A DNA stretch of 64,000 nt from a virus: the IMG/VR virus record IMGVR_UViG_3300044645_001738, positions 1-64,000 of that record; one strand, given 5' to 3'. A program made the translations under genes and the position numbers. Below, piece after piece: positions 1-64,000 of the stretch. Within the stretch, counting starts at the first letter, position 1. Every line of letters begins with the position of its first letter. The notes under the pieces are model-generated. The model did no database searches. It had not been told where the DNA came from and saw only the letters and a list, made by a program, of their open reading frames with translations.

Positions 1-1
1 T

Positions 2-172
2 GTAAGCGCTGGTTGGACTGTTTTCAACCACGAGCTTTCAACTGGGTTTGCCGAATACCAGGTCAATGCTGCCGCTGCTGCTGCTCAACGCAGAAGCAAG
101 CACATTGACAGCTTGATCACTGGTGACTACGCACGCTCAACTTCGAGCGGTCGCAAGATCACCTTTAGCTAA
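2..172 (+). CDS. C-terminal part of an unknown protein (cut by the window start)
   Basis: An open frame enters from the left edge and stops at TAA 170-172, giving 56 residues that end in RKITFS. It contains a run of six alanines followed by basic residues (QRRSK) and a Ser/Arg-rich end. No start is visible. I do not recognise the family. The stop codon is followed at once by two stem-loops, so this is probably the last gene of its transcript. Confidence 0.6.
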   Translation, partial: VSAGWTVFNHELSTGFAEYQVNAAAAAAQRRSKHIDSLITGDYARSTSSGRKITFS

Positions 173-205
173 CCCTGGTGGGTTCCAGGGAGGTTCGATT
201 CCTCC
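173..205 (+). terminator. Tandem stem-loops after the first gene
   Basis: CCCTGG (173-178) pairs with CCAGGG (185-190), and GGAGG (189-193) pairs with CCTCC (201-205) around the loop TTCGATT. The two helices share bases, so they are alternatives or a compact fold. The second resembles a tRNA T-arm, but no D-arm or anticodon arm is present. No strong T-run follows. Read as a terminator or processing structure. Confidence 0.35.
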
Positions 206-257
206 CTTAGTTATTGCCTTCAGCGGAGATAGGCACCGCACAACTTAATTTAGCACC

Positions 258-437
258 ATGCGTAATGCAGCCACAATCATTTGTGTCGCAGCATTGATCA
301 TTGGTGTAGGCACGCAAGTGTCAGTACACCAATTGGAGAAGGCTACTGCACAGCAATGTGCTAACCACGACTGGCCCAAGTCTGCGCACGAGGTCCACAT
401 GGCCTGGTGTGCAGCCAACAATTACCCCACTCATTAA
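258..437 (+). CDS. Small exported or membrane protein, 59 aa
   Basis: The ATG at 258 follows the usual ACC-ATG context of this arm. Residues 4-18 (AATIICVAALIIGVG) are a hydrophobic segment that could be a signal anchor; the rest is soluble with two Cys and ends NNYPTH. The stop overlaps the AAGGAG ribosome site of the next gene, so the two are co-transcribed. Function unknown; it could be a small inner-membrane or periplasmic phage factor. Confidence 0.6.
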   Translation: MRNAATIICVAALIIGVGTQVSVHQLEKATAQQCANHDWPKSAHEVHMAWCAANNYPTH

Positions 438-450
438 GGAGAATACGTAC

Positions 451-648
451 GTGTATTTCATTACACTTGACGGTAAACAGTACCGTCATTATTCGTCCAA
501 CGAGTACGTCGAGGCATTGGAAGATGCCGCACAACTGGACCACATCTACAACTCACCAGAGTTAAACGATGGCGTTCAGGGTTCCCACGACATTAAACTT
601 CTCACTCTTCCTGAGATGATGATGTCCGACGTTGAGATGGTCATCTGA
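451..648 (+). CDS. Unknown small protein, GTG start, 65 aa
   Basis: I start this gene at GTG 451 rather than at a longer upstream start, because AAGGAG (436-441) lies 9 nt before it and the longer version would overlap the previous gene completely. The protein begins VYFITLDGKQYRHY, is acidic, and has a Met-rich end (PEMMMSDVEMVI). No known domain seen. It is followed by a GGGGCAT/ATGCCCC hairpin that probably ends this two-gene unit. Confidence 0.6.
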   Translation: MYFITLDGKQYRHYSSNEYVEALEDAAQLDHIYNSPELNDGVQGSHDIKLLTLPEMMMSDVEMVI

Positions 649-662
649 CCAGGCGTGATGCC

Positions 663-679
663 GGGGCATCGAATGCCCC
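663..679 (+). terminator. Terminator-like hairpin
   Basis: GGGGCAT (663-669) and ATGCCCC (673-679) form a 7-bp stem with a 3-nt loop, 15 nt after the previous stop. There is no U-tract, so termination may be weak or factor-assisted. Confidence 0.5.
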
Positions 680-690
680 ACTCAACAATT

Positions 691-709
691 GCCACACACA
701 GAGTGTGGC
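691..709 (+). promoter_or_regulatory. Leader hairpin before the gene at 725
   Basis: GCCACAC (691-697) pairs with GTGTGGC (703-709) around the loop ACAGA. It follows a terminator-like hairpin and lies just before the start codon, the same order seen before the genes at 989, 1526 and 1992. Role unknown: mRNA 5'-end protection, processing or promoter structure are possible. Confidence 0.4.
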
Positions 710-724
710 TTAACTTAAAGCAAC

Positions 725-913
725 ATGACCGCACTTAACATCCGCAAGAACACTGCTGGTCTGCTTAAGATTGCAGCATCAGCAGTAGAGAATGCCAAAG
801 TACCTACCAAGACACAAGCATCCAATGCACTGCATGACATTCGTTGTCGAGCAGCTGCACTTGTAATGCCTAACGACATGGCATTCGTTATCACACCTAA
901 GACAAACATCTGA
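725..913 (+). CDS. Unknown basic protein, 62 aa
   Basis: ATG 725 with context CAACATGAC. The sequence is Ala/Lys-rich (MTALNIRKNTAGLLKIAAS start) and predicted helical, ending AFVITPKTNI. No domain recognised. It stands alone between a leader hairpin and a good terminator at 924-942, so it looks like a one-gene transcription unit. Confidence 0.55.
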   Translation: MTALNIRKNTAGLLKIAASAVENAKVPTKTQASNALHDIRCRAAALVMPNDMAFVITPKTNI

Positions 914-923
914 CGTTTGCACT

Positions 924-942
924 AAGGGGCTACGGCCCTTTT
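924..942 (+). terminator. Intrinsic terminator
   Basis: AAGGGGC (924-930) pairs with GCCCTTT around TACG (one G-U pair) and the 3' arm runs into TTTTC. It closes the unit of the gene ending at 913. Confidence 0.65.
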
Positions 943-944
943 CT

Positions 945-962
945 GCAGACCTCATTGTCTGC
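945..962 (+). promoter_or_regulatory. Leader hairpin of the CTCAA-loop type, copy 1
   Basis: GCAGAC (945-950) pairs with GTCTGC (957-962) around CTCATT. Copies 2 (1485-1503) and 3 (1946-1964) have loop CTCAACA and stems whose end pair changes between A-U and G-C. The 3' arm begins 32 nt before the next ATG. Confidence 0.5.
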
Positions 963-988
963 ATTCAATTCACACCACTTGGATTCAC

Positions 989-1228
989 ATGACTCCTAAA
1001 GCTGTTGAACATCTACTCACGCAGGACGCTCGCCTGCTTGCCAGGAGAGATGCCCCTGCCATTGACCAAGAACTTGAAGCGCAGCGTCAAGCTGCACTCG
1101 AAATTTTTTTCAAATGGCAGGATCATGCCTGTCAATTTGAAGACGTCATACCATTCTGCGTGGTACTCCAACGCCAGGTAAATCTCAACCGAGATTTGCT
1201 ACGTTGGGAACGCCAGAACGCAGACTGA
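989..1228 (+). CDS. Unknown protein, 79 aa
   Basis: ATG 989 follows CACATG context and the leader hairpin at 945. The protein is largely helical, with a Gln/Glu/Ala-rich middle and basic start, and ends WERQNAD. The same last residues (RQNAD) and the DNA after the stop recur at the next gene, so the 3' ends of both genes derive from one duplicated segment. Function unknown. Confidence 0.6.
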   Translation: MTPKAVEHLLTQDARLLARRDAPAIDQELEAQRQAALEIFFKWQDHACQFEDVIPFCVVLQRQVNLNRDLLRWERQNAD

Positions 1229-1248
1229 CTTCTGTACTTAACCTTCCG
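1211..1248 (+). repeat. Direct repeat, copy 1 (gene 3' end plus spacer)
   Basis: Positions 1211-1248 recur at 1421-1465; the second copy carries an extra 7 nt (ACTGACT) inside. The repeat covers the last codons of two neighbouring genes, their stops and the spacer CTTAACCTTCCG. Confidence 0.8.
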
Positions 1249-1264
1249 CACTGTATTTTACAAC

Positions 1265-1438
1265 ATGAATATCAATTGGAAAGAAGCGGAATTTCTTATG
1301 CATTGCATAGAACTATTCGCTAATGGTGACAAGGAGTTTCCTTTCACCACATACGATGGACTTGACATTTTGCTGACTACTGAACAGATCGAAGAACTGT
1401 TTCAACAGTTGCAGCAGCAGCGCCAGAACGCAGACTGA
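1265..1438 (+). CDS. Unknown small protein, 57 aa
   Basis: ATG 1265 (context CAACATGAAT). The sequence MNINWKEAEFLMHCIELF is an amphipathic helix, followed by an acidic middle and a Gln-rich end finishing QQRQNAD. The end is shared with the preceding gene by duplication. A terminator-like hairpin with T-run follows at 1457. No family recognised. Confidence 0.6.
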   Translation: MNINWKEAEFLMHCIELFANGDKEFPFTTYDGLDILLTTEQIEELFQQLQQQRQNAD

Positions 1439-1465
1439 CTACTGACTTCTGTACTTAACCTTCCG
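1421..1465 (+). repeat. Direct repeat, copy 2
   Basis: Second copy of the 1211-1248 segment, with an internal 7-nt tandem duplication after the stop codon. In this copy the spacer has become the 5' arm of a terminator. Confidence 0.8.
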
Positions 1466-1482
1466 TTTCGGCGGTAGGTTTT
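1457..1482 (+). terminator. Intrinsic terminator
   Basis: AACCTTCCG (1457-1465) pairs with CGGTAGGTT (1472-1480) with one T-T mismatch, then TTCT. It lies 18 nt after the stop of the 57-aa gene. Confidence 0.55.
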
Positions 1483-1484
1483 CT

Positions 1485-1503
1485 ACAGGACTCAACATCC
1501 TGT
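1485..1503 (+). promoter_or_regulatory. Leader hairpin of the CTCAA-loop type, copy 2
   Basis: ACAGGA (1485-1490), loop CTCAACA, TCCTGT (1498-1503). The end pair is A-U here and G-C in the copy at 1946, a compensated change that supports a selected helix. The 3' arm begins 28 nt before ATG 1526. Confidence 0.55.
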
Positions 1504-1525
1504 ATCCCATTGTTAATTCAATTCC

Positions 1526-1906
1526 ATGCTGAGCAACACCATCATCGGCAACATCACCTACATGGAGAAAGCTGTGCATGAGGGTCGCGAGTTCCTTGCG
1601 ATCACCATGACAGTTAACGACATGTACGACGGTGCTTGCCGAGTCCGGTTCAACAACTCCAACGGGTTGTTGACTGCATACAACAACGGCACACTCATTG
1701 TTGGACACCAGCTCATCCTGAGTCAATACGACGTGCGAATCAGCAGCATTCGTACGCACTACCTGAAGGATGGACTGATGCATCAACTTAAGTACCCTGA
1801 GCTTGCACTCACTCGAGTGAGGGCTATCATCGGTGCCGCACCCAGGCCCAAGCCTGAGGTTGTGGCACCAACTGTCGAACCAACTCTTGAAGAGATTGCA
1901 TTCTGA
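1526..1906 (+). CDS. OB-fold-like protein with SSB-type acidic tail, 126 aa
   Basis: Beta-rich N-terminal part (residues about 1-95: NTIIGNITYMEKAV, FLAITMTVNDMYDG, LIVGHQLILSQYDV) followed by a Pro-rich linker and an acidic, hydrophobic end EPTLEEIAF. This layout matches single-stranded DNA-binding proteins, whose C-terminal acidic tip ending in Phe docks partner proteins; the second SSB of the window ends DEIPF. The family match is an inference from layout; there is no clear SSB sequence signature. It stands as a single-gene unit between hairpins. An alternative is another small nucleic-acid-binding protein. Confidence 0.6.
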   Translation: MLSNTIIGNITYMEKAVHEGREFLAITMTVNDMYDGACRVRFNNSNGLLTAYNNGTLIVGHQLILSQYDVRISSIRTHYLKDGLMHQLKYPELALTRVRAIIGAAPRPKPEVVAPTVEPTLEEIAF

Positions 1907-1916
1907 TTCCTGCATC

Positions 1917-1943
1917 AAGGGCCTTGGGTTACCAGGGCCTTTC
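1917..1943 (+). terminator. Terminator-like hairpin
   Basis: AAGGGCCTTGG (1917-1927) pairs with CCAGGGCCTTT (1932-1942) with one bulged G, then TTCTT. It ends the OB-fold gene unit. Confidence 0.55.
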
Positions 1944-1945
1944 TT

Positions 1946-1964
1946 GCAGGACTCAACATCCTGC
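1946..1964 (+). promoter_or_regulatory. Leader hairpin of the CTCAA-loop type, copy 3
   Basis: GCAGGA (1946-1951), loop CTCAACA, TCCTGC (1959-1964). The 3' arm begins 33 nt before ATG 1992. Confidence 0.55.
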
Positions 1965-1991
1965 TCAACATTTACCCAACATCTTAACCAC

Positions 1992-2249
1992 ATGCCAGTC
2001 ACTATTGATCACAAAGAACTTCAAGATGCACTGGAAGAGTTTGATATTCGTCCGGCAGATTACTATCTGTCGTTTGACACCAATGTTGTTTACCTCGTTT
2101 GGTGTACGACCGGCGCTAATGCCGTTCGACACGTACACAGCAACGGATGTATAGACATTGAAATCAAAGGCGTATGGCATGACGAAGTTCCTGAAGGTTA
2201 CATCCTTCCTACATACGCATGCGTACGTTTGGTCTTTGCAACCAACTGA
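1992..2249 (+). CDS. Unknown protein, 85 aa
   Basis: I use ATG 1992 (context CCACATGCC); a longer open frame exists upstream but crosses the terminator and leader hairpin. The protein mixes an acidic helix (HKELQDALEEFD) with beta-rich segments (YLSFDTNVVYLVWC). It ends one base before the ATG of the next gene, so the two are coupled. No known domain. Confidence 0.6.
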   Translation: MPVTIDHKELQDALEEFDIRPADYYLSFDTNVVYLVWCTTGANAVRHVHSNGCIDIEIKGVWHDEVPEGYILPTYACVRLVFATN

Positions 2250-2250
2250 C

Positions 2251-2454
2251 ATGAAGCAAATCATTCCCCTAGGCAAAGGCCGATTTGTCCACGTTGATTC
2301 TTACGGTGTGTCTCAGACACGCCGTGGATCCATCATTGTGGCAGCCTTTGCCATGATCATCTCAGCACTCACTGTCGGTGCCGTACTTGGCATCGACATC
2401 ACCTCACCCAACACCACCACACAACATGGCTATCCACATCGCACTGATCGTTGA
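2251..2454 (+). CDS. Small membrane protein, 67 aa
   Basis: ATG 2251 lies 1 nt after the previous TGA. A basic N-terminus (residues 1-30) precedes one transmembrane segment, residues about 31-50 (SIIVAAFAMIISALTVGAVL). The C-terminus is hydrophilic. The last 29 nt overlap the next gene. Function unknown; it could be a membrane-anchored host-takeover factor. Confidence 0.6.
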   Translation: MKQIIPLGKGRFVHVDSYGVSQTRRGSIIVAAFAMIISALTVGAVLGIDITSPNTTTQHGYPHRTDR

Positions 2455-2650
2455 TCGCAGCGGTCGTTATGCCCACGTTTGGGGCGAAGCTCCAAGCTGG
2501 AGTAAGTTTTCCGACCAGCTCGAAGACCTTGGCGCAGAGGTGGTAGAAGAACAAACAGACGACTGGGAAGGCAGTACCAAAGATGAGATCGCTGAAGATT
2601 GCGTGGCAATTAACCAGCTTCTCAGCGGTACGGACTTCCTACCCCACTGA
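2426..2650 (+). CDS. Unknown acidic protein, 74 aa
   Basis: Start at ATG 2426 (context ACAACATGG); the open frame extends further upstream but this ATG fits the local pattern. The sequence MAIHIALIVDRSGRYAHVW is beta-strand-like, followed by a strongly acidic helix (EVVEEQTDDWEG) and a short end DFLPH. It overlaps the preceding membrane-protein gene by 29 nt. No family recognised. Confidence 0.6.
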   Translation: MAIHIALIVDRSGRYAHVWGEAPSWSKFSDQLEDLGAEVVEEQTDDWEGSTKDEIAEDCVAINQLLSGTDFLPH

Positions 2651-2677
2651 TAGCGTCAACAGATCGCACTACACCAC

Positions 2678-2709
2678 ACCTGGTACTTGTCATCTGATAG
2701 GTACCAGGT
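2678..2709 (+). promoter_or_regulatory. Leader hairpin before the gene at 2737
   Basis: ACCTGGTAC (2678-2686) and GTACCAGGT (2701-2709) form a perfect 9-bp stem with a 14-nt loop. The 3' arm begins 36 nt before ATG 2737, the same spacing as the other leader hairpins of this arm. Confidence 0.55.
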
Positions 2710-2736
2710 ACTCTATGCAAGCAACCAACTCAAACC

Positions 2737-3186
2737 ATGGAAGCACTTAGCCAACTCGACGTTCAAGCCCCTGATCACGTCAGTGTAATTACAAGGGAAG
2801 GCAAGGTCACTATCTCCGTCGTTAAAGACGGAACATCAGTGACTCTTGGATTCCCCATCAAAACTACAGGGCTTGATACAACCCCCAGACCCCCGCTTCA
2901 GCAACCAGCACCAAAGGTAATGGCTGTTAAGACCCAGCATTCCACTGCAGTGCAGCTGGAAACATCTTATCTTTCCTTGAAAAGTAAACACTCTCCCGTT
3001 GGCAACTGTAAGTTGACACCGCAGCAGGTACGTCAAATCAAACTGATACTGACGGATGAACGGTTCATGAAAGCATTTGGTTCTAGGCAACAAGCTTATG
3101 AAGCAATTGCTGTTAAGTTCAACGTCAGTTACCACACAATCTCCAACATCCACAAAGGACTTGCTTGGAGGAACGTAAACATTTAA
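2737..3186 (+). CDS. HTH protein, 149 aa
   Basis: The N-terminal half is beta-rich with a Pro-rich linker (residues about 40-65). The C-terminal half (about 92-149) has the pattern LTPQQVRQIK, then AYEAIAVKFNVSYHTIS, then IHKGLAWRNV. This resembles the helix-turn-helix attached to phage HNH endonucleases (LT..qv..I, iA..fgVS..tIs.I..g..W). No nuclease domain is present, so a DNA-binding regulator is the simplest reading. It is a one-gene unit with its own leader hairpin. A related HTH ends the protein at 13659. Confidence 0.6.
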   Translation: MEALSQLDVQAPDHVSVITREGKVTISVVKDGTSVTLGFPIKTTGLDTTPRPPLQQPAPKVMAVKTQHSTAVQLETSYLSLKSKHSPVGNCKLTPQQVRQIKLILTDERFMKAFGSRQQAYEAIAVKFNVSYHTISNIHKGLAWRNVNI

Positions 3187-3212
3187 CTACTCATACCTTG
3201 AGTGGTAACACT

Positions 3213-3308
3213 CACGTCCTGAGTACACGAAGTGTAGCGACACAATGTATTCCTTTGTTTTCAATGGAATGCATTGTGTTACCACCTTCGGTGACGTTAA
3301 ACTGCTCA
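3213..3308 (+). promoter_or_regulatory. Leader hairpin family A, copy with a large loop insertion
   Basis: ACGTC (3214-3218) and GACGT (3293-3297), followed by TAAACTGCTC, are the family A stem arms (compare 8947). In this copy the usual 8-nt loop is replaced by about 74 nt that hold a second, 14-bp hairpin, with arms in about 3240-3254 and 3270-3284 and one G-U pair. GACGT starts 38 nt before ATG 3331. Confidence 0.55.
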
Positions 3309-3330
3309 ACACACCACTGCAATTCACACG

Positions 3331-3534
3331 ATGAGAGACCCTGACTTCATTGATGAACAACGCAATGCCGATGCACTTGATGCAATGGCTGATCGTGTAT
3401 ACGAATTGGAAGAAGCCATGCGTGAAGCAGAACAAGATGGTTGGACAGGTGTTTTCAATGATGAGATATCAAATGAAGAACGCTACGCATGTGACCATTA
3501 CAACGAGAGGTATGTAATCAATGACTACCACTAA
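3331..3534 (+). CDS. Unknown acidic protein, 67 aa
   Basis: ATG 3331 (context CACGATGAG). Strongly acidic and helical (DEQRNADALDAMADRVYELEEAMREAE), then a Tyr-rich end. A short coiled coil is likely around residues 8-35. It ends 14 nt inside the next possible ORF. Function unknown. Confidence 0.6.
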   Translation: MRDPDFIDEQRNADALDAMADRVYELEEAMREAEQDGWTGVFNDEISNEERYACDHYNERYVINDYH

Positions 3535-4000
3535 ACAAATCTGGGATGAAGACCCAGTGCTGCTGGGTATTGTCCTGGTATCAATCACAGTCACACTCAT
3601 TGGAGACTTCATCAAATGCCTACTGCAAATCCATTTGCCAAGACAGAAGCAGCTCGTCGCTGGATCAGTAGGTACAACTGGTCAACAGAATTTGAAGACA
3701 AGGAACCAACCACGATCACGCTCCACGAATGCACCATGCATTACGGTGGACAAGAAGAAGGAGGATGGTATTGGGAATCAGGTTGGCCCATCAAAACAAT
3801 CTGTATCTTCTCCAAGAAGCAAGCCATCCGCGAAGCAATCGCACTCGAAGAGTACGCACTCGAAACCATTGGTGACAAGAAGGACAACCTTGGATGGCCC
3901 CAATGGCACGTTAGCTTCTCCAACGAGTACGCCAAAGCGTACCCCGAAGAACGTCCGTACTACTGCTGATGTCAAATCAACTGGACCTGCCCAAGCTTGA
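3521..4000 (+). CDS. Possible overlapping small membrane protein
   Basis: ATG 3521 overlaps the previous gene by 14 nt. Residues about 12-33 (PVLLGIVLVSITVTLIGDFI) form a convincing transmembrane segment. From 3616 on the frame overlaps the 117-aa gene and becomes Ser/Thr/Lys-rich, as a shadow frame would. Either the real gene is short and a frame error hides its stop near 3620, or the whole ORF is not used. Low confidence. Confidence 0.3.
   Translation: MTTTKQIWDEDPVLLGIVLVSITVTLIGDFIKCLLQIHLPRQKQLVAGSVGTTGQQNLKTRNQPRSRSTNAPCITVDKKKEDGIGNQVGPSKQSVSSPRSKPSAKQSHSKSTHSKPLVTRRTTLDGPNGTLASPTSTPKRTPKNVRTTADVKSTGPAQA
3616..3969 (+). CDS. Unknown protein, 117 aa
   Basis: ATG 3616 (context ATCAAATGCC). 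The sequence is rich in Trp, Tyr and Glu (GGWYWESGWPIKTICIF, then a helix KKQAIREAIALEEYALE, then NLGWPQWHVSF). Composition and even spread of aromatic residues show it is a real globular protein. Its TGA overlaps the ATG of the next gene (TGATG). No family recognised. Confidence 0.65.
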   Translation: MPTANPFAKTEAARRWISRYNWSTEFEDKEPTTITLHECTMHYGGQEEGGWYWESGWPIKTICIFSKKQAIREAIALEEYALETIGDKKDNLGWPQWHVSFSNEYAKAYPEERPYYC

Positions 4001-4223
4001 TCCCAAGATCAGGCTGACAATCAACCAACGCAACATCTGGTTCTACTTTCTGAATCACAGGAAGAAGTACAAGAACTTACCTTGTTATGTACCAAAGCTT
4101 CCGATGCAGGAGACCAGGCGTCAAGACTATTACACAGCCTTGGAAAGGTTGGAGCAATACGGATTGATACGCGTGGACAGAACCAGTCGTAACTACACAG
4201 GCTGGATCATGCTTGATCCCTAA
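3969..4223 (+). CDS. Winged-helix-like DNA-binding protein, 84 aa
   Basis: Residues about 15-80 follow a winged-helix pattern: INQRNIWFYFLNHRKKY, a helix RRQDYYTALERLEQYGLI, and a wing RVDRTSRNYTGWIML. Such proteins often regulate transcription; no specific family is identified. It is translationally coupled to the preceding gene and followed by two hairpins that separate it from a leftward gene. Confidence 0.55.
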   Translation: MSNQLDLPKLDPKIRLTINQRNIWFYFLNHRKKYKNLPCYVPKLPMQETRRQDYYTALERLEQYGLIRVDRTSRNYTGWIMLDP

Positions 4224-4228
4224 CCAAC

Positions 4229-4271
4229 ATATAAGTTTTACTTATATTCCATTCGCTATTTGCGAATAGCG
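4229..4271. terminator. Two-hairpin terminator between convergent genes
   Basis: ATATAAG (4229-4235)/CTTATAT (4241-4247) and CGCTATT (4254-4260)/AATAGCG (4265-4271). They lie between a rightward gene ending at 4223 and a leftward gene ending at 4310, and being symmetric could act in both directions. Confidence 0.55.
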
Positions 4272-4283
4272 CACAGTAGGTAC

Positions 4284-4297
4284 CAGAGTATTGCCAG
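4284..4297. repeat. Direct repeat CAGAGTATTGCCAG, copy 1
   Basis: The 14-nt sequence recurs exactly at 4610-4623, flanking the leftward gene at 4310. GTATTGCCAGATAACT (4288-4303) also recurs at 5702-5717, upstream of the next leftward gene. Confidence 0.75.
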
Positions 4298-4309
4298 ATA
4301 ACTGCCAAC

Positions 4310-4579
4310 TTACTTACCTAAAGTATTAATCAAATCTTTATTGGCTTGGTTTACAACTTGATAGGCGTGTTCCAATGGCTTTGGTTTAAGAGACTTTATA
4401 TCTTGAACGTCACTAGCCCAAAACATTCCAACGTTTGAACCGCCCCAAATCAAGTGATCTCCTTGTGCATATCGTTTAGATGTATATTCATTGACAACAT
4501 GCTGATCAATGTATTTACCAGAGGCTACCTCCCTGGGATATGCAACAACTTGATCTACATACTTACCAGCTAATTCCAT
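4310..4579 (-). CDS. Unknown protein, leftward, 89 aa
   Basis: Start taken at the second of two adjacent starts (GTG-ATG), with AAAAGG 8 nt upstream. The sequence (MELAGKYVDQVVAYPREVAS, then YAQGDHLIWGGSNVGMFW, end DLINTLGK) has Tyr/Val repeats and a helical end. It runs against all its neighbours and shares an upstream element with the leftward gene at 5235. It could be a small virion or late protein placed in the early arm. Family unknown. Confidence 0.6.
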   Translation of the reverse strand: MELAGKYVDQVVAYPREVASGKYIDQHVVNEYTSKRYAQGDHLIWGGSNVGMFWASDVQDIKSLKPKPLEHAYQVVNQANKDLINTLGK

Positions 4580-4597
4580 CACTTAAACCTTTTAAAT

Positions 4598-4623
4598 AAC
4601 ATAATAAGACAGAGTATTGCCAG
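4598..4623 (-). promoter_or_regulatory. Putative promoter of the leftward gene at 4310, with repeat copy 2
   Basis: On the minus strand this reads CTGGCAATACTCTGTCTTATTATG. Nearly the same sequence (CTGGCAATACCCTTGTCTTATTAT) lies 5' of the other leftward gene at 5235. TTATTAT would serve as the -10-like part. Two copies before two unusual leftward genes argue for a shared promoter. Confidence 0.5.
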
Positions 4624-4630
4624 CTTCAAC

Positions 4631-4668
4631 CCTGGACATCCACATACTTATGTGGTGTAAGTCCCAGG
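4631..4668 (+). promoter_or_regulatory. Leader element family C, copy 1
   Basis: Outer stem CCTGG (4631-4635)/CCAGG (4664-4668), inner stem CCACAT (4640-4645)/ATGTGG (4650-4655), and an unpaired TGTAAGTC between them on the 3' side. Copies at 8295 and 11893 keep the same architecture and TGTAAGTCC with different stem sequences. The 3' outer arm begins 33 nt before ATG 4697. Confidence 0.55.
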
Positions 4669-4696
4669 ATTAATTCAACCTCTCAACAAACACACT

Positions 4697-5083
4697 ATGA
4701 CTGAATCAAGTGAACAACTGGTTACAGTTATTTGTTTAGTAGTTCAGCCACGTTACGAAGAAGTCGTAATGACTCAGTCTGAATTCGAAGCATTCAATAA
4801 AGAATTCCAAGAGACATGTCCAGACGAATACGAAGAAGACTTGCTGCGTAAGTATAAGTTTGTCGATTGGGAATACGGTACCCTTGGTACTAACTTAGAT
4901 GCTGATAGTTATCAATTTCGAGCTTACCCTGGCGACGTAAGAAACGGATCAGATGATGTTGTTTACTTTGACACGAATCAATCGTGGCAGAAAGCATATT
5001 CAAACAAGAAGCTTTCCCTGCGCAAACATGGAAACTATCTTCGATATGTACAGGAACGTAGAGAATTAACCCAAGAAGAATGA
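4697..5083 (+). CDS. Unknown acidic protein, 128 aa
   Basis: ATG 4697 after CACACTATGAC. It has a beta-like start (QLVTVICLVVQP), an acidic helix (QSEFEAFNKEFQETCPDEYEED) and a basic C-terminal helix (KKLSLRKHGNYLRYVQERREL). The composition is normal for a soluble phage protein. It stands alone behind a family C leader element; the next gene is leftward. No domain recognised. Confidence 0.65.
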   Translation: MTESSEQLVTVICLVVQPRYEEVVMTQSEFEAFNKEFQETCPDEYEEDLLRKYKFVDWEYGTLGTNLDADSYQFRAYPGDVRNGSDDVVYFDTNQSWQKAYSNKKLSLRKHGNYLRYVQERRELTQEE

Positions 5084-5234
5084 TCCCAACTATGTGTACT
5101 ACACTTTTGTGCCTGACTCAATACTTTGGATCGGGCATAACATATACTCAGTCATATAACGCAGTTGCATTTAAAGTTCAAGATACTTTTTACTTTTGTA
5201 CTAAAGCATCTGGATTGTACAACTGCATTACCAA

Positions 5235-5666
5235 TCAAGGCCTATACCATTGAGGATTTGATTGTCGATAGTTATAAATTGTTTCTTCTCTTAACTGTTT
5301 TGCAGGTGAAAGAGAAGTTGTAACATCATTTAAATCACTGCCAAGTCCAAAGATTTCTTTGCTTTGCTGAAAACTTTGAGGCTTGGTGCCAAATCTGAAT
5401 CTTGCTTCTATTGATGGATCTTTAATCCCAACATTTAAACCAAAGTTATTACCCATTACACCAAGTTTTCCATTCAAAGGATTCAAGTTAACGCTACCCG
5501 TATCATCTTTGAATTCCATTGATCCACGATTAAGTAATGCGCTAAATACATTGCCTAACTTCTGTGCATCCGTAGGAGCAACTGGATTGTTAAACTGCGT
5601 TGACAACAACGCATCTGTTACTGCAGGACTCCAAGCACCTGCTAAACGTGTGCCAAAATTAGGCAT
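5235..5666 (-). CDS. Unknown beta-rich protein, leftward, 143 aa
   Basis: The start is set at ATG 5666 (MPNFGTRLAGAW); a longer TTG start would lie inside the promoter-like element. The middle (GSVNLNPLNGKLGVMGNNFG, then LNVGIKDPSIEARFRFG) alternates polar and hydrophobic residues like a beta-barrel or beta-sandwich, and the end is Tyr/Gln-rich. It looks more like a virion protein than an early factor. It runs against its neighbours and shares its upstream element with the gene at 4310. Family unknown. Confidence 0.65.
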   Translation of the reverse strand: MPNFGTRLAGAWSPAVTDALLSTQFNNPVAPTDAQKLGNVFSALLNRGSMEFKDDTGSVNLNPLNGKLGVMGNNFGLNVGIKDPSIEARFRFGTKPQSFQQSKEIFGLGSDLNDVTTSLSPAKQLREETIYNYRQSNPQWYRP

Positions 5667-5689
5667 GTGTTTAAACTTGTTTTTACAAT

Positions 5690-5717
5690 AATAAGACAAG
5701 GGTATTGCCAGATAACT
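5690..5717 (-). promoter_or_regulatory. Putative promoter of the leftward gene at 5235, with repeat copy 3
   Basis: Minus-strand sequence CTGGCAATACCCTTGTCTTATTAT, matching the element at 4598-4623 except for one base and a 1-nt insertion. The plus-strand repeat GTATTGCCAGATAACT is shared with 4288. Confidence 0.5.
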
Positions 5718-5735
5718 ACTGGCCTACCCCCCGAA

Positions 5736-5761
5736 CCCCCCGCTGTTCAGTACCAGGGGGG
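5736..5761 (+). promoter_or_regulatory. C/G hairpin in the leader of the gene at 5822
   Basis: CCCCCC (5736-5741) and GGGGGG (5756-5761) can pair around a 14-nt loop. It lies 60 nt before ATG 5822 and just beyond the leftward promoter. It may be a leader hairpin or may insulate the divergent units. Confidence 0.4.
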
Positions 5762-5821
5762 ATCCTTAGATATACATACGTTATATCCATTTACTCCCAC
5801 CATTCACTCATCAACTCAACC

Positions 5822-6121
5822 ATGGAACAATCACAGAAGTATCCAACGATTGATTGGACTAAGAACGAATACTACCAAGTGCAACGTGCATTGGAGATCC
5901 TCATGCAGGTCGTTGATCGTGAATCAAAACGTCACGAGATGAATCAACATCTCACACCCAGCATGCTCAGCATGTTGGAAGATGAGATCATCCCAATGCT
6001 TAGTAACGAACTTGACTGTGACGGTGGGCCAAGCGATGACGAAATCTGTGGTGAACCACCGATGACGGCAGACGAAATGCACACTGCTGCATGGCGTCAG
6101 CACCAGGAGCTTCACTCCTAA
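5822..6121 (+). CDS. Unknown acidic protein, 99 aa
   Basis: ATG 5822 in the typical CTCAACCATGG context; upstream in-frame codons cross the hairpin. It is helical with a Met-rich stretch (HLTPSMLSMLEDEIIPMLSN) and a Cys/Asp-rich part (LDCDGGPSDDEICGEP), which might bind a metal but has no known motif. It is followed by a strong leader hairpin of the next gene. Confidence 0.65.
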   Translation: MEQSQKYPTIDWTKNEYYQVQRALEILMQVVDRESKRHEMNQHLTPSMLSMLEDEIIPMLSNELDCDGGPSDDEICGEPPMTADEMHTAAWRQHQELHS

Positions 6122-6143
6122 CCAAACATTAAGAGAATCTGTA

Positions 6144-6176
6144 AGTCTACCTTGGACTAGCCATCCAGGGTAGACT
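6144..6176 (+). promoter_or_regulatory. 13-bp leader hairpin before the gene at 6213
   Basis: AGTCTACCTTGGA (6144-6156) pairs with TCCAGGGTAGACT (6164-6176) with one G-U pair, loop CTAGCCA. It is preceded by TGTAAGT, the motif of family C elements. The 3' arm begins 49 nt before ATG 6213. No T-run, so a leader structure rather than a terminator. Confidence 0.5.
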
Positions 6177-6212
6177 GACCCTGCTTAACTCATTCCGCAA
6201 AACACACATCAG

Positions 6213-6416
6213 ATGTCCGACAAACCACGCATTCCCGACGCACTTGACATGCAACGTCTGCATGTCATGCAGCTTGTTGCCAAGATGAAAGAAGCTGCTG
6301 ATAAACAAGGTGTTCAATTCATCGGGGGTTTCGTCACCCCCGATGGAGAGAAATTTGTAATGACCAATATGGATGAAGATGACCAGCGTATGCTCATGCC
6401 TGAGGAACTCAAGTGA
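6213..6416 (+). CDS. Unknown protein, 67 aa
   Basis: ATG 6213 (context CAGATGTCC). It is helical at the start (ALDMQRLHVMQLVAKMKEAAD), then GGFVTPDGEKFVMTNMDEDD and a Met/Glu end. It overlaps the next gene by 4 nt, which starts the GC-rich family cluster at 6413. Function unknown. Confidence 0.65.
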   Translation: MSDKPRIPDALDMQRLHVMQLVAKMKEAADKQGVQFIGGFVTPDGEKFVMTNMDEDDQRMLMPEELK

Positions 6417-6766
6417 CTAATCAACACCCAATCACCCCACCGCCCGAGCTGGTGACGAATTGGTTAAGACATCGCAAACTTCTGGACCCGCAACCGCTTG
6501 CCCACCATTACCTTGCTAGTCGCGCCGCCCAATGGGGCTCAGACCAGGAGCTGGAGGCGTGTATTGAGTGGGTATCCATTCAGTTGAACTGTACCTCCCA
6601 AGAGCATTTAGTTCCACATCTCCGCGCCGCCCGCCGCCCCAAGCCGCCGAGTCTGAAGGAGCAGGCATTCAAGGATCTAGATGAATTGCTCCGTATTGCG
6701 AGACAAGCTGGAGTTTTTAATCCACCTGATAACATCCGCCGCGCACTGGAGGCTTTGCCCGAATGA
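6413..6766 (+). CDS. Duplicated family 1 (ITPPPELV) protein, 117 aa
   Basis: First of three paralogues in the window (others at 7739 and 15401). Shared marks are ITPPPELV at the start, AAQWG.DQELEAC.EW in the middle, RRPKPPSLKEQA, and IRRALE at the end. As I recall, such proteins are frequent in Synechococcus/Cyanobium phages and metagenomic cyanophage contigs; no function is known. Codon use is much richer in GC (GCC, CGC, CCG) than the genes around, pointing to a different origin. It overlaps the next gene by 4 nt (ATGA). Confidence 0.75.
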   Translation: MTNQHPITPPPELVTNWLRHRKLLDPQPLAHHYLASRAAQWGSDQELEACIEWVSIQLNCTSQEHLVPHLRAARRPKPPSLKEQAFKDLDELLRIARQAGVFNPPDNIRRALEALPE

Positions 6767-7155
6767 CTAAACCTTTAACGCACAACAGAGTTGACATCAA
6801 AGTTATTTTGGCTAACCCCTTACTACGGGAAGAGTTAATTGAGGGTGCTACAGATTTTATTTGCAAAGTTGAAGGTATTCGCCGCCGTAAAGAAGATTTG
6901 GAAATGACTAACCTTTCTTCCGCCGCACAGGCGGTGCTGAGTGCCGCTAATGCTTCCGCAACTAATGCGTGGTCTGACGCCACTCACCAACGCTTTAGGT
7001 CTGGTGTAGCCGCCGCCCTGCAAGCTGCTGCTGATCAGGTGGTGCCGGAAACCACAACACCATGGAACTCCACTTTGACTCCAATGATTTCAGCAGGAGA
7101 AGTACGCGCTAAGTTCCTCGCCATCGCCGCCGAGCTGGAGGGTGGCAATGAATGA
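6763..7155 (+). CDS. Duplicated family 2 (LSPAAQAV) protein with N-terminal extension, 130 aa
   Basis: Residues 48-130 (from internal ATG 6904: MTNLSSAAQAVLSAANA) match the family 2 proteins at 12797 and 15765; the DNA of 6925-7035 is nearly identical to that of 15790-15900. The first 47 residues (VDIKVILANPLLREELIEGA) are absent from the paralogues and are AT-richer, so this is either a fusion of a small gene to family 2 or a case of two starts. The end IAAELEGG is family-typical. Function unknown. Confidence 0.7.
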   Translation: MTKPLTHNRVDIKVILANPLLREELIEGATDFICKVEGIRRRKEDLEMTNLSSAAQAVLSAANASATNAWSDATHQRFRSGVAAALQAAADQVVPETTTPWNSTLTPMISAGEVRAKFLAIAAELEGGNE

Positions 7156-7306
7156 CCTCGATGACACGCTCACCGCGATTGCCGCAGTAGCAACCCTTCT
7201 GATTATGTTTGCGGTTGCTTGGTGGTGGTTGCCGCAAAAGTGGCAAGCCTGCCAAAAGCTGTATGACAACCGTCCAGCCCAAGTATTCTGCTTTGGAGTT
7301 AAATGA
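7148..7306 (+). CDS. Small membrane protein, 52 aa
   Basis: ATG 7148, overlapping family 2 by 8 nt, stop overlapping the next start (ATGA). One transmembrane segment, residues about 8-28 (LTAIAAVATLLIMFAVAWWWL), then a basic helix and FCFGVK-type end. The 37-aa gene at 13546 occupies the same place between family members, so a small membrane protein seems to be part of the cassette. Confidence 0.65.
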   Translation: MNDLDDTLTAIAAVATLLIMFAVAWWWLPQKWQACQKLYDNRPAQVFCFGVK

Positions 7307-7746
7307 CTGACACTTTTCGTGCGCTGTGCGCTGAGCTGGCTGATTCCGTAGAGCTGTTGCTTGAAATGCGGAGCAATGATCGACCGATGCGGGTAACAGA
7401 GGATCGCCTTAACCGCGCCCGCGCCGCCCTGGAGGCCCAGCCCGAGCCGCAGGGGCCGAGTGAACTGGAACTAGAGGCCATTGAACTGAAGCTATGGGAC
7501 AAGCACCGAACCAAGGGATATATGGGAGAAGAGTTTATGTATGACAACGACTTCAGCGCTGCCTTGGATGAATACCGCGCTGCCCTGGCCCGATGGGGCC
7601 GCCCCGCCATCGAGCCCGAGCCGCCGAGCTTGAAGGAGCAGGCGCTGGAGGAGCTAACCGAAATCGACTGTCACTACATACCCCCTGGGGCGACCGAACG
7701 CATTGACATTATCCGCCGCGCACTGGAGGCCCTGCCAAATGACTAG
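7303..7746 (+). CDS. Duplicated family 3 (FRALCAEL) protein, 147 aa
   Basis: Starts MTDTFRALCAELADSVELL; the paralogue at 13056 starts MTDFRALCAELLSEI. Shared marks are ARAAL.AQPEPQGPS, ALARWGRPAIEP, and here also PPSLKEQAL and IRRALEALP, which belong to family 1, so domains are mixed between families. GC-rich codon use. It overlaps both neighbours by 4-8 nt, forming one transcript 6213-8291. Function unknown. Confidence 0.75.
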   Translation: MTDTFRALCAELADSVELLLEMRSNDRPMRVTEDRLNRARAALEAQPEPQGPSELELEAIELKLWDKHRTKGYMGEEFMYDNDFSAALDEYRAALARWGRPAIEPEPPSLKEQALEELTEIDCHYIPPGATERIDIIRRALEALPND

Positions 7747-8098
7747 CCCGATCACCCCGCCGCCGGAGCTAGTGCAGCAGTGGGTGGGCGGCGCCTTCCT
7801 ATCAGATGTGCACCACAACGAAGAAGATTTGGCGTACGAACAGTACATCGCTGAACGTGCCGCCCAATGGGGCGCCGACCAGGAACTGGAGGCGTGCTGT
7901 GAGTGGATTAAATCTGAACTCCGAGGACAACTTCGCCCCGCCCATCGAATCGCCATTGAACTCCGCGATGCCCGCCGCCCCAAGCCGCCGAGTCTGAAGG
8001 AGCAGGCGCTTGGCATCCTTGATGTGGCTCACCACGATGTTTTAGAAGATGACCAAATAGCAACTATCCGCCGCGCACTGGAGCAACTCGATGACTAA
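7739..8098 (+). CDS. Duplicated family 1 (ITPPPELV) protein, 119 aa
   Basis: Second family 1 member: MTSPITPPPELVQQW, then AAQWGADQELEACCEW, then RRPKPPSLKEQALG and IRRALEQLDD. It is closest to the 6413 copy; about 35 nt spanning RRPKPPSLKEQA are nearly identical in DNA. I start at ATG 7739 because the family always begins here. It overlaps the next gene by 8 nt. Function unknown. Confidence 0.75.
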   Translation: MTSPITPPPELVQQWVGGAFLSDVHHNEEDLAYEQYIAERAAQWGADQELEACCEWIKSELRGQLRPAHRIAIELRDARRPKPPSLKEQALGILDVAHHDVLEDDQIATIRRALEQLDD

Positions 8099-8291
8099 AA
8101 ACAAATCACCAATTAACTTTGACAAGACAATCGCTGGCTTTAACATAACTGAGCACGGCGTTAAGTCTTATACCAAGTCAATTAAACTTGGTCCGTTCCA
8201 GGTTACACTTAATGCTCGTGGCTCTGGTGTCAGAGGATCTATTAGTATCCCCGGCACAGGCTTGAGCAAACGTAACATCCAACTGTTCTAA
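8091..8291 (+). CDS. DUF4236-like small protein, 66 aa
   Basis: The core YTKSIKLGPFQVTLN and SISIPGTGLS match the conserved ends of the DUF4236 domain (KSIKLGPFR.NLS ... SIPGTGLSYR), a short domain of unknown function in bacteria and phages. The middle of the domain is shortened. Codon use is AT-richer than the preceding family genes, so it belongs to the phage backbone although it overlaps them by 8 nt. Confidence 0.65.
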   Translation: MTKNKSPINFDKTIAGFNITEHGVKSYTKSIKLGPFQVTLNARGSGVRGSISIPGTGLSKRNIQLF

Positions 8292-8294
8292 TAG

Positions 8295-8327
8295 CTGGGC
8301 ATCACCACTAGGGTGTGTAAGTCCCAG
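8295..8327 (+). promoter_or_regulatory. Leader element family C, copy 2
   Basis: Outer stem CTGGG (8295-8299)/CCCAG (8323-8327), inner stem CACC (8303-8306)/GGTG (8312-8315), and TGTAAGT (8316-8322) between. The 3' arm begins 29 nt before ATG 8352. Confidence 0.5.
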
Positions 8328-8351
8328 TACCCACCTCGCTCTCAACTCAAC

Positions 8352-8525
8352 ATGGATTCACTCACACTATTTGATCGCATCAATCTTGCAAAGTGTGCAC
8401 AGTTGCGTGCTGAAACCAACGTCCTTAACAACGACGTATTTATGGGAGAGTATTACACTGCACGCATGTGGACTAAGTACCGGTGTTACATCACCAAAAC
8501 TGTTTCATTCGTGGAGTCTGACTGA
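8352..8525 (+). CDS. Unknown small protein, 57 aa
   Basis: ATG 8352 in CTCAACATGG context, behind a family C element. Mostly helical (LFDRINLAKCAQLRAE) with a basic, aromatic end (RMWTKYRCYITKTVSF). The last base is the first base of the next start. No family recognised. Confidence 0.6.
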   Translation: MDSLTLFDRINLAKCAQLRAETNVLNNDVFMGEYYTARMWTKYRCYITKTVSFVESD

Positions 8526-8773
8526 TGTCTGTCCTTGCAATCGAATCAACCGTCATCGATGATGACTATGTCACAGTTGAAGCAATTGTTGATGACATGC
8601 GTTGCATTTATGCAGCGACTTACTCAAGCCCTGCTGAATACGCTCCGGCACTTTGCCGAGCTAGCTTCTTCTTGGGTGATGACACCATCCCTACTGATGA
8701 AGATGGCTTCTGCCGTTATCTTGACGCATGCCAGCTTGAGTGGGAACCCATTGATCTAGGTAACGACGAATGA
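8525..8773 (+). CDS. Unknown acidic protein, 82 aa
   Basis: Overlaps the preceding stop (TGATG). Acidic, with beta-like VIDDDYVTVEAIVDDMRC and a helix SPAEYAPALCRASFFL, ending in DLGNDE. Coupled to the next gene by ATGA overlap. Function unknown. Confidence 0.6.
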   Translation: MSVLAIESTVIDDDYVTVEAIVDDMRCIYAATYSSPAEYAPALCRASFFLGDDTIPTDEDGFCRYLDACQLEWEPIDLGNDE

Positions 8774-8943
8774 TTGGATTCTCCATCGAATTTAAACGCT
8801 GGTACATCACAGTGCGTGGTCCCATGGGCAGGGTATATCTCTGCACTGGGTTTGCCAAACGCCTGCCAGTGTTTGTGTCACCGCAACAATCAATTGCATT
8901 TGATGACGACATCACTGATGATGAAGACTATGGTGTAAGGTAA
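8770..8943 (+). CDS. Unknown small protein, 57 aa
   Basis: ATG 8770 overlaps the previous TGA. Beta-rich start MIGFSIEFKRWYITVRGPMG, then basic, then an acidic end (DDDITDDEDYGVR). Its TAA (8941-8943) is directly followed by the family A hairpin. No family recognised. Confidence 0.6.
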   Translation: MIGFSIEFKRWYITVRGPMGRVYLCTGFAKRLPVFVSPQQSIAFDDDITDDEDYGVR

Positions 8944-8946
8944 CAC

Positions 8947-8974
8947 CACGTCCTGAGCATGACGTTAAACTGCT
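8947..8974 (+). promoter_or_regulatory. Leader hairpin family A, reference copy
   Basis: ACGTC (8948-8952), loop CTGAGCAT, GACGT (8961-8965), then TAAACTGCT. Positions 8941-8974 are identical to 9871-9904. GACGT begins 40 nt before ATG 9001. See the finding on family A. Confidence 0.65.
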
Positions 8975-9000
8975 CATCATTTTAATTCAATTGCACACAC

Positions 9001-9873
9001 ATGGACTTCAAAAGTATTAATGATGCTTTCGATATTGATAAAGTGAGGCACCGCGCTGCCATGCATTATCAAAAGTACAAGTCACCTTCAGGTTACCCAA
9101 ACTGGTTAAAGATACTTGACAAAGTTGATATAGCTCATAACGTAATTCATGAAGTCCAAAAGGAAATTGGTAGCTTTGGATTGACACGAGAGTTATCTCA
9201 AGAAGAGAATGCTGCCTTGGTTGTTACAGGCGCTATTGCATCATTGTCTCCACCCATTTGCGTACATGAAAACATAATAGAAGCGCTTGCAAATACAGAT
9301 GTTAAGCCAATGGAAACACCTGAATATGCATTGCCGTTCTTTATATTTCTTTTGCCAAAAGATTTCAAGTTTACAACTAAACTACCTGACTACCAAGGTT
9401 TTGATTTAAATTTTTATGTAGCATTTGCTGCATGTATTCCTGACTGTGTGAAAGTAACTTACATAAGTGAAACTACTGTTTGTTATGGTTCATACCAATG
9501 GACTGAAATCATTACAGAAAAAGATGGAGCCAAAGAAGAAGATTACATCCTGGAAAAGTTCATGAAAAATTTGATACTTATGTATATGTATGAGCCCAAG
9601 TATTTGACAGAGGAAACCATCAAGCTACCCACAAAAGGCAAAGGCTTTGGTTCTAGTGAAAAAGATAAGCCATTCCAAATGCGTTGGCTAGGTAAAAACT
9701 ATAAGCAAGTACGACAAACAGTTGTATGCAAAGACAATATTGTTGATCCAGATAACAAACGATCTGTCCGAGCACATTGGCGTCGTGGACATTGGCACAC
9801 AGTATGCCATGGTCCCAAACACAAACAACGCAAGCAACAGTGGTTTAAACCTGTGTTTGTTAATCAGGATTAA
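9001..9873 (+). CDS. Protein with AcrVA2-type C-terminal HWRRGHW motif, 290 aa
   Basis: The N-terminal 250 residues form a globular part with mixed helices and strands that I do not recognise. Residues about 254-265 (RSVRAHWRRGHW) and the following HGP..K.RK.QWF.P..VN match the C-terminal signature shared by AcrVA2-like proteins and many mobile-element proteins of unknown role (HWRRGHWR..HGP......WI.P). AcrVA2 is an anti-CRISPR known to act against Cas12a production. The match rests on this motif only, and the motif also occurs in proteins not tied to CRISPR. It sits alone between two identical family A leader hairpins. Confidence 0.6.
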   Translation: MDFKSINDAFDIDKVRHRAAMHYQKYKSPSGYPNWLKILDKVDIAHNVIHEVQKEIGSFGLTRELSQEENAALVVTGAIASLSPPICVHENIIEALANTDVKPMETPEYALPFFIFLLPKDFKFTTKLPDYQGFDLNFYVAFAACIPDCVKVTYISETTVCYGSYQWTEIITEKDGAKEEDYILEKFMKNLILMYMYEPKYLTEETIKLPTKGKGFGSSEKDKPFQMRWLGKNYKQVRQTVVCKDNIVDPDNKRSVRAHWRRGHWHTVCHGPKHKQRKQQWFKPVFVNQD

Positions 9874-9876
9874 CAC

Positions 9877-9904
9877 CACGTCCTGAGCATGACGTTAAAC
9901 TGCT
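9877..9904 (+). promoter_or_regulatory. Leader hairpin family A
   Basis: Identical to the copy at 8947, including the stop codon and spacer just before it. GACGT (9891-9895) begins 43 nt before ATG 9934. Confidence 0.65.
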
Positions 9905-9933
9905 TACATTACGAACTTAACTCTGAACTCACC

Positions 9934-11673
9934 ATGGAATTTCGTCTTCCGACCAACCTTCAGAACGAACTTATCCCTTACGATCCAACGCTCAAGAAGT
10001 TGGCACGTACTGAGAAGCAAGGCAAGGCAGGTACCAAGAAATCTAAATATCCACTTGGCAATCCACCACGGTTGATGCCATTGGATGTCGTAAGAGAATC
10101 ACTGCAGCAAGAAGCAATTGATGTTATCAATAGAGTAACTGCTTGTGATAGGCACCATGAATTCAAGTTGCCTGTCGGTAACATCCCCAACGTAGAGTAC
10201 GTTGTCCATGCAGTGATGTACCACTACGAAGGCGTATGGGTAGCAGCATGGCTGCCACCTAAAGGCAAGGAGAATGACTATGTATATGGTTACACTTACT
10301 GCTTTAAGGACACAGCCGCTACTCGTAAGATGCTGGATTGCCAGGTTAAAAATAACCTGGAAAAATACACCGTATCAGAAATTGGTCGTTCTGTTTATTA
10401 CTACAGAACTGAACTGGTTACCAAGCAAAACATCATTGATGGTAATGATCGTCCTTGCTGGATGTATAGCTACGTTGGTGGCTACGCCCAAAAATCTAAG
10501 AACATTGCATCAATGCTTGGACGCTTTAGGGATGCACTTAAGAAAACAATTCCAACCTGGTCAGACGGTCGCGGTATCTTTGATCGCATCAAAACTTCTC
10601 GTACCCTATACAGCTTGCTTAGTGAAGATCGTGATTTGGATAGTACCTATTGGATCAAATACAAAAAAGATTTTAAGCAGACTAAACAACAATGGTCTGC
10701 ATCAGTTGCGTCTTTGTTCCACCTAATTGATTACCATGTAAATGTCTCTCGCTATAATCCGTTTAGCGAATTTGTACGCGTTCGTCATATACTTGATAAA
10801 CCATTCTTCCGCAAGTGGATCCAAGATAAATGTAATGAGATCAATACAAAGTACCAAGATGAATCAGTAGACACTATGGCTACAATCCGCAGGCCTTGGT
10901 TGTTAATCAAAGAGTTTGTTAAGGGTATTCATTATGTCCATTCAATCTGGGGTGATGCAGTTCCATTGGATTACTACCAGTCAAACATTGATAACTTAAT
11001 GGGCGTTAAAACCTGGAGCCCTGTACCAACAATTGTTCTTCCATGGCTAACTGAACATATGCCAGTTGCTTCATTCTTTCAAATGCGTAGCAAATACTAC
11101 CTGGAACAGAAGGCTGCTCCACAACGTAGTTATGACTATGAAGAAAGGCTTGGTATGTCTCAGTACCGATTCCGTGAATGGGAAGATACATGCAGCATGC
11201 TTAATCAAATCCTCAATAATGACAAAACAATTGATCCGCCAAAGCGTTGGCGTATCACTGAACTCCATGACCATGTGCAAGCAGAAGCATGGAAGATCCA
11301 GAATCCCAATCACAAACTTCCACAAGATCTATTCCCTGCACCAATCAAGGTGCAGCACGCTGATCAGAACTGGTCATTCTTCCAGCCATTTGACACTCAT
11401 CAATTGGCACAGTGGGGCCAAGCCGTACGTAACTGCGTAGGTAATGCCAGCAGTTATGCCGAAGGTGTACGCAAGAAACAACACTTTATTGTGTTGTGTA
11501 TGGTCGATGGTGCACCACGCTTTACCATCCAACTTGAAGTCAACATGGGACTCATGAGTGTCAAACAGATTGTTGGAATGCACAACTCCAGGCTGACGGA
11601 GGCAGACCGTGATCTGTACTCAGCAGCTTTCCGTCAGGCCTTGCAATCCCGCGAGGAACAGCTTAAGATCTGA
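9934..11673 (+). CDS. PcfJ-like protein, 579 aa
   Basis: ATG 9934 (CTCACCATGG context). The last about 100 residues contain LAQWGQAVRNCVGNASSYAEG, then HFIVLCMVDGAPRFTIQLEV and KQIVGMHNSRL, the pattern of the PcfJ-like domain (G.aLhHCVg.Y...i.....i.....p..TiEv....i.Q..G..N). PcfJ proteins occur on plasmids and phages; the role is unclear. The 450 residues before it are helix-rich and basic, with no recognised domain. It ends at a strong terminator (11690) and is alone in its unit. Confidence 0.7.
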   Translation: MEFRLPTNLQNELIPYDPTLKKLARTEKQGKAGTKKSKYPLGNPPRLMPLDVVRESLQQEAIDVINRVTACDRHHEFKLPVGNIPNVEYVVHAVMYHYEGVWVAAWLPPKGKENDYVYGYTYCFKDTAATRKMLDCQVKNNLEKYTVSEIGRSVYYYRTELVTKQNIIDGNDRPCWMYSYVGGYAQKSKNIASMLGRFRDALKKTIPTWSDGRGIFDRIKTSRTLYSLLSEDRDLDSTYWIKYKKDFKQTKQQWSASVASLFHLIDYHVNVSRYNPFSEFVRVRHILDKPFFRKWIQDKCNEINTKYQDESVDTMATIRRPWLLIKEFVKGIHYVHSIWGDAVPLDYYQSNIDNLMGVKTWSPVPTIVLPWLTEHMPVASFFQMRSKYYLEQKAAPQRSYDYEERLGMSQYRFREWEDTCSMLNQILNNDKTIDPPKRWRITELHDHVQAEAWKIQNPNHKLPQDLFPAPIKVQHADQNWSFFQPFDTHQLAQWGQAVRNCVGNASSYAEGVRKKQHFIVLCMVDGAPRFTIQLEVNMGLMSVKQIVGMHNSRLTEADRDLYSAAFRQALQSREEQLKI

Positions 11674-11689
11674 TTGCTGAAGCCACAGC

Positions 11690-11726
11690 AGGGCCATCGT
11701 ATTCTCGTTATAGGTGGCCCTTTCTC
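11690..11726 (+). terminator. Intrinsic terminator
   Basis: AGGGCCATC (11690-11698) pairs with GGTGGCCCT (11713-11721), one G-U pair, then TTCTCT. It follows the PcfJ-like gene and just precedes the next start. Confidence 0.6.
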
Positions 11727-11728
11727 TA

Positions 11729-11956
11729 ATGCCTGATTACACTGACGATCAACTACTTGCCATGGCAATGGCAAACCTTGGTGAATACATCCATGACAAC
11801 TCACCACATTACATTCTGATTGAAGAAGATCCTCGCAATGAGGATGACTACGACACGTGGAGTTATGGTACTGAGCCATTACCACGTGATCACACTTGGC
11901 AGCACACATCAGTTGATGTGAGTGTAAGTCCAAGTGATGGGGACATGGCGGAATAG
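11729..11956 (+). CDS. Unknown acidic protein overlapping the tRNA gene, 75 aa
   Basis: ATG 11729 (a GTG at 11714 inside the terminator arm is less likely). Acidic, helical start (MPDYTDDQLLAMAMANLGEYI), then EEDPRNEDDYDTW. The last 18 nt lie inside the tRNA-Leu gene, and the preceding 45 nt form a family C RNA element, so the C-terminal coding part is constrained by RNA structure. Real protein likely, exact end less sure. Confidence 0.5.
   Translation: MPDYTDDQLLAMAMANLGEYIHDNSPHYILIEEDPRNEDDYDTWSYGTEPLPRDHTWQHTSVDVSVSPSDGDMAE
11893..11936 (+). promoter_or_regulatory. Element family C, copy 3, just before tRNA-Leu
   Basis: Outer stem CACTTGG (11893-11899)/CCAAGTG (11930-11936), inner stem CACATCA (11905-11911)/TGATGTG (11914-11920), then TGTAAGT (11923-11929). 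The best-paired copy of the family. It ends 2 nt before the tRNA 5' end. Confidence 0.55.
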
Positions 11957-12024
11957 GTAGACGCAACGGACTTAAAATCCGTAGGCCATTGGCTGTGAGA
12001 GTTCAAGTCTCTCTGTCCCTACCA
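11939..12024 (+). tRNA. trnL(UAA): tRNA-Leu (anticodon UAA)
   Basis: Acceptor GGGGACA/TGTCCCT (one G-U), anticodon stem ACGGA/TCCGT around CTTAAAA (anticodon TAA), a long variable arm as in leucine tRNAs, T-arm GAGAG-TTCAAGT-CTCTC and an encoded CCA. The sequence strongly resembles cyanobacterial tRNA-Leu(UAA), but lacks the group I intron that many cyanobacteria carry in this gene. It would support reading of UUA codons, common in this AT-richer phage compared with a GC-rich host. Confidence 0.93.
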
Positions 12025-12046
12025 ACAAACACACCAGCTCAACACC

Positions 12047-12409
12047 ATGTCAATCTTTGCTTGCTTTAAGTACATCATCCCTGAGTTTCATGCATTCAGT
12101 GATGACGACAATCGTTACAACCTTGGTGCAACATGGACTGCACAAGATGGACTCAAGGATTATCACAACCTTGAACTAAGGTATGTCCATAACTCAGAGC
12201 GGCTTGCGCTCCAGGGGGATCCACAGCCTGATGGATCATGGCGTTACGTGGAAGCCAATGGCTCTGTTCATACCATATCACCTGAACGTGCCAAGCATTT
12301 CATGGAGCAGACTCATCAGCATGCCACGATCATGTGTGCCATGCTCGACAAGCTTAAAGAGTCAGGGGTTATGAACGAACCACTGGACACCCAAGCCAGC
12401 CCAGCTTAA
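12047..12409 (+). CDS. Unknown protein, 120 aa
   Basis: ATG 12047 (CAACACCATG context), 22 nt after the tRNA, so probably co-transcribed with it. Globular, with many aromatic and His residues (YIIPEFHAFSDDDNRYNLG, WRYVEANGSVHTISPERA) and a helical C-terminal part (HATIMCAMLDKLKESG). Ends before a clear terminator. No family recognised. Confidence 0.65.
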   Translation: MSIFACFKYIIPEFHAFSDDDNRYNLGATWTAQDGLKDYHNLELRYVHNSERLALQGDPQPDGSWRYVEANGSVHTISPERAKHFMEQTHQHATIMCAMLDKLKESGVMNEPLDTQASPA

Positions 12410-12427
12410 ACTCAGTACCTACTCACT

Positions 12428-12458
12428 ACCCTCCGTTACTAACAGCGGAGGGTTTACT
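12428..12458 (+). terminator. Intrinsic terminator
   Basis: ACCCTCCG (12428-12435) pairs with CGGAGGGT (12446-12453), then TTACTC. It ends the tRNA/120-aa unit 7 nt before the next ATG. Confidence 0.6.
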
Positions 12459-12459
12459 C

Positions 12460-12804
12460 ATGGACACACAACTTTCAAATGATTACATTGACCTTGACCT
12501 TGTTGACAAGGTGCTTGCATTAGTACCAGAGCAGGCATGGTCTTTAGTATTGACCGCTATTGTTAGCGGCATTGTTGATGAGATGCCATCGACTGTGCTC
12601 CAGGAATTGACTGGAGATGTAGAGGGGTTTGATCGTGCCGAAGAAATCTTAAATTCGTATTACAGTGGCATAGATCAACGTCATGCTTTAATCCAAGATG
12701 CATTCAAACTTATTGGCACAGAAAATACATTGCATCTTTTGGATGCAATGCAATTAAACAAGTATGTTGAATCTCTCGAACTTAACACTGAAACCAATGA
12801 CTGA
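12460..12804 (+). CDS. Unknown helical acidic protein, 114 aa
   Basis: ATG 12460. Almost entirely helical and acidic (DLDLVDKVLALVPEQAWSLVL, EEILNSYYSGIDQRHALIQD). Codon use is AT-rich like the backbone. It overlaps the GC-rich family 2 gene by 8 nt, marking the left edge of the second family cluster. Function unknown. Confidence 0.65.
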   Translation: MDTQLSNDYIDLDLVDKVLALVPEQAWSLVLTAIVSGIVDEMPSTVLQELTGDVEGFDRAEEILNSYYSGIDQRHALIQDAFKLIGTENTLHLLDAMQLNKYVESLELNTETND

Positions 12805-13063
12805 ACCTCTCTCCCCCGCCGCCAGGGCGGTGCTGGATGCCTTCACCGAGGACCATTTTCTCCACGACTGGAAGCACAACCACTACAACACTGACGCTCT
12901 CGCCGCCGCCCTCCGCGCCGCTGCTGATCAGGTGGTGCCGGAGCCTCCGATGATCGTTGAAGGTGGTCGCACTTATGAGGAAGCGTGGACCGCCACCGTC
13001 CATGGCGACATTCGCCGCCAATTCCTTGCCATCGCCGCCGAGCTGGAGGCCCTCAATGACTGA
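12797..13063 (+). CDS. Duplicated family 2 (LSPAAQAV) protein, 88 aa
   Basis: MTEPLSPAARAVLDAFTEDH, then ALRAAADQVVPEPP and IRRQFLAIAAELEALND, all family 2 marks. Very GC-rich compared with the preceding gene. It overlaps the family 3 gene by 8 nt. Short helical protein without known function. Confidence 0.75.
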   Translation: MTEPLSPAARAVLDAFTEDHFLHDWKHNHYNTDALAAALRAAADQVVPEPPMIVEGGRTYEEAWTATVHGDIRRQFLAIAAELEALND

Positions 13064-13553
13064 CTTTCGTGCGCTGTGCGCTGAGCTGTTGAGCGAAATA
13101 CAGGCTTTGCGGCGAGCAGTGGCCGATGAAGTGGGGTGTTCATCACCCGAGCCTTCGGTCATCACCCGCGCCCGCGCCGCACTGGCCCAGCCCGAGCCGC
13201 AGGGGCCGAGTGATGAGGAGCTGTTGCGCATCTACCGAGTAGCAAGATATTGTTACCAAGTCGAAGAGTACAAAAGAGAGTTGGACTTCGCCCGCGCCGT
13301 CTTAGCCCGCTGGGGCCGCCCCGCCATCGAGCCGGTGCCTAAGCAGGAGGACATTCACTACGCCTGGGAACTGCATGATGCCGAGGGTGAGTGGCAGGCT
13401 GGTGGGTCAGCCAACAGCTTGGAGGATGTTCAACGAGAAGGCAATCGCTACCTGCAGACCTACTCGCAAGATGGCCCCCACAAGTTGATCATTGAGCGGC
13501 ACTGCGTAACAACCATCGAGCCGGTGCCTGGGGTGGAGGGTGCCGATGGCTGA
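13056..13553 (+). CDS. Duplicated family 3 (FRALCAEL) protein, 165 aa
   Basis: MTDFRALCAELLSEIQALRR, RARAALAQPEPQGPSDEEL, LARWGRPAIEPVPKQED; the first 95 residues match the gene at 7303. The C-terminal part (YAWELHDAEGEWQAGGSA, YSQDGPHKLIIERHCVTTIEPVP) is different, showing that the family has a conserved N-terminus and exchangeable ends. GC-rich. Overlaps the small membrane gene by 8 nt. Confidence 0.75.
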   Translation: MTDFRALCAELLSEIQALRRAVADEVGCSSPEPSVITRARAALAQPEPQGPSDEELLRIYRVARYCYQVEEYKRELDFARAVLARWGRPAIEPVPKQEDIHYAWELHDAEGEWQAGGSANSLEDVQREGNRYLQTYSQDGPHKLIIERHCVTTIEPVPGVEGADG

Positions 13554-13659
13554 CGCCCTGCTCACCCTCGCCCTGCTGCTCGCCCTCGGCGCAGCGGTTG
13601 AACTAAGTGTGAAAGTAATCTTTGTTAAGTTACTACCGCTGTTACTTAGGTTGCATTAA
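13546..13659 (+). CDS. Small membrane peptide, 37 aa
   Basis: ATG 13546. MADALLTLALLLALGAAVEL followed by VKVIFVKLLPLLLRLH, an almost wholly hydrophobic peptide with one long or two short membrane helices. The stop overlaps the ATG of the next gene (TAATG). It takes the same place in the cassette as the 52-aa membrane protein at 7148. Confidence 0.6.
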   Translation: MADALLTLALLLALGAAVELSVKVIFVKLLPLLLRLH

Positions 13660-14006
13660 TGAAGTGTCGTCAATGTAATAGCAAGAACACACGTGTTACT
13701 TGCACTGATCACTTTGATACATTCACTAAGCGTTACTGCCGATGTCTTGATTGCAATTTAAAGTTTCGAACTGTTGAATACTATGAAGAACGTAAGCCCG
13801 GTCCCCCGCCTGGCACACCAAGAACACGTAACATAACGCGTGGTGAGTCCCATGGTTGTGCAGTGTTTCAAGAGAAGGACATCCGTATGATGCGCACTCT
13901 CTACCAACAAGGCACAACCTTGGTATCCATCGCAATTAAATACGGGACAAGTTCTTCTTACGTGTCACGCATTGTCAACCACAAATCATGGAGCCACATT
14001 AAATGA
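13659..14006 (+). CDS. NrdR-like zinc ribbon plus HTH protein, 115 aa
   Basis: Residues 1-40 carry C3-x2-C6 and C29-x2-C32 with TRVTCTDHFD and CRCLDCNLKFRTVEYYE, closely matching the zinc ribbon of NrdR, the repressor of ribonucleotide reductase genes (CP.CG..dT.V.DsR ... RRR.C..C..RFTTYE). The ATP-cone of NrdR is absent; instead residues 70-115 form a helix-turn-helix (DIRMMRTLYQQGTTLVSIA, YVSRIVNHKSWSHI) like that of the protein at 2737. A DNA-binding regulator is likely, and the position before ThyX suggests a link to nucleotide metabolism, but this is inference. Confidence 0.65.
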   Translation: MKCRQCNSKNTRVTCTDHFDTFTKRYCRCLDCNLKFRTVEYYEERKPGPPPGTPRTRNITRGESHGCAVFQEKDIRMMRTLYQQGTTLVSIAIKYGTSSSYVSRIVNHKSWSHIK

Positions 14007-14299
14007 CCAGTGCCAAGTACGACTTCAACATTGGTGATCGTGTTGCCGAACGTCCCAAGTCACATGGGTTGTTTGCTGTAAGTAAAGAAGCTGAGGAGAT
14101 TGTTAAACGTAATAGGTCTCAAAGGTATGGCACTATCGTTGGCTATGACACACAGCTAAACAAAAGTGGTAAGCGCATGAACATGTTGCTTGTGCAATGG
14201 GATCACCTCAAGTCCCCAATGAAACATGCAAGGTGTAGGATCTGTCCCATTGATCAGCTTGCTACATTGACAAAACAAATCATTGTGCCTGGGGAATGA
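14003..14299 (+). CDS. Unknown basic protein, 98 aa
   Basis: Overlaps both neighbours by 4 nt, in the same transcript as the zinc-ribbon protein and ThyX. The pattern NIGDRVAERPKSHGLFAVS, RYGTIVGY, NMLLVQWDHLKSPMKHA looks like a small SH3-like or KOW-like beta-barrel that binds nucleic acid or protein. Fold assignment is tentative. Confidence 0.6.
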   Translation: MTSAKYDFNIGDRVAERPKSHGLFAVSKEAEEIVKRNRSQRYGTIVGYDTQLNKSGKRMNMLLVQWDHLKSPMKHARCRICPIDQLATLTKQIIVPGE

Positions 14300-14952
14300 C
14301 CATGAACGTATCACTTGTTTGGGTCACGCCTCAAGCCGAAGAGTTGATCACACGCATGGCTCGGGTGTCAGCTCCAAAGAACCAAGGGAATATGGATACA
14401 GCACCTAAGTTGTTGCGCTATTTAATTACGCACCAACATTGGAGTCCATATGAAATGGCTAACATGTGTGTTGAAATCAACACAACACGTGCAATATCTG
14501 CACAGATTATTCGCCATCGTTCGTTTAGCTTTCAAGAATTCAGTCAGCGCTACGCTGATATCAATGAGCTTGGCTCAGCTGTTATCCCACACCTGCGTCG
14601 TCAAGACCACAGCAACAGACAAAATAGTATCGATGACTTGACATCGGAAGATGTTGCCAACTTCTATCGGCGCATCAGTCAACTCTTTGAGGATACTGAG
14701 CATCTCTATCGTGAGATGGTAAGTCAGGGCATTGCCAAAGAGTGCGCCAGGAACATCTTGCCGATGGGTACGCAGACTAAGATTTACATGAACGGTTCGC
14801 TCCGTTCGTGGATACATTACCTGCAGCTAAGAACTTCCAATGGAACCCAAGCAGAACACAAACAAATCGCAGAAGAAATCAAACGAATCTTCTGCGCACA
14901 ATTCCCAGTCATTGGAGAAGCTGTGTTCTCAGGAGATCCAGGGATTACCTGA
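14296..14952 (+). CDS. thyX: Flavin-dependent thymidylate synthase
   Basis: ThyX makes dTMP from dUMP with methylene-tetrahydrofolate, FAD and NADPH. The ThyX signature RHRSFSFQEFSQRY is at residues about 73-86, next to the start-of-domain WSPYEMANMCVEINTTRAIS; the C-terminal NGSLRSWIHYLQLR and AEHKQIAEEI are also typical. The length of 218 aa is normal. The start is ATG 14296; ATG 14302 is possible. Together with dCTP deaminase (49158) it supplies dTTP for phage DNA. It is the last gene before a strong terminator. Confidence 0.95.
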   Translation: MTMNVSLVWVTPQAEELITRMARVSAPKNQGNMDTAPKLLRYLITHQHWSPYEMANMCVEINTTRAISAQIIRHRSFSFQEFSQRYADINELGSAVIPHLRRQDHSNRQNSIDDLTSEDVANFYRRISQLFEDTEHLYREMVSQGIAKECARNILPMGTQTKIYMNGSLRSWIHYLQLRTSNGTQAEHKQIAEEIKRIFCAQFPVIGEAVFSGDPGIT

Positions 14953-14965
14953 AGATTCTTTTGGT

Positions 14966-15008
14966 CAGCCTGTTGAATCAGACAACAACTTCAGCAGGTT
15001 GTTTTTTT
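14966..15008 (+). terminator. Intrinsic terminator after thyX
   Basis: CAGCCTGTTGAA (14966-14977) pairs with TTCAGCAGGTTG (14990-15001), with two G-U pairs, followed by seven T. A textbook terminator for rightward transcription. Confidence 0.8.
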
Positions 15009-15097
15009 AATTCTTTGATGGCACGTTTGGACTCTACATCCTTGCGTGTTTGTTTTTTCTTTTGGTTTGCCAGGTACACAAGCAGTGCTTGATCCAT
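14978..15097 (-). CDS. Possible small leftward gene, 39 aa
   Basis: ATG 15097 (minus) to TGA at 14978: MDQALLVYLANQKKKQTRKD then a Lys-rich helix and end EVVV. The only gene-like reading of the 15010-15110 gap. Its end overlaps the thyX terminator. The leader sequence GTAACAAC.GA..TAC resembles that of the leftward gene at 21354. Basic helical peptide of unknown role. Confidence 0.4.
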   Translation of the reverse strand: MDQALLVYLANQKKKQTRKDVESKRAIKELKKQPAEVVV

Positions 15098-15167
15098 TAT
15101 TCTGTATCTGTTGTTACTGAAGTTTACTTCAATTGATGCACACCATGTTGTTCACTGTGTAACACAA

Positions 15168-15404
15168 ATGACACCAAACAAATACCAACGCAACGCACGT
15201 TTTAATTATTTGGCAAAGTATGATCACTTTGCTAAACCAGATGACTTCATTGAAGTAACCGAATGGTACAACGGTGAAGGCTTTGATGTACACCTCAGCA
15301 CCAGCGCTGGTGAACAGCGTATGTCATTTAGCTGGGGTGAGTACCAAGCATTGAAAGCAACTCTTGGTGACTGGGCTGAAAACAATCTGGAGGATGAAGA
15401 ATGA
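15168..15404 (+). CDS. Unknown protein, 78 aa
   Basis: ATG 15168 (ACAAATGAC context); a TTG at 15111 is open but less likely. Aromatic-rich N-terminus (NARFNYLAKYDHF), beta-rich middle (DFIEVTEWYNGEGFDVHLS), acidic end. Overlaps the family 1 gene by 4 nt. No family recognised. Confidence 0.6.
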   Translation: MTPNKYQRNARFNYLAKYDHFAKPDDFIEVTEWYNGEGFDVHLSTSAGEQRMSFSWGEYQALKATLGDWAENNLEDEE

Positions 15405-15772
15405 CTAATCAAATTAATGGTGACAAGTTATTTGTCATTAATCCACACCCTGCCATCCCACCTTCTGATCAACTAAAGAAGTGGGAAGACAAATGGTTCG
15501 ATGAAGAAGAACATCCTGATGTTCTGTTAATCCAGGCGTTTCAAGCAGGCGCCGACCAGGAGCTGGAGGCGTGTGTGGAGTGGCTTGGTGATGCTCCTGT
15601 TGTATGGGACAACAATGGCGATCTTCATCCAGGTTCATATTTAAGAGATGCCCGTCGCCCTAAACCAAACTTGAAGGAGCAGGCGCTAACGGCATTGCTG
15701 CACCTTGACCAAGGACAACATAACGAGCGCTGCTTGATCATCCGCCGCGCCCTGGAGCAACTCGATGACTGA
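15401..15772 (+). CDS. Duplicated family 1 protein, divergent copy, 123 aa
   Basis: Third family 1 member. The start is altered (PHPAIPPSDQLKKWED instead of ITPPPELVQQW), but QAGADQELEACVEW, LRDARRPKPNLKEQAL and IIRRALEQLDD are kept. Parts are AT-rich and parts GC-rich, as if an old GC-rich gene were adapting to phage composition or had recombined. Overlaps the next family 2 gene by 8 nt. Confidence 0.7.
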   Translation: MTNQINGDKLFVINPHPAIPPSDQLKKWEDKWFDEEEHPDVLLIQAFQAGADQELEACVEWLGDAPVVWDNNGDLHPGSYLRDARRPKPNLKEQALTALLHLDQGQHNERCLIIRRALEQLDD

Positions 15773-16007
15773 ACTTCTCTCCCCCGCCGCACAGGCGGTG
15801 CTGAGTGCCGCTAATGCTTTCGCAACTAATGCGTGGTCTGACGCCACTCACCAACGTTTTAGGTTTGGTGTAGCCGCTGCCCTGCGAGCTGCTGCGGATC
15901 AAAAAAGCGAGTCCGTCTGCACTGAAGAACACGGCAAAATTTCCGTCATTTTTACTGGCGACATCCTTTCTCTCGCCGCCGAGCTGGAGGGTGTGACCTC
16001 ACGGTGA
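15765..16007 (+). CDS. Duplicated family 2 (LSPAAQAV) protein, 80 aa
   Basis: MTELLSPAAQAVLSAANAFA, then TNAWSDATHQRFRFGVAAAL. The first about 45 codons are nearly identical in DNA to 6904-7040, so this duplication is recent; the second half differs (SESVCTEEHGKISVIFTGDI), ending SLAAELEGVTSR. GC-rich. Function unknown. Confidence 0.75.
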   Translation: MTELLSPAAQAVLSAANAFATNAWSDATHQRFRFGVAAALRAAADQKSESVCTEEHGKISVIFTGDILSLAAELEGVTSR

Positions 16008-16013
16008 TCAAGC

Positions 16014-16087
16014 CGCAAGGTCATTCGCTTGCTAGCCAGGGGAAGCAGCAGAAACCCTGACTCCCTCGGGGTTGACGCTGCTCTGCT
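16014..16087. other. Structured intergenic region
   Basis: GCAAG (16014-16018)/CTTGC (16028-16032); a longer hairpin with AGCAGCAG (16044-16051) against CTG-CT-CTGCT (16078-16087) enclosing AACCCTGA (16053-16060)/TCGGGGTT (16066-16073). No T-run. A terminator-like or small RNA structure; it separates the family genes from the family A leader at 16106. Confidence 0.45.
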
Positions 16088-16105
16088 ACACCCCATATAA
16101 TCATA

Positions 16106-16133
16106 CACGTCCTAAGCATGACGTTAAACTGCT
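16106..16133 (+). promoter_or_regulatory. Leader hairpin family A
   Basis: ACGTC (16107-16111), loop CTAAGCAT, GACGT (16120-16124), TAAACTGCT. GACGT begins 35 nt before ATG 16155. Confidence 0.65.
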
Positions 16134-16154
16134 AGTCAACTCAACTCAACTACC

Positions 16155-16922
16155 ATGAAACTTCTCAAGTTTTCTACCGGCAACGGCAAGCTCAAGAATC
16201 GTTTGATCTTCTCGCTGCCAGCGGGATACGCCTGCCCTCACGCAGGTGTGTGTAAGACCATGGCCGATCGTGCCACTGGTTCCATCATTGATCTACCACA
16301 ACACAATGGCACAACAGCAGATGAGTTCCGCTGCTTTGCTGCCATGGCAGAAGTTAGGCCAAACGTACGGGAGGCACGCTGGCACAACTGGGATCTGTTG
16401 CGTGGTGTTATGTATGGCAATGGAAACCAAGCGTTGTTGTTGCGTGATCTAATTGACATGTCGCTCAGTATGCAACCACCAAAAGAACTGGTGCGTGTCC
16501 ACGAGTCAGGAGATTTCTGGACTGAGAACTATCTCAAGGCATGGCTGATGGTTGCCAAGCAACGCCCTAAGCAAAAGTTCTATGCCTATACCAAGTCTCT
16601 TGGGATGTGGTACAACCTTAAAGATCTGATACCATCCAACTTTTATCTCACCGCATCTTACGGTGGTACGTTGGATTACATGCTGCCCAAGTATCCAGAC
16701 GTTTACACACGCATTGCGTATGTGGTGTACACGGAAGAGGAAGCAGCAGAGCGTGGACTTGAGATCGATCACGACGATAGCCACTGCCTTGGTGATAAGC
16801 CATTCGCACTCTTGGTTCATGGGTCCCAGAGGGCTGGTACTCCTGCATCCCAAGCGTTGTCTCAACGCAAGAAGGATGGGAAGTTTGTTGGGTACGGTAA
16901 ATCAATGCAGAAGATATCCTGA
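16155..16922 (+). CDS. GP88-family phage protein, 255 aa
   Basis: Matches the phage gene product 88 family: SLPAGYACPHAGVCKTMADR near the start (Cys pair), then EFRCFAAMAEVRPNVREARW, NWDLLRG, VRVHESGDFWTENYLKAW and FYAYTKSLGMW. The conserved Cys residues and the SGDF motif suggest a metal-binding enzyme, but the role is not established. Homologues occur in cyanophages and actinophages. It has its own family A leader and is followed by the polymerase unit. Confidence 0.75.
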   Translation: MKLLKFSTGNGKLKNRLIFSLPAGYACPHAGVCKTMADRATGSIIDLPQHNGTTADEFRCFAAMAEVRPNVREARWHNWDLLRGVMYGNGNQALLLRDLIDMSLSMQPPKELVRVHESGDFWTENYLKAWLMVAKQRPKQKFYAYTKSLGMWYNLKDLIPSNFYLTASYGGTLDYMLPKYPDVYTRIAYVVYTEEEAAERGLEIDHDDSHCLGDKPFALLVHGSQRAGTPASQALSQRKKDGKFVGYGKSMQKIS

Positions 16923-16978
16923 ATATCTTGCATTGACAAATAGGTCTGATAACATCTGACAGTTATCTTCTTGTTCAG

Positions 16979-17212
16979 ATGAGCTACGTCATTGTCTCTT
17001 GGAAATCAGGAGCACCGCATGCGGTACATGCATGCAACAAAACTAACTCTTTTCAGTTGGTTCCATTAGACTCTGACGTAGCTCTTACCAAAATTTTTTC
17101 GCATCCGTATCGTGCGGGTGCGCAACAAATTTTAAATTGGATTAACAAGAATGATGACCAGCTCGCCCGTCAAGAACTCGACGTTTACGATGAAGCCCAG
17201 TTCCGCAAGTGA
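16979..17212 (+). CDS. Unknown protein, 77 aa
   Basis: ATG 16979. Beta-rich N-terminus (MSYVIVSWKSGAPHAVHAC, SFQLVPLDSDVAL) and a helical C-terminal part (AGAQQILNWINKNDDQLARQ). It overlaps the polymerase start by 23 nt, so both are on one message. No family recognised. Confidence 0.6.
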   Translation: MSYVIVSWKSGAPHAVHACNKTNSFQLVPLDSDVALTKIFSHPYRAGAQQILNWINKNDDQLARQELDVYDEAQFRK

Positions 17213-19016
17213 TACTTGGCTTGTATTCGATTGTGAGACGGACGGGTTGTACGATCAAGCCACTGTTGTTCATTGCATTGTTATCTATGACATCAATAGA
17301 AAACAAACTTTTACTTACGGGCCTGATCGTATTACTGATGCTCTTGCTCATTTGGCAACCGCTGATGTACTCCTTGGTCACAATGTAATCTTCTATGACA
17401 TCCCTGTACTAACAAAGCTTTATCCTTCTTTCACATACAGTGCCAGAGTCATCGACACACTTGTATGCACTCGATTGATCTGGCCAAAGGAATTACTCAA
17501 TGACCTTGACACAGAACAATATCCGCAAGTTCCATCGAAACTGCGGGGATCAGCTTCTCTTAAGGCCTGGGGATGGCGCCTGGCCGATAACAAAATCAAC
17601 TTCAAAGACTTCTCGCAATACTCTGAGGAAATGCTGGAGTACTGTGTCCAGGACGTTGTCATTACTACCAGGCTTTGGCAAAAGATCGCAGACGAATACT
17701 ATCCGCAATCAGCGCTCAAACTTGAGCATGACTTTGCTATCGCGATTAACCGACAAATTAGATCAGGTATTCCTTTTGATGTTGATGCATCTCTTGATCT
17801 TGTGGATGAACTACGCACAAAGCAACAAAACATCGAGGCAAAGCTAAAAGAAATCTTTCCACCAATCAAACATGAAACAGTATTCATTCCAAAGGTCAAC
17901 AACAAAACCAGGGGTTATATCAAGGGTGAACCATTTGTAAAGATTCACTATGAAGAATTTAACCCTGGCTCTCGTAAGCAAATTGTTAATCGTCTACAAG
18001 AAAAGTACGGATGGACTCCTGAAAAAACAACTGAGAAAGGCAATTGTATTCTTGATGACGATGTACTTGAATCACTTCCATACCCAGAGGCCCAAGTACT
18101 AGCTCAATACATGCTGGTCAAAAAACGTCTGGGGCAAATCGTAGATGGCAACAACGCTTGGAACAAGTTGGTTAATAACGACACTGGTCGCATGCATGGT
18201 GATGTTGTTACTAATGGTTGTATCACTGGCCGCTGCGCTCATCGCAACCCAAACATGGGTCAAGTCCCTGCTGGTTACTCACCTTACGGTAAAGAATGCC
18301 GTTCTTTTTTCCATGCTCCTATGGGTTGGCAGCTACTTGGTATCGATGCCAAAGCGTTAGAGCTGCGTTGTCTTGCTGGATATCTAGCCATTTGGGATGG
18401 CGGTGAGTACGCCAAGCTTGTTGTTAATCCTGAATCAGATATCCATACAATCAACCAGGAACTATTTGGTGTGGCTACCAGGGATATTTCTAAGCGTTTG
18501 CTTTATGGATTGTTGTATGGAGCTGGTGCACTAAAGGCTGGTACGATTGTGGATCCGAATGAAAAAGATGAAACAGTTCTGCGTCAACTAGGAAGGACTG
18601 CAATCAATTCATTCATGAAAGGTGTACCTGCATTGCGTCACCTTAAAGAACAAATTGAAAATACACTTGCAGAACGCACGTATTTGATTGGGCTTGATGG
18701 TCGGCATTTGTATTGTCGTTCAGCGTTTAAAGGATTGAATGTGTTGTTGCAATCAGCAGGTGCAATCCTTATGAAGCAAGTTGTTATTACAATTCAAAAC
18801 AACATCACCAATAATTTAGGCCTGGTGTATGGAGAAGACTGGGAACAAATGCTGATGATCCATGATGAAGTTCAGTTGGCTGCCAAACCGGAACACATCT
18901 TAAAGATCCAAGAGCAGGCGATGGCTGCGTTCCCACAAGCACAGGAATTCTTTGGGTTCAGGTGTTTGATTGAAGGCGACTCTCGTGTAGGATCCAACTG
19001 GTCTGAAACCCATTGA
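17190..19016 (+). CDS. DNA polymerase I, family A (T7-like)
   Basis: Replicative polymerase with proofreading. Exonuclease domain: FDCETDGL near residue 12 (Asp/Glu metal ligands), LGHNVIFYDIPVL, then LEAWG-like LKAWGWRLAD and EYCVQDVVIT. Polymerase domain: the T7-like stretch NGCITGRCAHRNPNMGQVP, motif A GIDAKALELRCLAGY (about 383), motif B RDISKRLLYGLLYGAG (about 430, with the Tyr seen in T7 polymerase) and motif C MIHDEV (about 556). About 608 aa from ATG 17190, slightly shorter than T7 gp5; ATG 17151 would add 13 residues and overlap more. In motif A the usual Ser after Ala is replaced by Lys-Ala. Confidence 0.95.
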   Translation: MKPSSASDTWLVFDCETDGLYDQATVVHCIVIYDINRKQTFTYGPDRITDALAHLATADVLLGHNVIFYDIPVLTKLYPSFTYSARVIDTLVCTRLIWPKELLNDLDTEQYPQVPSKLRGSASLKAWGWRLADNKINFKDFSQYSEEMLEYCVQDVVITTRLWQKIADEYYPQSALKLEHDFAIAINRQIRSGIPFDVDASLDLVDELRTKQQNIEAKLKEIFPPIKHETVFIPKVNNKTRGYIKGEPFVKIHYEEFNPGSRKQIVNRLQEKYGWTPEKTTEKGNCILDDDVLESLPYPEAQVLAQYMLVKKRLGQIVDGNNAWNKLVNNDTGRMHGDVVTNGCITGRCAHRNPNMGQVPAGYSPYGKECRSFFHAPMGWQLLGIDAKALELRCLAGYLAIWDGGEYAKLVVNPESDIHTINQELFGVATRDISKRLLYGLLYGAGALKAGTIVDPNEKDETVLRQLGRTAINSFMKGVPALRHLKEQIENTLAERTYLIGLDGRHLYCRSAFKGLNVLLQSAGAILMKQVVITIQNNITNNLGLVYGEDWEQMLMIHDEVQLAAKPEHILKIQEQAMAAFPQAQEFFGFRCLIEGDSRVGSNWSETH

Positions 19017-19021
19017 TTACC

Positions 19022-19195
19022 ATGGACCCTCAAGTTGATTACGAGCTTCTGGCTAAAGACTTGTACTTGGCTGCTGATCATTTCTTTTGTTCAATGTTTG
19101 ATAGTTCTTGCTGGAACGACGAAGAATTAAACAGCAAGTACATAACAGTTCTTGGAGAAGCTCGCAGGGTATTTGGTTCCACGTCCCAAGCATGA
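19022..19195 (+). CDS. Unknown acidic protein, 57 aa
   Basis: ATG 19022 (TTACCATGG context), 5 nt after the polymerase stop. Helical and acidic (DYELLAKDLYLAADHFFCSM, NDEELNSKYITVLGEARRV). Its stop codon (TGA) lies inside the family A hairpin of the next gene. Possibly a polymerase accessory factor by position only. Confidence 0.6.
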   Translation: MDPQVDYELLAKDLYLAADHFFCSMFDSSCWNDEELNSKYITVLGEARRVFGSTSQA

Positions 19196-19207
19196 CGCTA
19201 AACTGCT
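19180..19207 (+). promoter_or_regulatory. Leader hairpin family A, overlapping a gene end
   Basis: ACGTC (19181-19185), loop CCAAGCAT, GACGC (19194-19198), then TAAACTGCT. The core pairs CGTC/GACG are kept although the sequence also codes the last residues and stop of the previous gene. GACGC begins 36 nt before ATG 19230. Confidence 0.6.
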
Positions 19208-19229
19208 GTAACACTATCCTTTTGATCCC

Positions 19230-20045
19230 ATGAACTTTTGTTGCATCTGCGCACAGTTGGGTGAAAACCCACGCGAAGTTTTTACCAGCGCATCCTCAAC
19301 TGCAATTCGTTGCTCCGTCATCCTTCCTCCCGTTGGAAACAAAGCACCTACCACAATTGAATACAACATCTACGGAAAACAATCCGAGCGTTTCCAGCGG
19401 CTGCATAAAGGAAACCTCATCTACATTCACGGCGCCAAGCTACGTTATGATCTCGAATCCAAAACGTATTCGCTACATGGAGGAGTTGTTGCAGAGGTTA
19501 CGGATACATTCCCAATCCTCAACTCAATTGTATTGACTGGCCGTTGTGTTAAAGACATTGATCAGTCTGATGCACGTGCATTTAAAACAACCGCTGATGG
19601 TTTGATGATTGCCAATCAAAGTATCTCGGTTAATACAGGTAAGGGTCAGGCAGATCTGTTTAACTTCTATGCAATCAACAATGCAACAGACAAGTTTAAT
19701 CAAGCCGAACTTCTGGTGAACTCCACCAGGAAAGGCACGGGCATTACGATCCATGGGCGATTGGTTACTGATCGTTTTAAAGATGCCAATACCCAGGAGA
19801 TTCGTAACATCTCCAAACTTCAACTGGTCAATATGACCTTGGCTCCCAAGGGGGCAGACGGTAGTGCGCCTAAGCCTGTAGCACCGCAAACAACTGTGGC
19901 ATCGGCAGGTGAGGTAACATCCCTCTGGGGTGGCCGCACCGCTGAGGAGAACAACGATCCTTGGAACCAAACATCAGGTGGCGGTCTGCCTGAGATTCCT
20001 GGTCAATACGGACAAGCCCCCAACCTCGACGAGATTCCTTTCTGA
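19230..20045 (+). CDS. ssb: Single-stranded DNA-binding protein with two OB-like folds, 271 aa
   Basis: Two consecutive beta-rich domains (about 1-95: IRCSVILPPVGNKAPTTIEY, GNLIYIHGAKLRYD; about 100-200: LNSIVLTGRCVKDID, GQADLFNFYAINNATDKFNQ, KGTGITIHGRLVTDRFKD) follow the SSB pattern, in which a strand pair ending in K.G..I.V.G.L precedes the DNA-binding loop. A Gly/Pro/Gln-rich linker and the acidic tip NLDEIPF, nearly identical to the SSB tail DDDIPF, complete it. The tail recruits replication and repair proteins. A double-OB SSB is unusual for bacteria. Location between polymerase and DUF5895-like gene fits replication. Confidence 0.8.
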   Translation: MNFCCICAQLGENPREVFTSASSTAIRCSVILPPVGNKAPTTIEYNIYGKQSERFQRLHKGNLIYIHGAKLRYDLESKTYSLHGGVVAEVTDTFPILNSIVLTGRCVKDIDQSDARAFKTTADGLMIANQSISVNTGKGQADLFNFYAINNATDKFNQAELLVNSTRKGTGITIHGRLVTDRFKDANTQEIRNISKLQLVNMTLAPKGADGSAPKPVAPQTTVASAGEVTSLWGGRTAEENNDPWNQTSGGGLPEIPGQYGQAPNLDEIPF

Positions 20046-20269
20046 TGACGATTCGGTTTTCCCACTCGGATGAAGATTTAAGTATTTCATTTGAGTCCCA
20101 AGCTGTTACTACGGATGAGGTGATGGCGCACTTCATTCAGTTTCTTTTGGCAATGGGGTATGCCCGTGAAAGTATTCATGAGGCCATGCAAGAAATCGTT
20201 GATGAACACGACGATTACTTGAAGAATCTTGACAAAGAAAAAGCTCGGCTGCCTTTTGACGTAGACTGA
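20045..20269 (+). CDS. Unknown acidic protein, 74 aa
   Basis: Overlaps the SSB stop by one base (TGATGA). Beta-like start MTIRFSHSDEDLSISFES, then a helix DEVMAHFIQFLLAMGYARES and an acidic helical end with LPFDVD. Coupled to SSB, so possibly a small SSB partner; no known domain. Confidence 0.6.
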   Translation: MTIRFSHSDEDLSISFESQAVTTDEVMAHFIQFLLAMGYARESIHEAMQEIVDEHDDYLKNLDKEKARLPFDVD

Positions 20270-20271
20270 GT

Positions 20272-20295
20272 CACGCCTTGGGATGGCGTTAAAAG
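20272..20295 (+). promoter_or_regulatory. Leader hairpin family A, compensated copy
   Basis: ACGCC (20273-20277), loop TTGGGAT, GGCGT (20285-20289), then TAAAAGC. Compared with other copies a U-A pair has become C-G on both arms. GGCGT begins 37 nt before ATG 20322, which supports that start. Confidence 0.65.
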
Positions 20296-20321
20296 CATCC
20301 ATCGTTTACTACGAACTGACC

Positions 20322-21362
20322 ATGACCCAACTTCCGTCTTTGAAGGACATCAACACAATGGCTACGAAGAAAACTTCTGCTCTTGCTACACGCGGTCTGG
20401 AATCTTTTAAGATGTTCCAGTCCAAAGAATTTGTATCGGGTTACCAGAACCTGGTCACTATCCAACCACTGAACAAGTCCAAGACTCGTGGTTGGTTTGT
20501 GCGTAAGTCTGACCTTGACACCTGCGGTTGGACCGCAACTGAAGATCAGTTTGCCAAAGGTTCAGTCATCTGGAACTACAAGCAAACCTTTGGCATGGCT
20601 CCCAACACTTCAATTGAAGAAGGGTTGAACTTCATTGAGCCTCGCCTTCAAGTGCTGTTGCGTTCTCCCCTGATGGTTGAAGAAACTTCTGGGATGCGCC
20701 AGGTGATTGGTTCGTTTGACAATCCGAATGTCAAAGAACTGTTTGAGGCTGACAAGATTGCATCTGATCTTGCCAACAGCAAAGGTGAAATGTACAAGCG
20801 CAGGTACAGCGTGCGTACCAAATACCTGGTGTATGTGCTGACCCAGGACAACAAGCGTGCCCATAAGATCCCTATGATGCTGACGCTGAAAGGCTTGAAT
20901 GGTACTGACGTTTCTGAGAAGATCCGTCTGTATGAAAAGGAAATGTCTAAGTGCTTGAGCAAAGCACTGGACTCTGAGGTGCCTCTGGCATTCAATGAAA
21001 AGTTCTATGCCACTACGGTGTTCTGCCCTGTGCTGGCAAATGAAATGCGCGGTGCCAACAACGTTGAGATCTGCGCCATTGAATCCTTTGACATTCCTGA
21101 TTACAGCTCCCAGGAAGATGCAGTCGAATCTTTGAATCGTCTGTCAATTCCTGATGAAGATCGGGAATCAACCTGGAAGTATCAAGAGATGTTCCAGGAC
21201 TACATCAACGTCCATGCCAAACAGGACTCAGACAAACTCGGTGGTGCCTATGGCATTAAGGAAGGTGTTGAGATTCTGCCTGTGTCCCGCACCATGGATC
21301 CAGTAGATGTCAAAGCCCTGCCTTCTCGCGATGAGTTGACAGGGGAAGACTCTTCACTTTGA
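20322..21362 (+). CDS. DUF5895-like protein, 346 aa
   Basis: The region FVSGYQNLVTIQPLN, TRGWFVRKSDLDTCGW, VIWNYKQTF, EEGLNFIEPRLQVLLRSPLM follows the cyanobacterial DUF5895 layout (G.fI...l..aGW ... eGll..~PRmlV...tPl). The rest is a soluble alpha/beta protein with an acidic end. The family is of unknown function; its place after SSB suggests a role in recombination or single-strand handling, as inference only. Start at 20322 fits the leader spacing; 20358 (AAGGA 11 nt upstream) is an alternative, and 20283 falls inside the hairpin. Confidence 0.7.
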   Translation: MTQLPSLKDINTMATKKTSALATRGLESFKMFQSKEFVSGYQNLVTIQPLNKSKTRGWFVRKSDLDTCGWTATEDQFAKGSVIWNYKQTFGMAPNTSIEEGLNFIEPRLQVLLRSPLMVEETSGMRQVIGSFDNPNVKELFEADKIASDLANSKGEMYKRRYSVRTKYLVYVLTQDNKRAHKIPMMLTLKGLNGTDVSEKIRLYEKEMSKCLSKALDSEVPLAFNEKFYATTVFCPVLANEMRGANNVEICAIESFDIPDYSSQEDAVESLNRLSIPDEDRESTWKYQEMFQDYINVHAKQDSDKLGGAYGIKEGVEILPVSRTMDPVDVKALPSRDELTGEDSSL

Positions 21363-21620
21363 TGTAGGTTCAACCTTAGGGTTAGCCAGGTCATCTTGAT
21401 TAATGGAAACATTATTGAAGATGAACATATCCTGGACTAACCCTCGGATACAACCTTGACGATTAGTGGCGATCTGCGCAAGCAAGGTCGCCATTTCTTT
21501 TAACTCACTTACGGAGTTACAGTCTTGAATTGAACGTTTGATTTTTTCTAGCCAGAACTTATCGTCAAGCGATGGTTCAATCTGAAACTTGTTCAGGGGT
21601 ACGTACTGAATTTCTTCCAT
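21354..21620 (-). CDS. Unknown leftward protein, 88 aa
   Basis: ATG 21620 (minus). MEEIQYVPLNKFQIEPSLDD then a helix pair (WLEKIKRSIQDC, SELKEMATLLAQIATNRQGC, IRGLVQDMF). The helix pattern resembles small helical phage proteins whose middle reads ...ELKEMA..L.....R..., of unknown role. It converges with the DUF5895-like gene, overlapping its end by 9 nt, and diverges from the gene at 21702. One of few leftward genes in this arm. Confidence 0.65.
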   Translation of the reverse strand: MEEIQYVPLNKFQIEPSLDDKFWLEKIKRSIQDCNSVSELKEMATLLAQIATNRQGCIRGLVQDMFIFNNVSINQDDLANPKVEPTSK

Positions 21621-21701
21621 AGGTATTCAGTTGTTACAAATCAATTGTACTTCCATAGTTAAATGCAACGTCAACCTTCACAATGTATTAAGGAGCACAC
21701 A

Positions 21702-21902
21702 ATGCACAAGGCTGATGCGGCTGCTATCATTGCGGGTAGCACCACGGCATTGGTTGGTGCTGCTATCATTGCGGTCGGCAGCACTCCCGTTGCCTGGGCT
21801 GCACTAGCATACGGGACCTACCGCATGAGCAAACAAGCTCACCGCCTAGTCCAGAGCCGCACTGACTCCAACATCCAAGAAGAAGATTCTTGGCATGTCT
21901 AA
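21702..21902 (+). CDS. Small membrane protein, 66 aa
   Basis: ATG 21702 with a perfect AAGGAG 7 nt upstream. Two hydrophobic stretches (DAAAIIAGSTTALVGAAIIA and TPVAWAALAYGTYRM) could form a helical hairpin in the membrane; the end is basic then acidic. Overlaps the next ORF start at 21895. It might be a holin-like or anchoring protein; no family recognised. Confidence 0.65.
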   Translation: MHKADAAAIIAGSTTALVGAAIIAVGSTPVAWAALAYGTYRMSKQAHRLVQSRTDSNIQEEDSWHV

Positions 21903-21921
21903 CTCAACCCTCAACTCAACC

Positions 21922-22866
21922 ATGACTACTCGAACTGTTCTTGAACTCAACGCTGCACAAGCCAGCATTTACACTCGTACTAACATCCGTCGTGCTTACC
22001 AGGATTTTGATGACTCCGAGATTGCTGGCATTGGTGTGCGAGGCGACAATTGTATTGTTGTGCGTCGCGATGGTAGTGAGCAGACTTATGACAGGCAGTT
22101 GATTAAGACTGCGTTTAGCTCCTATACTCACCGTCTAAAAGATTTCTTCTCGTACCTTGGCCCTCATTACCGTGGCCCTAGTGTATGGCGTAACAATGCT
22201 TACGTATTGTTTAAAGGATGGACCTACACTCACGCCCTTGGACACACAACATCCCATGCAAAACTCCAAGCCCACTGGGCAGACAAGTTTATACACTTAT
22301 CAGATGCCGTTAAACTCACCACGTTGCTTCAGTCTGACCAAACGGACCTGGGCCATTTGGTGGCGCCAGACGGATTTCGGTTTTCGAATCGGCCGTTTGA
22401 TATGGACTCTGAGTTGGACAACGACAAAGAACAACAGCAGGTGCTTAATGAACCTAGTTGCTCGTGTGGGTCGTTTCAACGTCAGCTCAACAACCTATCT
22501 GCTTTCCAAGAAGAGATCCAGGGATTTAAACCGTGGTGTATTCACCTGACTTGGTTTCAGAAATACAGGGAACTGCTTTGCAAACGTACTGAGATTCGCA
22601 ATGCTGCACATAGTGGTGTGTCTGACAAGTGCGTGGCTTGGTGGTACGCACCTCCTGTTGACTCCAACAATGATGGACGTTTCGTATTGCTTCACACCAA
22701 GTCAGGTGCGCAAGCACCGCTTAGCCACTGGCGTACCTACAAACCACAAGAGGTCCTGACACAGAACGATGCATGGGACCTGTTCTTCAATATGATGGAG
22801 GCGGGTTACATTCCATTCCCTGGAATTTCACTCCCACAACTCAAGGAGGCCGTCAAGAAATCATGA
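21922..22866 (+). CDS. SWIM-type zinc-finger protein, 314 aa
   Basis: The start is ATG 21922 in CTCAACCATGA context; ATG 21895 would add nine residues and overlap the previous gene. Residues about 179-205 contain CSCGSF.. ... WCIHLTWF, a C-x-C...C-x-H arrangement like SWIM zinc fingers, which bind DNA or protein. The N-terminal half (RAYQDFDDSEIAGIGVRGD, FFSYLGPHYRG) and C-terminal half are alpha/beta with many aromatic residues and no known domain. Ends overlapping the next start by 4 nt. Confidence 0.65.
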   Translation: MTTRTVLELNAAQASIYTRTNIRRAYQDFDDSEIAGIGVRGDNCIVVRRDGSEQTYDRQLIKTAFSSYTHRLKDFFSYLGPHYRGPSVWRNNAYVLFKGWTYTHALGHTTSHAKLQAHWADKFIHLSDAVKLTTLLQSDQTDLGHLVAPDGFRFSNRPFDMDSELDNDKEQQQVLNEPSCSCGSFQRQLNNLSAFQEEIQGFKPWCIHLTWFQKYRELLCKRTEIRNAAHSGVSDKCVAWWYAPPVDSNNDGRFVLLHTKSGAQAPLSHWRTYKPQEVLTQNDAWDLFFNMMEAGYIPFPGISLPQLKEAVKKS

Positions 22867-23030
22867 TCTTGTCTAATGGTAAACACAGTTATCATCTTGA
22901 GTTTGACGATGATACACATTGGGCACTTGTAAAAATTGGTGCCGAGATAAAGATGGATTCTGAAACCTATGCTGAACATGTATTAACCAGTCATGTCGAA
23001 CAATTCTTGGGTCAACAACCTACAAATTGA
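22863..23030 (+). CDS. Unknown protein, 55 aa
   Basis: ATG 22863 overlaps the zinc-finger gene (ATGA). MILSNGKHSYHLEFDDDTHW and VKIGAEIKMDSETYAEHV: a beta hairpin and helix, acidic. Overlaps the next gene by 38 nt. Function unknown. Confidence 0.55.
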   Translation: MILSNGKHSYHLEFDDDTHWALVKIGAEIKMDSETYAEHVLTSHVEQFLGQQPTN

Positions 23031-23196
23031 ATACAAAGAAGAGCCTGATGGTTCCGGTACAATTGTCATTGAGTGGGATGAAAACGACTGCTCACTAGAA
23101 CAATGGATGTCATGGGGTGAAGAAAAACAAAAACAATTTATTTTTGATGCGCTTACTCTTGCTGTATCTGACGCACTAAACGACAATGAAACTTGA
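22993..23196 (+). CDS. Unknown acidic protein, 67 aa
   Basis: ATG 22993. NLQIEYKEEPDGSGTIVIEW followed by DENDCSLEQWMSWGEEKQKQ and a helix FIFDALTLAVSDALND. The EW.E....L..W...GEE.......AL pattern recurs in small phage and bacterial proteins of unknown role. Overlaps both neighbours (38 and 11 nt). Confidence 0.6.
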   Translation: MSNNSWVNNLQIEYKEEPDGSGTIVIEWDENDCSLEQWMSWGEEKQKQFIFDALTLAVSDALNDNET

Positions 23197-23515
23197 TTCA
23201 TGTGGGTTACCTGAAGATCAATTCATTGAGATCTTCCAGAAGAAGGCCCAGTTCTTAGGCAAACTATTAACAACATTTCATCCAGGGACGCAGACCATCA
23301 TGGATGAGAAGATTGCCTGGGAGATGTTCCAGGAATGTGTCTATGCTGCTGAAGCAGAAGCACGGGACATTGTTGATCCTGAAGGCAAGGATGATCCCTA
23401 TGGTCCCAAGATGTTTATCTCCCGTGAGGATATGATGCTTGAGATTAAAACTGTTAAAGAGAAAGTGCAAGCGCTTACCGATAGCATCTCTGTGTTAATT
23501 CATACAGAGAAGTGA
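23186..23515 (+). CDS. Unknown protein, 109 aa
   Basis: ATG 23186. Helix-rich (EDQFIEIFQKKAQFLGKLLT, MDEKIAWEMFQECVYAAEAE) with an acidic Pro/Gly loop and a C-terminal helix (REDMMLEIKTVKEKVQALTD). Soluble. Last gene of the 21.7-23.5 kb transcript before a family A hairpin. No family recognised. Confidence 0.65.
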   Translation: MKLDSCGLPEDQFIEIFQKKAQFLGKLLTTFHPGTQTIMDEKIAWEMFQECVYAAEAEARDIVDPEGKDDPYGPKMFISREDMMLEIKTVKEKVQALTDSISVLIHTEK

Positions 23516-23518
23516 CGA

Positions 23519-23545
23519 TGCGTCCTGGTCATGACGTTAAACTGA
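23519..23545 (+). promoter_or_regulatory. Leader hairpin family A
   Basis: GCGTC (23520-23524), loop CTGGTCAT, GACGT (23533-23537), then TAAACTGA. The outer pair is G-U. GACGT begins 39 nt before ATG 23572. Confidence 0.6.
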
Positions 23546-23571
23546 CCTTAACCAAATCCACTAATCAACTC

Positions 23572-23685
23572 ATGTTTGAATCCATCCTTGGCATTGTTCT
23601 TCCCGTTGTTAAAGATTTGTTGTGGGCAGCGGCAGGCATGGCGCTGACCTATTTGATTAACAAGGTTCAACATAGTTGGGCATGA
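23572..23685 (+). CDS. Small membrane peptide, 37 aa
   Basis: ATG 23572. MFESILGIVLPVVKDLLWAA then AGMALTYLINKVQHSWA: one membrane-spanning helix with a basic end. Its stop overlaps the HicA-like gene start (ATGA). Function unknown. Confidence 0.6.
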   Translation: MFESILGIVLPVVKDLLWAAAGMALTYLINKVQHSWA

Positions 23686-23894
23686 CTAAACACGATGCAA
23701 CAAAACAAATCATTGCACTAGCTAAAACCTACGACTTTATTCTGATCAGGAAAAAGAAACATCTGATTTTCAAGCATCCGTCTGGTGCCACGCTTGTAAC
23801 ATCAGGTACCACTGGTGACTGGCGTGCGCTTAAAAATGTTGAAGCCAACATCAAACACATTCTTTTGAAGCATGACTCAAATCACATCAACTAA
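23682..23894 (+). CDS. HicA-like protein, 70 aa
   Basis: The pattern MTKHDATKQIIALAKTYDF, RKKKHLIFKHPSGATLV, then WRALKNVEANIKHIL resembles the small double-stranded-RNA-binding-like fold of HicA/YcfA mRNA interferases (G..H...~hP.G......). The catalytic His of HicA would be in KKKHLIF. No HicB partner is next to it, so it is more likely a phage orphan of the fold than a toxin-antitoxin pair. Confidence 0.6.
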   Translation: MTKHDATKQIIALAKTYDFILIRKKKHLIFKHPSGATLVTSGTTGDWRALKNVEANIKHILLKHDSNHIN

Positions 23895-24573
23895 ACTCAA
23901 CGAGCTTAGTGTCATCAAACTCTACGAGCACTACAATGCTCTTGAAAAATCACTGCCTCTACTTACTCCTGAGTCCCAGGACTTGGCAAAAGCAGAGCTT
24001 GAAAGTTGCGCCAACCTACGGTCTGAAAAGGTTGATCGTATCTATTACGCCATGGCGGCGCACGACGACGCCTTGGAACGTATCAAGAAAGAAACTGAAC
24101 TCATTACGCAAGCTAAGCGTCACCACGAATCTCAGCTGCGGTCCCTCAAGGGGTTGTTAAACTGGTTGAAGCGGTCATTGCCATTTGATACCAACAAAAT
24201 CACTGGCCGCAACTATCAGTTCACACTTGTAAAGAAGAGGGAGTTAACGGTTGAAGTCTCGTCGGATCCAGACGTTTGGAGTCCTGAACACAGGCAACTC
24301 TATTGCATCGAAGAACAAGTCACCACAACTAAAGAAATTGTGCTACGTTCAATGTCAGGAGAAGTTCTTTCTACAAGAACAGAACCTGCCACCAAAACTA
24401 AAGTACTCCCAAACCTCGATGCCATCCGCGACGCCTACCAAGCCGGACAACTTCTACCAAGTGGGGTCAAGGTCTGCCAAGAGTACAGCATCCGTTCTAA
24501 GCGAATCTATGTCGAACCACGTGTGGAACTACAAGCATCCGAGTATCCAGGACAATTTCTACCTGAAGATTGA
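23872..24573 (+). CDS. Siphovirus Gp157-like protein, 233 aa
   Basis: N-terminal about 90 residues are a long coiled coil (KLNELSVIKLYEHYNALEKS, KVDRIYYAMAAHDDALERIK, HHESQLRSLKGLLNWLKRSL), followed by GRNYQFTLVKKRELTVEVSS, the layout of the Gp157 family (coiled coil, LK..l......, then F.l....~~v.i). Gp157 has been linked to phage resistance and DNA metabolism in siphophages. The C-terminal beta-rich part is Pro/Arg-rich. Overlaps the HicA-like gene by 23 nt and the next gene by 65 nt. Confidence 0.65.
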   Translation: MTQITSTKLNELSVIKLYEHYNALEKSLPLLTPESQDLAKAELESCANLRSEKVDRIYYAMAAHDDALERIKKETELITQAKRHHESQLRSLKGLLNWLKRSLPFDTNKITGRNYQFTLVKKRELTVEVSSDPDVWSPEHRQLYCIEEQVTTTKEIVLRSMSGEVLSTRTEPATKTKVLPNLDAIRDAYQAGQLLPSGVKVCQEYSIRSKRIYVEPRVELQASEYPGQFLPED

Positions 24574-24826
24574 AGCGCCATCCAATGTAGATGATGCCAA
24601 GATCAAAATGAACTGCCATCAACACGCAGTGAAAGACTTTGATCTTCAGCTGGAAATGAATGATCTTGAGATTGATATGCTCAAAGATCAGGACCAGGTA
24701 CTGCCGTACAACGAAACACGTGCGGATGAATTAGACCAAAAGAAACTTAAGTTGCTCCTTGGTAAGAGGTTCCATCAAAATGCTATGAATGCTTATTGGT
24801 ATTACTTGGCTAAATGTGGTAAATAA
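24509..24826 (+). CDS. Unknown acidic protein, 105 aa
   Basis: ATG 24509 overlaps the preceding gene by 65 nt; ATG 24608 is a shorter choice. MSNHVWNYKHPSIQDNFYLK, then a long charged helix (FDLQLEMNDLEIDMLKDQDQ, ADELDQKKLKLLLGKRFHQN) likely to form a coiled coil, and an aromatic end. No family recognised. Confidence 0.55.
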   Translation: MSNHVWNYKHPSIQDNFYLKIEAPSNVDDAKIKMNCHQHAVKDFDLQLEMNDLEIDMLKDQDQVLPYNETRADELDQKKLKLLLGKRFHQNAMNAYWYYLAKCGK

Positions 24827-24832
24827 ACAACA

Positions 24833-25309
24833 ATGAAAAAGTACCCGTCAACAGAAAAATTGCGTCAAGTATTTGATTATGTTGACGGGTGCCTTTATTG
24901 GAAAATAAAACCATGTATGGCTGTTTCTATTGGAGATAAAGCTGGAACAGATAAAGGAGCAAATGGTTACGCGCGTGTTAAGTATAATAAATCTATTTAT
25001 TTAATTCACCGTATTGTTTGGGTTTGGCATGGAAATAGTCTTGATGAAAATCAAGAGATTGATCACATCAACCGCAATAGAGCAGATAATCGAATTGAAA
25101 ATTTACGTCAAGTAAGCAGAGATAAAAATTTAGAAAATCAAAAAGGCAATATGGTTTGTTATTGCCCTAGCGTTAAAAGCAAAAACAAATGGAAGGCCTA
25201 TACAAAACAAACAAGCACAAACCGACAAGTTCATTTGGGTTATTATGAAACTAAAGAAGACGCTTTGCAAGCATTAAAAAACAATGAACGGAGATGCTGC
25301 TTTAAATAA
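24833..25309 (+). CDS. HNH homing-type endonuclease with AP2-like end, 158 aa
   Basis: Residues about 78-97 contain EIDHINRNRADNRIENLR, the HNH signature (D-H-I-N-x5-DNR..NLR). The C-terminal part (KNKWKAYTKQTSTNRQVHLG, YYETKEDALQAL) is an AP2-like DNA-binding domain. Such genes are mobile selfish elements in phages. The gene is more AT-rich than its neighbours, a sign of transfer, and overlaps the next gene by 26 nt, so it may have inserted just before that gene. Confidence 0.85.
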   Translation: MKKYPSTEKLRQVFDYVDGCLYWKIKPCMAVSIGDKAGTDKGANGYARVKYNKSIYLIHRIVWVWHGNSLDENQEIDHINRNRADNRIENLRQVSRDKNLENQKGNMVCYCPSVKSKNKWKAYTKQTSTNRQVHLGYYETKEDALQALKNNERRCCFK

Positions 25310-25547
25310 ATTAATCGCTGGTTTTACTCAAGATGGAACTCCATTGTCAGCCACCATCGGTTCAAAGCTTGAGCATGGTGTTCTTGTTTTAACCGCTGCA
25401 ATGTTATCAAATGAAAACCTAGCTGCTTCTATGAATGCCGAAGAAATGGTAGACGCTTCTATCAATTACTACAACGTAATCCAAGAACGTCTTGGTTACT
25501 ACCAGCAACATCAAGCCCATTCACTGGAACGACTTCTAAATAACTGA
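25284..25547 (+). CDS. Unknown protein, 87 aa
   Basis: ATG 25284 lies in the last codons of the HNH gene. Helical (GDAALNKLIAGFTQDGTPLS, VLVLTAAMLSNENLAASMNA, AEEMVDASINYYNVIQERLG). Neutral, soluble. No family recognised. Followed by a hairpin that contains the next start codon. Confidence 0.6.
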   Translation: MNGDAALNKLIAGFTQDGTPLSATIGSKLEHGVLVLTAAMLSNENLAASMNAEEMVDASINYYNVIQERLGYYQQHQAHSLERLLNN

Positions 25548-25550
25548 TAT

Positions 25551-25590
25551 AGTGACTGGGTCCTTCCAGTTATTGATGGAACCAGTTACT
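25551..25590 (+). promoter_or_regulatory. Hairpin holding the start codon of the gene at 25576
   Basis: AGTGACTGG (25551-25559) pairs with CCAGTTACT (25582-25590), one G-U; inside it TTCCA (25564-25568) pairs with TGGAA (25577-25581). The ATG (25576-25578) is at the edge of the inner loop. Such a fold would control ribosome access. Confidence 0.45.
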
Positions 25591-25773
25591 GTGCCAAAAC
25601 TAACGGTGTCATTTGCAATTGACATTGAAGTGGAGTATGACTCCTTCGGTGGTAAAACGCCGCAGGATATTGCGATTGCGCTCCAGGATGAGATTGATGA
25701 TCTCCTCTACGAAGCAAGCCCCACTGTGTCTTCTGTATTCACTTCCATTACCGCACTGGATTCCAATGACTGA
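25576..25773 (+). CDS. Unknown acidic protein, 65 aa
   Basis: ATG 25576; an upstream GTG at 25552 is possible. MEPVTVPKLTVSFAIDIEVE, YDSFGGKTPQDIAIALQDEI, then DDLLYEASPTVSSVFTSITA: one beta strand pair and a helix. Overlaps the next gene by 8 nt. No family recognised. Confidence 0.55.
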   Translation: MEPVTVPKLTVSFAIDIEVEYDSFGGKTPQDIAIALQDEIDDLLYEASPTVSSVFTSITALDSND

Positions 25774-26092
25774 CGACCTCGCAATCAAACTTAAAACTGC
25801 TGGGGCTTTTGATACGCCTTGGCTCAAGGAACAACTCCGCAACTGGAATGTTATTGCTGAGCAAAAGAAAGCGGACTTTACTGAGCACATGTATGAGTGC
25901 TCTGGACGCCAGCACCCACAGCATCCTATGCACGGCCTCTACACCGGCCTGTGGGAAGCCTTCTGCCTGAATGAGGCAGGTCCGTACTGCCGGGAGAAGT
26001 ACTTCCAGATGGTGGAAGCAGTGCGTCAATACGAAGCTGGTTTGCTGCCAGCGGTTGCGCTTGACACAGAACCCATGGTAGTTATATCTTAA
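25766..26092 (+). CDS. Unknown protein, 108 aa
   Basis: ATG 25766. Helical first half (DDLAIKLKTAGAFDTPWLKE, WNVIAEQKKADFTEHMYECS), then a His/Tyr/Cys-rich part (GRQHPQHPMHGLYTGLWEAF, AGPYCREKYFQM). His and Cys clusters could bind a metal, but no motif is recognised. Followed by a good terminator. Confidence 0.6.
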   Translation: MTDDLAIKLKTAGAFDTPWLKEQLRNWNVIAEQKKADFTEHMYECSGRQHPQHPMHGLYTGLWEAFCLNEAGPYCREKYFQMVEAVRQYEAGLLPAVALDTEPMVVIS

Positions 26093-26117
26093 GCTTTATA
26101 TTGAACACAGCTGCTTC

Positions 26118-26151
26118 AAAGCACATCACAATGCGGGTGTGCTTTTTCTTT
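26118..26151 (+). terminator. Intrinsic terminator
   Basis: AAAGCACATC (26118-26127) pairs with GGTGTGCTTT (26136-26145) and is followed by TTCTTTT. Good stem with T-rich tail, ending the 23.5-26.1 kb transcript. Confidence 0.7.
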
Positions 26152-26152
26152 T

Positions 26153-26620
26153 ATGGACCATCCCCACGAACCCATCAATGCCATCAAGGAATGGCAAAAG
26201 TGGTACCGCACTCACGCCGTTGTTGCTTCCATGGATGAACCGTTAATGTCTAAGGACTCACGCGAAAATTTGCACGACACCTCCAAGGCTACGCATGAGA
26301 TGCCCGACTGGCGTTCGTTTTACAAAGAACTTGCCGAGGTTGATATTGAACCTACCGAGGTAGATGACAACATCTATCTACAGAAAGCAATCGAACACTT
26401 TAGTGACACGCTTTGTGAATTTGCACATGAACTAAGTGCTGAACAGTTCTACAAAGCATTCTTGATTGCAGCTACAAATGTAGCCAAGAGTGCACAAGAT
26501 GATTACCTTAAGTGCAAAACATTAGTTGATCTTATTGAAGGCAATGAAGAAACAAAAGCGAGTCAATTATCCGAATTGGATATGCCACAAGTGCGGCGTA
26601 AAGCACGGTGCCTGGTATAA
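26153..26620 (+). CDS. Unknown protein, 155 aa
   Basis: ATG 26153. MDHPHEPINAIKEWQKWYRT, then helical acidic segments (DWRSFYKELAEVDIEPTEVD, IYLQKAIEHFSDTLCEFAHE, QFYKAFLIAATNVAKSAQDD). The last 25 codons overlap the zinc-ribbon gene in another frame. No family recognised. Confidence 0.6.
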   Translation: MDHPHEPINAIKEWQKWYRTHAVVASMDEPLMSKDSRENLHDTSKATHEMPDWRSFYKELAEVDIEPTEVDDNIYLQKAIEHFSDTLCEFAHELSAEQFYKAFLIAATNVAKSAQDDYLKCKTLVDLIEGNEETKASQLSELDMPQVRRKARCLV

Positions 26621-26765
26621 GAACGGGACTTATATTGGACCTGACAATTACTCTACAAATCACATGGGAACTTGTGGTGTGTGTGGTGCAACTGATGTAA
26701 GCGTTACTGAGCCACGGGACTACGGCCACTTGCGTGCTGAGTGGAGGCAAGAAGAACTACAATAA
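26544..26765 (+). CDS. Phage zinc-ribbon protein, 73 aa
   Basis: Two CxxC pairs: WICHKCGVKHG and GTCGVCGATDVSVTEPRDYG. The fragments YPNWICHKCG, GTC.VCG and VTEPRDYGHL are typical of a small zinc protein found in many tailed phages, of unknown role. ATG 26544 lies inside the preceding gene (77-nt overlap). A late-promoter-like AATAAG motif follows at 26761. Confidence 0.7.
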   Translation: MKKQKRVNYPNWICHKCGVKHGAWYKNGTYIGPDNYSTNHMGTCGVCGATDVSVTEPRDYGHLRAEWRQEELQ

Positions 26766-26770
26766 GAAAA
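26758..26770 (+). promoter_or_regulatory. Candidate late promoter TACAATAAGAAAA
   Basis: Member of the TTANAATAAGNAAAA set, 15 nt before the ATG of the virion-like protein at 26785. Confidence 0.45.
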
Positions 26771-26784
26771 AGTCTTATGGCAAA

Positions 26785-28119
26785 ATGATTATCCGTTATA
26801 TCAATGATTATGGTGATGGAACTTCGGGATATGCAGATTACGGTTCTGGAATTGTCGTAACCACTGCAAGTGGTCAGCCAATTGAAGTAACCAGTACGTC
26901 CAGTGGGGTGGTTAACATCCAGCCTGCAGGCGTTGCTTCTGATGCCTTTGGTCGATTGCGTTCTTCCACACCCTTAACACTGTTTGATTCCAGCCATCGT
27001 TATAAAGATAATGGTCTGTGGACTACAACCAGTGGTGTCGGTGGCACTACAGCATTTAACGCTAATGCTGGACTTGTAGACCTCAACGTCACAACAACAT
27101 CTGGCTCTGAAATCATCAGGGAAACAACAAAGGTGTTTGCGTATCAACCAGGCAAGTCCTTGTTGGTGATGTCAACCTTTGTGATGAACGCATTCAAGAC
27201 TGGGTTGCGTCAACGGGTTGGCTACTACGGCGCCGACAATGGCATCTATATAGAAAAAGATGGGACCAGTGCGGCAACATTTGTTGAGCGCAGTCTTGTA
27301 ACTGGTTCTGTAACTGAAACCAGAGTTGCTCAATCGAATTGGAATATTGACAAGCTTGATGGTACAGGCGTATCTGGTATTACGCTTGACCTAACTAAAG
27401 CTCAAATCCTGTTCATGGATATTGAGTGGCTGGGTCTTGGTACTGTACGGGTAGGTTTTGTTATTGACGGTAAGTTAATTCATTGTCATTCATTCCATCA
27501 TGCCAACTTAATTACATCTACTTACATCACAACCGCATCGTTACCTTTACGTTATGAAATTAGAAATACTGCTGCTACTGCAAGTAGCAGTACACTGAAA
27601 CAAATTTGTTCAAGTGTTATTTCAGAAGGTGGCTATGAGTTACGTGGCCTCCAGCAAGCCATTGGCACTACAATTACTGCACCTTATAGTCTGACTACGG
27701 CTGGCACATTTTATCCAGTGATTTCGCTGCGGTTAAAAACAACGGCGCTTGATGCAATTGTCATCTTGACCGCCATCTCAATTATGTCGGCAGCAGGTAC
27801 TGCAAACTATGTGTGGCGCGTGGTAGCCAGTGCAACCACTACTGCTGGTACTTGGGTAAGTGCAGGTGCTGACTCTGCCGTGGAATACAACTTAACTGGT
27901 ACTGCAACTACGGGCGGACGCGTTCTTGCTCAAGGATATTTTGCTGGCAGCAACCAATCCAGTACTACAATCGACATCTTGAAAGAAGCATTGTTTAAAT
28001 TTCAGTTAGAGCGTAATGGTTTAACTGGTACTCCTTATGAGTTGTCACTTGTTTTGGCTGCTAGTGCAAACACATCAACTGTGCATGCTGCATTGGATTG
28101 GGAAGAAATCTCAAGATAA
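26785..28119 (+). CDS. Virion or tail-fibre-like protein, 444 aa
   Basis: Beta-rich, Ser/Thr/Gly-rich protein. SDAFGRLRSSTPLTLFDSSH, RYKDNGLWTTTSGVGG, FAYQPGKSLLVMSTFVMN, AQSNWNIDKLDGTGVSGITL and LTKAQILFMDIEWLGLGTVR are segments that I know from phage structural proteins of cyanophages and other tailed phages (N-terminal half probably attaches to the virion). The C-terminal part is repetitive in Thr/Ala. It is rightward, unlike most fibre genes of this window, and has a candidate late promoter directly upstream. Confidence 0.7.
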   Translation: MIIRYINDYGDGTSGYADYGSGIVVTTASGQPIEVTSTSSGVVNIQPAGVASDAFGRLRSSTPLTLFDSSHRYKDNGLWTTTSGVGGTTAFNANAGLVDLNVTTTSGSEIIRETTKVFAYQPGKSLLVMSTFVMNAFKTGLRQRVGYYGADNGIYIEKDGTSAATFVERSLVTGSVTETRVAQSNWNIDKLDGTGVSGITLDLTKAQILFMDIEWLGLGTVRVGFVIDGKLIHCHSFHHANLITSTYITTASLPLRYEIRNTAATASSSTLKQICSSVISEGGYELRGLQQAIGTTITAPYSLTTAGTFYPVISLRLKTTALDAIVILTAISIMSAAGTANYVWRVVASATTTAGTWVSAGADSAVEYNLTGTATTGGRVLAQGYFAGSNQSSTTIDILKEALFKFQLERNGLTGTPYELSLVLAASANTSTVHAALDWEEISR

Positions 28120-28168
28120 GCCGTTGAGGTATTGACGGCTGATAAACTAGAACTATTGATAAGTAACC

Positions 28169-28723
28169 ATGTATACTCCTGCCCCTCAACAGTACCAGGC
28201 TGCGGAAACTCCTCAGGCACAACCTGTTCCTCGGCCCCAGGACAAGCCTAAGGCTCCCGCTAAATCCAAGGCTGGTGGTGATGTGGGTGCATTCATCCAG
28301 CAGTGCATTTCACTTTGCGCTTACCTCAAGGAACTTGAGACTCAATCACATTTGATTCATCTCAACTACGAGGGATCAAACTTCCTTGGGGTCCACGCAT
28401 TCCTGAAGGATCAATACGAGGCTCACCTAGAACAGTTTGATACCCTTGCTGAGTTTGTTCGCAGCATGGACTACCTGATGCCAATGTGTGGCTGTGGTCT
28501 TAAAGATGCTGCTCCTCCCATGCAGGCAGTGACTTCCTACAAGGGCGCTGACATGCTTGGCGTGTACTACAAGAACCTTGAGGAGCTGGGCATGAAAGCC
28601 AAGAAGCTTGAGCCTGTAGCACAAAAGGTTGGGGCAATTGACATCCAGAACTACATGGCTGATCTTGTTGGCCAGGCATTTAAAGCTGCTTGGTTTGTTA
28701 AAGCGGTACTTAGGTCTTCTTGA
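28169..28723 (+). CDS. Dps/ferritin-like protein, 184 aa
   Basis: After a Pro/Gln/Lys-rich N-terminal tail (1-38), the protein matches the Dps fold: SHLIHLNYEGSNFLGVHAFL, KDQYEAHLEQFDTLAEFVRS, and at the end LVGQAFKAAWFVKAVL. The Dps ferroxidase ligands align as His (LIHLN), His (GVHAF), Asp (QFD) and Glu (LAE), while the second Asp is replaced by Lys. Dps proteins oxidise and store iron and protect DNA. The Lys-rich tail would bind DNA. An infection-time role in oxidative stress or in DNA packing is inferred. Confidence 0.7.
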   Translation: MYTPAPQQYQAAETPQAQPVPRPQDKPKAPAKSKAGGDVGAFIQQCISLCAYLKELETQSHLIHLNYEGSNFLGVHAFLKDQYEAHLEQFDTLAEFVRSMDYLMPMCGCGLKDAAPPMQAVTSYKGADMLGVYYKNLEELGMKAKKLEPVAQKVGAIDIQNYMADLVGQAFKAAWFVKAVLRSS

Positions 28724-28877
28724 ATTTTTGCCCTGGGATAACTGGTTGCATTACAGCATCGTAATGTGACCAGCCAAGCTTTAAGCGTCGTTCAATAGTT
28801 TGGCGTTTAAGTCCTGTTTCTAATGCCCATTCTTTAACTGTTTGGCATTTGCCGTCAATCGTAATAGAAATACACAT
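28710..28877 (-). pseudogene. HTH fragment of an HNH-type endonuclease, leftward
   Basis: From ATG 28877: ITIDGKCQTVKEWALETGLK, RQTIERRLKLGWSHYDAVMQ. This is the helix-turn-helix attached to many phage HNH proteins; the HNH protein at 63524 ends with the same kind of segment (NGKTQCIADWAKEV). The catalytic half is missing, so I read it as a remnant, though a free-standing HTH protein of 55 aa is possible. It overlaps the end of the Dps-like gene by 14 nt. Confidence 0.5.
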
Positions 28878-28995
28878 TGAACGATTTCTATTTTGTAGCG
28901 AGAAAACGTGGCGGTAAATGGAAATTCCCAACTCCATTTGGCACATTACGCATTCCTGAACTAGGTATTTCAGAAGCAGGTGGATTGTTTTTCCG

Positions 28996-29244
28996 TTAAT
29001 CACTCCAGTGTTCAAGCCTGTGGCAATTGCAGCACAGCGGAATGCATTTATTGATTTCTTCTTGGATACGGCGCCAGGCGTATCCGTGATTGACCATACT
29101 TGACACATTTAAATCCTTGTCACCTACATGGTGAAACTCAAGGACTCTATAGTCTTCCAGGGCGCAGTGCTCGCACTTAAGAGTCTTCTTGTATTCCAAG
29201 AATCTCTGCCGGTTTTCTTGTAACCTGCGTGTACTTGTTGGCAC
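28996..29244 (-). CDS. HNH endonuclease, short, leftward, 82 aa
   Basis: LKCEHCALEDYRVLEFHHVG, KDLNVSSMVNHGYAWRRIQE, EINKCIPLCCNCHRLEHW: CxxC, the His-His of HNH, and CxxCH, the zinc-bound HNH fold typical of small phage endonucleases. Nearly the minimum size. It is followed (leftward) by the HTH fragment at 28710, which may once have been part of the same cassette, but the intervening 118 nt are closed by stops. Confidence 0.8.
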   Translation of the reverse strand: MPTSTRRLQENRQRFLEYKKTLKCEHCALEDYRVLEFHHVGDKDLNVSSMVNHGYAWRRIQEEINKCIPLCCNCHRLEHWSD

Positions 29245-29274
29245 TAATGCCTACGCATTCTTTTTCAGTATAAA

Positions 29275-29345
29275 GGGTCGTGCCGGAATCGAACCGACTT
29301 TCAATGTGTGTTGTCCACCTGTCCTTACCAATAGACTAACGACCC
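29275..29345 (-). tRNA. tRNA-like gene with degenerate anticodon arm
   Basis: Minus strand: acceptor GGGTCGT/ACGACCC (7 perfect pairs), D-arm GTCT/GGAC with TTGGTAA loop, T-arm GTCGG-TTCGATT-CCGGC. The anticodon region (GGTGG ACAACAC ACATT) does not give five pairs, and no U precedes the putative anticodon, so the amino acid cannot be named. CCA is not encoded. Either a decayed tRNA or a tRNA-like RNA with another role. Confidence 0.6.
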
Positions 29346-29382
29346 AGCCCGATGCAAAGCAGAGCGGGAACATAAACATCAT

Positions 29383-29500
29383 ACACAAAAAATCCCGGCT
29401 ACTCACACCGGGATTGTATTCTCCTTACCGCTGTTGCAAGCCCTACCGTAAGGTGTCAGGGTTTCGACTATTACCCTGGAGCTTTAGTGCTCTCCGATAC
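29383..29500 (-). ncRNA. Candidate structured RNA with intrinsic terminator, leftward
   Basis: Read on the minus strand: a hairpin with GAGC/GCTC core (29479-29492), CAGGGT/ACCCTG (29457-29462, 29473-29478), CCTTAC/GTAAGG (29423-29428, 29448-29453), and an 8-bp stem AATCCCGG/CCGGGATT (29391-29398, 29408-29415) followed by six U (29385-29390). It could be a separate small RNA or the structured 3' end of the message from the gene at 29505. The terminator part is strong. Confidence 0.5.
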
Positions 29501-29504
29501 ACTA

Positions 29505-29672
29505 TCACTTTTTCTTTTTCTTTGCGGTCTTAGCAGAATCTTTGAATGCCTTGGCAGTTGGTGCGCCTTTCTCACCAGGTTTCCGCATCTTCTCACCGGA
29601 ACCCGCAGCAATACGCTCCTTTTTGTCCTGAATGTTTTTGTACAAACCGTCAGGTTTCTTTTTGTCTGCCAT
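29505..29672 (-). CDS. Conserved small basic phage protein, 55 aa
   Basis: MADKKKPDGLYKNIQDKKER, IAAGSGEKMRKPGEKGAPTA, KAFKDSAKTAKKKKK. The central RI..GSGEKMRKPG.KGAPTA..F is a conserved small protein of many tailed phages, encoded among structural genes; no role is known. Highly basic, perhaps a nucleic-acid- or capsid-associated peptide. Overlaps the next upstream gene by 23 nt. Confidence 0.75.
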   Translation of the reverse strand: MADKKKPDGLYKNIQDKKERIAAGSGEKMRKPGEKGAPTAKAFKDSAKTAKKKKK

Positions 29673-29832
29673 TGTTTTGTTTGCGTTCTTCCAGTATTTT
29701 AGCCCACTTACATGGTTTCATACTCAACTCCCACCCAAGGGGTGGCTTGGGAATTTGATGACTCAACCATGCGAAGTAACGGTATAACCGTTCTTCATCC
29801 GAAGGGACTGTCCTCTTTTTGTTTGTGACCAT
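29650..29832 (-). CDS. Unknown basic protein, leftward, 60 aa
   Basis: ATG 29832 (minus): MVTNKKRTVPSDEERLYRYF, AWLSHQIPKPPLGWELSMKP, CKWAKILEERKQNN. Aromatic and basic, looks globular. Overlaps the genes on both sides (38 and 23 nt), as is common in phage operons. No family recognised. Confidence 0.55.
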   Translation of the reverse strand: MVTNKKRTVPSDEERLYRYFAWLSHQIPKPPLGWELSMKPCKWAKILEERKQNNGRQKET

Positions 29833-30007
29833 GACCAAACTTTTCTAAGATCTGATCCATGGATTCAACTGATTCTAAACGTACGAGAAGATCAGAGATA
29901 GTTGCAATGGTCATTGGATGTTCAGATCTGGCGGCAAACGCAAGCGCATCACGAAGGTGCTCGGCGGCTTGATTGACTGCTTCTTTGACCTGACTGGATA
30001 AAGACAT
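29795..30007 (-). CDS. Unknown helical protein, leftward, 70 aa
   Basis: ATG 30007 (MSLSSQVKEAVNQAAEHLRD); ATG 30052 would add 15 residues. ALAFAARSEHPMTIATISDL, LVRLESVESMDQILEKFGHG. Small helical proteins of this kind (helix with LR.ALAFAAR) are frequent in cyanophages and other tailed phages; function unknown. Confidence 0.65.
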   Translation of the reverse strand: MSLSSQVKEAVNQAAEHLRDALAFAARSEHPMTIATISDLLVRLESVESMDQILEKFGHGHKQKEDSPFG

Positions 30008-30085
30008 TTCAGAAGTACGGGGTCCTCTAAGTATAAACGTGTTGGTGTACATACGTCTTTTGGACTAACCCAAACAGTATGAAAT

Positions 30086-30110
30086 GCCGTATCAACTTTT
30101 GCAATACGGC
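30086..30110 (-). terminator. Terminator-like hairpin after the methyltransferase operon
   Basis: GCCGTAT (30086-30092) pairs with ATACGGC (30104-30110); read leftward it is followed by ATTTC. It lies 23 nt beyond the methyltransferase stop. Confidence 0.5.
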
Positions 30111-30132
30111 GTTCACTGCTATGAGGTAGGGG

Positions 30133-30714
30133 TTACAGCTCCTGCCACACCCAGCCAACCTGGTAGTCGTCAAGGAATGGCTCGATGCCCAGGGACTCCA
30201 TCAGTTCGTAGACCAGGCGTCCTTTACCTAGGCGCTTACCCTCGTGCTTGATGTTGTCATCAATGACAATAAGGGTGTCATGCTGAATGATGTCCTTAGC
30301 TGCAAACAATTCCTTGAGATGATGTGCAGCCGGGGCCCAGTCGTCTTGCCAATTTTGGATGTTGTAGGAATCCAGGTAGAGGAGTGCAACGTTTCCTTGT
30401 AACGTGCCAAGGAATTCAACTGAGTCGGACTCGACAACTTCGGTGAGATTACTGGTGTTTGCCGAAGCCAAAGCGCAGGCTTTGGGGTCAATGTCAATAG
30501 AGATTACGCTGCCACCACGATCGTTGACGTAGTTGTCAAAGAGGAGGGTCGAACAACCATCTCCGGTGAAGTTGTTCTCCTCGCGGTATGTGCCAGTTTC
30601 AATAATGGTTGGATTGGTGGTTTCATCCAGGTAGGCAAAGATCTTTTCGAAGCCTCGTGCCCTAGCGCCAAGCTTTGGTTTTACTTCGGTAAAGTAGTCG
30701 TCCCAGCTAGTCAT
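30133..30714 (-). CDS. Class I SAM-dependent methyltransferase, 193 aa
   Basis: The Rossmann-fold marks are IIETGTYREENNFTGDG (motif I loop), GGSVISIDIDPKA (acidic end of strand 2), VALLYLDSYNI and DTLIVIDDN. The pattern fits the Methyltransf_24-like group often found with glycan or small-molecule modification. The substrate is unknown. It is the last gene of a leftward operon with a 45-aa gene, Hli and a small membrane protein. Confidence 0.7.
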   Translation of the reverse strand: MTSWDDYFTEVKPKLGARARGFEKIFAYLDETTNPTIIETGTYREENNFTGDGCSTLLFDNYVNDRGGSVISIDIDPKACALASANTSNLTEVVESDSVEFLGTLQGNVALLYLDSYNIQNWQDDWAPAAHHLKELFAAKDIIQHDTLIVIDDNIKHEGKRLGKGRLVYELMESLGIEPFLDDYQVGWVWQEL

Positions 30715-30720
30715 GGCGTT

Positions 30721-30858
30721 TTACAAATCAACCCGAGTATAAGAGATATCTTCGTTCTGTAAGCTTTGTTCAAATGCGTCGGCTTCAATGGTTTCAATGT
30801 CTTCCACTACGGGCCAGCCGTCAAGGTCGTAGTAGAAACGGGTGAGATTACAGGACAT
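30721..30858 (-). CDS. Unknown small acidic protein, leftward, 45 aa
   Basis: ATG 30858 (minus): MSCNLTRFYYDLDGWPVVED, IETIEADAFEQSLQNEDISY, TRVDL. It overlaps the Hli gene end by 11 nt and ends 6 nt before the methyltransferase start, so it is in the same message. No family recognised. Confidence 0.6.
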   Translation of the reverse strand: MSCNLTRFYYDLDGWPVVEDIETIEADAFEQSLQNEDISYTRVDL

Positions 30859-31096
30859 GGACAAGATTCCAAATGGAAGATTTGGTGGTTAACTCGGTGA
30901 CTAAGATGATGGTTACTGCTAGCATGGCAAGCCTTCCGTTGACACGCTCTGCATACCAGGTGAAATCATCTGGGTGAGTGGGTGGCTTCCAGAAGACTAG
31001 GTCTGGGAGATACTCCTTGACAATTTCAATGATGATCCAGGAGGCGCAGCTGTACCATCCACGGATTGAGTACCAGAACTTAGCGAGTCCTGTCAT
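30848..31096 (-). CDS. hli: High-light-inducible (Hli) chlorophyll-binding protein, 82 aa
   Basis: The single Hli helix is at the C-terminus: FTWYAERVNGRLAMLAVTII followed by LVTELTTKSS, matching the chlorophyll-binding motif (ae..NGR.AM.g....~~~E..tg). Hli proteins bind chlorophyll in thylakoids and protect photosystems from excess light; cyanophages carry them to keep photosynthesis running during infection. The N-terminal part (WYSIRGWYSCASWIIIEIVK) adds another hydrophobic stretch. Start overlaps the stop of the upstream small membrane gene. Confidence 0.85.
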   Translation of the reverse strand: MTGLAKFWYSIRGWYSCASWIIIEIVKEYLPDLVFWKPPTHPDDFTWYAERVNGRLAMLAVTIILVTELTTKSSIWNLVHVL

Positions 31097-31197
31097 TGTC
31101 CTGGAGTAGAGGCAATAAAGATCAGATAAGCATCAATGGCCACAACTGTCAATAGAGCCAGGAGGATGCTGGAGATTGCGTACACAAAACCGTTCAT
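31093..31197 (-). CDS. Small membrane protein upstream of hli, 34 aa
   Basis: ATG 31197 (minus); the longer open frame overlaps the divergent nuclease gene and is rejected. MNGFVYAISSILLALLTVVA, IDAYLIFIASTPGQ: one membrane helix with a short tail, the size and shape of small photosystem or cytochrome subunits. I cannot match it to a named subunit. Overlap with hli (4 nt) suggests a shared thylakoid role. Confidence 0.6.
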   Translation of the reverse strand: MNGFVYAISSILLALLTVVAIDAYLIFIASTPGQ

Positions 31198-31249
31198 TCG
31201 CACTTTGATAATTAGTGTGGTAACTTGAGGATAATATACAAAAGCTTCA
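31198..31249. promoter_or_regulatory. Divergent promoter region
   Basis: Only 52 nt separate the leftward hli operon and the rightward nuclease gene. It is AT-rich, with TTGAGGATAATATAC on the plus strand and TATTAT-like boxes on the minus strand. No clear -35/-10 pair can be fixed by eye. Confidence 0.4.
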
Positions 31250-32104
31250 ATGGTTGCTAAGATAGATTTATCGGATCCTTGGATTAAGGTCCAGGATAGG
31301 CAACCGGATCTCATGCGGAACCTAAACAGGGCCGCAACCAGAATTACGCTTAACGGCAAAAGGCATTACACCACGCCGTTACCCACTGGCCCAGCCCCGT
31401 CTGTAACTACAATCATATCTGAGACTGCTTCCGAAGCAAACAAACGGAAGCTTGAAATGTGGTCAAAAAATAATCCAGGTGTTAAGGAGGCCGCTGCCGA
31501 AAGGGGGACCGCCATTCACTATGGTATGGAGCAGTACCTAAAAGGGAACAAAACTCCGGAGATCGCTGATGAGTACCAAGACTTTTGGCAAGGCATGCCG
31601 TCAATTTTGGATCAGTTTGACGAAGTCTTATGGGCAGAGACGCCTGTGGTTGATCGGTTTAAATTCACTATTGGCGCTGATGACGTTGCTCGCGTTTGGG
31701 GTTGCGATCCTGACGGGCGAGCTTGGGCTGGTGCTCCCGACATTATCGGTGTGGTTAATAACAAGCTTACTCTCGCTGATTTGAAGACCAGCGTCAAACC
31801 CTACAGTCGCAAGTGGCCTAAAGACCTGGAGAAGGGGTCGCCTGAATGGCGTGATCTCTTGGGTGGTCACATGAAATTTAAAAAAACTTTGAAGCAGCTC
31901 GCAGCTTACGACTTGGCTATTACCCAGACGCTTGGCATCAAGGTCCAGCAGGCTGCCATCTTGGTATCAACACCGGTGCGTACACAAGTCTTTAAGATCT
32001 CCAGGAATTTTCTTAATGCTTTGCATGCGGATTGGCACAAACTGGTTGAAGAGTATTACACGCAAATGGAAGAGTATGGTCAGCAGGACCAGGATCTTGT
32101 CTGA
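31250..32104 (+). CDS. PD-(D/E)XK exonuclease (RecB/Cas4-like), 284 aa
   Basis: RGTAIHYGMEQYL (motif with His), AGAPDIIGVVNNKLTLADLK (the catalytic D...x(E/D)xK: D of PDIIGV, D-L-K) and KQLAAYDLAITQ (QxxxY) give the complete RecB-nuclease/Cas4 motif order. Such phage enzymes process DNA ends in recombination and replication or degrade host DNA. The start is probably ATG 31250, tightly divergent from the Hli operon. It opens the rightward replication operon with the primase-helicase. Confidence 0.85.
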   Translation: MVAKIDLSDPWIKVQDRQPDLMRNLNRAATRITLNGKRHYTTPLPTGPAPSVTTIISETASEANKRKLEMWSKNNPGVKEAAAERGTAIHYGMEQYLKGNKTPEIADEYQDFWQGMPSILDQFDEVLWAETPVVDRFKFTIGADDVARVWGCDPDGRAWAGAPDIIGVVNNKLTLADLKTSVKPYSRKWPKDLEKGSPEWRDLLGGHMKFKKTLKQLAAYDLAITQTLGIKVQQAAILVSTPVRTQVFKISRNFLNALHADWHKLVEEYYTQMEEYGQQDQDLV

Positions 32105-32203
32105 GATATAAGTGGGTCTAATGAGTCTCAAAACTCTGGGAAGTCGTAAGGTTGTCCTTGGATTGGTGGCCCTAGGATAAGTAAACAGCCAGACAACCCT
32201 CCG

Positions 32204-32389
32204 ATGGAAATCTACGTTTCCGTTGGTGAGTGGATGAATAGTCTTCAGAATCGCATGAATAGTGCGATGGATGGGGACTGTTTTTATCTGCCCACCCCTA
32301 TGCATCTTCATGCTTTTTTCTTGGTGAAGGACCAGGCATTTGCCAATAAAGACTTTAAAGTAGAACTCATGCCATCAGTTAACGAATGA
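32204..32389 (+). CDS. Unknown protein, 61 aa
   Basis: ATG 32204 (CCGATGG). MEIYVSVGEWMNSLQNRMNS, DGDCFYLPTPMHLHAFFLVK: a small alpha/beta protein, acidic end. Its stop overlaps the primase ATG by 4 nt. No family recognised. The 99 nt before it contain no gene that I can support. Confidence 0.6.
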   Translation: MEIYVSVGEWMNSLQNRMNSAMDGDCFYLPTPMHLHAFFLVKDQAFANKDFKVELMPSVNE

Positions 32390-35016
32390 CTAATACTTCT
32401 CAGCTCTCGCTCAGGCCCGGCGAAATTCGTTTTGATTACATCCCAGCGGATTGGCCTCTTACTCCGCTTGGTGCCAACAAGGATCCGTATGTCGCTGGAT
32501 GGCAGAACAAACCGTTTAGTGTCAAGGAAATTGAAGATGAATTGACAAGCGGTAAGTGTAAGGCTATTGGTCTGCTCGGTGGTCCTGTTTACAACCATCC
32601 GTACGGTTTCATCTGGATTGACATTGATGGCCCATCGGTGTACCAGCTGGTGGAGGAGTTGGCCGATGCACCTTTCATTAAGGTGATGCCGCCCACACTG
32701 ACAATCTTCAGTGGGAAGGAAGGTAGGGAGCGTAGGTTATACCGGGTTAGCCGTGAGAAACATAAGCACATCGTTCGGAATAAGTACACGTGGCACGCAG
32801 CAGTAGACAAAGAAAAGCTTGAGATTCTTTGGAAGCGGCACCAGGGTGTGTTAATGGGGTTACATCCGGAAACGGATGGGTACTACACGGCTCCAGACCT
32901 TGGGTTTGAGTGGGCAAAGGCTGTGCCTGAAATGCCGGACTTCTTGTTGAATGCCATCATCAACAAGAATGTCAAGCAAGGTATTCCGGCAAAGGAAACA
33001 ACGCGTGTTATCGGCCCAGGCTTTGCGATCAATAGTGTTGTGGACCTTGACCGGGATATGAAGCTTGCCGCAGAGGCAATGTGGGGCATGCCTCCAGAAG
33101 CGGCGGATGACTATGACATCTGGATTACGGTCGGTCAATCACTCCATAATCTCGATGAATCACTCCTTGATCAGTGGGAAGAATGGTCCAAGCAGTCGGA
33201 CAAGTATAGGGAGGGGGAGTGTCACCGGCGGTGGCTGTCGTTTACTCGTGGCTCTGGTCGCAGCATTGGCTCACTGATTCACGTTGCTCGTGAGCAGGGG
33301 TGGCAGCCGTCCCAGGAGTATAGGGGGCTGAGTGTTGATGATGCGACATTAGAGCATGCTTCAAAATTATTGGCTGAAATTGATCTGGAAGAATCTCAAA
33401 TGACTCCCGTAACCGCTCCATGTGCTGCATCCGATGCCACTCAGACAAATCAATGGCAGTCGCAGGAGCTGGACACAAAAAACATGAAGTCAAAAGAAGA
33501 GAAGAAAACGTCAAAGAACCCGTCATCCAGCAAAATCGTAGATCATTTGCGCTCAACATATAACGGAGATCTGCGCTTTAGTCAAGCCCACGGTCAATTC
33601 TTTATTTATGCTAAAGAAAGTGATGGGCTTTGGTCGCCTCTCACGAAGATCGAAATGATGGGTGACATTCGGGAAAAGCTGCAAGTACTGCACCTTCCCG
33701 GTGGATTCACTTCTAATCTGATGAATGACATCTACCTGCAGCTCCAGGCGGTGTTGGTGTTTGATGATTGGTATGACGGTTCCAACTACCTGTTGTTTAC
33801 CAATGGGGTGCTGGATATCGAGAAGAAGGAGTTGCTTCCATTCAATCGGGGGATGCACCTGACCCAGCAAATGCCTTATCGGTATGATCCAGCGGCTGGG
33901 TGTGAAGACATCATTAAGTGGCTGAAGCATGTGCAGCACGGTAGCTGGGAACGTGTTCAGGTGTTACGTGCATGGTTGCGTGCCACGCTACTGGGGCGCT
34001 ATGAGATCCAGAAGTTTGTGGAGATTGTTGGCCCTGGTAAGTCCGGTAAGTCGACCTATGCAAACCTGGCTGTGGCATTGGTTGGTAAGCAAAACACCTA
34101 CTCAACAGACTTTGAGAATCTGGAGAAGAACAGGTTTGAAGCTGCAAGCTACATGGGCAAGAAGCTTCTGCTGTTCCAGGATGCTGATAGGTGGGGTGGA
34201 TCGGTATCAAAGCTGAAGGCAATTACCGGTAATGATTGGATCCGTAGTGAACGCAAGTATCAAAGCGAAGGTCAAGATCCGTTTCAGTATCATGGAGTTG
34301 TGATGATTACAGCTAATGAAGCTATTCAATCAACTGATTACACTTCTGGCCTTGCGCGTCGCCGCCTTACTATTCCGTTCGACCGTCCGTTTGAGGGCGG
34401 TCAGGCAGAACAAAAGGAACTGATTAAGTTCGATTCCAAGGGTGTCCCCCAGGGTGTGTTCGCTCCCTTGTTGCCAGGGTTGGTAAACTGGTTGTTGGAT
34501 ATGACTGAGGATGACATGCGTGCTTGTCTCATGGAAACCGGTAAGAAGATTGATTTCTTTCGTAAGTATGAGAAGCAGCAAAGCCTGCGTTCTAATCCAC
34601 TGTTGGATTGGATGGATCACAAGTTGGTGTTCCAGCCGAATGTGATGACGCACGTTGGCTTCTGTCAGCAGAATCCAAATGGAACTGGCGGCTATTACAA
34701 GGACAATACGCGTTGGTTGTATGCCAGCTATGCGGAGTTCTGTCGCAACTGCAACGTGGGCATCATGTCACGCGGCAGGTTTGAGCCCTTGTTCTTGGAC
34801 ATTTGCAGGCACCAGCTCAAACTGAACGTCTACTCCAAGAAGGCGGCGTCTGGTATGCAGGTCTTTAACATTGCCATCAAGGAGTCGAATATTGACAGGT
34901 ACTTACAGCTGCCTTCGGTTGTGGAATTTGCAGCAAACCCTGACCGTTATAAGGATCAATACCCTGAGCTTTTTGTACCTACTGGTGAGACAATAGAGAA
35001 TGATGCAACAATGTAG
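32386..35016 (+). CDS. Primase-helicase (prim-pol plus D5-type), 876 aa
   Basis: Three parts. Residues about 1-215: bifunctional primase-polymerase-like domain (WPLTPLGANKDPYV, FIWIDIDGPSVYQLVEELAD with the metal-binding Asp-x-Asp, PPTLTIFSGKEGRERRLYRV). About 230-320: PriCT-like linker helices (EAADDYDIWITVGQSLHNLD). About 400-780: D5/SF3 helicase with Walker A GPGKSGKS (about 549-556), Walker B LLLFQDAD (about 594-601) and the sensor ITANEAIQSTDYTSG with RRR. It would prime and unwind DNA at the phage fork together with the family A polymerase. A Ser/Lys-rich linker separates the domains. Confidence 0.9.
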   Translation: MTNTSQLSLRPGEIRFDYIPADWPLTPLGANKDPYVAGWQNKPFSVKEIEDELTSGKCKAIGLLGGPVYNHPYGFIWIDIDGPSVYQLVEELADAPFIKVMPPTLTIFSGKEGRERRLYRVSREKHKHIVRNKYTWHAAVDKEKLEILWKRHQGVLMGLHPETDGYYTAPDLGFEWAKAVPEMPDFLLNAIINKNVKQGIPAKETTRVIGPGFAINSVVDLDRDMKLAAEAMWGMPPEAADDYDIWITVGQSLHNLDESLLDQWEEWSKQSDKYREGECHRRWLSFTRGSGRSIGSLIHVAREQGWQPSQEYRGLSVDDATLEHASKLLAEIDLEESQMTPVTAPCAASDATQTNQWQSQELDTKNMKSKEEKKTSKNPSSSKIVDHLRSTYNGDLRFSQAHGQFFIYAKESDGLWSPLTKIEMMGDIREKLQVLHLPGGFTSNLMNDIYLQLQAVLVFDDWYDGSNYLLFTNGVLDIEKKELLPFNRGMHLTQQMPYRYDPAAGCEDIIKWLKHVQHGSWERVQVLRAWLRATLLGRYEIQKFVEIVGPGKSGKSTYANLAVALVGKQNTYSTDFENLEKNRFEAASYMGKKLLLFQDADRWGGSVSKLKAITGNDWIRSERKYQSEGQDPFQYHGVVMITANEAIQSTDYTSGLARRRLTIPFDRPFEGGQAEQKELIKFDSKGVPQGVFAPLLPGLVNWLLDMTEDDMRACLMETGKKIDFFRKYEKQQSLRSNPLLDWMDHKLVFQPNVMTHVGFCQQNPNGTGGYYKDNTRWLYASYAEFCRNCNVGIMSRGRFEPLFLDICRHQLKLNVYSKKAASGMQVFNIAIKESNIDRYLQLPSVVEFAANPDRYKDQYPELFVPTGETIENDATM

Positions 35017-35369
35017 TGGGAAATGGCCGGCATCTGATACTGGATCTATACGATTGTGATCCAGAGATTTTGGATGATTACCAGGAGCTTCAACGATTGC
35101 TTGAGGCTTCTTTGGTAATGGCCAAAGCAACTATCCTGCGCATTATTGGCGAGAAGTTTAAGCCGCAAGGTGTCACACTATTGGCACTGCTGGCTGAATC
35201 CCACGCATCAATTCATTCGTGGCCCGAGATTGGGTATTGTGCAATCGATCTTTATACTTGTGGCGATACCACGCAGACGCATCGGGCGGCAGAATTTCTC
35301 AAGAAGAAGTTGAAAGCTAAAACTGTAGAGCAAAAAGAGTTGGTACGGTCGACTACTCCGTCGAATTGA
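35016..35369 (+). CDS. speD: S-adenosylmethionine decarboxylase proenzyme
   Basis: GTG start overlapping the primase stop by one base; NGRHLILDLYDCDPEIL matches the SpeD N-terminus and LLAESHASIHSWPEIGYCAI, DLYTCGDTT the region where the proenzyme cuts itself before Ser to form the pyruvoyl cofactor. The 117 aa length is normal. SpeD makes decarboxylated SAM for spermidine synthesis. It is a known auxiliary gene of cyanophages. The C-terminal end (LKAKTVEQKELVRSTTPSN) is slightly extended. Confidence 0.9.
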   Translation: MGNGRHLILDLYDCDPEILDDYQELQRLLEASLVMAKATILRIIGEKFKPQGVTLLALLAESHASIHSWPEIGYCAIDLYTCGDTTQTHRAAEFLKKKLKAKTVEQKELVRSTTPSN

Positions 35370-35398
35370 GTATAGTAAAACGAGATAATCCGTCTTAA

Positions 35399-36661
35399 AT
35401 GGCTAAAAAAACTAAGATTCTTTGGGTTGCTGACTTTGCAGCAATGACCGGTTTCGGCCGTGTCAGTGGTGCGGTACTGCCGCGACTGAAGGATGACTTT
35501 GAAATTGTGGTGCTCGCATGTAATTGGCATGGAGATCCAACGGATGAGCAGAAAGATTTCAAGATGTATCCTGCGTCCAACCGATTCCAGCAGGCGCCCT
35601 TTGGTGAGGATCGCATTCGGGAGATTGTTGAGAAAGAACAGCCGGATATTGTGTTCAGCTTGAATGATCCTTGGATCGTTAGTGAACAGTACAGGCGTAT
35701 TCAAGATCTGCACCAGCAGAAGAAGTTTAAGTTCTGTGGCTACCTCACGATGGATAGCTACAACTGGATTGGTGGCATCGATGCACACATCAATGAATGG
35801 GATGCGTTGATTGCATTTACGGAATTTGGTGCATACGAATTCTTTAAGGCGGGTATCACCAAGCCGGTCACTGTAATTCCACATGGTTTGGATACGGATC
35901 TCTTTTATCCCATGGATAAGAAGGAGGCACGCAAGAAGCTGGGGCTGTCGGAGGACATCTTCATCTGTTTGAATGCCAACAGGAATCAGTTCCGCAAACG
36001 GATGGACATTACGATTGCAGCCTTTGCCAAGTTCGCAGTCGGTCGCCCGGATACGCAACTTTATATGCACTGCGGTACCAAGGATCAAGGGTGGGATATC
36101 ATGCCGCTCTTCGGGCGGGAGATGAGTAAGAACGGACTTGATCCAAACGGTCGCATCATCATGACCAATAACAACCAGGGGCCGCCGAACGTTTCGGTGG
36201 AGTTCCTGAATTGCATTTACAACGCGGCTGATATTGGGATCAATACCACCAAGGGGGGTGGCTGGGAGCTAGTCAACTTTGAGAATGCTGCCTGCCGTGT
36301 GGCACAGGTGGTGCCGGATCACACCAGTACCAAAGAGATTTTTGAGGGCTATGCCCCACTGATTCGTTGCGACCACGTGGATGTGGACACCAACATGGCA
36401 CGGGAGATGCCCTGCCCCTCCGACCAACACCTGGCGCAGATCCTTGCCAACCTCTACGACGATCGGGAGTACCTGAACAGTGTGGCCGATGCCTGCTACA
36501 AGCGGGTGACGGATCCTCAATTTAGTTGGGACTCAGTTGCGTCTCAGTTTGGAGGGGTGTTCCAGGAGGTGATGGAGGGTGGTGAGCCGGAAGTGGAAGA
36601 GAAGCCAAAGAAGAAAAAGAAGGAGAAGAAGGAAAAACGCACGGTTGGGGCTGCGGCGTGA
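35399..36661 (+). CDS. Glycosyltransferase, GT-B fold (GT4-like), 420 aa
   Basis: KILWVADFAAMTGFGRVSGA (first Rossmann part), VTVIPHGL (link between domains), KKLGLSEDIFICLNANRNQF, ADIGINTTKGGGWELVNFEN, CRVAQVVPDHTSTKEIFEG show a family 4-type GT-B transferase, which moves a sugar from a nucleotide donor. The C-terminus ends in a Lys/Glu-rich tail (PKKKKKEKKEKR). Target may be virion proteins, DNA or host surface; a second transferase is at 55919. Followed by a strong terminator. Confidence 0.8.
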   Translation: MAKKTKILWVADFAAMTGFGRVSGAVLPRLKDDFEIVVLACNWHGDPTDEQKDFKMYPASNRFQQAPFGEDRIREIVEKEQPDIVFSLNDPWIVSEQYRRIQDLHQQKKFKFCGYLTMDSYNWIGGIDAHINEWDALIAFTEFGAYEFFKAGITKPVTVIPHGLDTDLFYPMDKKEARKKLGLSEDIFICLNANRNQFRKRMDITIAAFAKFAVGRPDTQLYMHCGTKDQGWDIMPLFGREMSKNGLDPNGRIIMTNNNQGPPNVSVEFLNCIYNAADIGINTTKGGGWELVNFENAACRVAQVVPDHTSTKEIFEGYAPLIRCDHVDVDTNMAREMPCPSDQHLAQILANLYDDREYLNSVADACYKRVTDPQFSWDSVASQFGGVFQEVMEGGEPEVEEKPKKKKKEKKEKRTVGAAA

Positions 36662-36711
36662 GACTGGTCTCATGTGAGACGACTGAGGCTTGATTGGTGC
36701 CAAGGTGATGG

Positions 36712-36736
36712 ATCCCCTGGAAACAGGGGATTTTTT
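36712..36736 (+). terminator. Intrinsic terminator after the glycosyltransferase
   Basis: ATCCCCTG (36712-36719), GAAA tetraloop, CAGGGGAT (36724-36731), then TTTTTT. Textbook form. Confidence 0.85.
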
Positions 36737-36815
36737 GTAGCAAGGTGTACGCATTGAGGAGGTGGGGTACGGGTGAAATCCGATAAAACCCCCTTCCTAT
36801 CTTTACGTGACGCAC

Positions 36816-36839
36816 ATGACACTTTACTGAAAGTGTCAT
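36816..36839. promoter_or_regulatory. 24-nt palindrome, left copy
   Basis: ATGACACTTT (36816-36825), spacer ACTG, AAAGTGTCAT (36830-36839). A perfect 10-bp inverted repeat: operator for a dimeric regulator, or a hairpin. Confidence 0.55.
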
Positions 36840-36935
36840 TATTTGAGTCAGGGTGAGACAGGAATGAGACGGTGGGATTGGTGGGTTGTGCTTATTGTCT
36901 CAAGTACAATCTCACTTGAGAATCCTTGACAAATA

Positions 36936-36959
36936 ATGACACTTTCGGCAAAGTGTCAT
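36936..36959. promoter_or_regulatory. 24-nt palindrome, right copy
   Basis: ATGACACTTT (36936-36945), spacer CGGC, AAAGTGTCAT (36950-36959). The arms are identical to the left copy; only the spacer differs. TTGACA (36926-36931) just upstream may be a -35 box. Confidence 0.55.
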
Positions 36960-37000
36960 TTGGATCTAATAAAGATAAACAGGGGGTTTTATCGGGTTCT

Positions 37001-37336
37001 ATGGCTAGACCAGGCGCACCACTGCCACCTCTCTGGTACTTGGAGTCCCAGCTTCGGTTGTCGACTCAGTACCCATCTGGCCTGGAATGGGCTTGTACCA
37101 CGGGCTGGCACGCTGAAGGAGACATGGCCGGGAAATACGTCCCAGCCACCCGCTACTACGTGGTGAGGCTGGGGGGAGGGCAGTACCAGGCCCACAGGCT
37201 TGTCTACTTCCTACGCACCGGCCAGGACCCCCTGGAGGCCTCTGTCATTCACGTCGCATCTGACCGTGACAATCGCAAGGAACTGATCCTTCGTTCCAGA
37301 TCCCCTACCACCAATCTCATATTGGACTCAAATTGA
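37001..37336 (+). CDS. HNH-family protein with altered active site, 111 aa
   Basis: ATG 37001 with AGGGGG upstream. LPPLWYLESQLRLSTQYPSG, LEWACTTGWHAEGDMAGKYV, YYVVRLGGGQYQAHRLVYFL and ASVIHVASDRDNRKELIL follow the HNH_3-type layout (tG.L.W ... hRlvy.l.tG ... vDHi.gd..DNR..nL), but the first metal Asp of DHI is replaced by Ile. Catalysis may be lost; DNA binding may remain. Very similar starts are, as I recall, common in marine cyanophage contigs. It is the first of two nuclease-like genes in an inserted cassette. Confidence 0.65.
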   Translation: MARPGAPLPPLWYLESQLRLSTQYPSGLEWACTTGWHAEGDMAGKYVPATRYYVVRLGGGQYQAHRLVYFLRTGQDPLEASVIHVASDRDNRKELILRSRSPTTNLILDSN

Positions 37337-37337
37337 C

Positions 37338-38009
37338 ATGGCAAATTTGATTGCTCAGGTTTCCGAACTCAACGCTCGGCTCAACATTCGCTATTTGCGA
37401 AATGCAAATCAATGTGACGACAAGACCCTCGATGAGTACGGCTACTACCGGGGCTACGTGTGTCCGCACAACCACGACATACGTGACCAGGAAAACCATT
37501 GGTGTTACTACTGTGTCCAGAAAATCTGGAAGAACGTCTGTGGTTTTGACATCAACTATCTGGATCCCAACTACAAACACAAATACGCCGCGATCTGGAA
37601 CCGAATCAATGTCACAACCATGGATGAGTGCTGGCACATACGTGGCAATTCCAAACGTGCGTGCCTTCCTTCTTACCGTTCTCACTACGCCAAGCAATCA
37701 TCTGAATACGTCTCGCTCCATAAAGCGGTCTACCAGTGCGCGTGGGGAGATGTTGGTAAGTTTTTTGTGACTCGCGTGTGTGGCAATCCGGAATGTTTTA
37801 ATCCTGTACACATGCTTTCCAGCTGGAACAGGGACTATCCCCCTGGCCGCATTCACCCACTCGTCTTGGAATTTGAGCCAAGTAAATTGATGTGCTATGC
37901 CAGGGCGCGGAAGAAAGTACAGGCTGACTCTCTGGCTGCCACGCAGTACAAACAAACGATTACCAATCCACGGGAAGCAGCACCACCACCTGAATACGAT
38001 GAGGGTTGA
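37338..38009 (+). CDS. HNH endonuclease with zinc fingers, 223 aa
   Basis: An N-terminal zinc-binding part (YVCPHNHDIRDQENHWCYYC) precedes the core CWHIRGNSKRACLPSYRSHY, YVSLHKAVYQCAWG, TRVCGNPECFNPVHMLSSWN. The GNPECFNPVH motif with conserved His is typical of HNH_3-type homing endonucleases. The C-terminus is basic then Pro-rich. It is 1 nt after the previous stop, so both are one cassette between a terminator and late structural genes. Confidence 0.75.
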   Translation: MANLIAQVSELNARLNIRYLRNANQCDDKTLDEYGYYRGYVCPHNHDIRDQENHWCYYCVQKIWKNVCGFDINYLDPNYKHKYAAIWNRINVTTMDECWHIRGNSKRACLPSYRSHYAKQSSEYVSLHKAVYQCAWGDVGKFFVTRVCGNPECFNPVHMLSSWNRDYPPGRIHPLVLEFEPSKLMCYARARKKVQADSLAATQYKQTITNPREAAPPPEYDEG

Positions 38010-38020
38010 ATTGAGCGCAC

Positions 38021-38036
38021 TTACAATAAGGAAAAG
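38021..38036 (+). promoter_or_regulatory. Candidate late promoter TTACAATAAGGAAAAG
   Basis: Member of the TTANAATAAGNAAAA set, 15 nt before ATG 38052. Confidence 0.5.
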
Positions 38037-38051
38037 GAATTATATCAAATA

Positions 38052-38996
38052 ATGTCGCGCAACCCGGCTATTGCCCAAGCCAATCGCAGTAAATCAAATC
38101 CATTGGTACTTGGTACCTTTAGTACAACTTCACTGCGCTATCTAAAGGGTAAGCTGGGCCCGCAAAATAAAGTCATTGGCTACAAGGATACCAACCAAAC
38201 GTCAAACGGTGGCTTCGGCGGTGGCACCTACAACCATTGGTTTCAAATTAACCTTGTAATCCCTGGTTGGATTGTTGTTACCAAAGGGCCACCGCGTCCA
38301 AGCTACATTCAAATTTCTGCGTATGACTTGGATTCAATTCCTATCCAGGGACGTGGAGTTTTTGATGAAGACTCTGTGTCAATCATCAGTGACAACGAAA
38401 TTTCACATCCGTACCTTGGTACGGTTATGGGCGCACAATCGAATGTATACAACTTCTTCTCAAGGTTTCGCGTCGACCGTGGCGACGATCGCTACTACGC
38501 GCTGGAAGCGGGTGCATACTTGATTTGTGTTTCGACTACTCGCAATGAACCGCTTGATTACGAGCTTGGTCTTGTTGTTGAGTTTCCTCCAACCGAAATG
38601 TTTATCGCCCTGGAGGATGAGGGTGATATTGCTTACCTGCTCCAGGAGACCTCAATTGATTTCAGCCGTACAATCAATGTAATTTCTCCTGTTTCTGTTA
38701 ACACTGTCATTTCTAGCAGCGTAGAACAACCGAATGGATTCACCGAACTGCTTTGCGCTATTAACTCAGGCATTACCGTTACCGTGCTCGATGGTTCCAC
38801 TTGGTTCATTGGTGACCAAATTCCATCTGAACAAGGTGATCAATATTGGGTAAACGTTGACACTGCAGATGATCAAGAATATTTTCTTGCCATTCACGAT
38901 CACTCTCTGTCAGAATGGCAGCAAGCATGGGAGTCTGAGCACCAGGACACGGACAAGTTCCCTGATATCTTTATCCCTCTCACCAACAGACCATGA
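38052..38996 (+). CDS. Putative virion protein, 314 aa
   Basis: Beta-rich: HWFQINLVIPGWIVVTKGPP, RPSYIQISAYDLDSIPIQGR, YALEAGAYLICVSTTRNEPL, LGLVVEFPPTEMF. Such jelly-roll-like proteins are common as tail or fibre accessory proteins. A late-promoter motif precedes it. No firm family. Coupled to the next gene by a 4-nt overlap. Confidence 0.6.
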   Translation: MSRNPAIAQANRSKSNPLVLGTFSTTSLRYLKGKLGPQNKVIGYKDTNQTSNGGFGGGTYNHWFQINLVIPGWIVVTKGPPRPSYIQISAYDLDSIPIQGRGVFDEDSVSIISDNEISHPYLGTVMGAQSNVYNFFSRFRVDRGDDRYYALEAGAYLICVSTTRNEPLDYELGLVVEFPPTEMFIALEDEGDIAYLLQETSIDFSRTINVISPVSVNTVISSSVEQPNGFTELLCAINSGITVTVLDGSTWFIGDQIPSEQGDQYWVNVDTADDQEYFLAIHDHSLSEWQQAWESEHQDTDKFPDIFIPLTNRP

Positions 38997-39130
38997 TTTA
39001 CCGATTGCTTTCGTTTTGGTCTCGTCTTACAAAACAAAGGCCAACCAAAACAAAAACTCAGGCACATCGTTGGTATCAGTACTGCCAGGAAAATCCACAC
39101 GCTAGTTGCTGCAAGATGTATGACGTATGA
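38993..39130 (+). CDS. Unknown small basic protein, 45 aa
   Basis: ATG 38993 overlaps the previous stop. MIYRLLSFWSRLTKQRPTKT, QAHRWYQYCQENPHASCCKM: basic, with CC-containing C-terminus. Overlaps the next gene by 11 nt. No family recognised. Confidence 0.55.
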   Translation: MIYRLLSFWSRLTKQRPTKTKTQAHRWYQYCQENPHASCCKMYDV

Positions 39131-39566
39131 AGCTAAACGCTTTAGACGCTGCAAAAAGACAACAACGTATCAACTGAAAAACGGGTACATCTTTAAGATG
39201 CGCCTGATGCCGTGGCTAAGGACGGATGCTGGTTGTATTTGGCTGGCCAGCTTGGCAGTCGGCAAATCAAAACGTCAACTTAATGACTGGCTCAATAAAC
39301 GCAACAAAAAGTCGGTGCGTTCTTTAGCGGCGTCTTTGACAGGGCAAGAAGGAAACAAAATACAAGCTTTGGCTATCCGTCAAGTTCGTCATTGGGTAGC
39401 TGATTTACCGCCTGGTGATTCTTTGTGTTTAAGGTGTGAGTCTGCAGTACCAGACAAACAATTCAAGGTGTGGCGACGTTGGTTTGAAACGCATGAAGAT
39501 CCAAGGTGGAGAATAAATCCAGATCTTAAATCTTTCTATATTTATAAGCCTAGCAATTTAGAATAA
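39120..39566 (+). CDS. Unknown basic protein, 148 aa
   Basis: MTYEAKRFRRCKKTTTYQLK, YIFKMRLMPWLRTDAGCIWL, GKSKRQLNDWLNKRNKKSVR, AIRQVRHWVADLPPGDSLCL. Strongly basic and Trp-rich, probably nucleic-acid-binding. The last part (RWFETHEDPRWRINPDLKSF) also appears conserved. No family recognised. Its stop overlaps a late-promoter-like motif. Confidence 0.6.
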   Translation: MTYEAKRFRRCKKTTTYQLKNGYIFKMRLMPWLRTDAGCIWLASLAVGKSKRQLNDWLNKRNKKSVRSLAASLTGQEGNKIQALAIRQVRHWVADLPPGDSLCLRCESAVPDKQFKVWRRWFETHEDPRWRINPDLKSFYIYKPSNLE

Positions 39567-39575
39567 GGAAAAAGG
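39558..39575 (+). promoter_or_regulatory. Candidate late promoter TTAGAATAAGGAAAAAGG
   Basis: Best copy of the TTANAATAAGNAAAA set, 8 nt before ATG 39584; it overlaps the stop of the previous gene. Confidence 0.5.
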
Positions 39576-39583
39576 TATTGATC

Positions 39584-39748
39584 ATGTCCCAATTTCAACG
39601 TTACCTGGAAATCTTGTTTGCTTTCCACGCTTTTTGTTCGTTAGTTTGTGCACTGACTCCGACGCGCAAAGACGACACATTTATTGGTTATCTCTATCGT
39701 TTCCTTGAAGCAGGTGCTCTGTTGGTTGGCCGCGCCAAAGATCGCTGA
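39584..39748 (+). CDS. Putative holin or membrane partner of the endolysin, 54 aa
   Basis: ATG 39584 behind the TTAGAATAAGG motif. MSQFQRYLEILFAFHAFCSL, VCALTPTRKDDTFIGYLYRF, LEAGALLVGRAKDR: one or two short membrane helices with a conserved CALTPT..DD..G..Y segment seen in small phage membrane proteins next to lysins. It converges with a leftward gene ending one base away. Holin function is inferred from size and the nearby endolysin. Confidence 0.6.
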   Translation: MSQFQRYLEILFAFHAFCSLVCALTPTRKDDTFIGYLYRFLEAGALLVGRAKDR

Positions 39749-39916
39749 TCAATCGGGCAACGCTTGAAACCACCAAGTGCATCCGCCTTGTTGCTCTACC
39801 CAATCTCGTGTTGCATACGCCGCCTCTTTCGAGAGTGTGGCGCATTTTTTTTCATCACCAACTTGCCAACACATATTGACACGTATGTGTAGATCTTTGT
39901 TTTTTGCTTTAGCCAT
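39749..39916 (-). CDS. Unknown small protein next to the endolysin, 55 aa
   Basis: ATG 39916 (minus): MAKAKNKDLHIRVNMCWQVG, DEKKCATLSKEAAYATRDWV, EQQGGCTWWFQALPD. Contains three Cys and a C-terminal Trp/Phe cluster. It overlaps the endolysin stop by one base. No family recognised. Confidence 0.6.
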   Translation of the reverse strand: MAKAKNKDLHIRVNMCWQVGDEKKCATLSKEAAYATRDWVEQQGGCTWWFQALPD

Positions 39917-40923
39917 CAGTAGTCCCAGCGAATTCGCGCTTTACTTTCCCTCATTCCAAGATGGACAAATCCCTTTTTAGCACCGTAACCAACTGAGTAC
40001 GGCCAATTTTTGTCACACCAGTCTTGCAGTGTGTAGACACTGACGCCATCAATGTAAAAGTCAACGGCACCTTTGGAGGGTGCGTCGTAGGTGTGCTCAC
40101 TGTTTCTTGCACCACCAACTTGTGAATTAATTGGTTCCGGCCGTGAACCACTGGTAATTACCAACGGTTTGTTCCCAAATGCAGCACGTGCTTTTTCCAA
40201 GAACTTACACAGTTCCAAGGCTGTTTCACATTGATACTGTTTGGTAAAACGACGCGCCTCTTGATTCAAAGTCAATTCACCGTAGGTGATGTGTTCCGTG
40301 ACTTTGGTTGTGAATGGGCTCCAGGGTTGAAATTTAGATGGCGTTTCAGGTTTTACTGCTGGCGTTGAGGGCTTGTCTTGTTTGGATAAGATGCCAATCA
40401 GTTTTGTTGCGTAGTTTGGATCAGTGGCATACCCTTCGGCAACTAAAAGCTTGGCGCATTCTTCAGCACTTTTGGCACGATTAACACCTTGGTAGCGACC
40501 AAAGTCTTTGTACCAGCGCTCGACTAGGTAGCAAACACAGGTGTAAAGGTCGGGGAAATCAATGAATCCGGCTTTGATCGTGACCCATTTACCGTTGAGA
40601 AATTCTTGGGTGTTGACGTTGGACCCACTTCCCTTTAATCCAAAGTAGTTGTGAGTACCTGATGTGTGTTTGCCCCAGCCTGATTCCAGTGCCCACTGCG
40701 CCGCAACAACTTCCGGATATTTACTGCCCGCTGCTTTTGCTGCGGCAAATACACCGTCCCAGGTGTTGTCAAAACTTTGGGGCGGTGTTGGTTTTTTTCG
40801 GTACATAGACGCAAAAGTCTCCAGAACCGAGGAGGAAACCTGATCCTGGAGCCAGTTAAATGCGTCAACTTGATGTGGCAGTCCTTTGAAAAACTCGGCT
40901 GCCTCGACAAATTTTATTGACAT
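39916..40923 (-). CDS. Bifunctional endolysin: glucosaminidase plus M15 peptidase, 335 aa
   Basis: Residues about 60-185: VVAAQWALESGWGKHTSGTH, NYFGLKGSG match the N-acetylglucosaminidase family (catalytic Glu in LESGWGKH). Residues about 205-335: LTLNQEARRFTKQYQCETAL, KPLVITSGSRPEPINSQVGG, NSEHTYDAPSKGAVDFYI, GFVHLGMR match the Peptidase_M15 (D-Ala-D-Ala-type) zinc peptidase, with the SxH...GxAxD...H metal ligands. The enzyme would cut both glycan and peptide of peptidoglycan at lysis. Minus-strand operon. Confidence 0.85.
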   Translation of the reverse strand: MSIKFVEAAEFFKGLPHQVDAFNWLQDQVSSSVLETFASMYRKKPTPPQSFDNTWDGVFAAAKAAGSKYPEVVAAQWALESGWGKHTSGTHNYFGLKGSGSNVNTQEFLNGKWVTIKAGFIDFPDLYTCVCYLVERWYKDFGRYQGVNRAKSAEECAKLLVAEGYATDPNYATKLIGILSKQDKPSTPAVKPETPSKFQPWSPFTTKVTEHITYGELTLNQEARRFTKQYQCETALELCKFLEKARAAFGNKPLVITSGSRPEPINSQVGGARNSEHTYDAPSKGAVDFYIDGVSVYTLQDWCDKNWPYSVGYGAKKGFVHLGMRESKARIRWDY

Positions 40924-40964
40924 CGACCTAAAGCTTTTTACTAACTTTAGATCAGGTGTGTCAA

Positions 40965-41156
40965 TTACTCAGCAGTTTCTTCTGCCACAACTTCGGGAGT
41001 AATGGCTTCTTCTTCGGATTCCGGTTCAAACTCCAGGGTATCAACCAGTTTGCCAATGAGTTCAGCGGCAAACGCAATAAGGTTGCCGTCACCTGTGGCA
41101 CGTGCAGAACCAAAGGAGTTGATGGCGGAAACCAGTTGAGACTTTTTGCAGGCCAT
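40965..41156 (-). CDS. Conserved cyanophage small protein, 63 aa
   Basis: MACKKSQLVSAINSFGSARA, TGDGNLIAFAAELIGKLVDT, then a Glu-rich tail (LEFEPESEEEAITPEVVAEE). The first half is, as I recall, conserved in many cyanophages next to lysis genes; no function known. Helical with an acidic, likely disordered end. Confidence 0.7.
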   Translation of the reverse strand: MACKKSQLVSAINSFGSARATGDGNLIAFAAELIGKLVDTLEFEPESEEEAITPEVVAEETAE

Positions 41157-41192
41157 GTCAGTCAGTTAGCTTACGTAAAATATAGCAAATAA

Positions 41193-41516
41193 TTACCAGG
41201 GAATGCCAGACGCTGATGTTGGGTTGAGTTTTTGTTGAATCTGGTCGTTCAAACTTTTTTCAATAGAAACAACTTGATCAACGCCAAGTGCTGCCAGTAA
41301 CCAACCAACAACTTGCGATTTGGTCAGTTGATTGTACGGCGTAAAGGAACCGGAGGCTGGCTCACCTAACCCAATGCTGCCGTAAACACTGGCTACTTCA
41401 CCGCTTTCTTCCAGGGATGCAGTCCAGTGGATCGTGGAAACAGCACCGTCTGGGCATGTGTCTCCATCAGGAAGATGACGCTCAAGCTGTGCAATATCCC
41501 AGGTAACAGTAGACAT
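41193..41516 (-). CDS. Conserved cyanophage DUF7936-like protein, 107 aa
   Basis: VTWDIAQLERHLPDGDTCPD, GAVSTIHWTASLEESGEVAS, VYGSIGLGEPASGSFTPYNQ, LTKSQVVGWLLAALG, then IQQKLNPTSASGIPW match a conserved cyanophage protein (T.W.I..LeR...DG.V...HW.......G...s.YG..gL....F.Py..l....V..W...) found near fibre genes; probably a small structural or accessory protein. A late-promoter motif lies just upstream. Confidence 0.7.
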   Translation of the reverse strand: MSTVTWDIAQLERHLPDGDTCPDGAVSTIHWTASLEESGEVASVYGSIGLGEPASGSFTPYNQLTKSQVVGWLLAALGVDQVVSIEKSLNDQIQQKLNPTSASGIPW

Positions 41517-41526
41517 GTTGATAAAT

Positions 41527-41543
41527 GTTTTTCTTATTTTAAC
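41527..41543 (-). promoter_or_regulatory. Candidate late promoter GTTAAAATAAGAAAAAC
   Basis: Minus-strand member of the TTANAATAAGNAAAA set, 10 nt upstream of the ATG at 41516. Confidence 0.5.
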
Positions 41544-41568
41544 AGTTTGTTCGTTTAAGTGACCTTAG

Positions 41569-42075
41569 TTAAAACCCAATCTCCAAAAATGAATGCCTTT
41601 CTGTTGACACAAACCCACTTCGTGCTTGCCTTACAGAAATCCAGTACGGCAAAATACCAAGTCTACGCCACATCCAGGCTCTCCATGTGTCGATTTTGAT
41701 GTGTGTGGCGTCGGATGTTTTGTAGCCATCACCATCTTGGTAACTGTGACCTTCAATGGGAACACGCCCACCCCATACTTGTTCTGCGATAGCAAGCGCT
41801 CGTGGCATGTGGGAGGAATCAGTGACCACAAACAAACGTGTGATGCCAAGTCGACGCAACAACTTATAGGTATGAGTGAAGTTGGTAACGGTGTCCCAGG
41901 CCTGCATGTCGATTGTAATTCGACTACGATCAATGCCAGCGGTATCGTAATAATTGAGGCCATGGTCACCCCCTTCCGAGGAGATGACCACAGCTGCGTT
42001 TGGATACTGCAAGGCAAGTTCAGCGGCCTTGGTTGCCCTAACCGGATTGCCTCCCAAGTGGAGAATAATATCCAC
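41569..42075 (-). CDS. YdcF/SanA-like (DUF218) protein, 168 aa
   Basis: ILHLGGNPVRATKAAELALQ, AAVVISSEGGDHG, ITIDMQAWDTVTNFTHTYKL, LFVVTDSSHMPRALAIAEQ match the DUF218 domain (D..DTv.Nf ... vVTs..HmpRA). Family members act in the envelope of bacteria, possibly on cell-wall precursors. It may be a modifier of host surface or tail glycans. Between lysis and tail-fibre genes. Confidence 0.7.
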   Translation of the reverse strand: MDIILHLGGNPVRATKAAELALQYPNAAVVISSEGGDHGLNYYDTAGIDRSRITIDMQAWDTVTNFTHTYKLLRRLGITRLFVVTDSSHMPRALAIAEQVWGGRVPIEGHSYQDGDGYKTSDATHIKIDTWRAWMWRRLGILPYWISVRQARSGFVSTERHSFLEIGF

Positions 42076-42077
42076 GT

Positions 42078-44549
42078 TTAGTTTCCCTCCAGTGCGGCGA
42101 CTTTGGCTTCCAAGGTTTCGATGCGGGACTGTGCTTCTTGGAGAGCCTTAATAGCCATCCACATCATCTGCTGATCTTTGACGCCAAGTTGCTGCTCTCG
42201 GGCAGGCTGATCTTCAGTCGCCTCTTTGGCTTCTTGAAAAACGGTAATTACTTCTGGGCAGCTCTCGGCAACCTGCTGGGCAATGACGCCCATGTTCAGG
42301 TCAGCGTCGTCTGGCTGGTCCTTGTAGCGGAAGTTGACGATCTCCCATTCCTTCAAGTAATTCCAAGTGCCGGCAGCTGGGACAATATCTTTTTTGGCGT
42401 TGCGATCAGACAAGTTGACGTTGTTGGCGCTGAAGTTGGCTAAACCACCGTTAGAACGTATTTCTGCTCTTATGGCAGCAGTGTCGCCGCATTTAATGAA
42501 AACAGCTGTTGTATTATTTGGCGCATAGCCACTAAAATCAGTCTCAAGCAGTGCGGTAGTAAATCCACTGGTTGCACTTCCATTTACATATAAGTTGTAT
42601 TCGTTATTTGCGTGACCAAGTCTAGTTTGACCAGTACTACTAATCCTCATCCGCTCCGTGGGGCTGCTCGCACCATCGGCGGTGGTGGAGAAGACCAGGC
42701 AACCTGGATAATCGCCGCTCCCACCCGCGCCATCTGCTTCTGCAAGTATACGCGCATAATCTCCTCCACTTCCATCGGCAAACCAAATGCTGCCTAGATC
42801 GTTTCCTGCGACAATAGACGCTGAAGCCGTGGTGTTCCCTAAGGTTAATCTTCCTTCTGAGCCTCCTCCAGCAGTATTGCCTCTAATTTGAATCAAAGAA
42901 TAGTTGCTGTCGTTGACGCCACTTCCAAAAGCAGTACTCGTCCCCACCAGCAGCCTGCCGTCGCTCGTGAATCTAGCTATTTCTGAAGGGCCACCACCAC
43001 CACTGGTGCCGGATTTCAAAATAATAGATTGCGTGGTGCCGAGATTAGCCGGAAATGCGTTGGCAATTATTTCTAATCCAGACGAAGTAGGAAGTAATCG
43101 AGAATAAATATTAGTTGATGAAACAACGTTAATCGCACCAGCAACCTGTAGTAAATCGCTTCCTCCAAGTCCAACTTCAGTAGCGCTTCTGCCAACTAAG
43201 AGCCTGCCGGAGCTGTCGATGCGGAGGCGTTCGGTGCCGCCAGGGGCAAAAAAGATGTCCTTAAGTGCTCCGGTTCCGCGGAAAGAAGTACCAAATCCAA
43301 AAGCAGAACCGTTGTAACCAATACCTAGAACAGACTGGTCCGCGTTTGCTTCAATGTGAATTGCAGAAGCAAATGTGGTGTCATTTTGCTGCTTTAAGCT
43401 AATAACAGGGCGTGCAAATGTCCCAGTGGTTGGGTTGGTTGTCGTATTTGCAAGAATTGAGCCGGAGCTGTCGATGCGGAGGCGTTCGGTGTTGTTTGTG
43501 GCAAAGCGCAGGTAACCATTGCGGGGATTCCATATCTCACTATCAACGTTATTAACGGCAGTTACATTTCCAATTGTCAGCGTTTCAGTACCGTTATTTT
43601 GTAAACTTAATCCGCCAACAATGGATGAACCATCTCCGTTAATTGTTGTACGGTAAACAATACTTGGACTACTCGTCCCAATCCCCACGTTGCCGGAGCT
43701 GTCGATGCGGAGGCGTTCGGTGTTGTTTGTGCTCCAAATATGAGAACCGCCAGCGCCTCCAGTGTATAGATATGCAGATTGATTGTTAGTTCGATCATAA
43801 ATCAATAAGTTGTTTCCAACTGCCCCGCCCATGCCAATTGACATTGAGCCGCTTGTGTTCACAAAACGAATGTAACCTCCACTAGAGGCTGATGTTTCTA
43901 CGCGTAGTCCTTCTCCACTACCAAACACGTGAAGCGGCGCCGCAGGACTACTCGTCCCAATCCCCACGTTGCCAACGCTGTCGATGCGGAGGCGTTCAGC
44001 GCCAACAGTTTGAAATGCAATACTCTGAGAGCTTTGGTTGGCTGCAATAGTGGCAACACCAGAAGAATCAATCCACAACTCAAGGCGTTTTGTGCTTGCG
44101 CTTGATTCTTCTAAACGTATTTGAGCAGTGGCCGCATTGATTTGCAGCGGATACTGTGGGCTACTTGTCCCAACCCCAAGTCTGCCCGTTGAATCAATAA
44201 AAATTCTTCCTGCACCACCAGTGCTAATACCTAAAAGGTCAGTGCCAGCACCATATAAACCAGGTGCCACACTTGCGCCAACACCTACTTGAATACTTGG
44301 AGCACCAGCGCTTCCTGCTGGAACTTTAACAATTGCACCAGAAATTTGCGTGGTGTAAACACCTGATGCAAAGTTGGCAGTCGTACCAGTTACCGTTGGG
44401 GCCTGAACAATTAAACCAGAGATGGTACCTGTTGCCGTGACGTTACCAGTGAAGGTAGGGTTTTGAACTAAACCTGAAATTGCGACACTCTTATCTACGC
44501 CCGCATCCGTAAACGTAATCGTATCAACTTTGATAGTACCGTACGGCAT
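42078..44549 (-). CDS. Tail fibre protein with S74 chaperone domain, 823 aa
   Basis: N-terminal repeats TVTGTTANFASG are like those of the next gene; the middle has many repeats of ERLRIDSSG(N/R)(V/L)(G/L)(I/V)G(T/R)S, typical of phage tail fibres. Near residue 712 NLSDRNAKKDIVPAAGTWNY and NFRYKDQPDDADLNMGVIAQ mark a Peptidase_S74 intramolecular chaperone: it helps trimerisation and then cuts itself off before Ser. The C-terminal end is a coiled coil (IKALQEAQSRIETLEAKVAA). Receptor binding is the likely role. Confidence 0.85.
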   Translation of the reverse strand: MPYGTIKVDTITFTDAGVDKSVAISGLVQNPTFTGNVTATGTISGLIVQAPTVTGTTANFASGVYTTQISGAIVKVPAGSAGAPSIQVGVGASVAPGLYGAGTDLLGISTGGAGRIFIDSTGRLGVGTSSPQYPLQINAATAQIRLEESSASTKRLELWIDSSGVATIAANQSSQSIAFQTVGAERLRIDSVGNVGIGTSSPAAPLHVFGSGEGLRVETSASSGGYIRFVNTSGSMSIGMGGAVGNNLLIYDRTNNQSAYLYTGGAGGSHIWSTNNTERLRIDSSGNVGIGTSSPSIVYRTTINGDGSSIVGGLSLQNNGTETLTIGNVTAVNNVDSEIWNPRNGYLRFATNNTERLRIDSSGSILANTTTNPTTGTFARPVISLKQQNDTTFASAIHIEANADQSVLGIGYNGSAFGFGTSFRGTGALKDIFFAPGGTERLRIDSSGRLLVGRSATEVGLGGSDLLQVAGAINVVSSTNIYSRLLPTSSGLEIIANAFPANLGTTQSIILKSGTSGGGGPSEIARFTSDGRLLVGTSTAFGSGVNDSNYSLIQIRGNTAGGGSEGRLTLGNTTASASIVAGNDLGSIWFADGSGGDYARILAEADGAGGSGDYPGCLVFSTTADGASSPTERMRISSTGQTRLGHANNEYNLYVNGSATSGFTTALLETDFSGYAPNNTTAVFIKCGDTAAIRAEIRSNGGLANFSANNVNLSDRNAKKDIVPAAGTWNYLKEWEIVNFRYKDQPDDADLNMGVIAQQVAESCPEVITVFQEAKEATEDQPAREQQLGVKDQQMMWMAIKALQEAQSRIETLEAKVAALEGN

Positions 44550-44560
44550 TGTTGCTTACC

Positions 44561-44579
44561 TGTTTTTACTTATTTTAAG
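44561..44579 (-). promoter_or_regulatory. Candidate late promoter CTTAAAATAAGTAAAAACA
   Basis: Minus-strand member of the TTANAATAAGNAAAA set, 11 nt upstream of the S74 fibre ATG (44549). Confidence 0.5.
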
Positions 44580-44587
44580 CCAAAAAA

Positions 44588-46864
44588 TTAAGGAAGGATG
44601 ATTAATGGTCCTTGAATTACAAAACCAGATGCACTACCAGAAACAACACCGGAGCAAACAATGGCTGGTGTTGCACCAGAGGGAGTTGTAACCCGAAGAA
44701 TACTACCGGTGATATTGGTGAATGCACCCGTAGCACCGGTCACTGTGGCGCCAGAAACTTGTGTACTGAAGTTACCGTTGACAAAGTTGGCGGTAGTACC
44801 AGTGGTTGTCGTACCGGTTAGTGATGTGAAGTTACCACTGACAGCATTTGCAGTTGTGAAATTAGCCGTTGTGCCAGTAACGGTTGTACCTGAAACAACG
44901 GTGGTAAATACACCAGATGCAAAGTTAGCCGTAGTGCCGGTAACGGTTACGCCTGTTACAACAGTAAATGCACCGCTGATACCCGTGACAGTTGTGAATT
45001 GACCCGTATTACCGGTTACGGTTGTGCCAGAGACTCGTGTGGTGAATACGCCACTGGCAAAGTTAGCGGTTGTACCCGTGACAGTTACACCAGTAACAAC
45101 AGTAAATGCACCGCTTACACCAGTGATTGTTGTGCCTTGGATCGTTGTGCCGGTTACGGTAGCACCAGACAATAACGTAGTGAATACGCCAGTGACACCT
45201 GTGATTGATTGGTAGTTACCAGTGGTTGCGTTAACGGTATTACCAGTAACCGTCGCACCAGAGACTACGGTCGTGAATACGCCAGATGCAAAGTTGGCAG
45301 TAGTACCTGTCGTGGTTGTACCAGTTAATGACGTGAAGCTACCAGTGACAGCAGTTGCAGTTGTGAATTGACCTGCAGTGCCGGTAACAGTGATGCCACT
45401 AATTGTTCCAGTGACACTAAGACCGGAAACAATAAAGCCGGATCCCAGTGTTGTTGTATTACCAGAGAATGTAAGGTTGCCGCCAAACGTTTGGTTGGTT
45501 GCCGTTAAGTTCTGGAAAATACCACTTGTGAAGTTGGCGGTTGTACCAGTGACGGTCGTACCTGAAAGCTGTGTTGTGAATACGCCTGACGCAAAGTTTG
45601 CCGTTGTGCCGGTTATGGTCACACCAGTAAGAACAGTAAATGCTCCACTGACGCCAGTGACGGTCGTGAATTGAGCCGTGGTACCGGTTACGGTTGCGCC
45701 TGATAACGATGTAGTAAAGACGCCTGTTACTCCGGTCAGCGATGTAAATGCACCACTAACACCTGTGATTGTTTGTCCTGTTAACGATGTAAATGCGCCG
45801 CTGATGCCAGTAACAGTTGTAAATCGAGCCAGGGTACCAGTTGTAGTTACACCAGTAAGTGACGTAAAGTTTCCTGTTACAGCATTTGCGGTCGTAAATT
45901 GTCCCGTGTTGCCTGTAACGGTGGCACCAGAAACAGACGTTGTGAATACACCAGTAACACCAGTAAGAGACGTATATTGCCCAACGTTGCCAGTAATCGT
46001 GGCACCCGATAACTGTGTTGTATAAACACCGGATACACCTGTTACAGATGTAAAGACGCCTGTTGCACCAGTAATTGTGTTGCCGCTGAGCGTACCAGTG
46101 ACATTGACGTTGCCCTGGAAAAGACCTGAGCCAATGAACGTACTAACGCCAGTTACCGTAAGTGTCGACTGGATAATTCCAGTGGCGGCCGTGAGTGTCT
46201 GAAAGTTTCCTGTGGTGACGTTAGCGGTAACACCGGTGACAGTTGTCGCTTGAATGGTATTGCCCGTGATTGTGGCACCGGATAACTGAGTTGTGAATAC
46301 GCCAGAAACACCGGTGATGTTTGCACCAGAAATTGATTGGCCTGAGACCGTGGTAAATTGACCAACGTTGCCGGTAATTGTCGCACCAGAGAGACTGGTT
46401 GTAAAAACACCGGTCACACCAGTAAGAGACTGATAGTTACCTGTGGTTGCTTGGATGTTATTGCCGGTGATAGTGGCGCCAGATACTCTGTCCGTAAATC
46501 GTCCGGACACAAAGTTTGCCATGGAGCCAGTGAAGGTTGTTCCACTGGTAGTGCCGCTGACATTTAAATTGTTTTGGACGATAACACCGCTAAATGTTCC
46601 AAAGCCTGAGCTTGTTACTGTGCTCAGGATTGTTGTACCACTAACGGTTAAACCACCTTGAATTACAACATTGCCACTGATTGTTTCGCCAGTGACGTTT
46701 GCATAGTATTGATCTAGGTAGGTACGGAACTGACTGAAGGTAATTTTTTTGTTGCGCAGTACCGGGTCCACTTCAAAAACGTGGACCAGCGTCATGAGGT
46801 CTTCATCAACAATCGCGGTGCCGTCAATCGACGGAAACTCGCTGATCCTTCTATTGGTGGCCAC
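44588..46864 (-). CDS. Repetitive tail-fibre-like protein, 758 aa
   Basis: A short N-terminal domain (EFPSIDGTAIVDEDLMTLVH, KKITFSQFRTYLDQYY), then about 650 residues of tandem repeats with the consensus VTGTTANFASGVFTT.(L/V)SGATVTG, rich in Thr/Ser/Gly/Val. This is a beta-solenoid-like shaft of a long fibre. The repeat continues into the N-terminus of the S74 fibre downstream, so the two genes probably form one composite fibre or arose by splitting. Confidence 0.75.
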   Translation of the reverse strand: MATNRRISEFPSIDGTAIVDEDLMTLVHVFEVDPVLRNKKITFSQFRTYLDQYYANVTGETISGNVVIQGGLTVSGTTILSTVTSSGFGTFSGVIVQNNLNVSGTTSGTTFTGSMANFVSGRFTDRVSGATITGNNIQATTGNYQSLTGVTGVFTTSLSGATITGNVGQFTTVSGQSISGANITGVSGVFTTQLSGATITGNTIQATTVTGVTANVTTGNFQTLTAATGIIQSTLTVTGVSTFIGSGLFQGNVNVTGTLSGNTITGATGVFTSVTGVSGVYTTQLSGATITGNVGQYTSLTGVTGVFTTSVSGATVTGNTGQFTTANAVTGNFTSLTGVTTTGTLARFTTVTGISGAFTSLTGQTITGVSGAFTSLTGVTGVFTTSLSGATVTGTTAQFTTVTGVSGAFTVLTGVTITGTTANFASGVFTTQLSGTTVTGTTANFTSGIFQNLTATNQTFGGNLTFSGNTTTLGSGFIVSGLSVTGTISGITVTGTAGQFTTATAVTGSFTSLTGTTTTGTTANFASGVFTTVVSGATVTGNTVNATTGNYQSITGVTGVFTTLLSGATVTGTTIQGTTITGVSGAFTVVTGVTVTGTTANFASGVFTTRVSGTTVTGNTGQFTTVTGISGAFTVVTGVTVTGTTANFASGVFTTVVSGTTVTGTTANFTTANAVSGNFTSLTGTTTTGTTANFVNGNFSTQVSGATVTGATGAFTNITGSILRVTTPSGATPAIVCSGVVSGSASGFVIQGPLIILP

Positions 46865-46909
46865 CTACTTATACTGCGCAGTATTATACCTAATTATAGT
46901 TCTCTTTGC

Positions 46910-47221
46910 TCACTTAACCCTTACCTCAATCCTGGGCAGCAGGTTGGAAACACCGTGCCAAACAAATTGGATTCCTGTTACAATTCCACAAGAAATGAGG
47001 AATACAACCAGTAGTTCTGCAACGGTGAGGTTGCGCCGAACATACATCACCTGCGGCGGTTGCTGTTGAAAGCTTGCTTGCTGGGCCAAGGCTTGTTGGA
47101 TGGCTAGTTCTTTTGCCCTTGCTTTCATTGCTGCAAGATTTTCAGGGCTGATCTCATTCATGAAATAGTCCTGACCAGTGGGTTGACCCGGAAACTGACT
47201 AGGGGGAATTTGTTCTTCCAT
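46910..47221 (-). CDS. Small membrane-anchored virion-region protein, 103 aa
   Basis: ATG 47221 (minus; the longer reading from 47251 has no better start). MEEQIPPSQFPGQPTGQDYF, Gln-rich helix (IQQALAQQASFQQQPPQVMY), then VRRNLTVAELLVVFLISCGI (transmembrane) and a basic end. Similar N-terminal PPSQFPGQPTG and VRRNLT segments occur in cyanophage proteins. Unknown role. Divergent from the rightward gene at 47273. Confidence 0.65.
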   Translation of the reverse strand: MEEQIPPSQFPGQPTGQDYFMNEISPENLAAMKARAKELAIQQALAQQASFQQQPPQVMYVRRNLTVAELLVVFLISCGIVTGIQFVWHGVSNLLPRIEVRVK

Positions 47222-47272
47222 GATGCAAAACCTTTTCACACACACTAGCATCTATAGAGAGGATTTGTCGCT

Positions 47273-47698
47273 ATGAACTACGGCTTACGAAAAGGTTTGG
47301 AGGATATTGCCACCGAACTCAAGGGTATTCGCAACATCCTTTCGTCAATGTGGCACAGTCGTTACGGAGAAGATGAAACAAATATCTTGAATCCCCAGAT
47401 TTACGCAGATGAATACGTATCAACTGAGGAGTGTGCCAAGCGGTTGGGCGTATCCGATCAAACGATCAGAAATTGGATTTCTATTGGACGTAAGACTCCT
47501 GACAAGGGTTGGGTAGAAGGTGTTCACTACGTCAATATTTCGCCAGATCCCAATCGCAAAGCGGTTATTCGTATCCCATGGAACCAGATGATTCACGCAT
47601 TCTGCAAGAATCGCCAAAGTGATCTCTGGGATTTTATTGGCAACACCGGTGCACGGTCGACCAAATATAAAACAACTAACCCCGATCGTCTCGTATAA
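47273..47698 (+). CDS. MerR/excisionase-type HTH protein, 141 aa
   Basis: N-terminal helix, then YVSTEECAKRLGVSDQTIRN and WISIGRKTPDKGWVEG, a helix-turn-helix of the kind found in excisionases and MerR-type regulators, followed by a beta-rich part (HYVNISPDPNRKAVIRIPWN). Probably a DNA-binding regulator. It starts the rightward group 47.3-49.7 kb and its last base is the first of the next gene. Confidence 0.7.
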   Translation: MNYGLRKGLEDIATELKGIRNILSSMWHSRYGEDETNILNPQIYADEYVSTEECAKRLGVSDQTIRNWISIGRKTPDKGWVEGVHYVNISPDPNRKAVIRIPWNQMIHAFCKNRQSDLWDFIGNTGARSTKYKTTNPDRLV

Positions 47699-48165
47699 TG
47701 CCGCACAGATTTCACGGGATTGAAACTGAGGTTGTAACCCTGGTCAATTACAGGGAAGTATTGCCAGCATCACTTGCGGATCAAGTGGAAATGTTCTTGC
47801 CACCCGAAGGATCTTTCGATGACGGGTGCCTGCAAAGATACCTGGAAAACTTAAAAAATTATGAAGAAGAGGATGCGAACTTTGGTATGACACTTGCCAA
47901 TCGTTTGCGTCTTGCGTTCCAGGACTTAACACCTGATACAATCTGCGGCAAATTCCCGCAAGCCGAATTGCCACTTAAACGACGGCTACGTTGTGTGGCA
48001 GAATATCTGATCCGTTCAGGAGAATTTGAAAAACTGAAGGACGATACTGGACGCCTCGTAAAAAAACGCGGTATCCTGGGCAAGATGGTTGTCTTGTACA
48101 AACCAACCAATAAACTACTGGAAGCATTAATCAAGCAGGGGTTGATCAAAAATGAGCCGTCGTGA
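47698..48165 (+). CDS. Unknown protein, 155 aa
   Basis: GIETEVVTLVNYREVLPASL, ADQVEMFLPPEGSFDDGCLQ, RYLENLKNYEEEDANFGMTL, and a basic end (LKRRLRCVAEYLIRSGEFEK). Soluble alpha/beta protein. Overlaps the next gene by 14 nt. No family recognised. Confidence 0.65.
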   Translation: MPHRFHGIETEVVTLVNYREVLPASLADQVEMFLPPEGSFDDGCLQRYLENLKNYEEEDANFGMTLANRLRLAFQDLTPDTICGKFPQAELPLKRRLRCVAEYLIRSGEFEKLKDDTGRLVKKRGILGKMVVLYKPTNKLLEALIKQGLIKNEPS

Positions 48166-48538
48166 AAAGTTGATCGCATCGGTGATCGGTCCTGAGCTTG
48201 ATCAAACGAAAGCCAAGATGCTTGATGCCACTATCAAGTTGATCCTTGGTGACATGGGGCAGCATTATTGCAAAATGTGGGAGCATGAAGGTCCAGGGGT
48301 GATGGTGTTTCAACCTGACAATTCCGACCGTTCGATGTTCTTCATGACGCTAAAGGAGATGCACTCAGCGCAAGAGGAGTGTGAACGCGGTAATGATGGG
48401 GATTTAGCTGAGACATTCAGGCGTATCCTCAGTGCTGCACAGAAAATTAATCCAACGGAAAAAGCTGGTTACATCATCAATGATGCAGCGGGCATGCGTT
48501 ACTTGGAAATCGACTACAACAAAGTATCGGAAGACTGA
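48152..48538 (+). CDS. Unknown protein, 128 aa
   Basis: MSRREKLIASVIGPELDQTK, AKMLDATIKLILGDMGQHYC, KMWEHEGPGVMVFQPDNSDR, SMFFMTLKEMHSAQEECERG. Helical then beta, acidic. Ends one base before the next ATG (TGATGG). Function unknown. Confidence 0.65.
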   Translation: MSRREKLIASVIGPELDQTKAKMLDATIKLILGDMGQHYCKMWEHEGPGVMVFQPDNSDRSMFFMTLKEMHSAQEECERGNDGDLAETFRRILSAAQKINPTEKAGYIINDAAGMRYLEIDYNKVSED

Positions 48539-49125
48539 TGGCAATTGAAAACATCAAGGCTCACGCAGAAGATCGTGAGTTAATCACAAGTTCTGACCTG
48601 GTTTCAGCAGCGCACGCCCTGATGGAGGGTATTGATCTTGATGTTGCCAGCTCAGATTTTGCAAATGAATACGTCGATGCCAAGAAGTATTTCACTCCAT
48701 CTGACGATGGATTGAACTGCCAAACGTGGTACGGCAAGGTTTACGTCTTTCCTCCCAGTGGCGCATACTTCTGGGACAAGAAGAATGAACGCTGGAAGAT
48801 GACACGGTCTTCTTCTCCAACTTTGACATCGTCACATGCGGTGTGGTTCCGAAAGCTGTACCGCAGCTGGTTAGCAAGAGAAGTAAGTCAGGGCTTGTAC
48901 TTTACCAACTGCCCGGACATGATTCGTTACGAGTTTAAGATCTTTGATTTTCCCATCTGCATCTTGCGGACGCCACCAACGTTAACAGTTCGCAAGAGCA
49001 CAGGTGTTGGCGTGCATAAAACGTGCACCTCACTATTGGTGTACCTGCCTCCCATGGAAGATACGGGGAAAGCAATCGAACGTTTTAAGGATATTTACGA
49101 ACCAAGGGGGCACATTCTCTGTTAA
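48538..49125 (+). CDS. DNA adenine methylase-like protein with altered active site, 195 aa
   Basis: KKYFTPSDDGLNCQTWYGKV, YVFPPSGAYFWDKKNERWKM, TSSHAVWFRKLYRSWLAREV, GLYFTNCPDMIRYEFKIFDF, PICILRTPPTLTV and HKTCTSLLVYLPP follow the phage DNA N-6-adenine methyltransferase (Dam-like) family. The usual (D/N)PPY motif is replaced by FPPS, so methylation of adenine is uncertain. As I recall, related sequences are common in cyanophages. Confidence 0.65.
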   Translation: MAIENIKAHAEDRELITSSDLVSAAHALMEGIDLDVASSDFANEYVDAKKYFTPSDDGLNCQTWYGKVYVFPPSGAYFWDKKNERWKMTRSSSPTLTSSHAVWFRKLYRSWLAREVSQGLYFTNCPDMIRYEFKIFDFPICILRTPPTLTVRKSTGVGVHKTCTSLLVYLPPMEDTGKAIERFKDIYEPRGHILC

Positions 49126-49157
49126 TTTCTCTAGAGTGAAAAGGATTAAAAGGAATT

Positions 49158-49745
49158 ATGAGCATCCTTGCCGACTGGGAAATTCGTGAGCAGGCCCTTG
49201 AACATGGGATGATTGATCCATTTGTGGATCATTTGGTAAGCAAGGAGAATGGACGGAAACTTCTCAGTTACGGCCTCAGTTCGTACGGATATGACATTCG
49301 CTTATCACCTAGTCAGTGCCTGATTTTTGGCCGTGTACAAGCCGGGGATTGTGACCCCAAGAATTTTGATCCCGATATTTTGAAGCCAGCGGATCTGCGG
49401 GAAGACGAACGTGGCCAATACTTCTTGCTGCCGCCGTACGGCTATTGCCTTGGCGTAGCGCATGAACGTCTGAGGCTCCCTAGCAACATTAGTGTTGTAG
49501 CTGTTGGTAAATCTACATATGCGCGGTCAGGGATTATGGTAAACATCACGCCTGCCGAAGCAGGATGGGAGGGTTACCTTACGCTTGAAATCAGTAACTG
49601 CACTGGTTTGTTCAATCGCATTTATGCGAACGAGGGAATTACTCAGCTGTTGTTCCACACTGGTAGCCATTGTGAAGTTACTTACCAGGACCGGAAAGGT
49701 AAGTATCAAGACCAACCAAAGAACGTTGTGTTCTCCCAGGTTTAG
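49158..49745 (+). CDS. dcd: dCTP deaminase
   Basis: Turns dCTP into dUTP, feeding dTMP synthesis by ThyX. SYGLSSYGYDIRLSPS, PPYGYCLGVAHERLRLPSNI, SVVAVGKSTYARSGI (the GKST.AR motif), and PAEAGWEGYLTLEISN with the catalytic Glu are all present. The length of 195 aa is normal. ATG 49158 is preceded by GGAATTATG. Its end overlaps the leftward neighbour by 4 nt, so the two converge tail to tail. Confidence 0.93.
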   Translation: MSILADWEIREQALEHGMIDPFVDHLVSKENGRKLLSYGLSSYGYDIRLSPSQCLIFGRVQAGDCDPKNFDPDILKPADLREDERGQYFLLPPYGYCLGVAHERLRLPSNISVVAVGKSTYARSGIMVNITPAEAGWEGYLTLEISNCTGLFNRIYANEGITQLLFHTGSHCEVTYQDRKGKYQDQPKNVVFSQV

Positions 49746-50113
49746 TATTGCTTACCAAAGCTTGATCCAGGTTTACGGGCGTAGCCGGTACTTCCGGCTC
49801 GTCCGATTGTGTCCCCCATACTTGGCAGTGCAACACCGTCCATTGTTGCTTCTGTTCTTGGGGTTTTACCTCGGATGGTCGGTTCAGCAATACCTGCTCT
49901 TTGTCGGTATGCCCCAGCGGTTTTGGCTGCCCTAAAGAACTTACCAACGCGGTCTTGATTATCGTTTAACGATTCAACAGCTTGTCTTTCTTCTGATGGG
50001 AAACGACGTAAATCTGTATCGTACGCCTGTTCAGGATTAAGGTCAGTAACCTCAGCCCCTGACGTACCAGCGTCAGCCGTTGGATCGTAATTGGGGTCAA
50101 AGAATTTTGCCAT
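49742..50113 (-). CDS. Unknown protein, leftward, 123 aa
   Basis: ATG 50113 (minus): MAKFFDPNYDPTADAGTSGA, VTDLNPEQAYDTDLRRFPSE, ERQAVESLNDNQDRVGKFFR, AAKTAGAYRQRAGIAEPTIR. Low-complexity, charged, probably disordered or a small virion protein; ends YARKPGSSFGKQY. Convergent overlap with dcd. No family recognised. Confidence 0.6.
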   Translation of the reverse strand: MAKFFDPNYDPTADAGTSGAEVTDLNPEQAYDTDLRRFPSEERQAVESLNDNQDRVGKFFRAAKTAGAYRQRAGIAEPTIRGKTPRTEATMDGVALPSMGDTIGRAGSTGYARKPGSSFGKQY

Positions 50114-50154
50114 AGTATCATTGTAGAAGCAATAAATCAACCAGGGTATTCGCC

Positions 50155-50496
50155 ATGCATGGCGTCGCAGGTTTCTTAGATAGCTTCATTCAAGACGAAG
50201 TAAAGTGCCGCTGCCTCAGCGAAGAAGATTTTGGTGCACCGCTCGACAATGAAGCGAATGATGTACCATTAATGGATATGTACAACCGAGGCTTGGTCGC
50301 ATGTCAACAGGGGCGGGAAAGGAATCCACTGAATCTCGAGGGGCAACGGCCTGGAACGACGGGGTATATTCCGTCAATGGAGGAGGGTCTGCAGATGGGG
50401 GCATCACCCAAGCCCAGGGCGTTAGTGCTGGACCTGGAGGGGCCCAGCGAGGAGATGCTGGAGCAGTCACGCAAGCGTCGTGGTTTGAGCCGGTAA
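50155..50496 (+). CDS. Unknown protein, 113 aa, overlapped by the DUF3310 gene
   Basis: ATG 50155 (CGCCATGCATGG region). MHGVAGFLDSFIQDEVKCRC, LSEEDFGAPLDNEANDVPLM, DMYNRGLVACQQGRERNPLN, RALVLDLEGPSEEMLEQSRK. The final 196 nt overlap the next gene in another frame. Both frames look coding, so a genuine overlap is possible. Unknown function. Confidence 0.5.
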   Translation: MHGVAGFLDSFIQDEVKCRCLSEEDFGAPLDNEANDVPLMDMYNRGLVACQQGRERNPLNLEGQRPGTTGYIPSMEEGLQMGASPKPRALVLDLEGPSEEMLEQSRKRRGLSR

Positions 50497-50786
50497 CAGA
50501 CGATTCTGGCTGCAAGGACGGCATTTGTCCTGTGCCCTGGCTAACGAAAGAAAAGGCATCGGTGCTCCAGGAGGATGTGGTTAATCATCCTTCTCACTAC
50601 GGCGGCATTGAGTGCATTGAAGCCATTGAGACAGCTTTAACCACCGAAGAATTCCGTGGTTTCTGCAAGGCCAACTGCATGAAGTATATCTGGCGTGAGA
50701 AGCATAAAGGCGGGACAGAATCACTGAAGAAGGCACAGTGGTACCTCAACCGCCTTATTGATTTGGACGAAGCTCAAAACGGTTGA
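50301..50786 (+). CDS. DUF3310 protein, 161 aa
   Basis: Residues about 93-155: VVNHPSHYGGIECIEAIETA, LTTEEFRGFCKANCMKYIWR, KGGTESLKKAQWYLNRLI, the conserved DUF3310 domain of phages (NHP.hY...g.ieciei..........F~~gn~iKYi.R...K.g~~~l.Ka.~Yl). Its role is not settled. The N-terminal 90 residues are Gly/Ala/Ser-rich and overlap the previous gene; a shorter start is not evident. Confidence 0.75.
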   Translation: MSTGAGKESTESRGATAWNDGVYSVNGGGSADGGITQAQGVSAGPGGAQRGDAGAVTQASWFEPVTDDSGCKDGICPVPWLTKEKASVLQEDVVNHPSHYGGIECIEAIETALTTEEFRGFCKANCMKYIWREKHKGGTESLKKAQWYLNRLIDLDEAQNG

Positions 50787-51079
50787 AGCTCATCTTCGTC
50801 TTCGTCATCCTCGTCGTCGCCAATACAAGCGGCGGCGAGTTCTGCTAATTCCAAGTCGGTGGGAATGTCGAAGTCAATCGAGATGTTTTCTGCTGCGAGG
50901 ATATCTTTGATGGCATACCACTCCATCAGCCGCTGGTGGTAGAGGTTCAGAAGTGCGTACAGCAATTCATCCCATGTCATCTCTTGCGCTGCAAGTTCTG
51001 CCTTGCGCATGGAGAACTGCAATTCCAACGGGAGTTCAAATTCCCTGGGCTCGACTGATCTCTCCATTCCAGCCTTCAT
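50774..51079 (-). CDS. NblA-like protein, leftward, 101 aa
   Basis: REFELPLELQFSMRKAELAA, QEMTWDELLYALLNLYHQRL, MEWYAIKDILAAENI follow the NblA pattern (LELEF..R....~V..Ms..qa...L..ly...m.~~~~~k~lL). NblA binds phycobiliproteins and brings them to the Clp protease, breaking down the light-harvesting phycobilisome; freshwater cyanophages are known to carry nblA. Here an acidic tail (AACIGDDEDDEDEDELQPF) follows. A late-promoter-like motif lies upstream at 51090. NblA-like helices also occur in proteins of unknown role, so the call is tentative. Confidence 0.55.
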   Translation of the reverse strand: MKAGMERSVEPREFELPLELQFSMRKAELAAQEMTWDELLYALLNLYHQRLMEWYAIKDILAAENISIDFDIPTDLELAELAAACIGDDEDDEDEDELQPF

Positions 51080-51089
51080 TTGCGTGTTG

Positions 51090-51103
51090 CAATTATTCTA
51101 ATG
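51090..51103 (-). promoter_or_regulatory. Late-promoter-like motif CATTAGAATAATTG
   Basis: Minus-strand match to TTAGAATAA upstream of the NblA-like gene (start 51079). Weaker than the other copies: no G after AATAA and no A-run. Confidence 0.35.
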
Positions 51104-51763
51104 CTAGCTGGCGGACAGAAGATCTGCTTCTTGGTCGTTAAAATCAAACCAAGGGTTTTCATCAATCCGGAAGTTGTTTCCAAACTCTGCCAGGATGTAT
51201 GGACTCATGAGTTCTTCCAAGCGTCGCACTGCTTTCACCTGATGAGGTGCTGCGGTGTAATTGCGGAATGCTGTCAACAATACTTCGGTAGAGGCCCAGG
51301 GATTTGCATCAACTCCTTGGAGGAACAGGTTGATTTCTTCTCGGCGTCGATCCAGGAGATTACCAACGACTTGATGATCAGCATTGAAGATCCACCGGCC
51401 CATTTCTCGCGTGGCACCGCAGTAATCTTCGTGTTCAATGCAATCGATAATGGCGCTGTAAAGGAAGGGTTCCCAGCCGATGGAGTGAATGAAAGAAATC
51501 AAGGCTTGACGCATGCCGTCATCAAGGCCCAGGTTTTGCTTTAGCAGCTGGGTGTCAATGATATTTGTTTCGTGGAATAACAGCTCCAGTGCTTTTTGTG
51601 GACTGCAACGTTGACCACGTTTGACAGGAGAGCCGTCAGGGTAAAACTGTGTGCCGTAACCAATGGTGTACGGATCTTTCCCTGTGTGAGGATCTGCGAA
51701 AGCTTGTTCGTTAAAACCTTCGTATTTCCTGATCAGATTAAGCGCAGCGGAAAGATCCGACAT
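51104..51763 (-). CDS. Phage lysozyme, T4-type (GH24), 219 aa
   Basis: Start taken at ATG 51763 (MSDLSAALNLIRKYEG). IRKYEGFNEQAFADPHTGKD, PYTIGYGTQFYPDGSPVKRG give the GH24 catalytic triad Glu (KYEG), Asp (ADP..G) and Thr (TIGYGT). The length of 219 aa exceeds T4 lysozyme because of a C-terminal part (HQVKAVRRLEELMSPYILAE) that may be virion-attachment or regulatory. A second lysin after the one at 39916; it may act in entry. Confidence 0.8.
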   Translation of the reverse strand: MSDLSAALNLIRKYEGFNEQAFADPHTGKDPYTIGYGTQFYPDGSPVKRGQRCSPQKALELLFHETNIIDTQLLKQNLGLDDGMRQALISFIHSIGWEPFLYSAIIDCIEHEDYCGATREMGRWIFNADHQVVGNLLDRRREEINLFLQGVDANPWASTEVLLTAFRNYTAAPHQVKAVRRLEELMSPYILAEFGNNFRIDENPWFDFNDQEADLLSAS

Positions 51764-51798
51764 AGGAGTAACATTAGTTACTCCCAATCATACACAAT

Positions 51799-51924
51799 TT
51801 ACTTACCTTGGCCGCGTGTTTGTTTGCGTCCGTGATTAGGAAGTGAGTGTTGCCCTTGTCCTTGACGAGTCTTTTTAGGGCGGGATTCAATCTTGACGAC
51901 TGAGCTGGACTTGGGTTTGGCCAT
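51799..51924 (-). CDS. Conserved small basic protein, 41 aa
   Basis: ATG 51924 (minus): MAKPKSSSVVKIESRPKKTR, QGQGQHSLPNHGRKQTRGQGK. A short Arg/Lys/Gln-rich protein of a kind frequently found in T4-like and other cyanophages among structural genes; possible nucleic-acid contact. Function unknown. Confidence 0.65.
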   Translation of the reverse strand: MAKPKSSSVVKIESRPKKTRQGQGQHSLPNHGRKQTRGQGK

Positions 51925-51942
51925 GGGAAACCAATGTGGTGC

Positions 51943-52242
51943 TCACCATTTTACACGGTGGCTCCAGTAGCGTGCTGACATTTTGTCGGGACTTGAATCT
52001 TGCGCATTGTGACGTGCGTAATAAGACCTGCGACGGGCCTTGTCTTTTTCTGAAGTTGGGTTTTTACCTGCGCCTTCAACTCCTTGCTGTCCAAACCTGA
52101 TAATTTTTTCTTCACCGTCTTTACATGCTTTTACAACATGCGATTTTGTGGCATGACCTGGAGTGCGCTGCGGTTTGTTGCAGGCCATCTTATCTTTTGC
52201 CAACTTGGCAGCACCAGCGGCTTTCTTACGTTTGTCAGACAT
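51943..52242 (-). CDS. DUF6321-like conserved phage protein, 99 aa
   Basis: KMACNKPQRTPGHATKSHVV, KACKDGEEKIIRFGQQGVEG, SEKDKARRRSYYARHNAQDS, MSARYWSHRVKW match a conserved phage protein (MACnKPrRTP.h.tKSHvVKaCe.G.EklIRFGqQGv.Ga ... ARRkSy.ARH......s..YWs..vKW). It is common in cyanophages and of unknown function. Basic; start overlaps the end of the preceding large gene by one base (TGATG). Confidence 0.8.
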   Translation of the reverse strand: MSDKRKKAAGAAKLAKDKMACNKPQRTPGHATKSHVVKACKDGEEKIIRFGQQGVEGAGKNPTSEKDKARRRSYYARHNAQDSSPDKMSARYWSHRVKW

Positions 52243-54959
52243 CAGAATCCTTTAAACATTGATGTAAATTCACCCAAGATTTGGCTACCTGTCTTTGATT
52301 TGTAGCTTGTTTCTTCATCATCCAATCCTAAGTTAAAGATACTTTTTTCTTTGGTGGTTGTCTCATCTGTTGTATCGGTGTCCTCATCACCAAAGAAACC
52401 TTGGATAGTACCAAGGGATGCGAATGGATCACTTAAGTCAAGTCCTTTTAACTGAAGGGCGCTGCCTGCGCCCGCCTTGGTGAGAAGCTGCTGCTCACTT
52501 CGGTCCGTATCGGGGAACAAATCAGTGTAAAACTCATCTTCTGTTCCCTTGTAACCAGCTTGTTGAAAGACTCTGTACATTTCTGTTTCTGATTTGATCG
52601 AGTCTGTCTTGTAATCTTCGGGCCTTTCAATGTAATCAACACCTAAAACTTTTTGAGTAGGCTTCTCACCTTTTTCATTCAGGTATTTGATCTGCTCTCT
52701 GATTTGTTGTGCGGAACCCGTGCGTAATGTCTCTGCAACTAAGTCTTTAAATTCACCCAGGTTCCCCTGAAAATCTTTAAGACCAACGGCGTCTAGCGCT
52801 TTTTGCCAAGTAGCTTTATCCGTTGGGTCCAGGCCCTTTAACATTTCGTCGGCAAACTCTTCTGGCGTAATGAATTGACCAAAAATTGTTCCTTGTTTTA
52901 ATGCTTCCTGCTTAAGAGACGGCAAGATTTTGTTGTAAATTTCATCTTGAACTCTTCCTGCCGTTAATATGTCTTCCGCCGGATCGTAGCCTAAGCCTTT
53001 CCCCTTGACCTGGAAGTGCATTCGCGCAAATTGTTCTTTGTTATTTGGATCAATACCAAAGCGATAAGCCTGGCTTGCCCAGTATTCATCACCGGCTTTT
53101 GCCTTTTCCCAATCATCTGCTACTGCCTGAGACTGTTGAGAGTAAGCATCAGTCCTGGCCTTGTCTCCAGTGGGATTGAAATAAAAGTCGGCATTAAAAT
53201 AACGGTCGGGAGTATTTTGAACTTGAGCTAAAAACTGATCGGCACGCAAGTTGGCAACCTGACTAACAGCGTTCAGCATGTCCTGCGTTTGGAACGGGTT
53301 TTGCTCTTGTTGCCGAACATCAAGGTACTCCGTGAATTCACTGATTGAACGAGAGGTGTTAAAACGTGGGATCAAATACTTGTCCATAAAATCTCTCGCA
53401 AACTGCGCTTCAACTTTTATGGTGTCTTTTGCCGTCTCGGTGCTGTAACCAAGTTCAACTTCTTGTTCGTACTTCTTCTTTAGCTCCGTATCAAACCATT
53501 GTTGCCAGTTGTAGGTGGTGCTGTTGTTGACACCTGTTATGTTTTGAAGGCTTTTCTCCAGGGAATCCTGGGACGCTTTGCCTGATGTAAAAGAAAGAAT
53601 ACCACCAACCCCAGAATCACCAAGGATGCTGTTACTGAGTTCTTTGTTGATGTCCATGATTTCTCCAAAGCCGGAGAAGCCTTGCATAAGGCCAAGCATT
53701 TGTTCTTTTCCCTTGGCCTTCTTCATTTGCTCAATGGTGTCCTTTAACACATTTTGAGTTAACGCACCAAATTTTTTTGCGTCTACTGTTGCCTTTTCAC
53801 CAACCGCTTGGTTTACTGCATCTTCTAATTCCGTGACGCCATACCCAGCATTCAAGTTGTAAGCAAAACTTACTTGTTTGTCTTCTGGTCGTTGGGACAA
53901 ACGGAACAGTGCGGCAAATTCATCAGGTTTCTCTGGGTTTAAGAACTTCTCTTTGCCCAGTGTTTTCCAGTATTGATCACCTGCTTTTGCTTTATCCCAT
54001 TCAGCAGAAACCTCAGGTACTGCCAAGAGGCGTTCAGTTTGTGTGTCAGTATTAAGGCCTAGCTGGAGGCTACGGGCAGCCTGAATGTCGGCATCGGTTG
54101 GCTTGCGTTCCAGGTATTGGTTTGCTGCTGTTGTTTGTTCTGCGGCATTACCTCGCTTCCCAGCTGCTTTCCCTTGGGATGTGTAGTGTTGAAGGTAATA
54201 CGAGTTTTCAGAATACCTTTGGGTGATGTCAATATCATCATTAGCAACTGCGGCTTGCCACTTTTGCCCTACATCTGGATTGATTGATTTGTAGTACTTT
54301 GGATCAAAGTCGCCGTACTGCGGTTTTGCTCCCAGGTTTGCATCCCAGGTTTGTAGCTTTTCAGTTGAATAAAAAGCTTTGAAGTAATCCTCTAATTGTG
54401 ATTTAGTTACATCACTGATACCCTGAAGCCTTCTGATCTGCTCCCTTTGCGTAACATAGTCTCCTCCTTGCGTTGAATTAGCTGTTGCAAGGACGGTGTT
54501 ATAGGCGTTGTTTTTGCTTGTGTTCTCAGTGTTTAAAGTTGTATTCTCTTGGTTTCTTTGGGTGTTTAAGTTGTTTGTTTGTTCATTATTTCTGTAAGTC
54601 GTTGCTGTACTTGCAGCTTTATCGCGCAATGCTTGAGTTGCTGACAAATAAGTAAGACTGTCTAGTCCTCCAAACCTTGAGCTAATTGCTTGTCTAACGC
54701 TTTCATCACTAACGTTGTCCCTTGGTACCGACCCTACGCTAATCCAGTCTTTTCCGGGTGATGAAGATTGTGCCGCTGTGTCGGTTACGACGGGATCGAA
54801 AAAATTTTGTCCTTTGAAAACACGCACACGCTTTTCAGTTTTTACCCAAAGATTTACCGTGCCTGAGTTCTCTAGATTAGTTGGAAAATTAGTTTGGTAG
54901 TCTGTTTTCTCCTGTGCCAGATTCCACTTTTTATTTGTTGGATCGTAAGTTAATGCCAT
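52242..54959 (-). CDS. Large virion protein, possibly internal, 905 aa
   Basis: N-terminal about 90 residues are a beta domain (MALTYDPTNKKWNLAQEKTD, RVRVFKGQNFFDPVVTDTAA), followed by long coiled-coil-like, Gln/Asn/Ala-rich helices. The segment DKAKAGDQYWKTLGKEKFLN recurs later as EKAKAGDEYWASQAYRFGID (about residues 330 and 610), so the central part is an internal duplication. No catalytic motif seen. The C-terminus is acidic (DEDTDTTDETTTKEK). Such proteins in tailed phages are often internal or tail structural proteins. Confidence 0.65.
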   Translation of the reverse strand: MALTYDPTNKKWNLAQEKTDYQTNFPTNLENSGTVNLWVKTEKRVRVFKGQNFFDPVVTDTAAQSSSPGKDWISVGSVPRDNVSDESVRQAISSRFGGLDSLTYLSATQALRDKAASTATTYRNNEQTNNLNTQRNQENTTLNTENTSKNNAYNTVLATANSTQGGDYVTQREQIRRLQGISDVTKSQLEDYFKAFYSTEKLQTWDANLGAKPQYGDFDPKYYKSINPDVGQKWQAAVANDDIDITQRYSENSYYLQHYTSQGKAAGKRGNAAEQTTAANQYLERKPTDADIQAARSLQLGLNTDTQTERLLAVPEVSAEWDKAKAGDQYWKTLGKEKFLNPEKPDEFAALFRLSQRPEDKQVSFAYNLNAGYGVTELEDAVNQAVGEKATVDAKKFGALTQNVLKDTIEQMKKAKGKEQMLGLMQGFSGFGEIMDINKELSNSILGDSGVGGILSFTSGKASQDSLEKSLQNITGVNNSTTYNWQQWFDTELKKKYEQEVELGYSTETAKDTIKVEAQFARDFMDKYLIPRFNTSRSISEFTEYLDVRQQEQNPFQTQDMLNAVSQVANLRADQFLAQVQNTPDRYFNADFYFNPTGDKARTDAYSQQSQAVADDWEKAKAGDEYWASQAYRFGIDPNNKEQFARMHFQVKGKGLGYDPAEDILTAGRVQDEIYNKILPSLKQEALKQGTIFGQFITPEEFADEMLKGLDPTDKATWQKALDAVGLKDFQGNLGEFKDLVAETLRTGSAQQIREQIKYLNEKGEKPTQKVLGVDYIERPEDYKTDSIKSETEMYRVFQQAGYKGTEDEFYTDLFPDTDRSEQQLLTKAGAGSALQLKGLDLSDPFASLGTIQGFFGDEDTDTTDETTTKEKSIFNLGLDDEETSYKSKTGSQILGEFTSMFKGF

Positions 54960-55330
54960 TATCCAGCAGCAAATGTATCTGGTACCGTCTCAATATTATA
55001 AGTAAACAGGTCGATAATTTCTTGGTGTATCCAGGCCTCAATCCTGTTCATCCTTACTTCGGTGTAGTACGTCTGTTGTGGATACCATTCTTCCATTTTT
55101 GAACTAGCCTTGTTTGCATTACATCTTTTGCAGCAAGGCAGAAGGTTGTTCCGATTGCTGGAACCAGAACGAAACCTTGGGACAATGTGATCCAGGGATG
55201 TAGCTTGTTCTTCGCAATAACCACACTTGTGGTCCCACGCATCGTATATGGATTGACGGTAACGTTTCTTGGCCAATTTAGGAGTTAATTCAAGGAGAAG
55301 GGAAAGGGGTTCCTGCTCACAGTTGAACAT
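54959..55330 (-). CDS. HNH endonuclease, leftward, 123 aa
   Basis: KRYRQSIYDAWDHKCGYCEE, QATSLDHIVPRFRSGSSNRN, NLLPCCKRCNANKAS: the CxxC...LDH...N..NLLPCC..CN layout of a small HNH nuclease, active site His in LDHI and N in NRNN. The fragments are those of a cyanophage HNH group that lies next to structural genes. It overlaps the next gene's start by one base and has a late-type promoter motif upstream, so it may be part of the late transcript, e.g. helping packaging. Confidence 0.85.
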   Translation of the reverse strand: MFNCEQEPLSLLLELTPKLAKKRYRQSIYDAWDHKCGYCEEQATSLDHIVPRFRSGSSNRNNLLPCCKRCNANKASSKMEEWYPQQTYYTEVRMNRIEAWIHQEIIDLFTYNIETVPDTFAAG

Positions 55331-55344
55331 GCTCTTCGGTTGCC

Positions 55345-55361
55345 GTTAACTTATTCTAATT
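55345..55361 (-). promoter_or_regulatory. Candidate late promoter AATTAGAATAAGTTAAC
   Basis: Minus-strand member of the TTANAATAAG set, 14 nt upstream of ATG 55330, heading the HNH gene and the large virion protein. Confidence 0.45.
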
Positions 55362-55465
55362 TCAGGACATGTAGACCAATGTAAACAAAGGGATGAAATC
55401 TTGCTTAAATCCATTGACGATCTGCCTGAGACCCATAACGTACAGAGGCAAGCACATGCCTTTTT

Positions 55466-55684
55466 ATGGCTAAGCATCCAGGTTGGGTCACGGTCCAACA
55501 AGCCGAAGAACTTCTCGGCATTGATAAAAAGACTCTCTTCAAGTACCGCGATGACGGCACACTGAAGCTTGGCCCTCACTACGCTGCCTTTCCTGATACA
55601 CGTTCACGCGACACCTATCGCTGGAACGTAGCAGCAGTACGTAAGCACCTTCGCAAACTGGAGGCTGCTGCTACGGCAGCTTAA
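55466..55684 (+). CDS. Small HTH (excisionase-like) protein, 72 aa
   Basis: ATG 55466. GWVTVQQAEELLGIDKKTLF, KYRDDGTLKLGPHYAAFPDT, RDTYRWNVAAVRKHLRKLE: winged-helix excisionase-type HTH with helix 2-turn-helix 3 in QAEELLGIDKKTLFKYRD. A rightward island in a leftward region. A likely regulator of transcription; the 134 nt upstream hold no gene but do contain the leftward promoter at 55345. Confidence 0.65.
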   Translation: MAKHPGWVTVQQAEELLGIDKKTLFKYRDDGTLKLGPHYAAFPDTRSRDTYRWNVAAVRKHLRKLEAAATAA

Positions 55685-55688
55685 GGCA

Positions 55689-55922
55689 TCAGTCTTCGGG
55701 CAGTATGCCTTCTGCGTATGCTGCCCAAGCAAGACCAAGTGATTCCATGGAGGATAGTTCATTTGCCTCGTAGGGCAAGTTGACTACATCTCCAGTTTTG
55801 TAAACAGTAGGAGATCCGTCGTAATAAACGGAGCTGAATCCATATTGACGGCGTGTGAGTTGTTCTTCACTTGGAGCTTTAGTGGAGTCAACAACATCGC
55901 CAAAGCCTGGTGTGTTGGTCAT
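55689..55922 (-). CDS. Unknown protein, leftward, 77 aa
   Basis: ATG 55922 (minus): MTNTPGFGDVVDSTKAPSEE, QLTRRQYGFSSVYYDGSPTV, YKTGDVVNLPYEANELSSME, SLGLAWAAYAEGILPED. Its start overlaps the transferase stop. Acidic; possibly a small virion component. No family recognised. Confidence 0.6.
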   Translation of the reverse strand: MTNTPGFGDVVDSTKAPSEEQLTRRQYGFSSVYYDGSPTVYKTGDVVNLPYEANELSSMESLGLAWAAYAEGILPED

Positions 55923-57538
55923 GGCTTACGAAACACCAAAAGGTTTTGAAGGAACCAACCCATATGATAACCCTTCTCAATAAAGGAAATTAACTGGGCT
56001 TCAATTACCCAGTCATGAATCAAACCTGTATCTTCAAGTAGCAGTTTCCAATAGTCTTTGGTTTGACAGTTAATGTGACCAACGCCACCTTGGCCTGGTT
56101 TAGCGGCGGTCCAAATTAACACGCCGCCAGGTTCCAGTGCTTGATGCATTGTGTCAACAATCCGCTGATTCTCAGACCCATCAATGTGCTCTGCCACTTC
56201 CATGCATAAGACGACAGGTGCAGAATGCTCAAGATCAAAAAGACTCTTGCAAAGAAGGCGATCTTGATTCTCGACACGCAAATCAGTGTCATAACCAATG
56301 CAATCAATTCCAAGGTCAGTAAAGCAATCAACATAAGTACCTGGCCCGCAACCAAGATCTAGTACATGTGTGGGATGAAGATTCTCCCCAATCCAACTTG
56401 TGAGTCGCTTTGCGAATGGACGTTCTTCGGCATCGAGGTGATTGTAGTCAATCCTGGACGGCTCTCGTAACTGATACCAACCCGCGTGGTGAAGAGCATC
56501 GATTGTTTTAAAGATCTTGTCATATTTTGCTCCACAGGCTTCCAGGCTGTAACGAGACCTGGCAGTGGCGGCAACTACCTGACGGTCGAGATCTCCTGCT
56601 GCGTGGATGGCGTCAATCCAATCTTGGAGAGTATGGCAGCGAAAACCTGTGCAACCTTCGATAATGGTTTCAGTAAAGGCTCCGTAATCAACTGCAATTA
56701 ACGGAGTGCCGCACAACATTGCTTCTACGCCACTGCCGCCGAATGGCTCAGTGAAATTAGTTGGCATCAAAGCTGCACGTGCTTTACCTAAGAAATCAGA
56801 CCGCTCACGACCTACCAACGGACCGCCGTACTTAATGTTCGGATGGCTCCAGGGGGTTGGATCACCTTGACCGTGGATGACAATTGGCCATGGACTGTGG
56901 CTTGCCAATTCCTTAATGGTGTCCATCCCTTTGACTGAACAGATGCGTCCAAGGAATGCAAGATATTCTCCGTCTTCGTAACAAGGATCCCAATCAGACA
57001 ATTCAAAGTAATTGGGCACAACCCATTCGTAGTTTTTGCCTTGCCTTTTTTCTTGTCCCTGGTGGTAATGCATCCAGGCGTACGACTCGAAGATCCGAAA
57101 ACTGTTCGGCATCAAAGTCGGATACCCAATCCCCGTTTCTACATGGTGATGAGTGGGGAACTTCTCCATGAGAATTTGATGGGCGTGCCCGAAGGGATGA
57201 CAAATAATGTCACGTGGCTCCAGGCGTTTACGCATCTCGACAATTAAACGTTCTTCAAATGCTTGATGCCCTTCGCTGCCAATGGTTGCATCGTTGCCAT
57301 GGAAGTCGGTTTTCTTCCGATCACCGTAAAACTTCTTGAATTCTTTCTCGGTCAGGATTGGTACGTGCTCTGTTGCGCCAGCTTCACTTCCTTCGTTGCT
57401 GTACTCAATCACGTCATAGCCATACGCCTGCATCATCTTGGGAAAACGCAAAGCCTTACCAGTAAATGCACAGTGAGAGTATTGACTGGTTGCCTGTGTG
57501 TGAAAGATCCCAATCAGATGCAGGCGAGGTTTTGCCAT
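55919..57538 (-). CDS. Glycosyltransferase-methyltransferase fusion, 539 aa
   Basis: ATG 57538. N-terminal about 335 residues are a GT-B glycosyltransferase: LHLIGIFHTQATSQYSHCAF, YLAFLGRICSVKGMDTIKEL, WPIVIHGQGDPTPWSHPNIK, ALMPTNFTEPFGGSGVEAML (E-x7-E-type motif). From about residue 385 a class I methyltransferase follows: HVLDLGCGPGTYVDCFTDLG (motif I), IGYDTDLRVENQ, VVLCMEVAEHIDG, LEPGGVLIWTAAK. A single protein could transfer and methylate a sugar. Targets are unknown; the neighbouring fibres are one option. Confidence 0.8.
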   Translation of the reverse strand: MAKPRLHLIGIFHTQATSQYSHCAFTGKALRFPKMMQAYGYDVIEYSNEGSEAGATEHVPILTEKEFKKFYGDRKKTDFHGNDATIGSEGHQAFEERLIVEMRKRLEPRDIICHPFGHAHQILMEKFPTHHHVETGIGYPTLMPNSFRIFESYAWMHYHQGQEKRQGKNYEWVVPNYFELSDWDPCYEDGEYLAFLGRICSVKGMDTIKELASHSPWPIVIHGQGDPTPWSHPNIKYGGPLVGRERSDFLGKARAALMPTNFTEPFGGSGVEAMLCGTPLIAVDYGAFTETIIEGCTGFRCHTLQDWIDAIHAAGDLDRQVVAATARSRYSLEACGAKYDKIFKTIDALHHAGWYQLREPSRIDYNHLDAEERPFAKRLTSWIGENLHPTHVLDLGCGPGTYVDCFTDLGIDCIGYDTDLRVENQDRLLCKSLFDLEHSAPVVLCMEVAEHIDGSENQRIVDTMHQALEPGGVLIWTAAKPGQGGVGHINCQTKDYWKLLLEDTGLIHDWVIEAQLISFIEKGYHMGWFLQNLLVFRKP

Positions 57539-57582
57539 TGTCAACAAACACTATGACGGTGAAGGAACCAATTGTATCCCGT

Positions 57583-58521
57583 CTACCAAGAATAAATTAG
57601 AACCAGGCCTGCGCCACCGTTTCCACCAGCGCCACTTCCACCTGTGGTACCACCAGCACCACCGCCTCCTCCACCGGAACCGACGCGGCCGTCACCTCCG
57701 CGGCCGCCAAGTGCGTTGCCGCTGTTACAGCCACCGCCAGACCCACCGGTAGAAAGTAGCGGAGTGTTGCGTTGGTGCCCAGGACTGCCAATGCCTGCAG
57801 TGGCACCTGCCGCACCACCGTTCAACGTTGGAAACAGGTTCAAGACAGCGGTCTGAGATGCTGGCGCTGTGATGTTGCCCCCTGCGCCAGTAGAGCCACC
57901 TCCACCGCCTGCACCACCGGAGAGGAGCAGTCCGGTCGTTGGGTATGTGATTGCGCCCCCTGCACCGTTAGCGACTGCACCACCAGCACCACCGGCCTGT
58001 CCTGCAAGAAAAAAGCTAGTTCCCAGTCCAGCCAATATAGAGTTGGCTACTGTTGCAACTGCACCAGCACCACCCGCCGATCCTACAACCGTCGCTGTAG
58101 CCGCTGTAGTGCCCGCGCTTCCAGGGTTGGCAAAACATACGGTGTAGATAGCGGCAGTCGCTGGAGCGATTGAAACATAAGATCCAATACCATTAGCCCC
58201 AAGAGTGCCGACAGTAGTTGAGGAAGCACCACCGTTACCGCCAAGACCTGCTGAAACGTACAACAGATCAGGCAATAAAGCAGCAGGAATTTCTACTGTT
58301 GAGATGCCGCTACTGCCACCGCCACCGCCACCGCCTCGGTTTCCTGTGGCCGCTGGAAAACCACCGCCGCCGCCTCCGCCGCCGCCAATGCAGACGATGC
58401 GAACCATGGCAATACCTGCTGGTTTCTCCCAGGGAACCCACTGTGTGTTGGCGTTTGCAAAACCTGGGAATACGTCGACAAAACCGTTTTGCGGCTTTGG
58501 AACGCTGAATACGTTAATCAT
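57583..58521 (-). CDS. Glycine-rich adhesin/tail-fibre tip protein, 312 aa
   Basis: After an N-terminal domain (VFPGFANANTQWVPWEKPAG, MVRIVCIGGGGGGGGG) most residues are Gly/Ala/Ser repeats (GGRGGDGRVGSGGGGGG, GAGGAITYPTTGLLLSGGAG). This matches phage glycine-rich domains of the polyglycine-helix sandwich type used as receptor-binding adhesins. Receptor specificity is set by loops between the repeats. Highly GC-rich and prone to slippage. Confidence 0.75.
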   Translation of the reverse strand: MINVFSVPKPQNGFVDVFPGFANANTQWVPWEKPAGIAMVRIVCIGGGGGGGGGFPAATGNRGGGGGGGSSGISTVEIPAALLPDLLYVSAGLGGNGGASSTTVGTLGANGIGSYVSIAPATAAIYTVCFANPGSAGTTAATATVVGSAGGAGAVATVANSILAGLGTSFFLAGQAGGAGGAVANGAGGAITYPTTGLLLSGGAGGGGGSTGAGGNITAPASQTAVLNLFPTLNGGAAGATAGIGSPGHQRNTPLLSTGGSGGGCNSGNALGGRGGDGRVGSGGGGGGAGGTTGGSGAGGNGGAGLVLIYSW

Positions 58522-58973
58522 CAGTAGTCACCTCCAATCGCCAATCCCTGCCAGTTGGAGTTGGTGTTTTGAGCAACGGATTGCGCCACGAGTAGGAATC
58601 TGTTAGCTGGAATTGCAAAGTTAAACGGAATCTCGATTTGGTAGGGCGCAGTTGTTACTGCCGAGACAGTTTGCGCTGCAGCCTGAACTATCGCAAGCAA
58701 GTCGGTGTTGGCTGCTGTTGTGGCACCAGTATTGACAGTGGATGAGTACACTTGCAGTGTAGTGGCAACAGAGCTAATAACACTTGTGGTTGAAACGAAT
58801 GAGAAGCGGAATTTTTGTATGTAAGAGCCGTTTACGCCAGATGTAAATGCTACGAAACAGTTGGTCCCTACTGTACCAGGGGCCGTGGTATTAGTGTTTG
58901 TGGCTGTAGTCAAGATGTCGGCATGACTGACGTTTGGGGTTAACGTCCAAATGGGCGAAGTGTTAGCGGGCAT
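58521..58973 (-). CDS. Small virion protein, 150 aa
   Basis: MPANTSPIWTLTPNVSHADI, VGTNCFVAFTSGVNGSYIQK, YQIEIPFNFAIPANRFLLVA: Thr/Ala/Val-rich beta protein of jelly-roll type, ending GLAIGGDY. Its TGA overlaps the next start. Such small beta proteins lie beside tail fibre genes in many cyanophages; probably a fibre or decoration protein. Confidence 0.6.
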   Translation of the reverse strand: MPANTSPIWTLTPNVSHADILTTATNTNTTAPGTVGTNCFVAFTSGVNGSYIQKFRFSFVSTTSVISSVATTLQVYSSTVNTGATTAANTDLLAIVQAAAQTVSAVTTAPYQIEIPFNFAIPANRFLLVAQSVAQNTNSNWQGLAIGGDY

Positions 58974-58991
58974 GGCGGGTAAAAGTAAATG

Positions 58992-60992
58992 TTAGGGCAT
59001 TGCTGCGCCGTAGTGAATAGCAAGAATATCACCGTATTTTGTTGCGCCTGCAGGGCCAGTAGCCCCTGTTGCACCTGATACACCTATTACACCAGTAGCT
59101 CCTGTAATGCCTATCACTCCTGTGGCACCTGTAACACCAGTGGGGCCAGCAACGCCCGTGGCACCGGTAGTACCTTGAACACCTGTCGCCCCTGTAATTC
59201 CAACAACTCCTGTGGCACCTGTTATTCCTACACCTGTTGCACCTGTTGGTCCGGTGATTCCCACACCAGTGGCACCTGTTGGTCCCGTGATTCCAGTGGC
59301 ACCTGTTACGCCCTGAACACCTGTGGCACCGGTGATTCCAATAACACCCGTCGCACCTTGTACGCCAGTTGCGCCGGTAACACCTGTTACACCTGTAGCA
59401 CCTGCAACGCCTGTAGCACCTTGAACACCTGTTGCTCCCGTAGTTCCAGCAACTCCTGTAGCGCCGGTTATTCCTACACCTGTGGCACCAGTTGGCCCGG
59501 TGGCACCTTGTGGTCCGCTAACCAACGCTAAGAATACAGCTAGGTTATTCGCAAAGTTTGTCGAGCCCGTACCACCGGATGCAACTAAAGTTGCTGGATA
59601 TGTCCAGTAGCTGGTTGACGTGCCAGGATTAACGTTCGTTGGGGTGCCGTTAACTTTCCATGTTTGGTAATTAGAACTGGAGCCTTGGTCCTGGATTGTA
59701 ATAATTTCTGTATTGAAAACTTGCGCAAGAAAGATATCGATATCAATCGCATCGCTTGTTAAATGGCTAACGTTGATTTGCGTTGCACTTGCTTGTGTTG
59801 CGTTGTTCCAAATTACAAAACCTGCGCCTGGATCTCCGCTTGTAATTGTTGTCTTTGCGGAATACTTAAAGAGGCTGGAAGAAAAACCTTGTGGGCCAGT
59901 CGCACCAGTGGGACCTGCAACACCAGTAGCGCCAACACCCGTGGCACCTTGTACGCCTGTAGCGCCAGTGGAACCCTGCACACCCGTAGCACCAGTGGCT
60001 CCTGTAACGCCCTGTATGCCGGTTGCACCTGTGATACCAACAACGCCTGTGGCACCTTGCACGCCAGTGGCACCTGTGGCTCCTGTAGCGCCTTGCGTAC
60101 CAGTGGCACCGGTAACTCCTGCGACACCGGTAGCACCCGTGGGACCAGTTATGCCCTGAACTCCGGTAGCACCTGTGACACCGGTAGGACCCGCAATGCC
60201 TGTTGCGCCCGTTACTCCAGTAACTCCTTGGATACCAGTGGGACCTTGTATGCCAGTGGCACCTGTTGGACCGGTAATACCTTGAACACCAGTGGCACCA
60301 GTAGGGCCGTCAATACCTGTGGCACCGGTGGGACCAGTGGGTCCATCTACGCCTGTTACACCTTGAATACCCGTGGCACCTGTGATACCAATGGGGCCTG
60401 TAGCGCCGGTAACTCCAGTGACACCTGTAGGACCAGCTACGCCTGTAGGACCGGTAATACCTTGAATACCAGTTGCGCCTTGTGGACCAGTGACGCCTTG
60501 TATGCCGCTCGCACCTGTAGGGCCACTTGGACCTGTGGGGCCTGTAGTACCAGAGGGACCAGTAGGGCCGGTGGGGCCGCCACTAGGGCCAGTGGGACCT
60601 GTCGGGCCAATCATTGTATAGACCTTCGCCAGACCGGCGGAATCGTATACAACCCAATCTGCGTTCTCATTGAGGACCACAGATTCGCCAGCGAGAAGCA
60701 AACCGGTCCACACCGTGGTTGTTAGTGCACCATCAGTGTGATTGATGGTAATACTGTTGCTTAAAGTTGGATCATCATTCTTGATAAAACAGGTTCTTAA
60801 GTTGCGCTGAATAGTAGAGGTTGTGGGACCAGTGACAATTGTAGTTGTTGTGGCAGTTGTGATATTGGTGTCAAGTCTACCGGCGGACACATTACCGCTG
60901 TTGTTATCTGCAAACGCAGCATGAACTTCAACATTCGTTGCCGCCGAAGTAACAATACGAACAGCATCCGACGTGGAAGTCAGCAGTAACAT
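58992..60992 (-). CDS. Collagen-like tail-fibre protein, 666 aa
   Basis: N-terminal about 130 residues form a beta-rich virion-binding domain ([40 protein letters not shown]). Then two long Gly-X-Y blocks ([17 protein letters not shown]) separated by about 110 non-collagen residues ([40 protein letters not shown]). The Gly-X-Y blocks would form triple-helical shafts and the insert a trimeric head. The C-terminal end is short. Phage collagen-like fibres are common; the many near-identical repeats invite recombination. Confidence 0.85.
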
Positions 60993-61033
60993 TTCAGCCT
61001 ACCTACCGTAATAATCTATTTTAATCTATTTGC

Positions 61034-62671
61034 TTAAGTTGCGGGCATGCCGCCTTGAGAAGGAATGTACAGATTTCCTTCCTTGTCAAACATTGAGAAG
61101 CCTTGCATGCGAATAAAGGTCGACGGTACGTTAAACAGTTTCTGCATCATTGGCATCATCATTGGTGCCTGGCAGTTATACGGTGGTACGTCCATGTAAG
61201 AAACGGCGTGCCTGGCTAGTTCGACACTGATTCTTTCTTGGTTTTTTTCATTTGTATCCACAAGTTGTTGTTCCCATTCAACTAAACTGCCGTTGCTTAT
61301 TGGAACATCTGACGGCTCGGGCGGGAATACTCCCTCCTTAAAGCGCATTGCGTAAACATGTTTGCAATACCGAAATTCATCTAAGACTGGGGTCCACGTA
61401 TCCGTCAAGGATACCAACTCATTTCCTACCGTGGAGTAGTCAGCGTAAGTCGGCAAGCCGTCTGATTTTGCACCAGGTAATGCTGGGTCTGTCCCTCTTA
61501 AGTAAACAGAGCCAAAGTCTGTAAACAAACCAGGACTGTCCCTGGTCGTACCTTCTACTACCGATGAGTTTGGTGTGATGGTTGGTGGAACATTATATTC
61601 TGGTGCAGGGGCAACAATCTGCATTCCACGATTGACATTACCTGGTGTCATTGCATTATTGTTGACGAGACCATTGAGCGTAATGATTTCCTTGCGACCA
61701 GGCTTCACGTTGCCGATGCTATTCCTGGGGAAACATCTACGGTTGGAATCTTTTAGATTCATCATGAATGCATAATCTCGCCTTGTGAAATCTTGGCAAG
61801 AACAGCAGTAACGCGTACCCGTCATGAAGAAACGCCCCACGTTTGGCGGCCTGGTAGCAGGAGTAACCAGTGCTCGATCTGGGGTTGCCTCAACGGAACC
61901 ACGCTTGCGAAGTGTCAATACACCCGTGAATGGGTTGGTGTCTACCAGGATGGCTTGAACGTATCCGTAGCGCTTCTGTGTTAACGGATCAATCGTATCC
62001 CTGGTAATCGGCACACCATTCTGAGTGATAATTCGATCCTCTAAGATCTCACCGTTAATTGCCTTGAGTCCCCCTGGTACTCCTGGGAGTGCAACGTATA
62101 GCGGAGGTGGTAATGGATTTTGTGTACTCCAATCACCAGCCAACTGGACGTACCAATACTCATCATCTTCCGTTACGGAAGCAATCGAAGCAGTTCTTGT
62201 GGTTATGTAAAATTGCGGATCAAACCACTGACCAATGTTTTCATAGTTGTTGAATTGCGCGGCATGCCAATAGAACGGATTGGTAACGCGAGTGTTGCGT
62301 ATGTTATCAAACCGAAGACTTCCTGCGACCCGGATCCCGGACCAGTGCATCCCAAACTCTTTGTTGACTGTTGGGAAACCTTTGAAGATACCAGGCAATA
62401 CTGGTGGGTTAGACCCAGGGGTTGATGTTGCTCCTTGTGGGATTGGTACTTGGTATAAGAATGGATATTCGTACGACGTATCCGTTACCGATGCTGTGGC
62501 CAGCTCGTAACCACGGCGCCAACGTGCCCAAGAGGACTCCCGATCGAGAGCCGCAAAAGAGTTTGGGACGCTGCCCTGTGAAAACTCTGTTGTAATCGGT
62601 TTTACTTTTGGCGGTTCAAAAGCTCGTTGCTTGCTGAAACCGTCAAACGAACCACCAAATTTTTTTGGCAT
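61034..62671 (-). CDS. Large virion structural protein, 545 aa
   Basis: MPKKFGGSFDGFSKQRAFEP, ARWRRGYELATASVTDTSYE, YQVPIPQGATSTPGSNPPVL, FFMTGTRYCCSCQDFTRRDY, CFPRNSIGNVKPGRKEI, CKHVYAMRFKEGVFPPEPSD. A Tyr/Pro/Arg-rich beta protein containing a C..C.C pattern that might bind zinc. Likely a tail or baseplate component, as its place between fibre genes and the next beta protein suggests. No firm family. Confidence 0.6.
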   Translation of the reverse strand: MPKKFGGSFDGFSKQRAFEPPKVKPITTEFSQGSVPNSFAALDRESSWARWRRGYELATASVTDTSYEYPFLYQVPIPQGATSTPGSNPPVLPGIFKGFPTVNKEFGMHWSGIRVAGSLRFDNIRNTRVTNPFYWHAAQFNNYENIGQWFDPQFYITTRTASIASVTEDDEYWYVQLAGDWSTQNPLPPPLYVALPGVPGGLKAINGEILEDRIITQNGVPITRDTIDPLTQKRYGYVQAILVDTNPFTGVLTLRKRGSVEATPDRALVTPATRPPNVGRFFMTGTRYCCSCQDFTRRDYAFMMNLKDSNRRCFPRNSIGNVKPGRKEIITLNGLVNNNAMTPGNVNRGMQIVAPAPEYNVPPTITPNSSVVEGTTRDSPGLFTDFGSVYLRGTDPALPGAKSDGLPTYADYSTVGNELVSLTDTWTPVLDEFRYCKHVYAMRFKEGVFPPEPSDVPISNGSLVEWEQQLVDTNEKNQERISVELARHAVSYMDVPPYNCQAPMMMPMMQKLFNVPSTFIRMQGFSMFDKEGNLYIPSQGGMPAT

Positions 62672-62674
62672 TGA

Positions 62675-63460
62675 TTAGAAGAAGCCGCCTTGCGCAGCAA
62701 CGTGCACACCTGGGATGTAACCAGAACTATTGGGACCATCCGGGAACACGCCAACGTAAACACGATCGCCACGCTCAAGGTAAATTCCTTTGTTACGCAG
62801 TGGAGCTGTAGTACCAAGGCCGTTGGTATTACCTGCGCTCACACTGGGAACTGCCAGTTGTGGCATCACATCCGAACAGTCAACCACACCGCTGTTTGCG
62901 GGGATTGTTTTGGCGAATAACACTTTGTAGTCACCAGAGCCAGGGATTGGTGTGGTTGTGCCACGTGTCTGGTAAAAGACAAAGGTAGCAGCGGGTTGAT
63001 CCCCGTATGCAATACCGTTGTACAAGAAACCAGACGTAGTACCGCCCGAATAATTCAATGCACTGTTGACGCCTGTCAGCGTGCCAGAACCGGTGTATGT
63101 GTAATAGCCGTAACCACTGTATGGTGCGCCAGCACCAGTGAGAGAACCTGTGGCGGATACAAAAACAATCTGTCCGCTAACCAGGGAGACTGGTGTTCCT
63201 GACGTTGTGGAATTTACTGTATAGTCGGGGCCGCGATAAAAATCGTTACGTGTGATCGTGATGGAATCAATGACACCGCCACTGTTATTGTCTTCGCTCA
63301 GTGACGCATCCATGTCTACCAAGATGGAAGGCGCTTGGCCACCTTGGACAAACAAAGTATTACTTGCTGCACTACCAACGGTTTGCGTTGTAACACGCAC
63401 CGAATCAAATAAGGGCCTATCAACCAACAGTGGCTGCTTGTTTGTAGATGTCGAGCTCAA
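62675..63460 (-). CDS. Beta-rich virion protein, TTG start, 261 aa
   Basis: The open frame begins at TTG 63460 just after an upstream stop, without any in-frame ATG near by. VDMDASLSEDNNSGGVIDSI, YTVNSTTSGTPVSLVSGQIV, GNTNGLGTTAPLRNKGIYLE, RGDRVYVGVFPDGPNSSGYI. Gly/Ser/Thr-rich with a likely beta-sandwich fold; structural. The start at TTG is unusual in this phage but the reading frame is well supported. Confidence 0.6.
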   Translation of the reverse strand: MSSTSTNKQPLLVDRPLFDSVRVTTQTVGSAASNTLFVQGGQAPSILVDMDASLSEDNNSGGVIDSITITRNDFYRGPDYTVNSTTSGTPVSLVSGQIVFVSATGSLTGAGAPYSGYGYYTYTGSGTLTGVNSALNYSGGTTSGFLYNGIAYGDQPAATFVFYQTRGTTTPIPGSGDYKVLFAKTIPANSGVVDCSDVMPQLAVPSVSAGNTNGLGTTAPLRNKGIYLERGDRVYVGVFPDGPNSSGYIPGVHVAAQGGFF

Positions 63461-63472
63461 AGTAGACTTAAC

Positions 63473-63499
63473 ACCCTATCTCTGTTATATTGATAGGGT
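63473..63499. promoter_or_regulatory. Hairpin in the leader of the gene ending at 62675
   Basis: ACCCTATC (63473-63480) pairs with GATAGGGT (63492-63499). Read leftward it lies between the TTAGAATAA-like motif (63521-63533) and the TTG start, so it could be a leader element. Confidence 0.45.
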
Positions 63500-63520
63500 C
63501 CCCGAGAAACTCCCTTTATT

Positions 63521-63533
63521 CTAATGGTCCAAA
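63521..63533 (-). promoter_or_regulatory. Late-promoter-like motif TTAGAATAAAGGG
   Basis: Minus-strand match to the TTANAATAA(G) set, about 60 nt upstream of the leftward gene start at 63460; it overlaps the start of the rightward HNH gene at 63524. Confidence 0.4.
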
Positions 63534-64000
63534 CTGTTTTTACTTGCAAGAATTGTGGCAAAATTTTTGAACGTTCTGGCATGGCTGGGGCTACGTGCCG
63601 GGCTCGGGTAAGGCAACGTGGTTATGTTTTTTGTTCTAAAGGCTGTGGCAGCTACAAGCACGGTGGGTACAAAAATCAAGACTCGGAATATTGCTCGTGG
63701 AACGCAATGAAGTCTCGTTGCAATAATTTAAACCATGGCTCTTATGCCCGCTATGGAGGCCGTGGTATTACGTATGATCCATCATGGGAAATTTATACAA
63801 ATTTTCTTACTGACATGGGGCCAAAGCCAAGCCCTGAAATGGAGTTAGAAAGAATAGACAATGACAAAAACTATTGTAAAGAAAATTGCCGCTGGGCCAC
63901 GCATAAAGAACAGACTCGCAACCGTGGCGGAAAACGTGCAACACGTCTTTACACGTTTAACGGGAAAACTCAATGCATTGCCGATTGGGCAAAAGAAGTT
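63524..64000 (+). CDS. HNH endonuclease, cut by the window end (159 codons visible)
   Basis: Zinc ribbon CKNCGKIFER and CSKGCGSYKH, then the catalytic part CSWNAMKSRCNNLNHGSYAR, YGGRGITYDPSWEIYTNFLT, LERIDNDKNYCKENCRWATH (the GGRGI..D..W and LdRiDNdg.Y...NCRWAT pattern of phage HNH homing endonucleases), ending in the HTH start TFNGKTQCIADWAKEV. It runs off the right edge without a stop. The only rightward gene after the late leftward block. Confidence 0.85.
   Translation, partial: MVQTVFTCKNCGKIFERSGMAGATCRARVRQRGYVFCSKGCGSYKHGGYKNQDSEYCSWNAMKSRCNNLNHGSYARYGGRGITYDPSWEIYTNFLTDMGPKPSPEMELERIDNDKNYCKENCRWATHKEQTRNRGGKRATRLYTFNGKTQCIADWAKEV

Follow-up and report, generated by a model that had tools for sequence, protein, structure and literature searches.

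Short conserved sequences at gene boundaries were described in lambdoid and P22-like phages (Susskind and Botstein, 1978; Clark et al, 2001), and the mycobacteriophage discussion in PMC3029335 treats short shared gene-boundary sequences as proposed general recombination sites. In cluster K mycobacteriophages, a repeated Shine-Dalgarno-bearing sequence termed SAS, the 13-bp GGGATAGGAGCCC, lies 3–7 bp upstream of the starts of unlike small non-structural genes, and the passages on SAS in PMC3203893 report no role in shuffling. T4-type mobile regulatory cassettes (promoter early stem loops) comprise promoter and stem-loop elements repeated between accessory genes, a role in shuffling those genes having been proposed (cited in PMC4503421). 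Among cyanophages, the S-PM2 ORFanage is a dispensable block of small orphan genes that was detected in freshwater metagenomes and whose loss raised laboratory fitness, mispackaging having been proposed (PMC4503421). Between unlike phage proteins, domain shuffling is still under way; most of the reported cases are receptor-binding proteins, endolysins and replication proteins (Smug et al, 2023, PMC10684548).

The window, the 64,000 nucleotides analyzed here from an 83,977-bp record, derives from a relative of Synechococcus phage S-EIV1 and has three slots occupied by small overlapping genes. These genes fall into three families, A, B and C; family A corresponds to phrog_32006, and B and C have no family in Pfam or PHROGs. 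Our preferred reading, with a probability of about 0.72, is a shared, recombining cassette bank in which the connectors between genes serve both as recombination joints and as translation couplers. The three clusters would act as plug-in gene slots in an S-EIV1-like Synechococcus phage. The features considered are the following.

6213..6416 (+), backbone gene flanking slot 1 on the left; overlapped at its end by A1 in the window and, in the relative L261 with an empty slot, by the 8091 gene
6413..6420 (+), left connector GTGACTAA, stop of the 6213 gene and start of A1; single copy at the L261 empty site
6413..6766 (+), A1, family A (phrog_32006), slot 1
6763..7155 (+), B1, family B; core 6904–7155 and possible N-terminal extension 6763–6903
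7142..7306 (+), M, small membrane protein of 54 aa with a single hydrophobic stretch, judged by eye
7303..7746 (+), C1, family C mosaic; N segment 7303–7437, middle 7438–7593, A-type tail 7594–7743
7739..8098 (+), A2, family A, slot 1
8091..8098 (+), right connector ATGACTAA, stop of A2 and start of the DUF4236 gene
8091..8291 (+), DUF4236 gene, right-hand backbone flank of slot 1
8947..9920 (+), second cassette type; gene 9001–9873 between two copies of the 44-bp CACGTCCTGAGCATGACGTTAAACTGCT repeat
12797..13063 (+), B2, family B, slot 2; joined to the 12460 gene by a ATGACTGA overlap
13056..13553 (+), C2, family C mosaic; N segment 13056–13180, middle 13181–13320, C-terminal HYAWEL module
13324..13340 (+) and 13513..13529 (+), left and right copies of the 17-bp direct repeat CCATCGAGCCGGTGCCT bracketing the HYAWEL module
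15401..15772 (+), A3, divergent family A member, slot 3
15765..16007 (+), B3, family B; joined to A3 by GAGCAACTCGATGACTGA

Profile searches for A and B, the only analysis to cover 64,001–83,977, found exactly three A genes in the whole record (6413, 7739 and 15401), an A-type tail inside C1 (7600–7740) and three B genes (6904, 12797 and 15765). A1, A2 and A3 matched phrog_32006, which carries no annotation of function or shuffling, over their full length (E = 2e-30, 8e-28 and 1e-19, respectively). These results, with C genes at 7303 and 13056, bear out the three families in three clusters of the initial annotation. Several of its details need qualification. A3 belongs to family A but has a different N-terminus and lacks the ITPPPELV motif assigned to it; a small membrane protein, said to accompany each family, stands beside one cluster only (7142–7306), its gene being 88–93% identical in DNA to L153, L104, L105 and L108. 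The 6904 and 15765 copies, described as nearly identical, are not so over their length; they are 93% identical across 125 nt (6913–7037 and 15777–15901) and diverge elsewhere. For B1 the start is possibly at 6763, which would add 47 residues at the N-terminus; a counterpart of this extension, 89% identical, precedes a B gene in L259. Of the modules thought to cross families, KPPSLKEQAL and IRRALE are indeed common to A and C1 at the DNA level; in the window ARWGRPAIEP occurs only in C1 and C2, of the same family, whereas elsewhere it does cross families, as in L133, where a B protein carries an ARWG..PEPQG extension. The proposed duplication within the genome is weakly supported, as most segments are closer to other phages than to the copies in the window. 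Codon identity at conserved residues was 0.60–0.64, compared with 0.32 after codons were shuffled within genes, so the likenesses of families and modules are not due to chance. Silent-site identity was likewise 0.60–0.64, against 0.25–0.41 in backbone controls of equal protein divergence. A tblastn search of other phage isolates with family B and the HYAWEL domain returned only B in S-CBS2.

Relatives whose DNA polymerase is 94–100% identical carry wholly different gene sets in slots 1–3. In slot 3, the A genes are 45–66% identical among relatives and the adjoining GP88 97–100%. L261 lacks the entire five-gene block 6413–8098: its empty site reads GAGGAACTCAA, one copy of the octamer GTGACTAA and AGAC, and the block in the window is flanked by GTGACTAA and ATGACTAA. 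At the site of the second cassette, the same relative has one copy of the 44-bp CACGTCCTGAGCATGACGTTAAACTGCT and no gene 9001–9873. Gain and loss are indistinguishable in such comparisons, from which recombination is inferred rather than directly observed.

The start of a cassette gene, RTGAC(T), sits inside the stop of the preceding gene, and many upstream genes end in ...CTG GAG..., codons that double as the Shine-Dalgarno sequence of the next gene. The connector thus consists of GGAG in the upstream C-terminal codons plus the overlapping stop/start RTGACTRA, with the consensus (C)TGGAG...CRATGACTRA lying within the upstream gene. An overlap between the start and the ORF upstream was seen for 143/187 genes of family A, 167/193 of B and 124/133 of C, and GGAG was centred at -11 to -8. 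One 21-bp connector recurs without change at 104 distinct junctions, in front of A, B, C and no fewer than 22 further gene clusters, and in the cultured phage S-CBS2 the order A, B, next gene is joined by ATGACTGA. The C-terminal codons, the stop and the start that follows thus form one universal connector, by which translation would stay coupled regardless of the genes joined. The choice of ACT as codon 2 may in part reflect an ordinary start-codon context preference: among non-A/B/C genes on the same contigs, a set that includes other array genes, AC also ranked first of the dinucleotides in 8-bp overlaps (174/445).

Array insertions ended in direct repeats of at least 10 bp in 17 of 27 cases, compared with 9 of 43 control events elsewhere on the same contigs (Fisher p = 8e-4). 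Short direct repeats bracket whole genes and sub-gene domains alike, and where an allele lacks the gene or domain a single copy of the repeat is present. We propose that whole genes, at RTGACTRA connectors, and domains, at linkers such as IEPVP and QPEPQGP, are gained, lost and swapped in frame when these repeats recombine by a general homologous or annealing-type route. The phage genes include an exonuclease, SSB and a Gp157-like protein; an annealing protein was looked for among them and not found. The placement of GGAG and the overlapping stop/start also fit the needs of coupling, and 7 of the 27 array events have gaps instead of repeats at their breakpoints, consistent with connectors conserved as translation couplers only, illegitimate recombination acting anywhere and selection retaining translatable joints. 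We consider this explanation unlikely, because domain swaps inside genes, where no translation signal is needed, end in repeats too (25 bp in L093/L113, 9 bp in L120/L115, 17 bp around HYAWEL in C2), and silent-site conservation in internal constant blocks is on a par with that near the ends. Equally doubtful is a stronger claim, that selection maintains connectors and linkers for the sake of recombination, forming a phage-wide combinatorial system in which any gene or domain can be plugged in frame into any position and be translated immediately; if true, it would give each phage lineage its own composite host-interaction proteins.

The precise insertion at a short core with direct repeats on either side would also suit a site-specific cassette system, whether transposon-like or integron-like, the latter marked by attC-like inverted repeats and a tyrosine integrase. 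Such a system is very improbable here: the repeats differ in length and sequence from event to event, domain-sized inserts move too, no inverted repeats of at least 30 nt were found within the 4–20 kb region, and the genes scanned included no dedicated recombinase.

In base composition, most copies are much richer in GC than the backbone, as first noted (C1 0.60, A2 0.59, B2 0.63 and C2 0.61; remainder of the window 0.473); B1 (0.50) and A3 (0.49) are only slightly above it. Across contigs, cassette GC stays near 0.60 regardless of backbone GC (slope 0.29), which points to a GC-rich phage pool, one of the two sources originally suggested. The cassette source would accordingly be a pool centred on GC-rich cyanophages. 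The other source, a GC-rich cyanobacterial host whose genes slowly adapt to the phage, could likewise account for cassette GC exceeding the backbone in all 50 low-GC contigs, but is largely refuted: family A occurs on only 3 MAG contigs GTDB-wide, against at least 592 viral stretches, and 299 of the 300 genomes in the family that includes the Cyanobium MAG lack it, the sole match being that MAG itself, on a viral-looking contig.

C1 and C2 are mosaics at the DNA level, their segments being 96–100% identical to segments in different contigs. Specifically, the N segment of C1 is 98% identical to L224/L218 and its middle 99% to L222/L101, and in C2 the N segment matches L110 (97%), the middle L113 (100%) and the HYAWEL module L096 (97%). 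At 85% identity, 15 of the 17 partner loci checked share no further DNA with the window; L218 shares only the gene before slot 3, and L019 the same gene plus one short stretch. Recurrent modules changed partners in 9/10 cases for N, 10/10 for middle and 6/6 for C-terminal modules. A single complete 2x2 module set was found, and the four-gamete counts were too thin to strengthen this result, so linkage equilibrium rests on the partner change. Constant blocks do alternate with segments variable in length and sequence, but rapid diversifying mutation in fixed genes without swapping is highly improbable, since the variable segments of C1 and C2 recur nearly unchanged in other phages with different partners, and dN/dS is below 1. 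The modules are under purifying selection (dN/dS 0.24 for HYAWEL, 0.40 for A from 6 pairs only, 0.46 for B). Cross-family chimeras were also found. Together, the empty site, DNA mosaics and chimeras support an accessory pool that phages share, with recombination and the exchange of modules, and exclude vertical inheritance of single genes without such exchange, which the initial annotation had named as its refutation.

The products are possibly small, dispensable early proteins acting on host factors, for example in takeover or counter-defence, a tentative assignment at somewhat under even odds that would explain why their variety is kept. The model of A has five helices (pLDDT 87) and no PDB match below E 1. 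In the C2 model, HYAWEL forms a confident beta-beta-alpha-beta domain (pLDDT about 92); the best matches in a fold search were not significant, and a weak predicted likeness to the T4 antitoxin Dmd (E 0.8) may serve as a lead only. Sequence searches of the PDB gave no significant relatives, and ten array proteins matched no PADLOC models, which do not cover counter-defence. The C-terminal module of family C relatives, a candidate DUF551-like domain, gave no match to Pfam DUF551 in 33 members at E 0.01.

Like the S-PM2 ORFanage, the slots hold small orphan genes in a cyanophage, whereas no repeated connectors are proposed for the former (PMC4503421). The domain shuffling of Smug et al (2023) is matched here in unannotated small proteins, with the joints identified. 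Compared with the T4-type cassettes as outlined in PMC4503421, the array connectors are translational, although the 44-bp repeats on either side of gene 9001 possibly resemble the promoter early stem loop kind more closely. As with SAS, as characterized in PMC3203893, a Shine-Dalgarno sequence recurs before unlike small genes, but the element here lies inside the upstream protein with a start/stop overlap, and the connectors do not show the 13-bp SAS upstream of starts. Conserved boundary sequences are closest: unrelated genes share a short sequence within which joints, as judged by comparison, fall, and the IRRALEQLDD tail recalls the C-terminal 18-residue tail that Island3 gp67 and gp68 share at the DNA level, as discussed in PMC3029335. 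Unlike the boundary sequences in that discussion, the connector combines a coding tail, Shine-Dalgarno sequence and overlapping stop/start, recurs exactly in many phages, and is accompanied by a second set of linkers inside genes. The system is best read as a two-level (gene and domain) variant of the conserved boundary sequence idea. It brings structure to a large group of small cyanophage genes that lack annotation; of the three families here, two lie outside Pfam and PHROGs. Its joints are readable at both scales, at more than 100 distinct junctions, and would double as translation couplers, which makes the old question of a homologous or illegitimate origin of mosaics directly testable, including in the cultured phages S-CBS2 and S-H1.

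The virus record totals 83,977 bp, of which the window is a part, and the window DNA polymerase shares 67% identity with its counterpart in Synechococcus phage S-EIVl (KJ410740; written S-EIV1 in papers), a phage from a high Arctic lake with Synechococcus PCCC-A2c as host. The three small-gene families of the initial annotation lie where it placed them: A at 6413 (A1), 7739 (A2) and 15401 (A3), B at 6763/6904 (B1), 12797 (B2) and 15765 (B3), and C at 7303 (C1) and 13056 (C2). The annotation also described two B copies as nearly identical DNA, a small membrane protein beside each cluster and GC much above that of the backbone. Each point needed narrowing: the B copies are 93% identical, limited to 125 nt; the membrane protein (M, 54 aa, 7142–7306) accompanies one cluster and is absent from the others; and four copies have high GC, with two close to the backbone value. 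Family A corresponds to phrog_32006, which has no annotated function, while B and C matched no Pfam or PHROG family, single stray matches aside. For the last 20 kb of the record, the profile search covered A and B only.

Five relatives (L257–L261) carry polymerases 94–100% identical to that of the window, and their backbone genes are mostly 90–100% identical to it. The contents of three slots that hold the cassette genes differ.

Cassette slots in the window and its relatives
Slot 1, flanked by the 6213 and DUF4236 genes: A1-B1-M-C1-A2 in the window; empty in L261
Slot 2, flanked by the genes at 12460 and 13659: B2-C2 in the window; other cassettes, ~3.5 kb in all, in L258
Slot 3, flanked by the 15111 and GP88 (16155) genes: A-B in the window, L258 and L259; A and B separated by a small gene in L257; three A genes and one B in L260; more in L261

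The window reads ...GAGGAACTCAA GTGACTAA TCAACACC... at the left edge of slot 1 and ...GAGCAACTCG ATGACTAA AAACAAATC... at the right edge, and the empty slot of L261 reads ...GAGGAACTCAA GTGACTAA AGACAAATC.... L261 has one A gene more than the window, again bounded by GAATGACTAAnCAA. In slot 3, the first A genes are 45–66% identical to window A genes, and GP88 is 97–100% identical. Direct repeats of at least 10 bp bounded 17 of 27 array-gene insertions, compared to 9 of 43 other insertions on the same contigs (Fisher p = 8e-4). Slot 2 of L258 also contains two near-duplicate genes (3205–3906 and 5463–6137), the ends of which carry simple repeats that are leucine/methionine-rich in one reading frame.

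Exchange extends into the genes themselves. C1 is a three-part DNA mosaic: residues 1–45 match L224/L218 at 98% identity, residues 46–97 match L222/L101 at 99%, and the tail is of A type, like that of L040. The N-terminal part of C2 is 97% identical to L110, its middle 100% to L113, and its C-terminal module, HYAWEL, 97% to L096. Fifteen of the 17 partner loci checked have no further DNA in common with the window at 85% identity; beyond the module, the shared DNA amounts to the gene preceding slot 3 in L218, and to that gene plus a short stretch (3376–3541) in L019. Two 17-bp copies of CCATCGAGCCGGTGCCT (13324 and 13513) flank the HYAWEL module of C2, and the sole difference between L093 and L113 is this module, with a 25-bp terminal repeat. 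HYAWEL is free-standing in five loci (L124, L143, L208, L211 and L236), whereas L133 has it attached to B and L123 to an A start. In L222, AARAALAQPEPQ is the point where an A N-terminus passes into a C middle. Two or more partners were found for 9 of 10 recurrent N-terminal modules, 10 of 10 middle modules and 6 of 6 C-terminal modules.

Analysis of the gene joints revealed short shared connectors. Among resolvable starts in the loci compared, 143 of 187 for A, 167 of 193 for B and 124 of 133 for C overlap or abut the upstream open frame, mostly by ATGA or the 8-bp ATGACTRR. ATGAC occurred in 203 of 240 8-bp overlaps before A/B/C genes, compared to 174 of 445 for other genes on the same contigs. 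Position-specific counts centred GGAG at −11 to −8 before A/B/C starts; in the frame of the upstream protein it falls within CTG GAG, two adjacent codons of IRRALE or AAELE, and these conserved tails thus double as ribosome-binding sites. Across the collected sequences, the exact 21-bp CTGGAGCAACTCGATGACTRA appeared at 104 distinct junctions, followed by 25 B, 16 A, 14 C and 49 other genes. Those others of at least 45 aa form 22 clusters, including what we take, by resemblance, to be DUF4236-like and DUF3310-like proteins. A B-type connector links B with several partners, among them C (21/56) and the small membrane protein. In isolate S-CBS2, ATGACTGA links A (gp065), B (gp066) and gp067 into a chain, and S-H1 has a gene that begins as A and continues into an unrelated C-terminus. 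The connector-bearing regions of these cultured phages lie at 3986–5571 of L294 (S-CBS2) and 2735–3333 of L295 (S-H1), and both isolates are convenient laboratory systems.

At protein identities of 35–60%, identical degenerate residues use the same codon at fractions of 0.60 (A), 0.61 (B) and 0.64 (C), compared to 0.32 after codon shuffling within these genes. Backbone genes of equal divergence gave 0.25–0.41, close to their own shuffles (0.23–0.31). This excess implies that, relative to the surrounding proteins, the constant blocks are much more recent or under stronger constraint as DNA. With dN/dS values of 0.24 for HYAWEL, 0.46 for B and 0.40 for A (on six pairs only), the modules are under purifying selection.

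The collections were sampled, and some contigs are near-duplicates, which were filtered out by sequence wherever counts were made. Family A occurs in at least 592 viral stretches, against only three MAG contigs among GTDB genomes. One, from a Cyanobium MAG, also bears genes that we read as phage-like from their ORFs, and this MAG alone accounts for the 1 of 300 genomes of its family with A. The isolates S-CBS2, S-H1 and S-RIP1 carry family A, and S-EIV1 has a truncated copy. Across 195 contigs, backbone GC spans 0.34–0.69 and cassette GC 0.50–0.69 (median 0.60; slope 0.29). Where backbone GC was below 0.50 (50 contigs), cassettes were GC-richer than the backbone in every case; in GC-rich phages the two did not differ. 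This compositional pattern fits a putative pool that has its centre in GC-rich phages, together with partial adaptation.

Other elements were observed in these genomes. An intergenic repeat of the CACGTCCTGAGCATGACGTTAAACTGCT type (6 matches versus 0.07 expected) has four copies in the window (8947–8990, 9877–9920, 16106–16149 and 19180–19223); copies directly precede gene starts and recur in relatives. The 9001–9873 gene lies between two of them, and L261, without this gene, retains one. The repeat looks like a regulatory element also serving as a recombination joint. In L259 (1101–1701) and L260 (819–1419), thyX is interrupted by an HNH-type endonuclease gene, recognised by eye, and a diverged ThyX start follows the insert. 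The inserted gene is probably a homing endonuclease of the free-standing kind that took the place of the thyX 5′ end; there was no Rfam intron match. A single tRNA gene (11939–12021, Rfam) lies between the 11714 and 12047 genes.

At the level of DNA comparison, these loci demonstrate turnover of the slots, empty sites that keep a single copy of the flanking sequence, repeats at insert ends, mosaics spanning unrelated phages and repeated use of connectors. Recombination probably runs through the repeats, putatively by general or annealing enzymes, the comparison being unpolarised as to gain versus loss, and translation would be coupled across connectors. The window encodes an exonuclease (31250–32104), an SSB (19230), a Gp157-like protein (23872–24573) and DUF5895 (20283–21362); no annealing protein was recognised in it. 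Apart from SSB, the genes for these proteins lie close to the replication module and are candidates for recombination machinery. With less confidence than for coupling or recombination, we infer that the cassette products are accessory proteins acting on the host, since their genes have thyX, polymerase and ssb around them, empty alleles show them to be dispensable, purifying selection acts on them despite their diversity, and they belong to no enzyme family. Structure modelling predicted family A to be all-helical with high confidence, with no PDB match, and HYAWEL to adopt a confident small beta-beta-alpha-beta fold, with no significant structure matches.

Conserved boundary sequences as recombination joints are an established idea (Clark et al, 2001; Susskind and Botstein, 1978; cited in PMC3029335). 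PMC3029335 describes one mycobacteriophage event with a common 18-residue C-terminal tail, and most mosaic joints as being without conserved boundary sequences. Among repeated translation elements, start-associated sequences (PMC3203893) come closest to our connectors, though their sequence and position are different. Recent domain shuffling has been documented mainly in receptor-binding, lysis and replication proteins (PMC10684548), and the S-PM2 ORFanage illustrates that small-gene blocks of cyanophage can be dispensable (PMC4503421). In light of this prior work, we regard the cassette system as a variant of the conserved-boundary idea.
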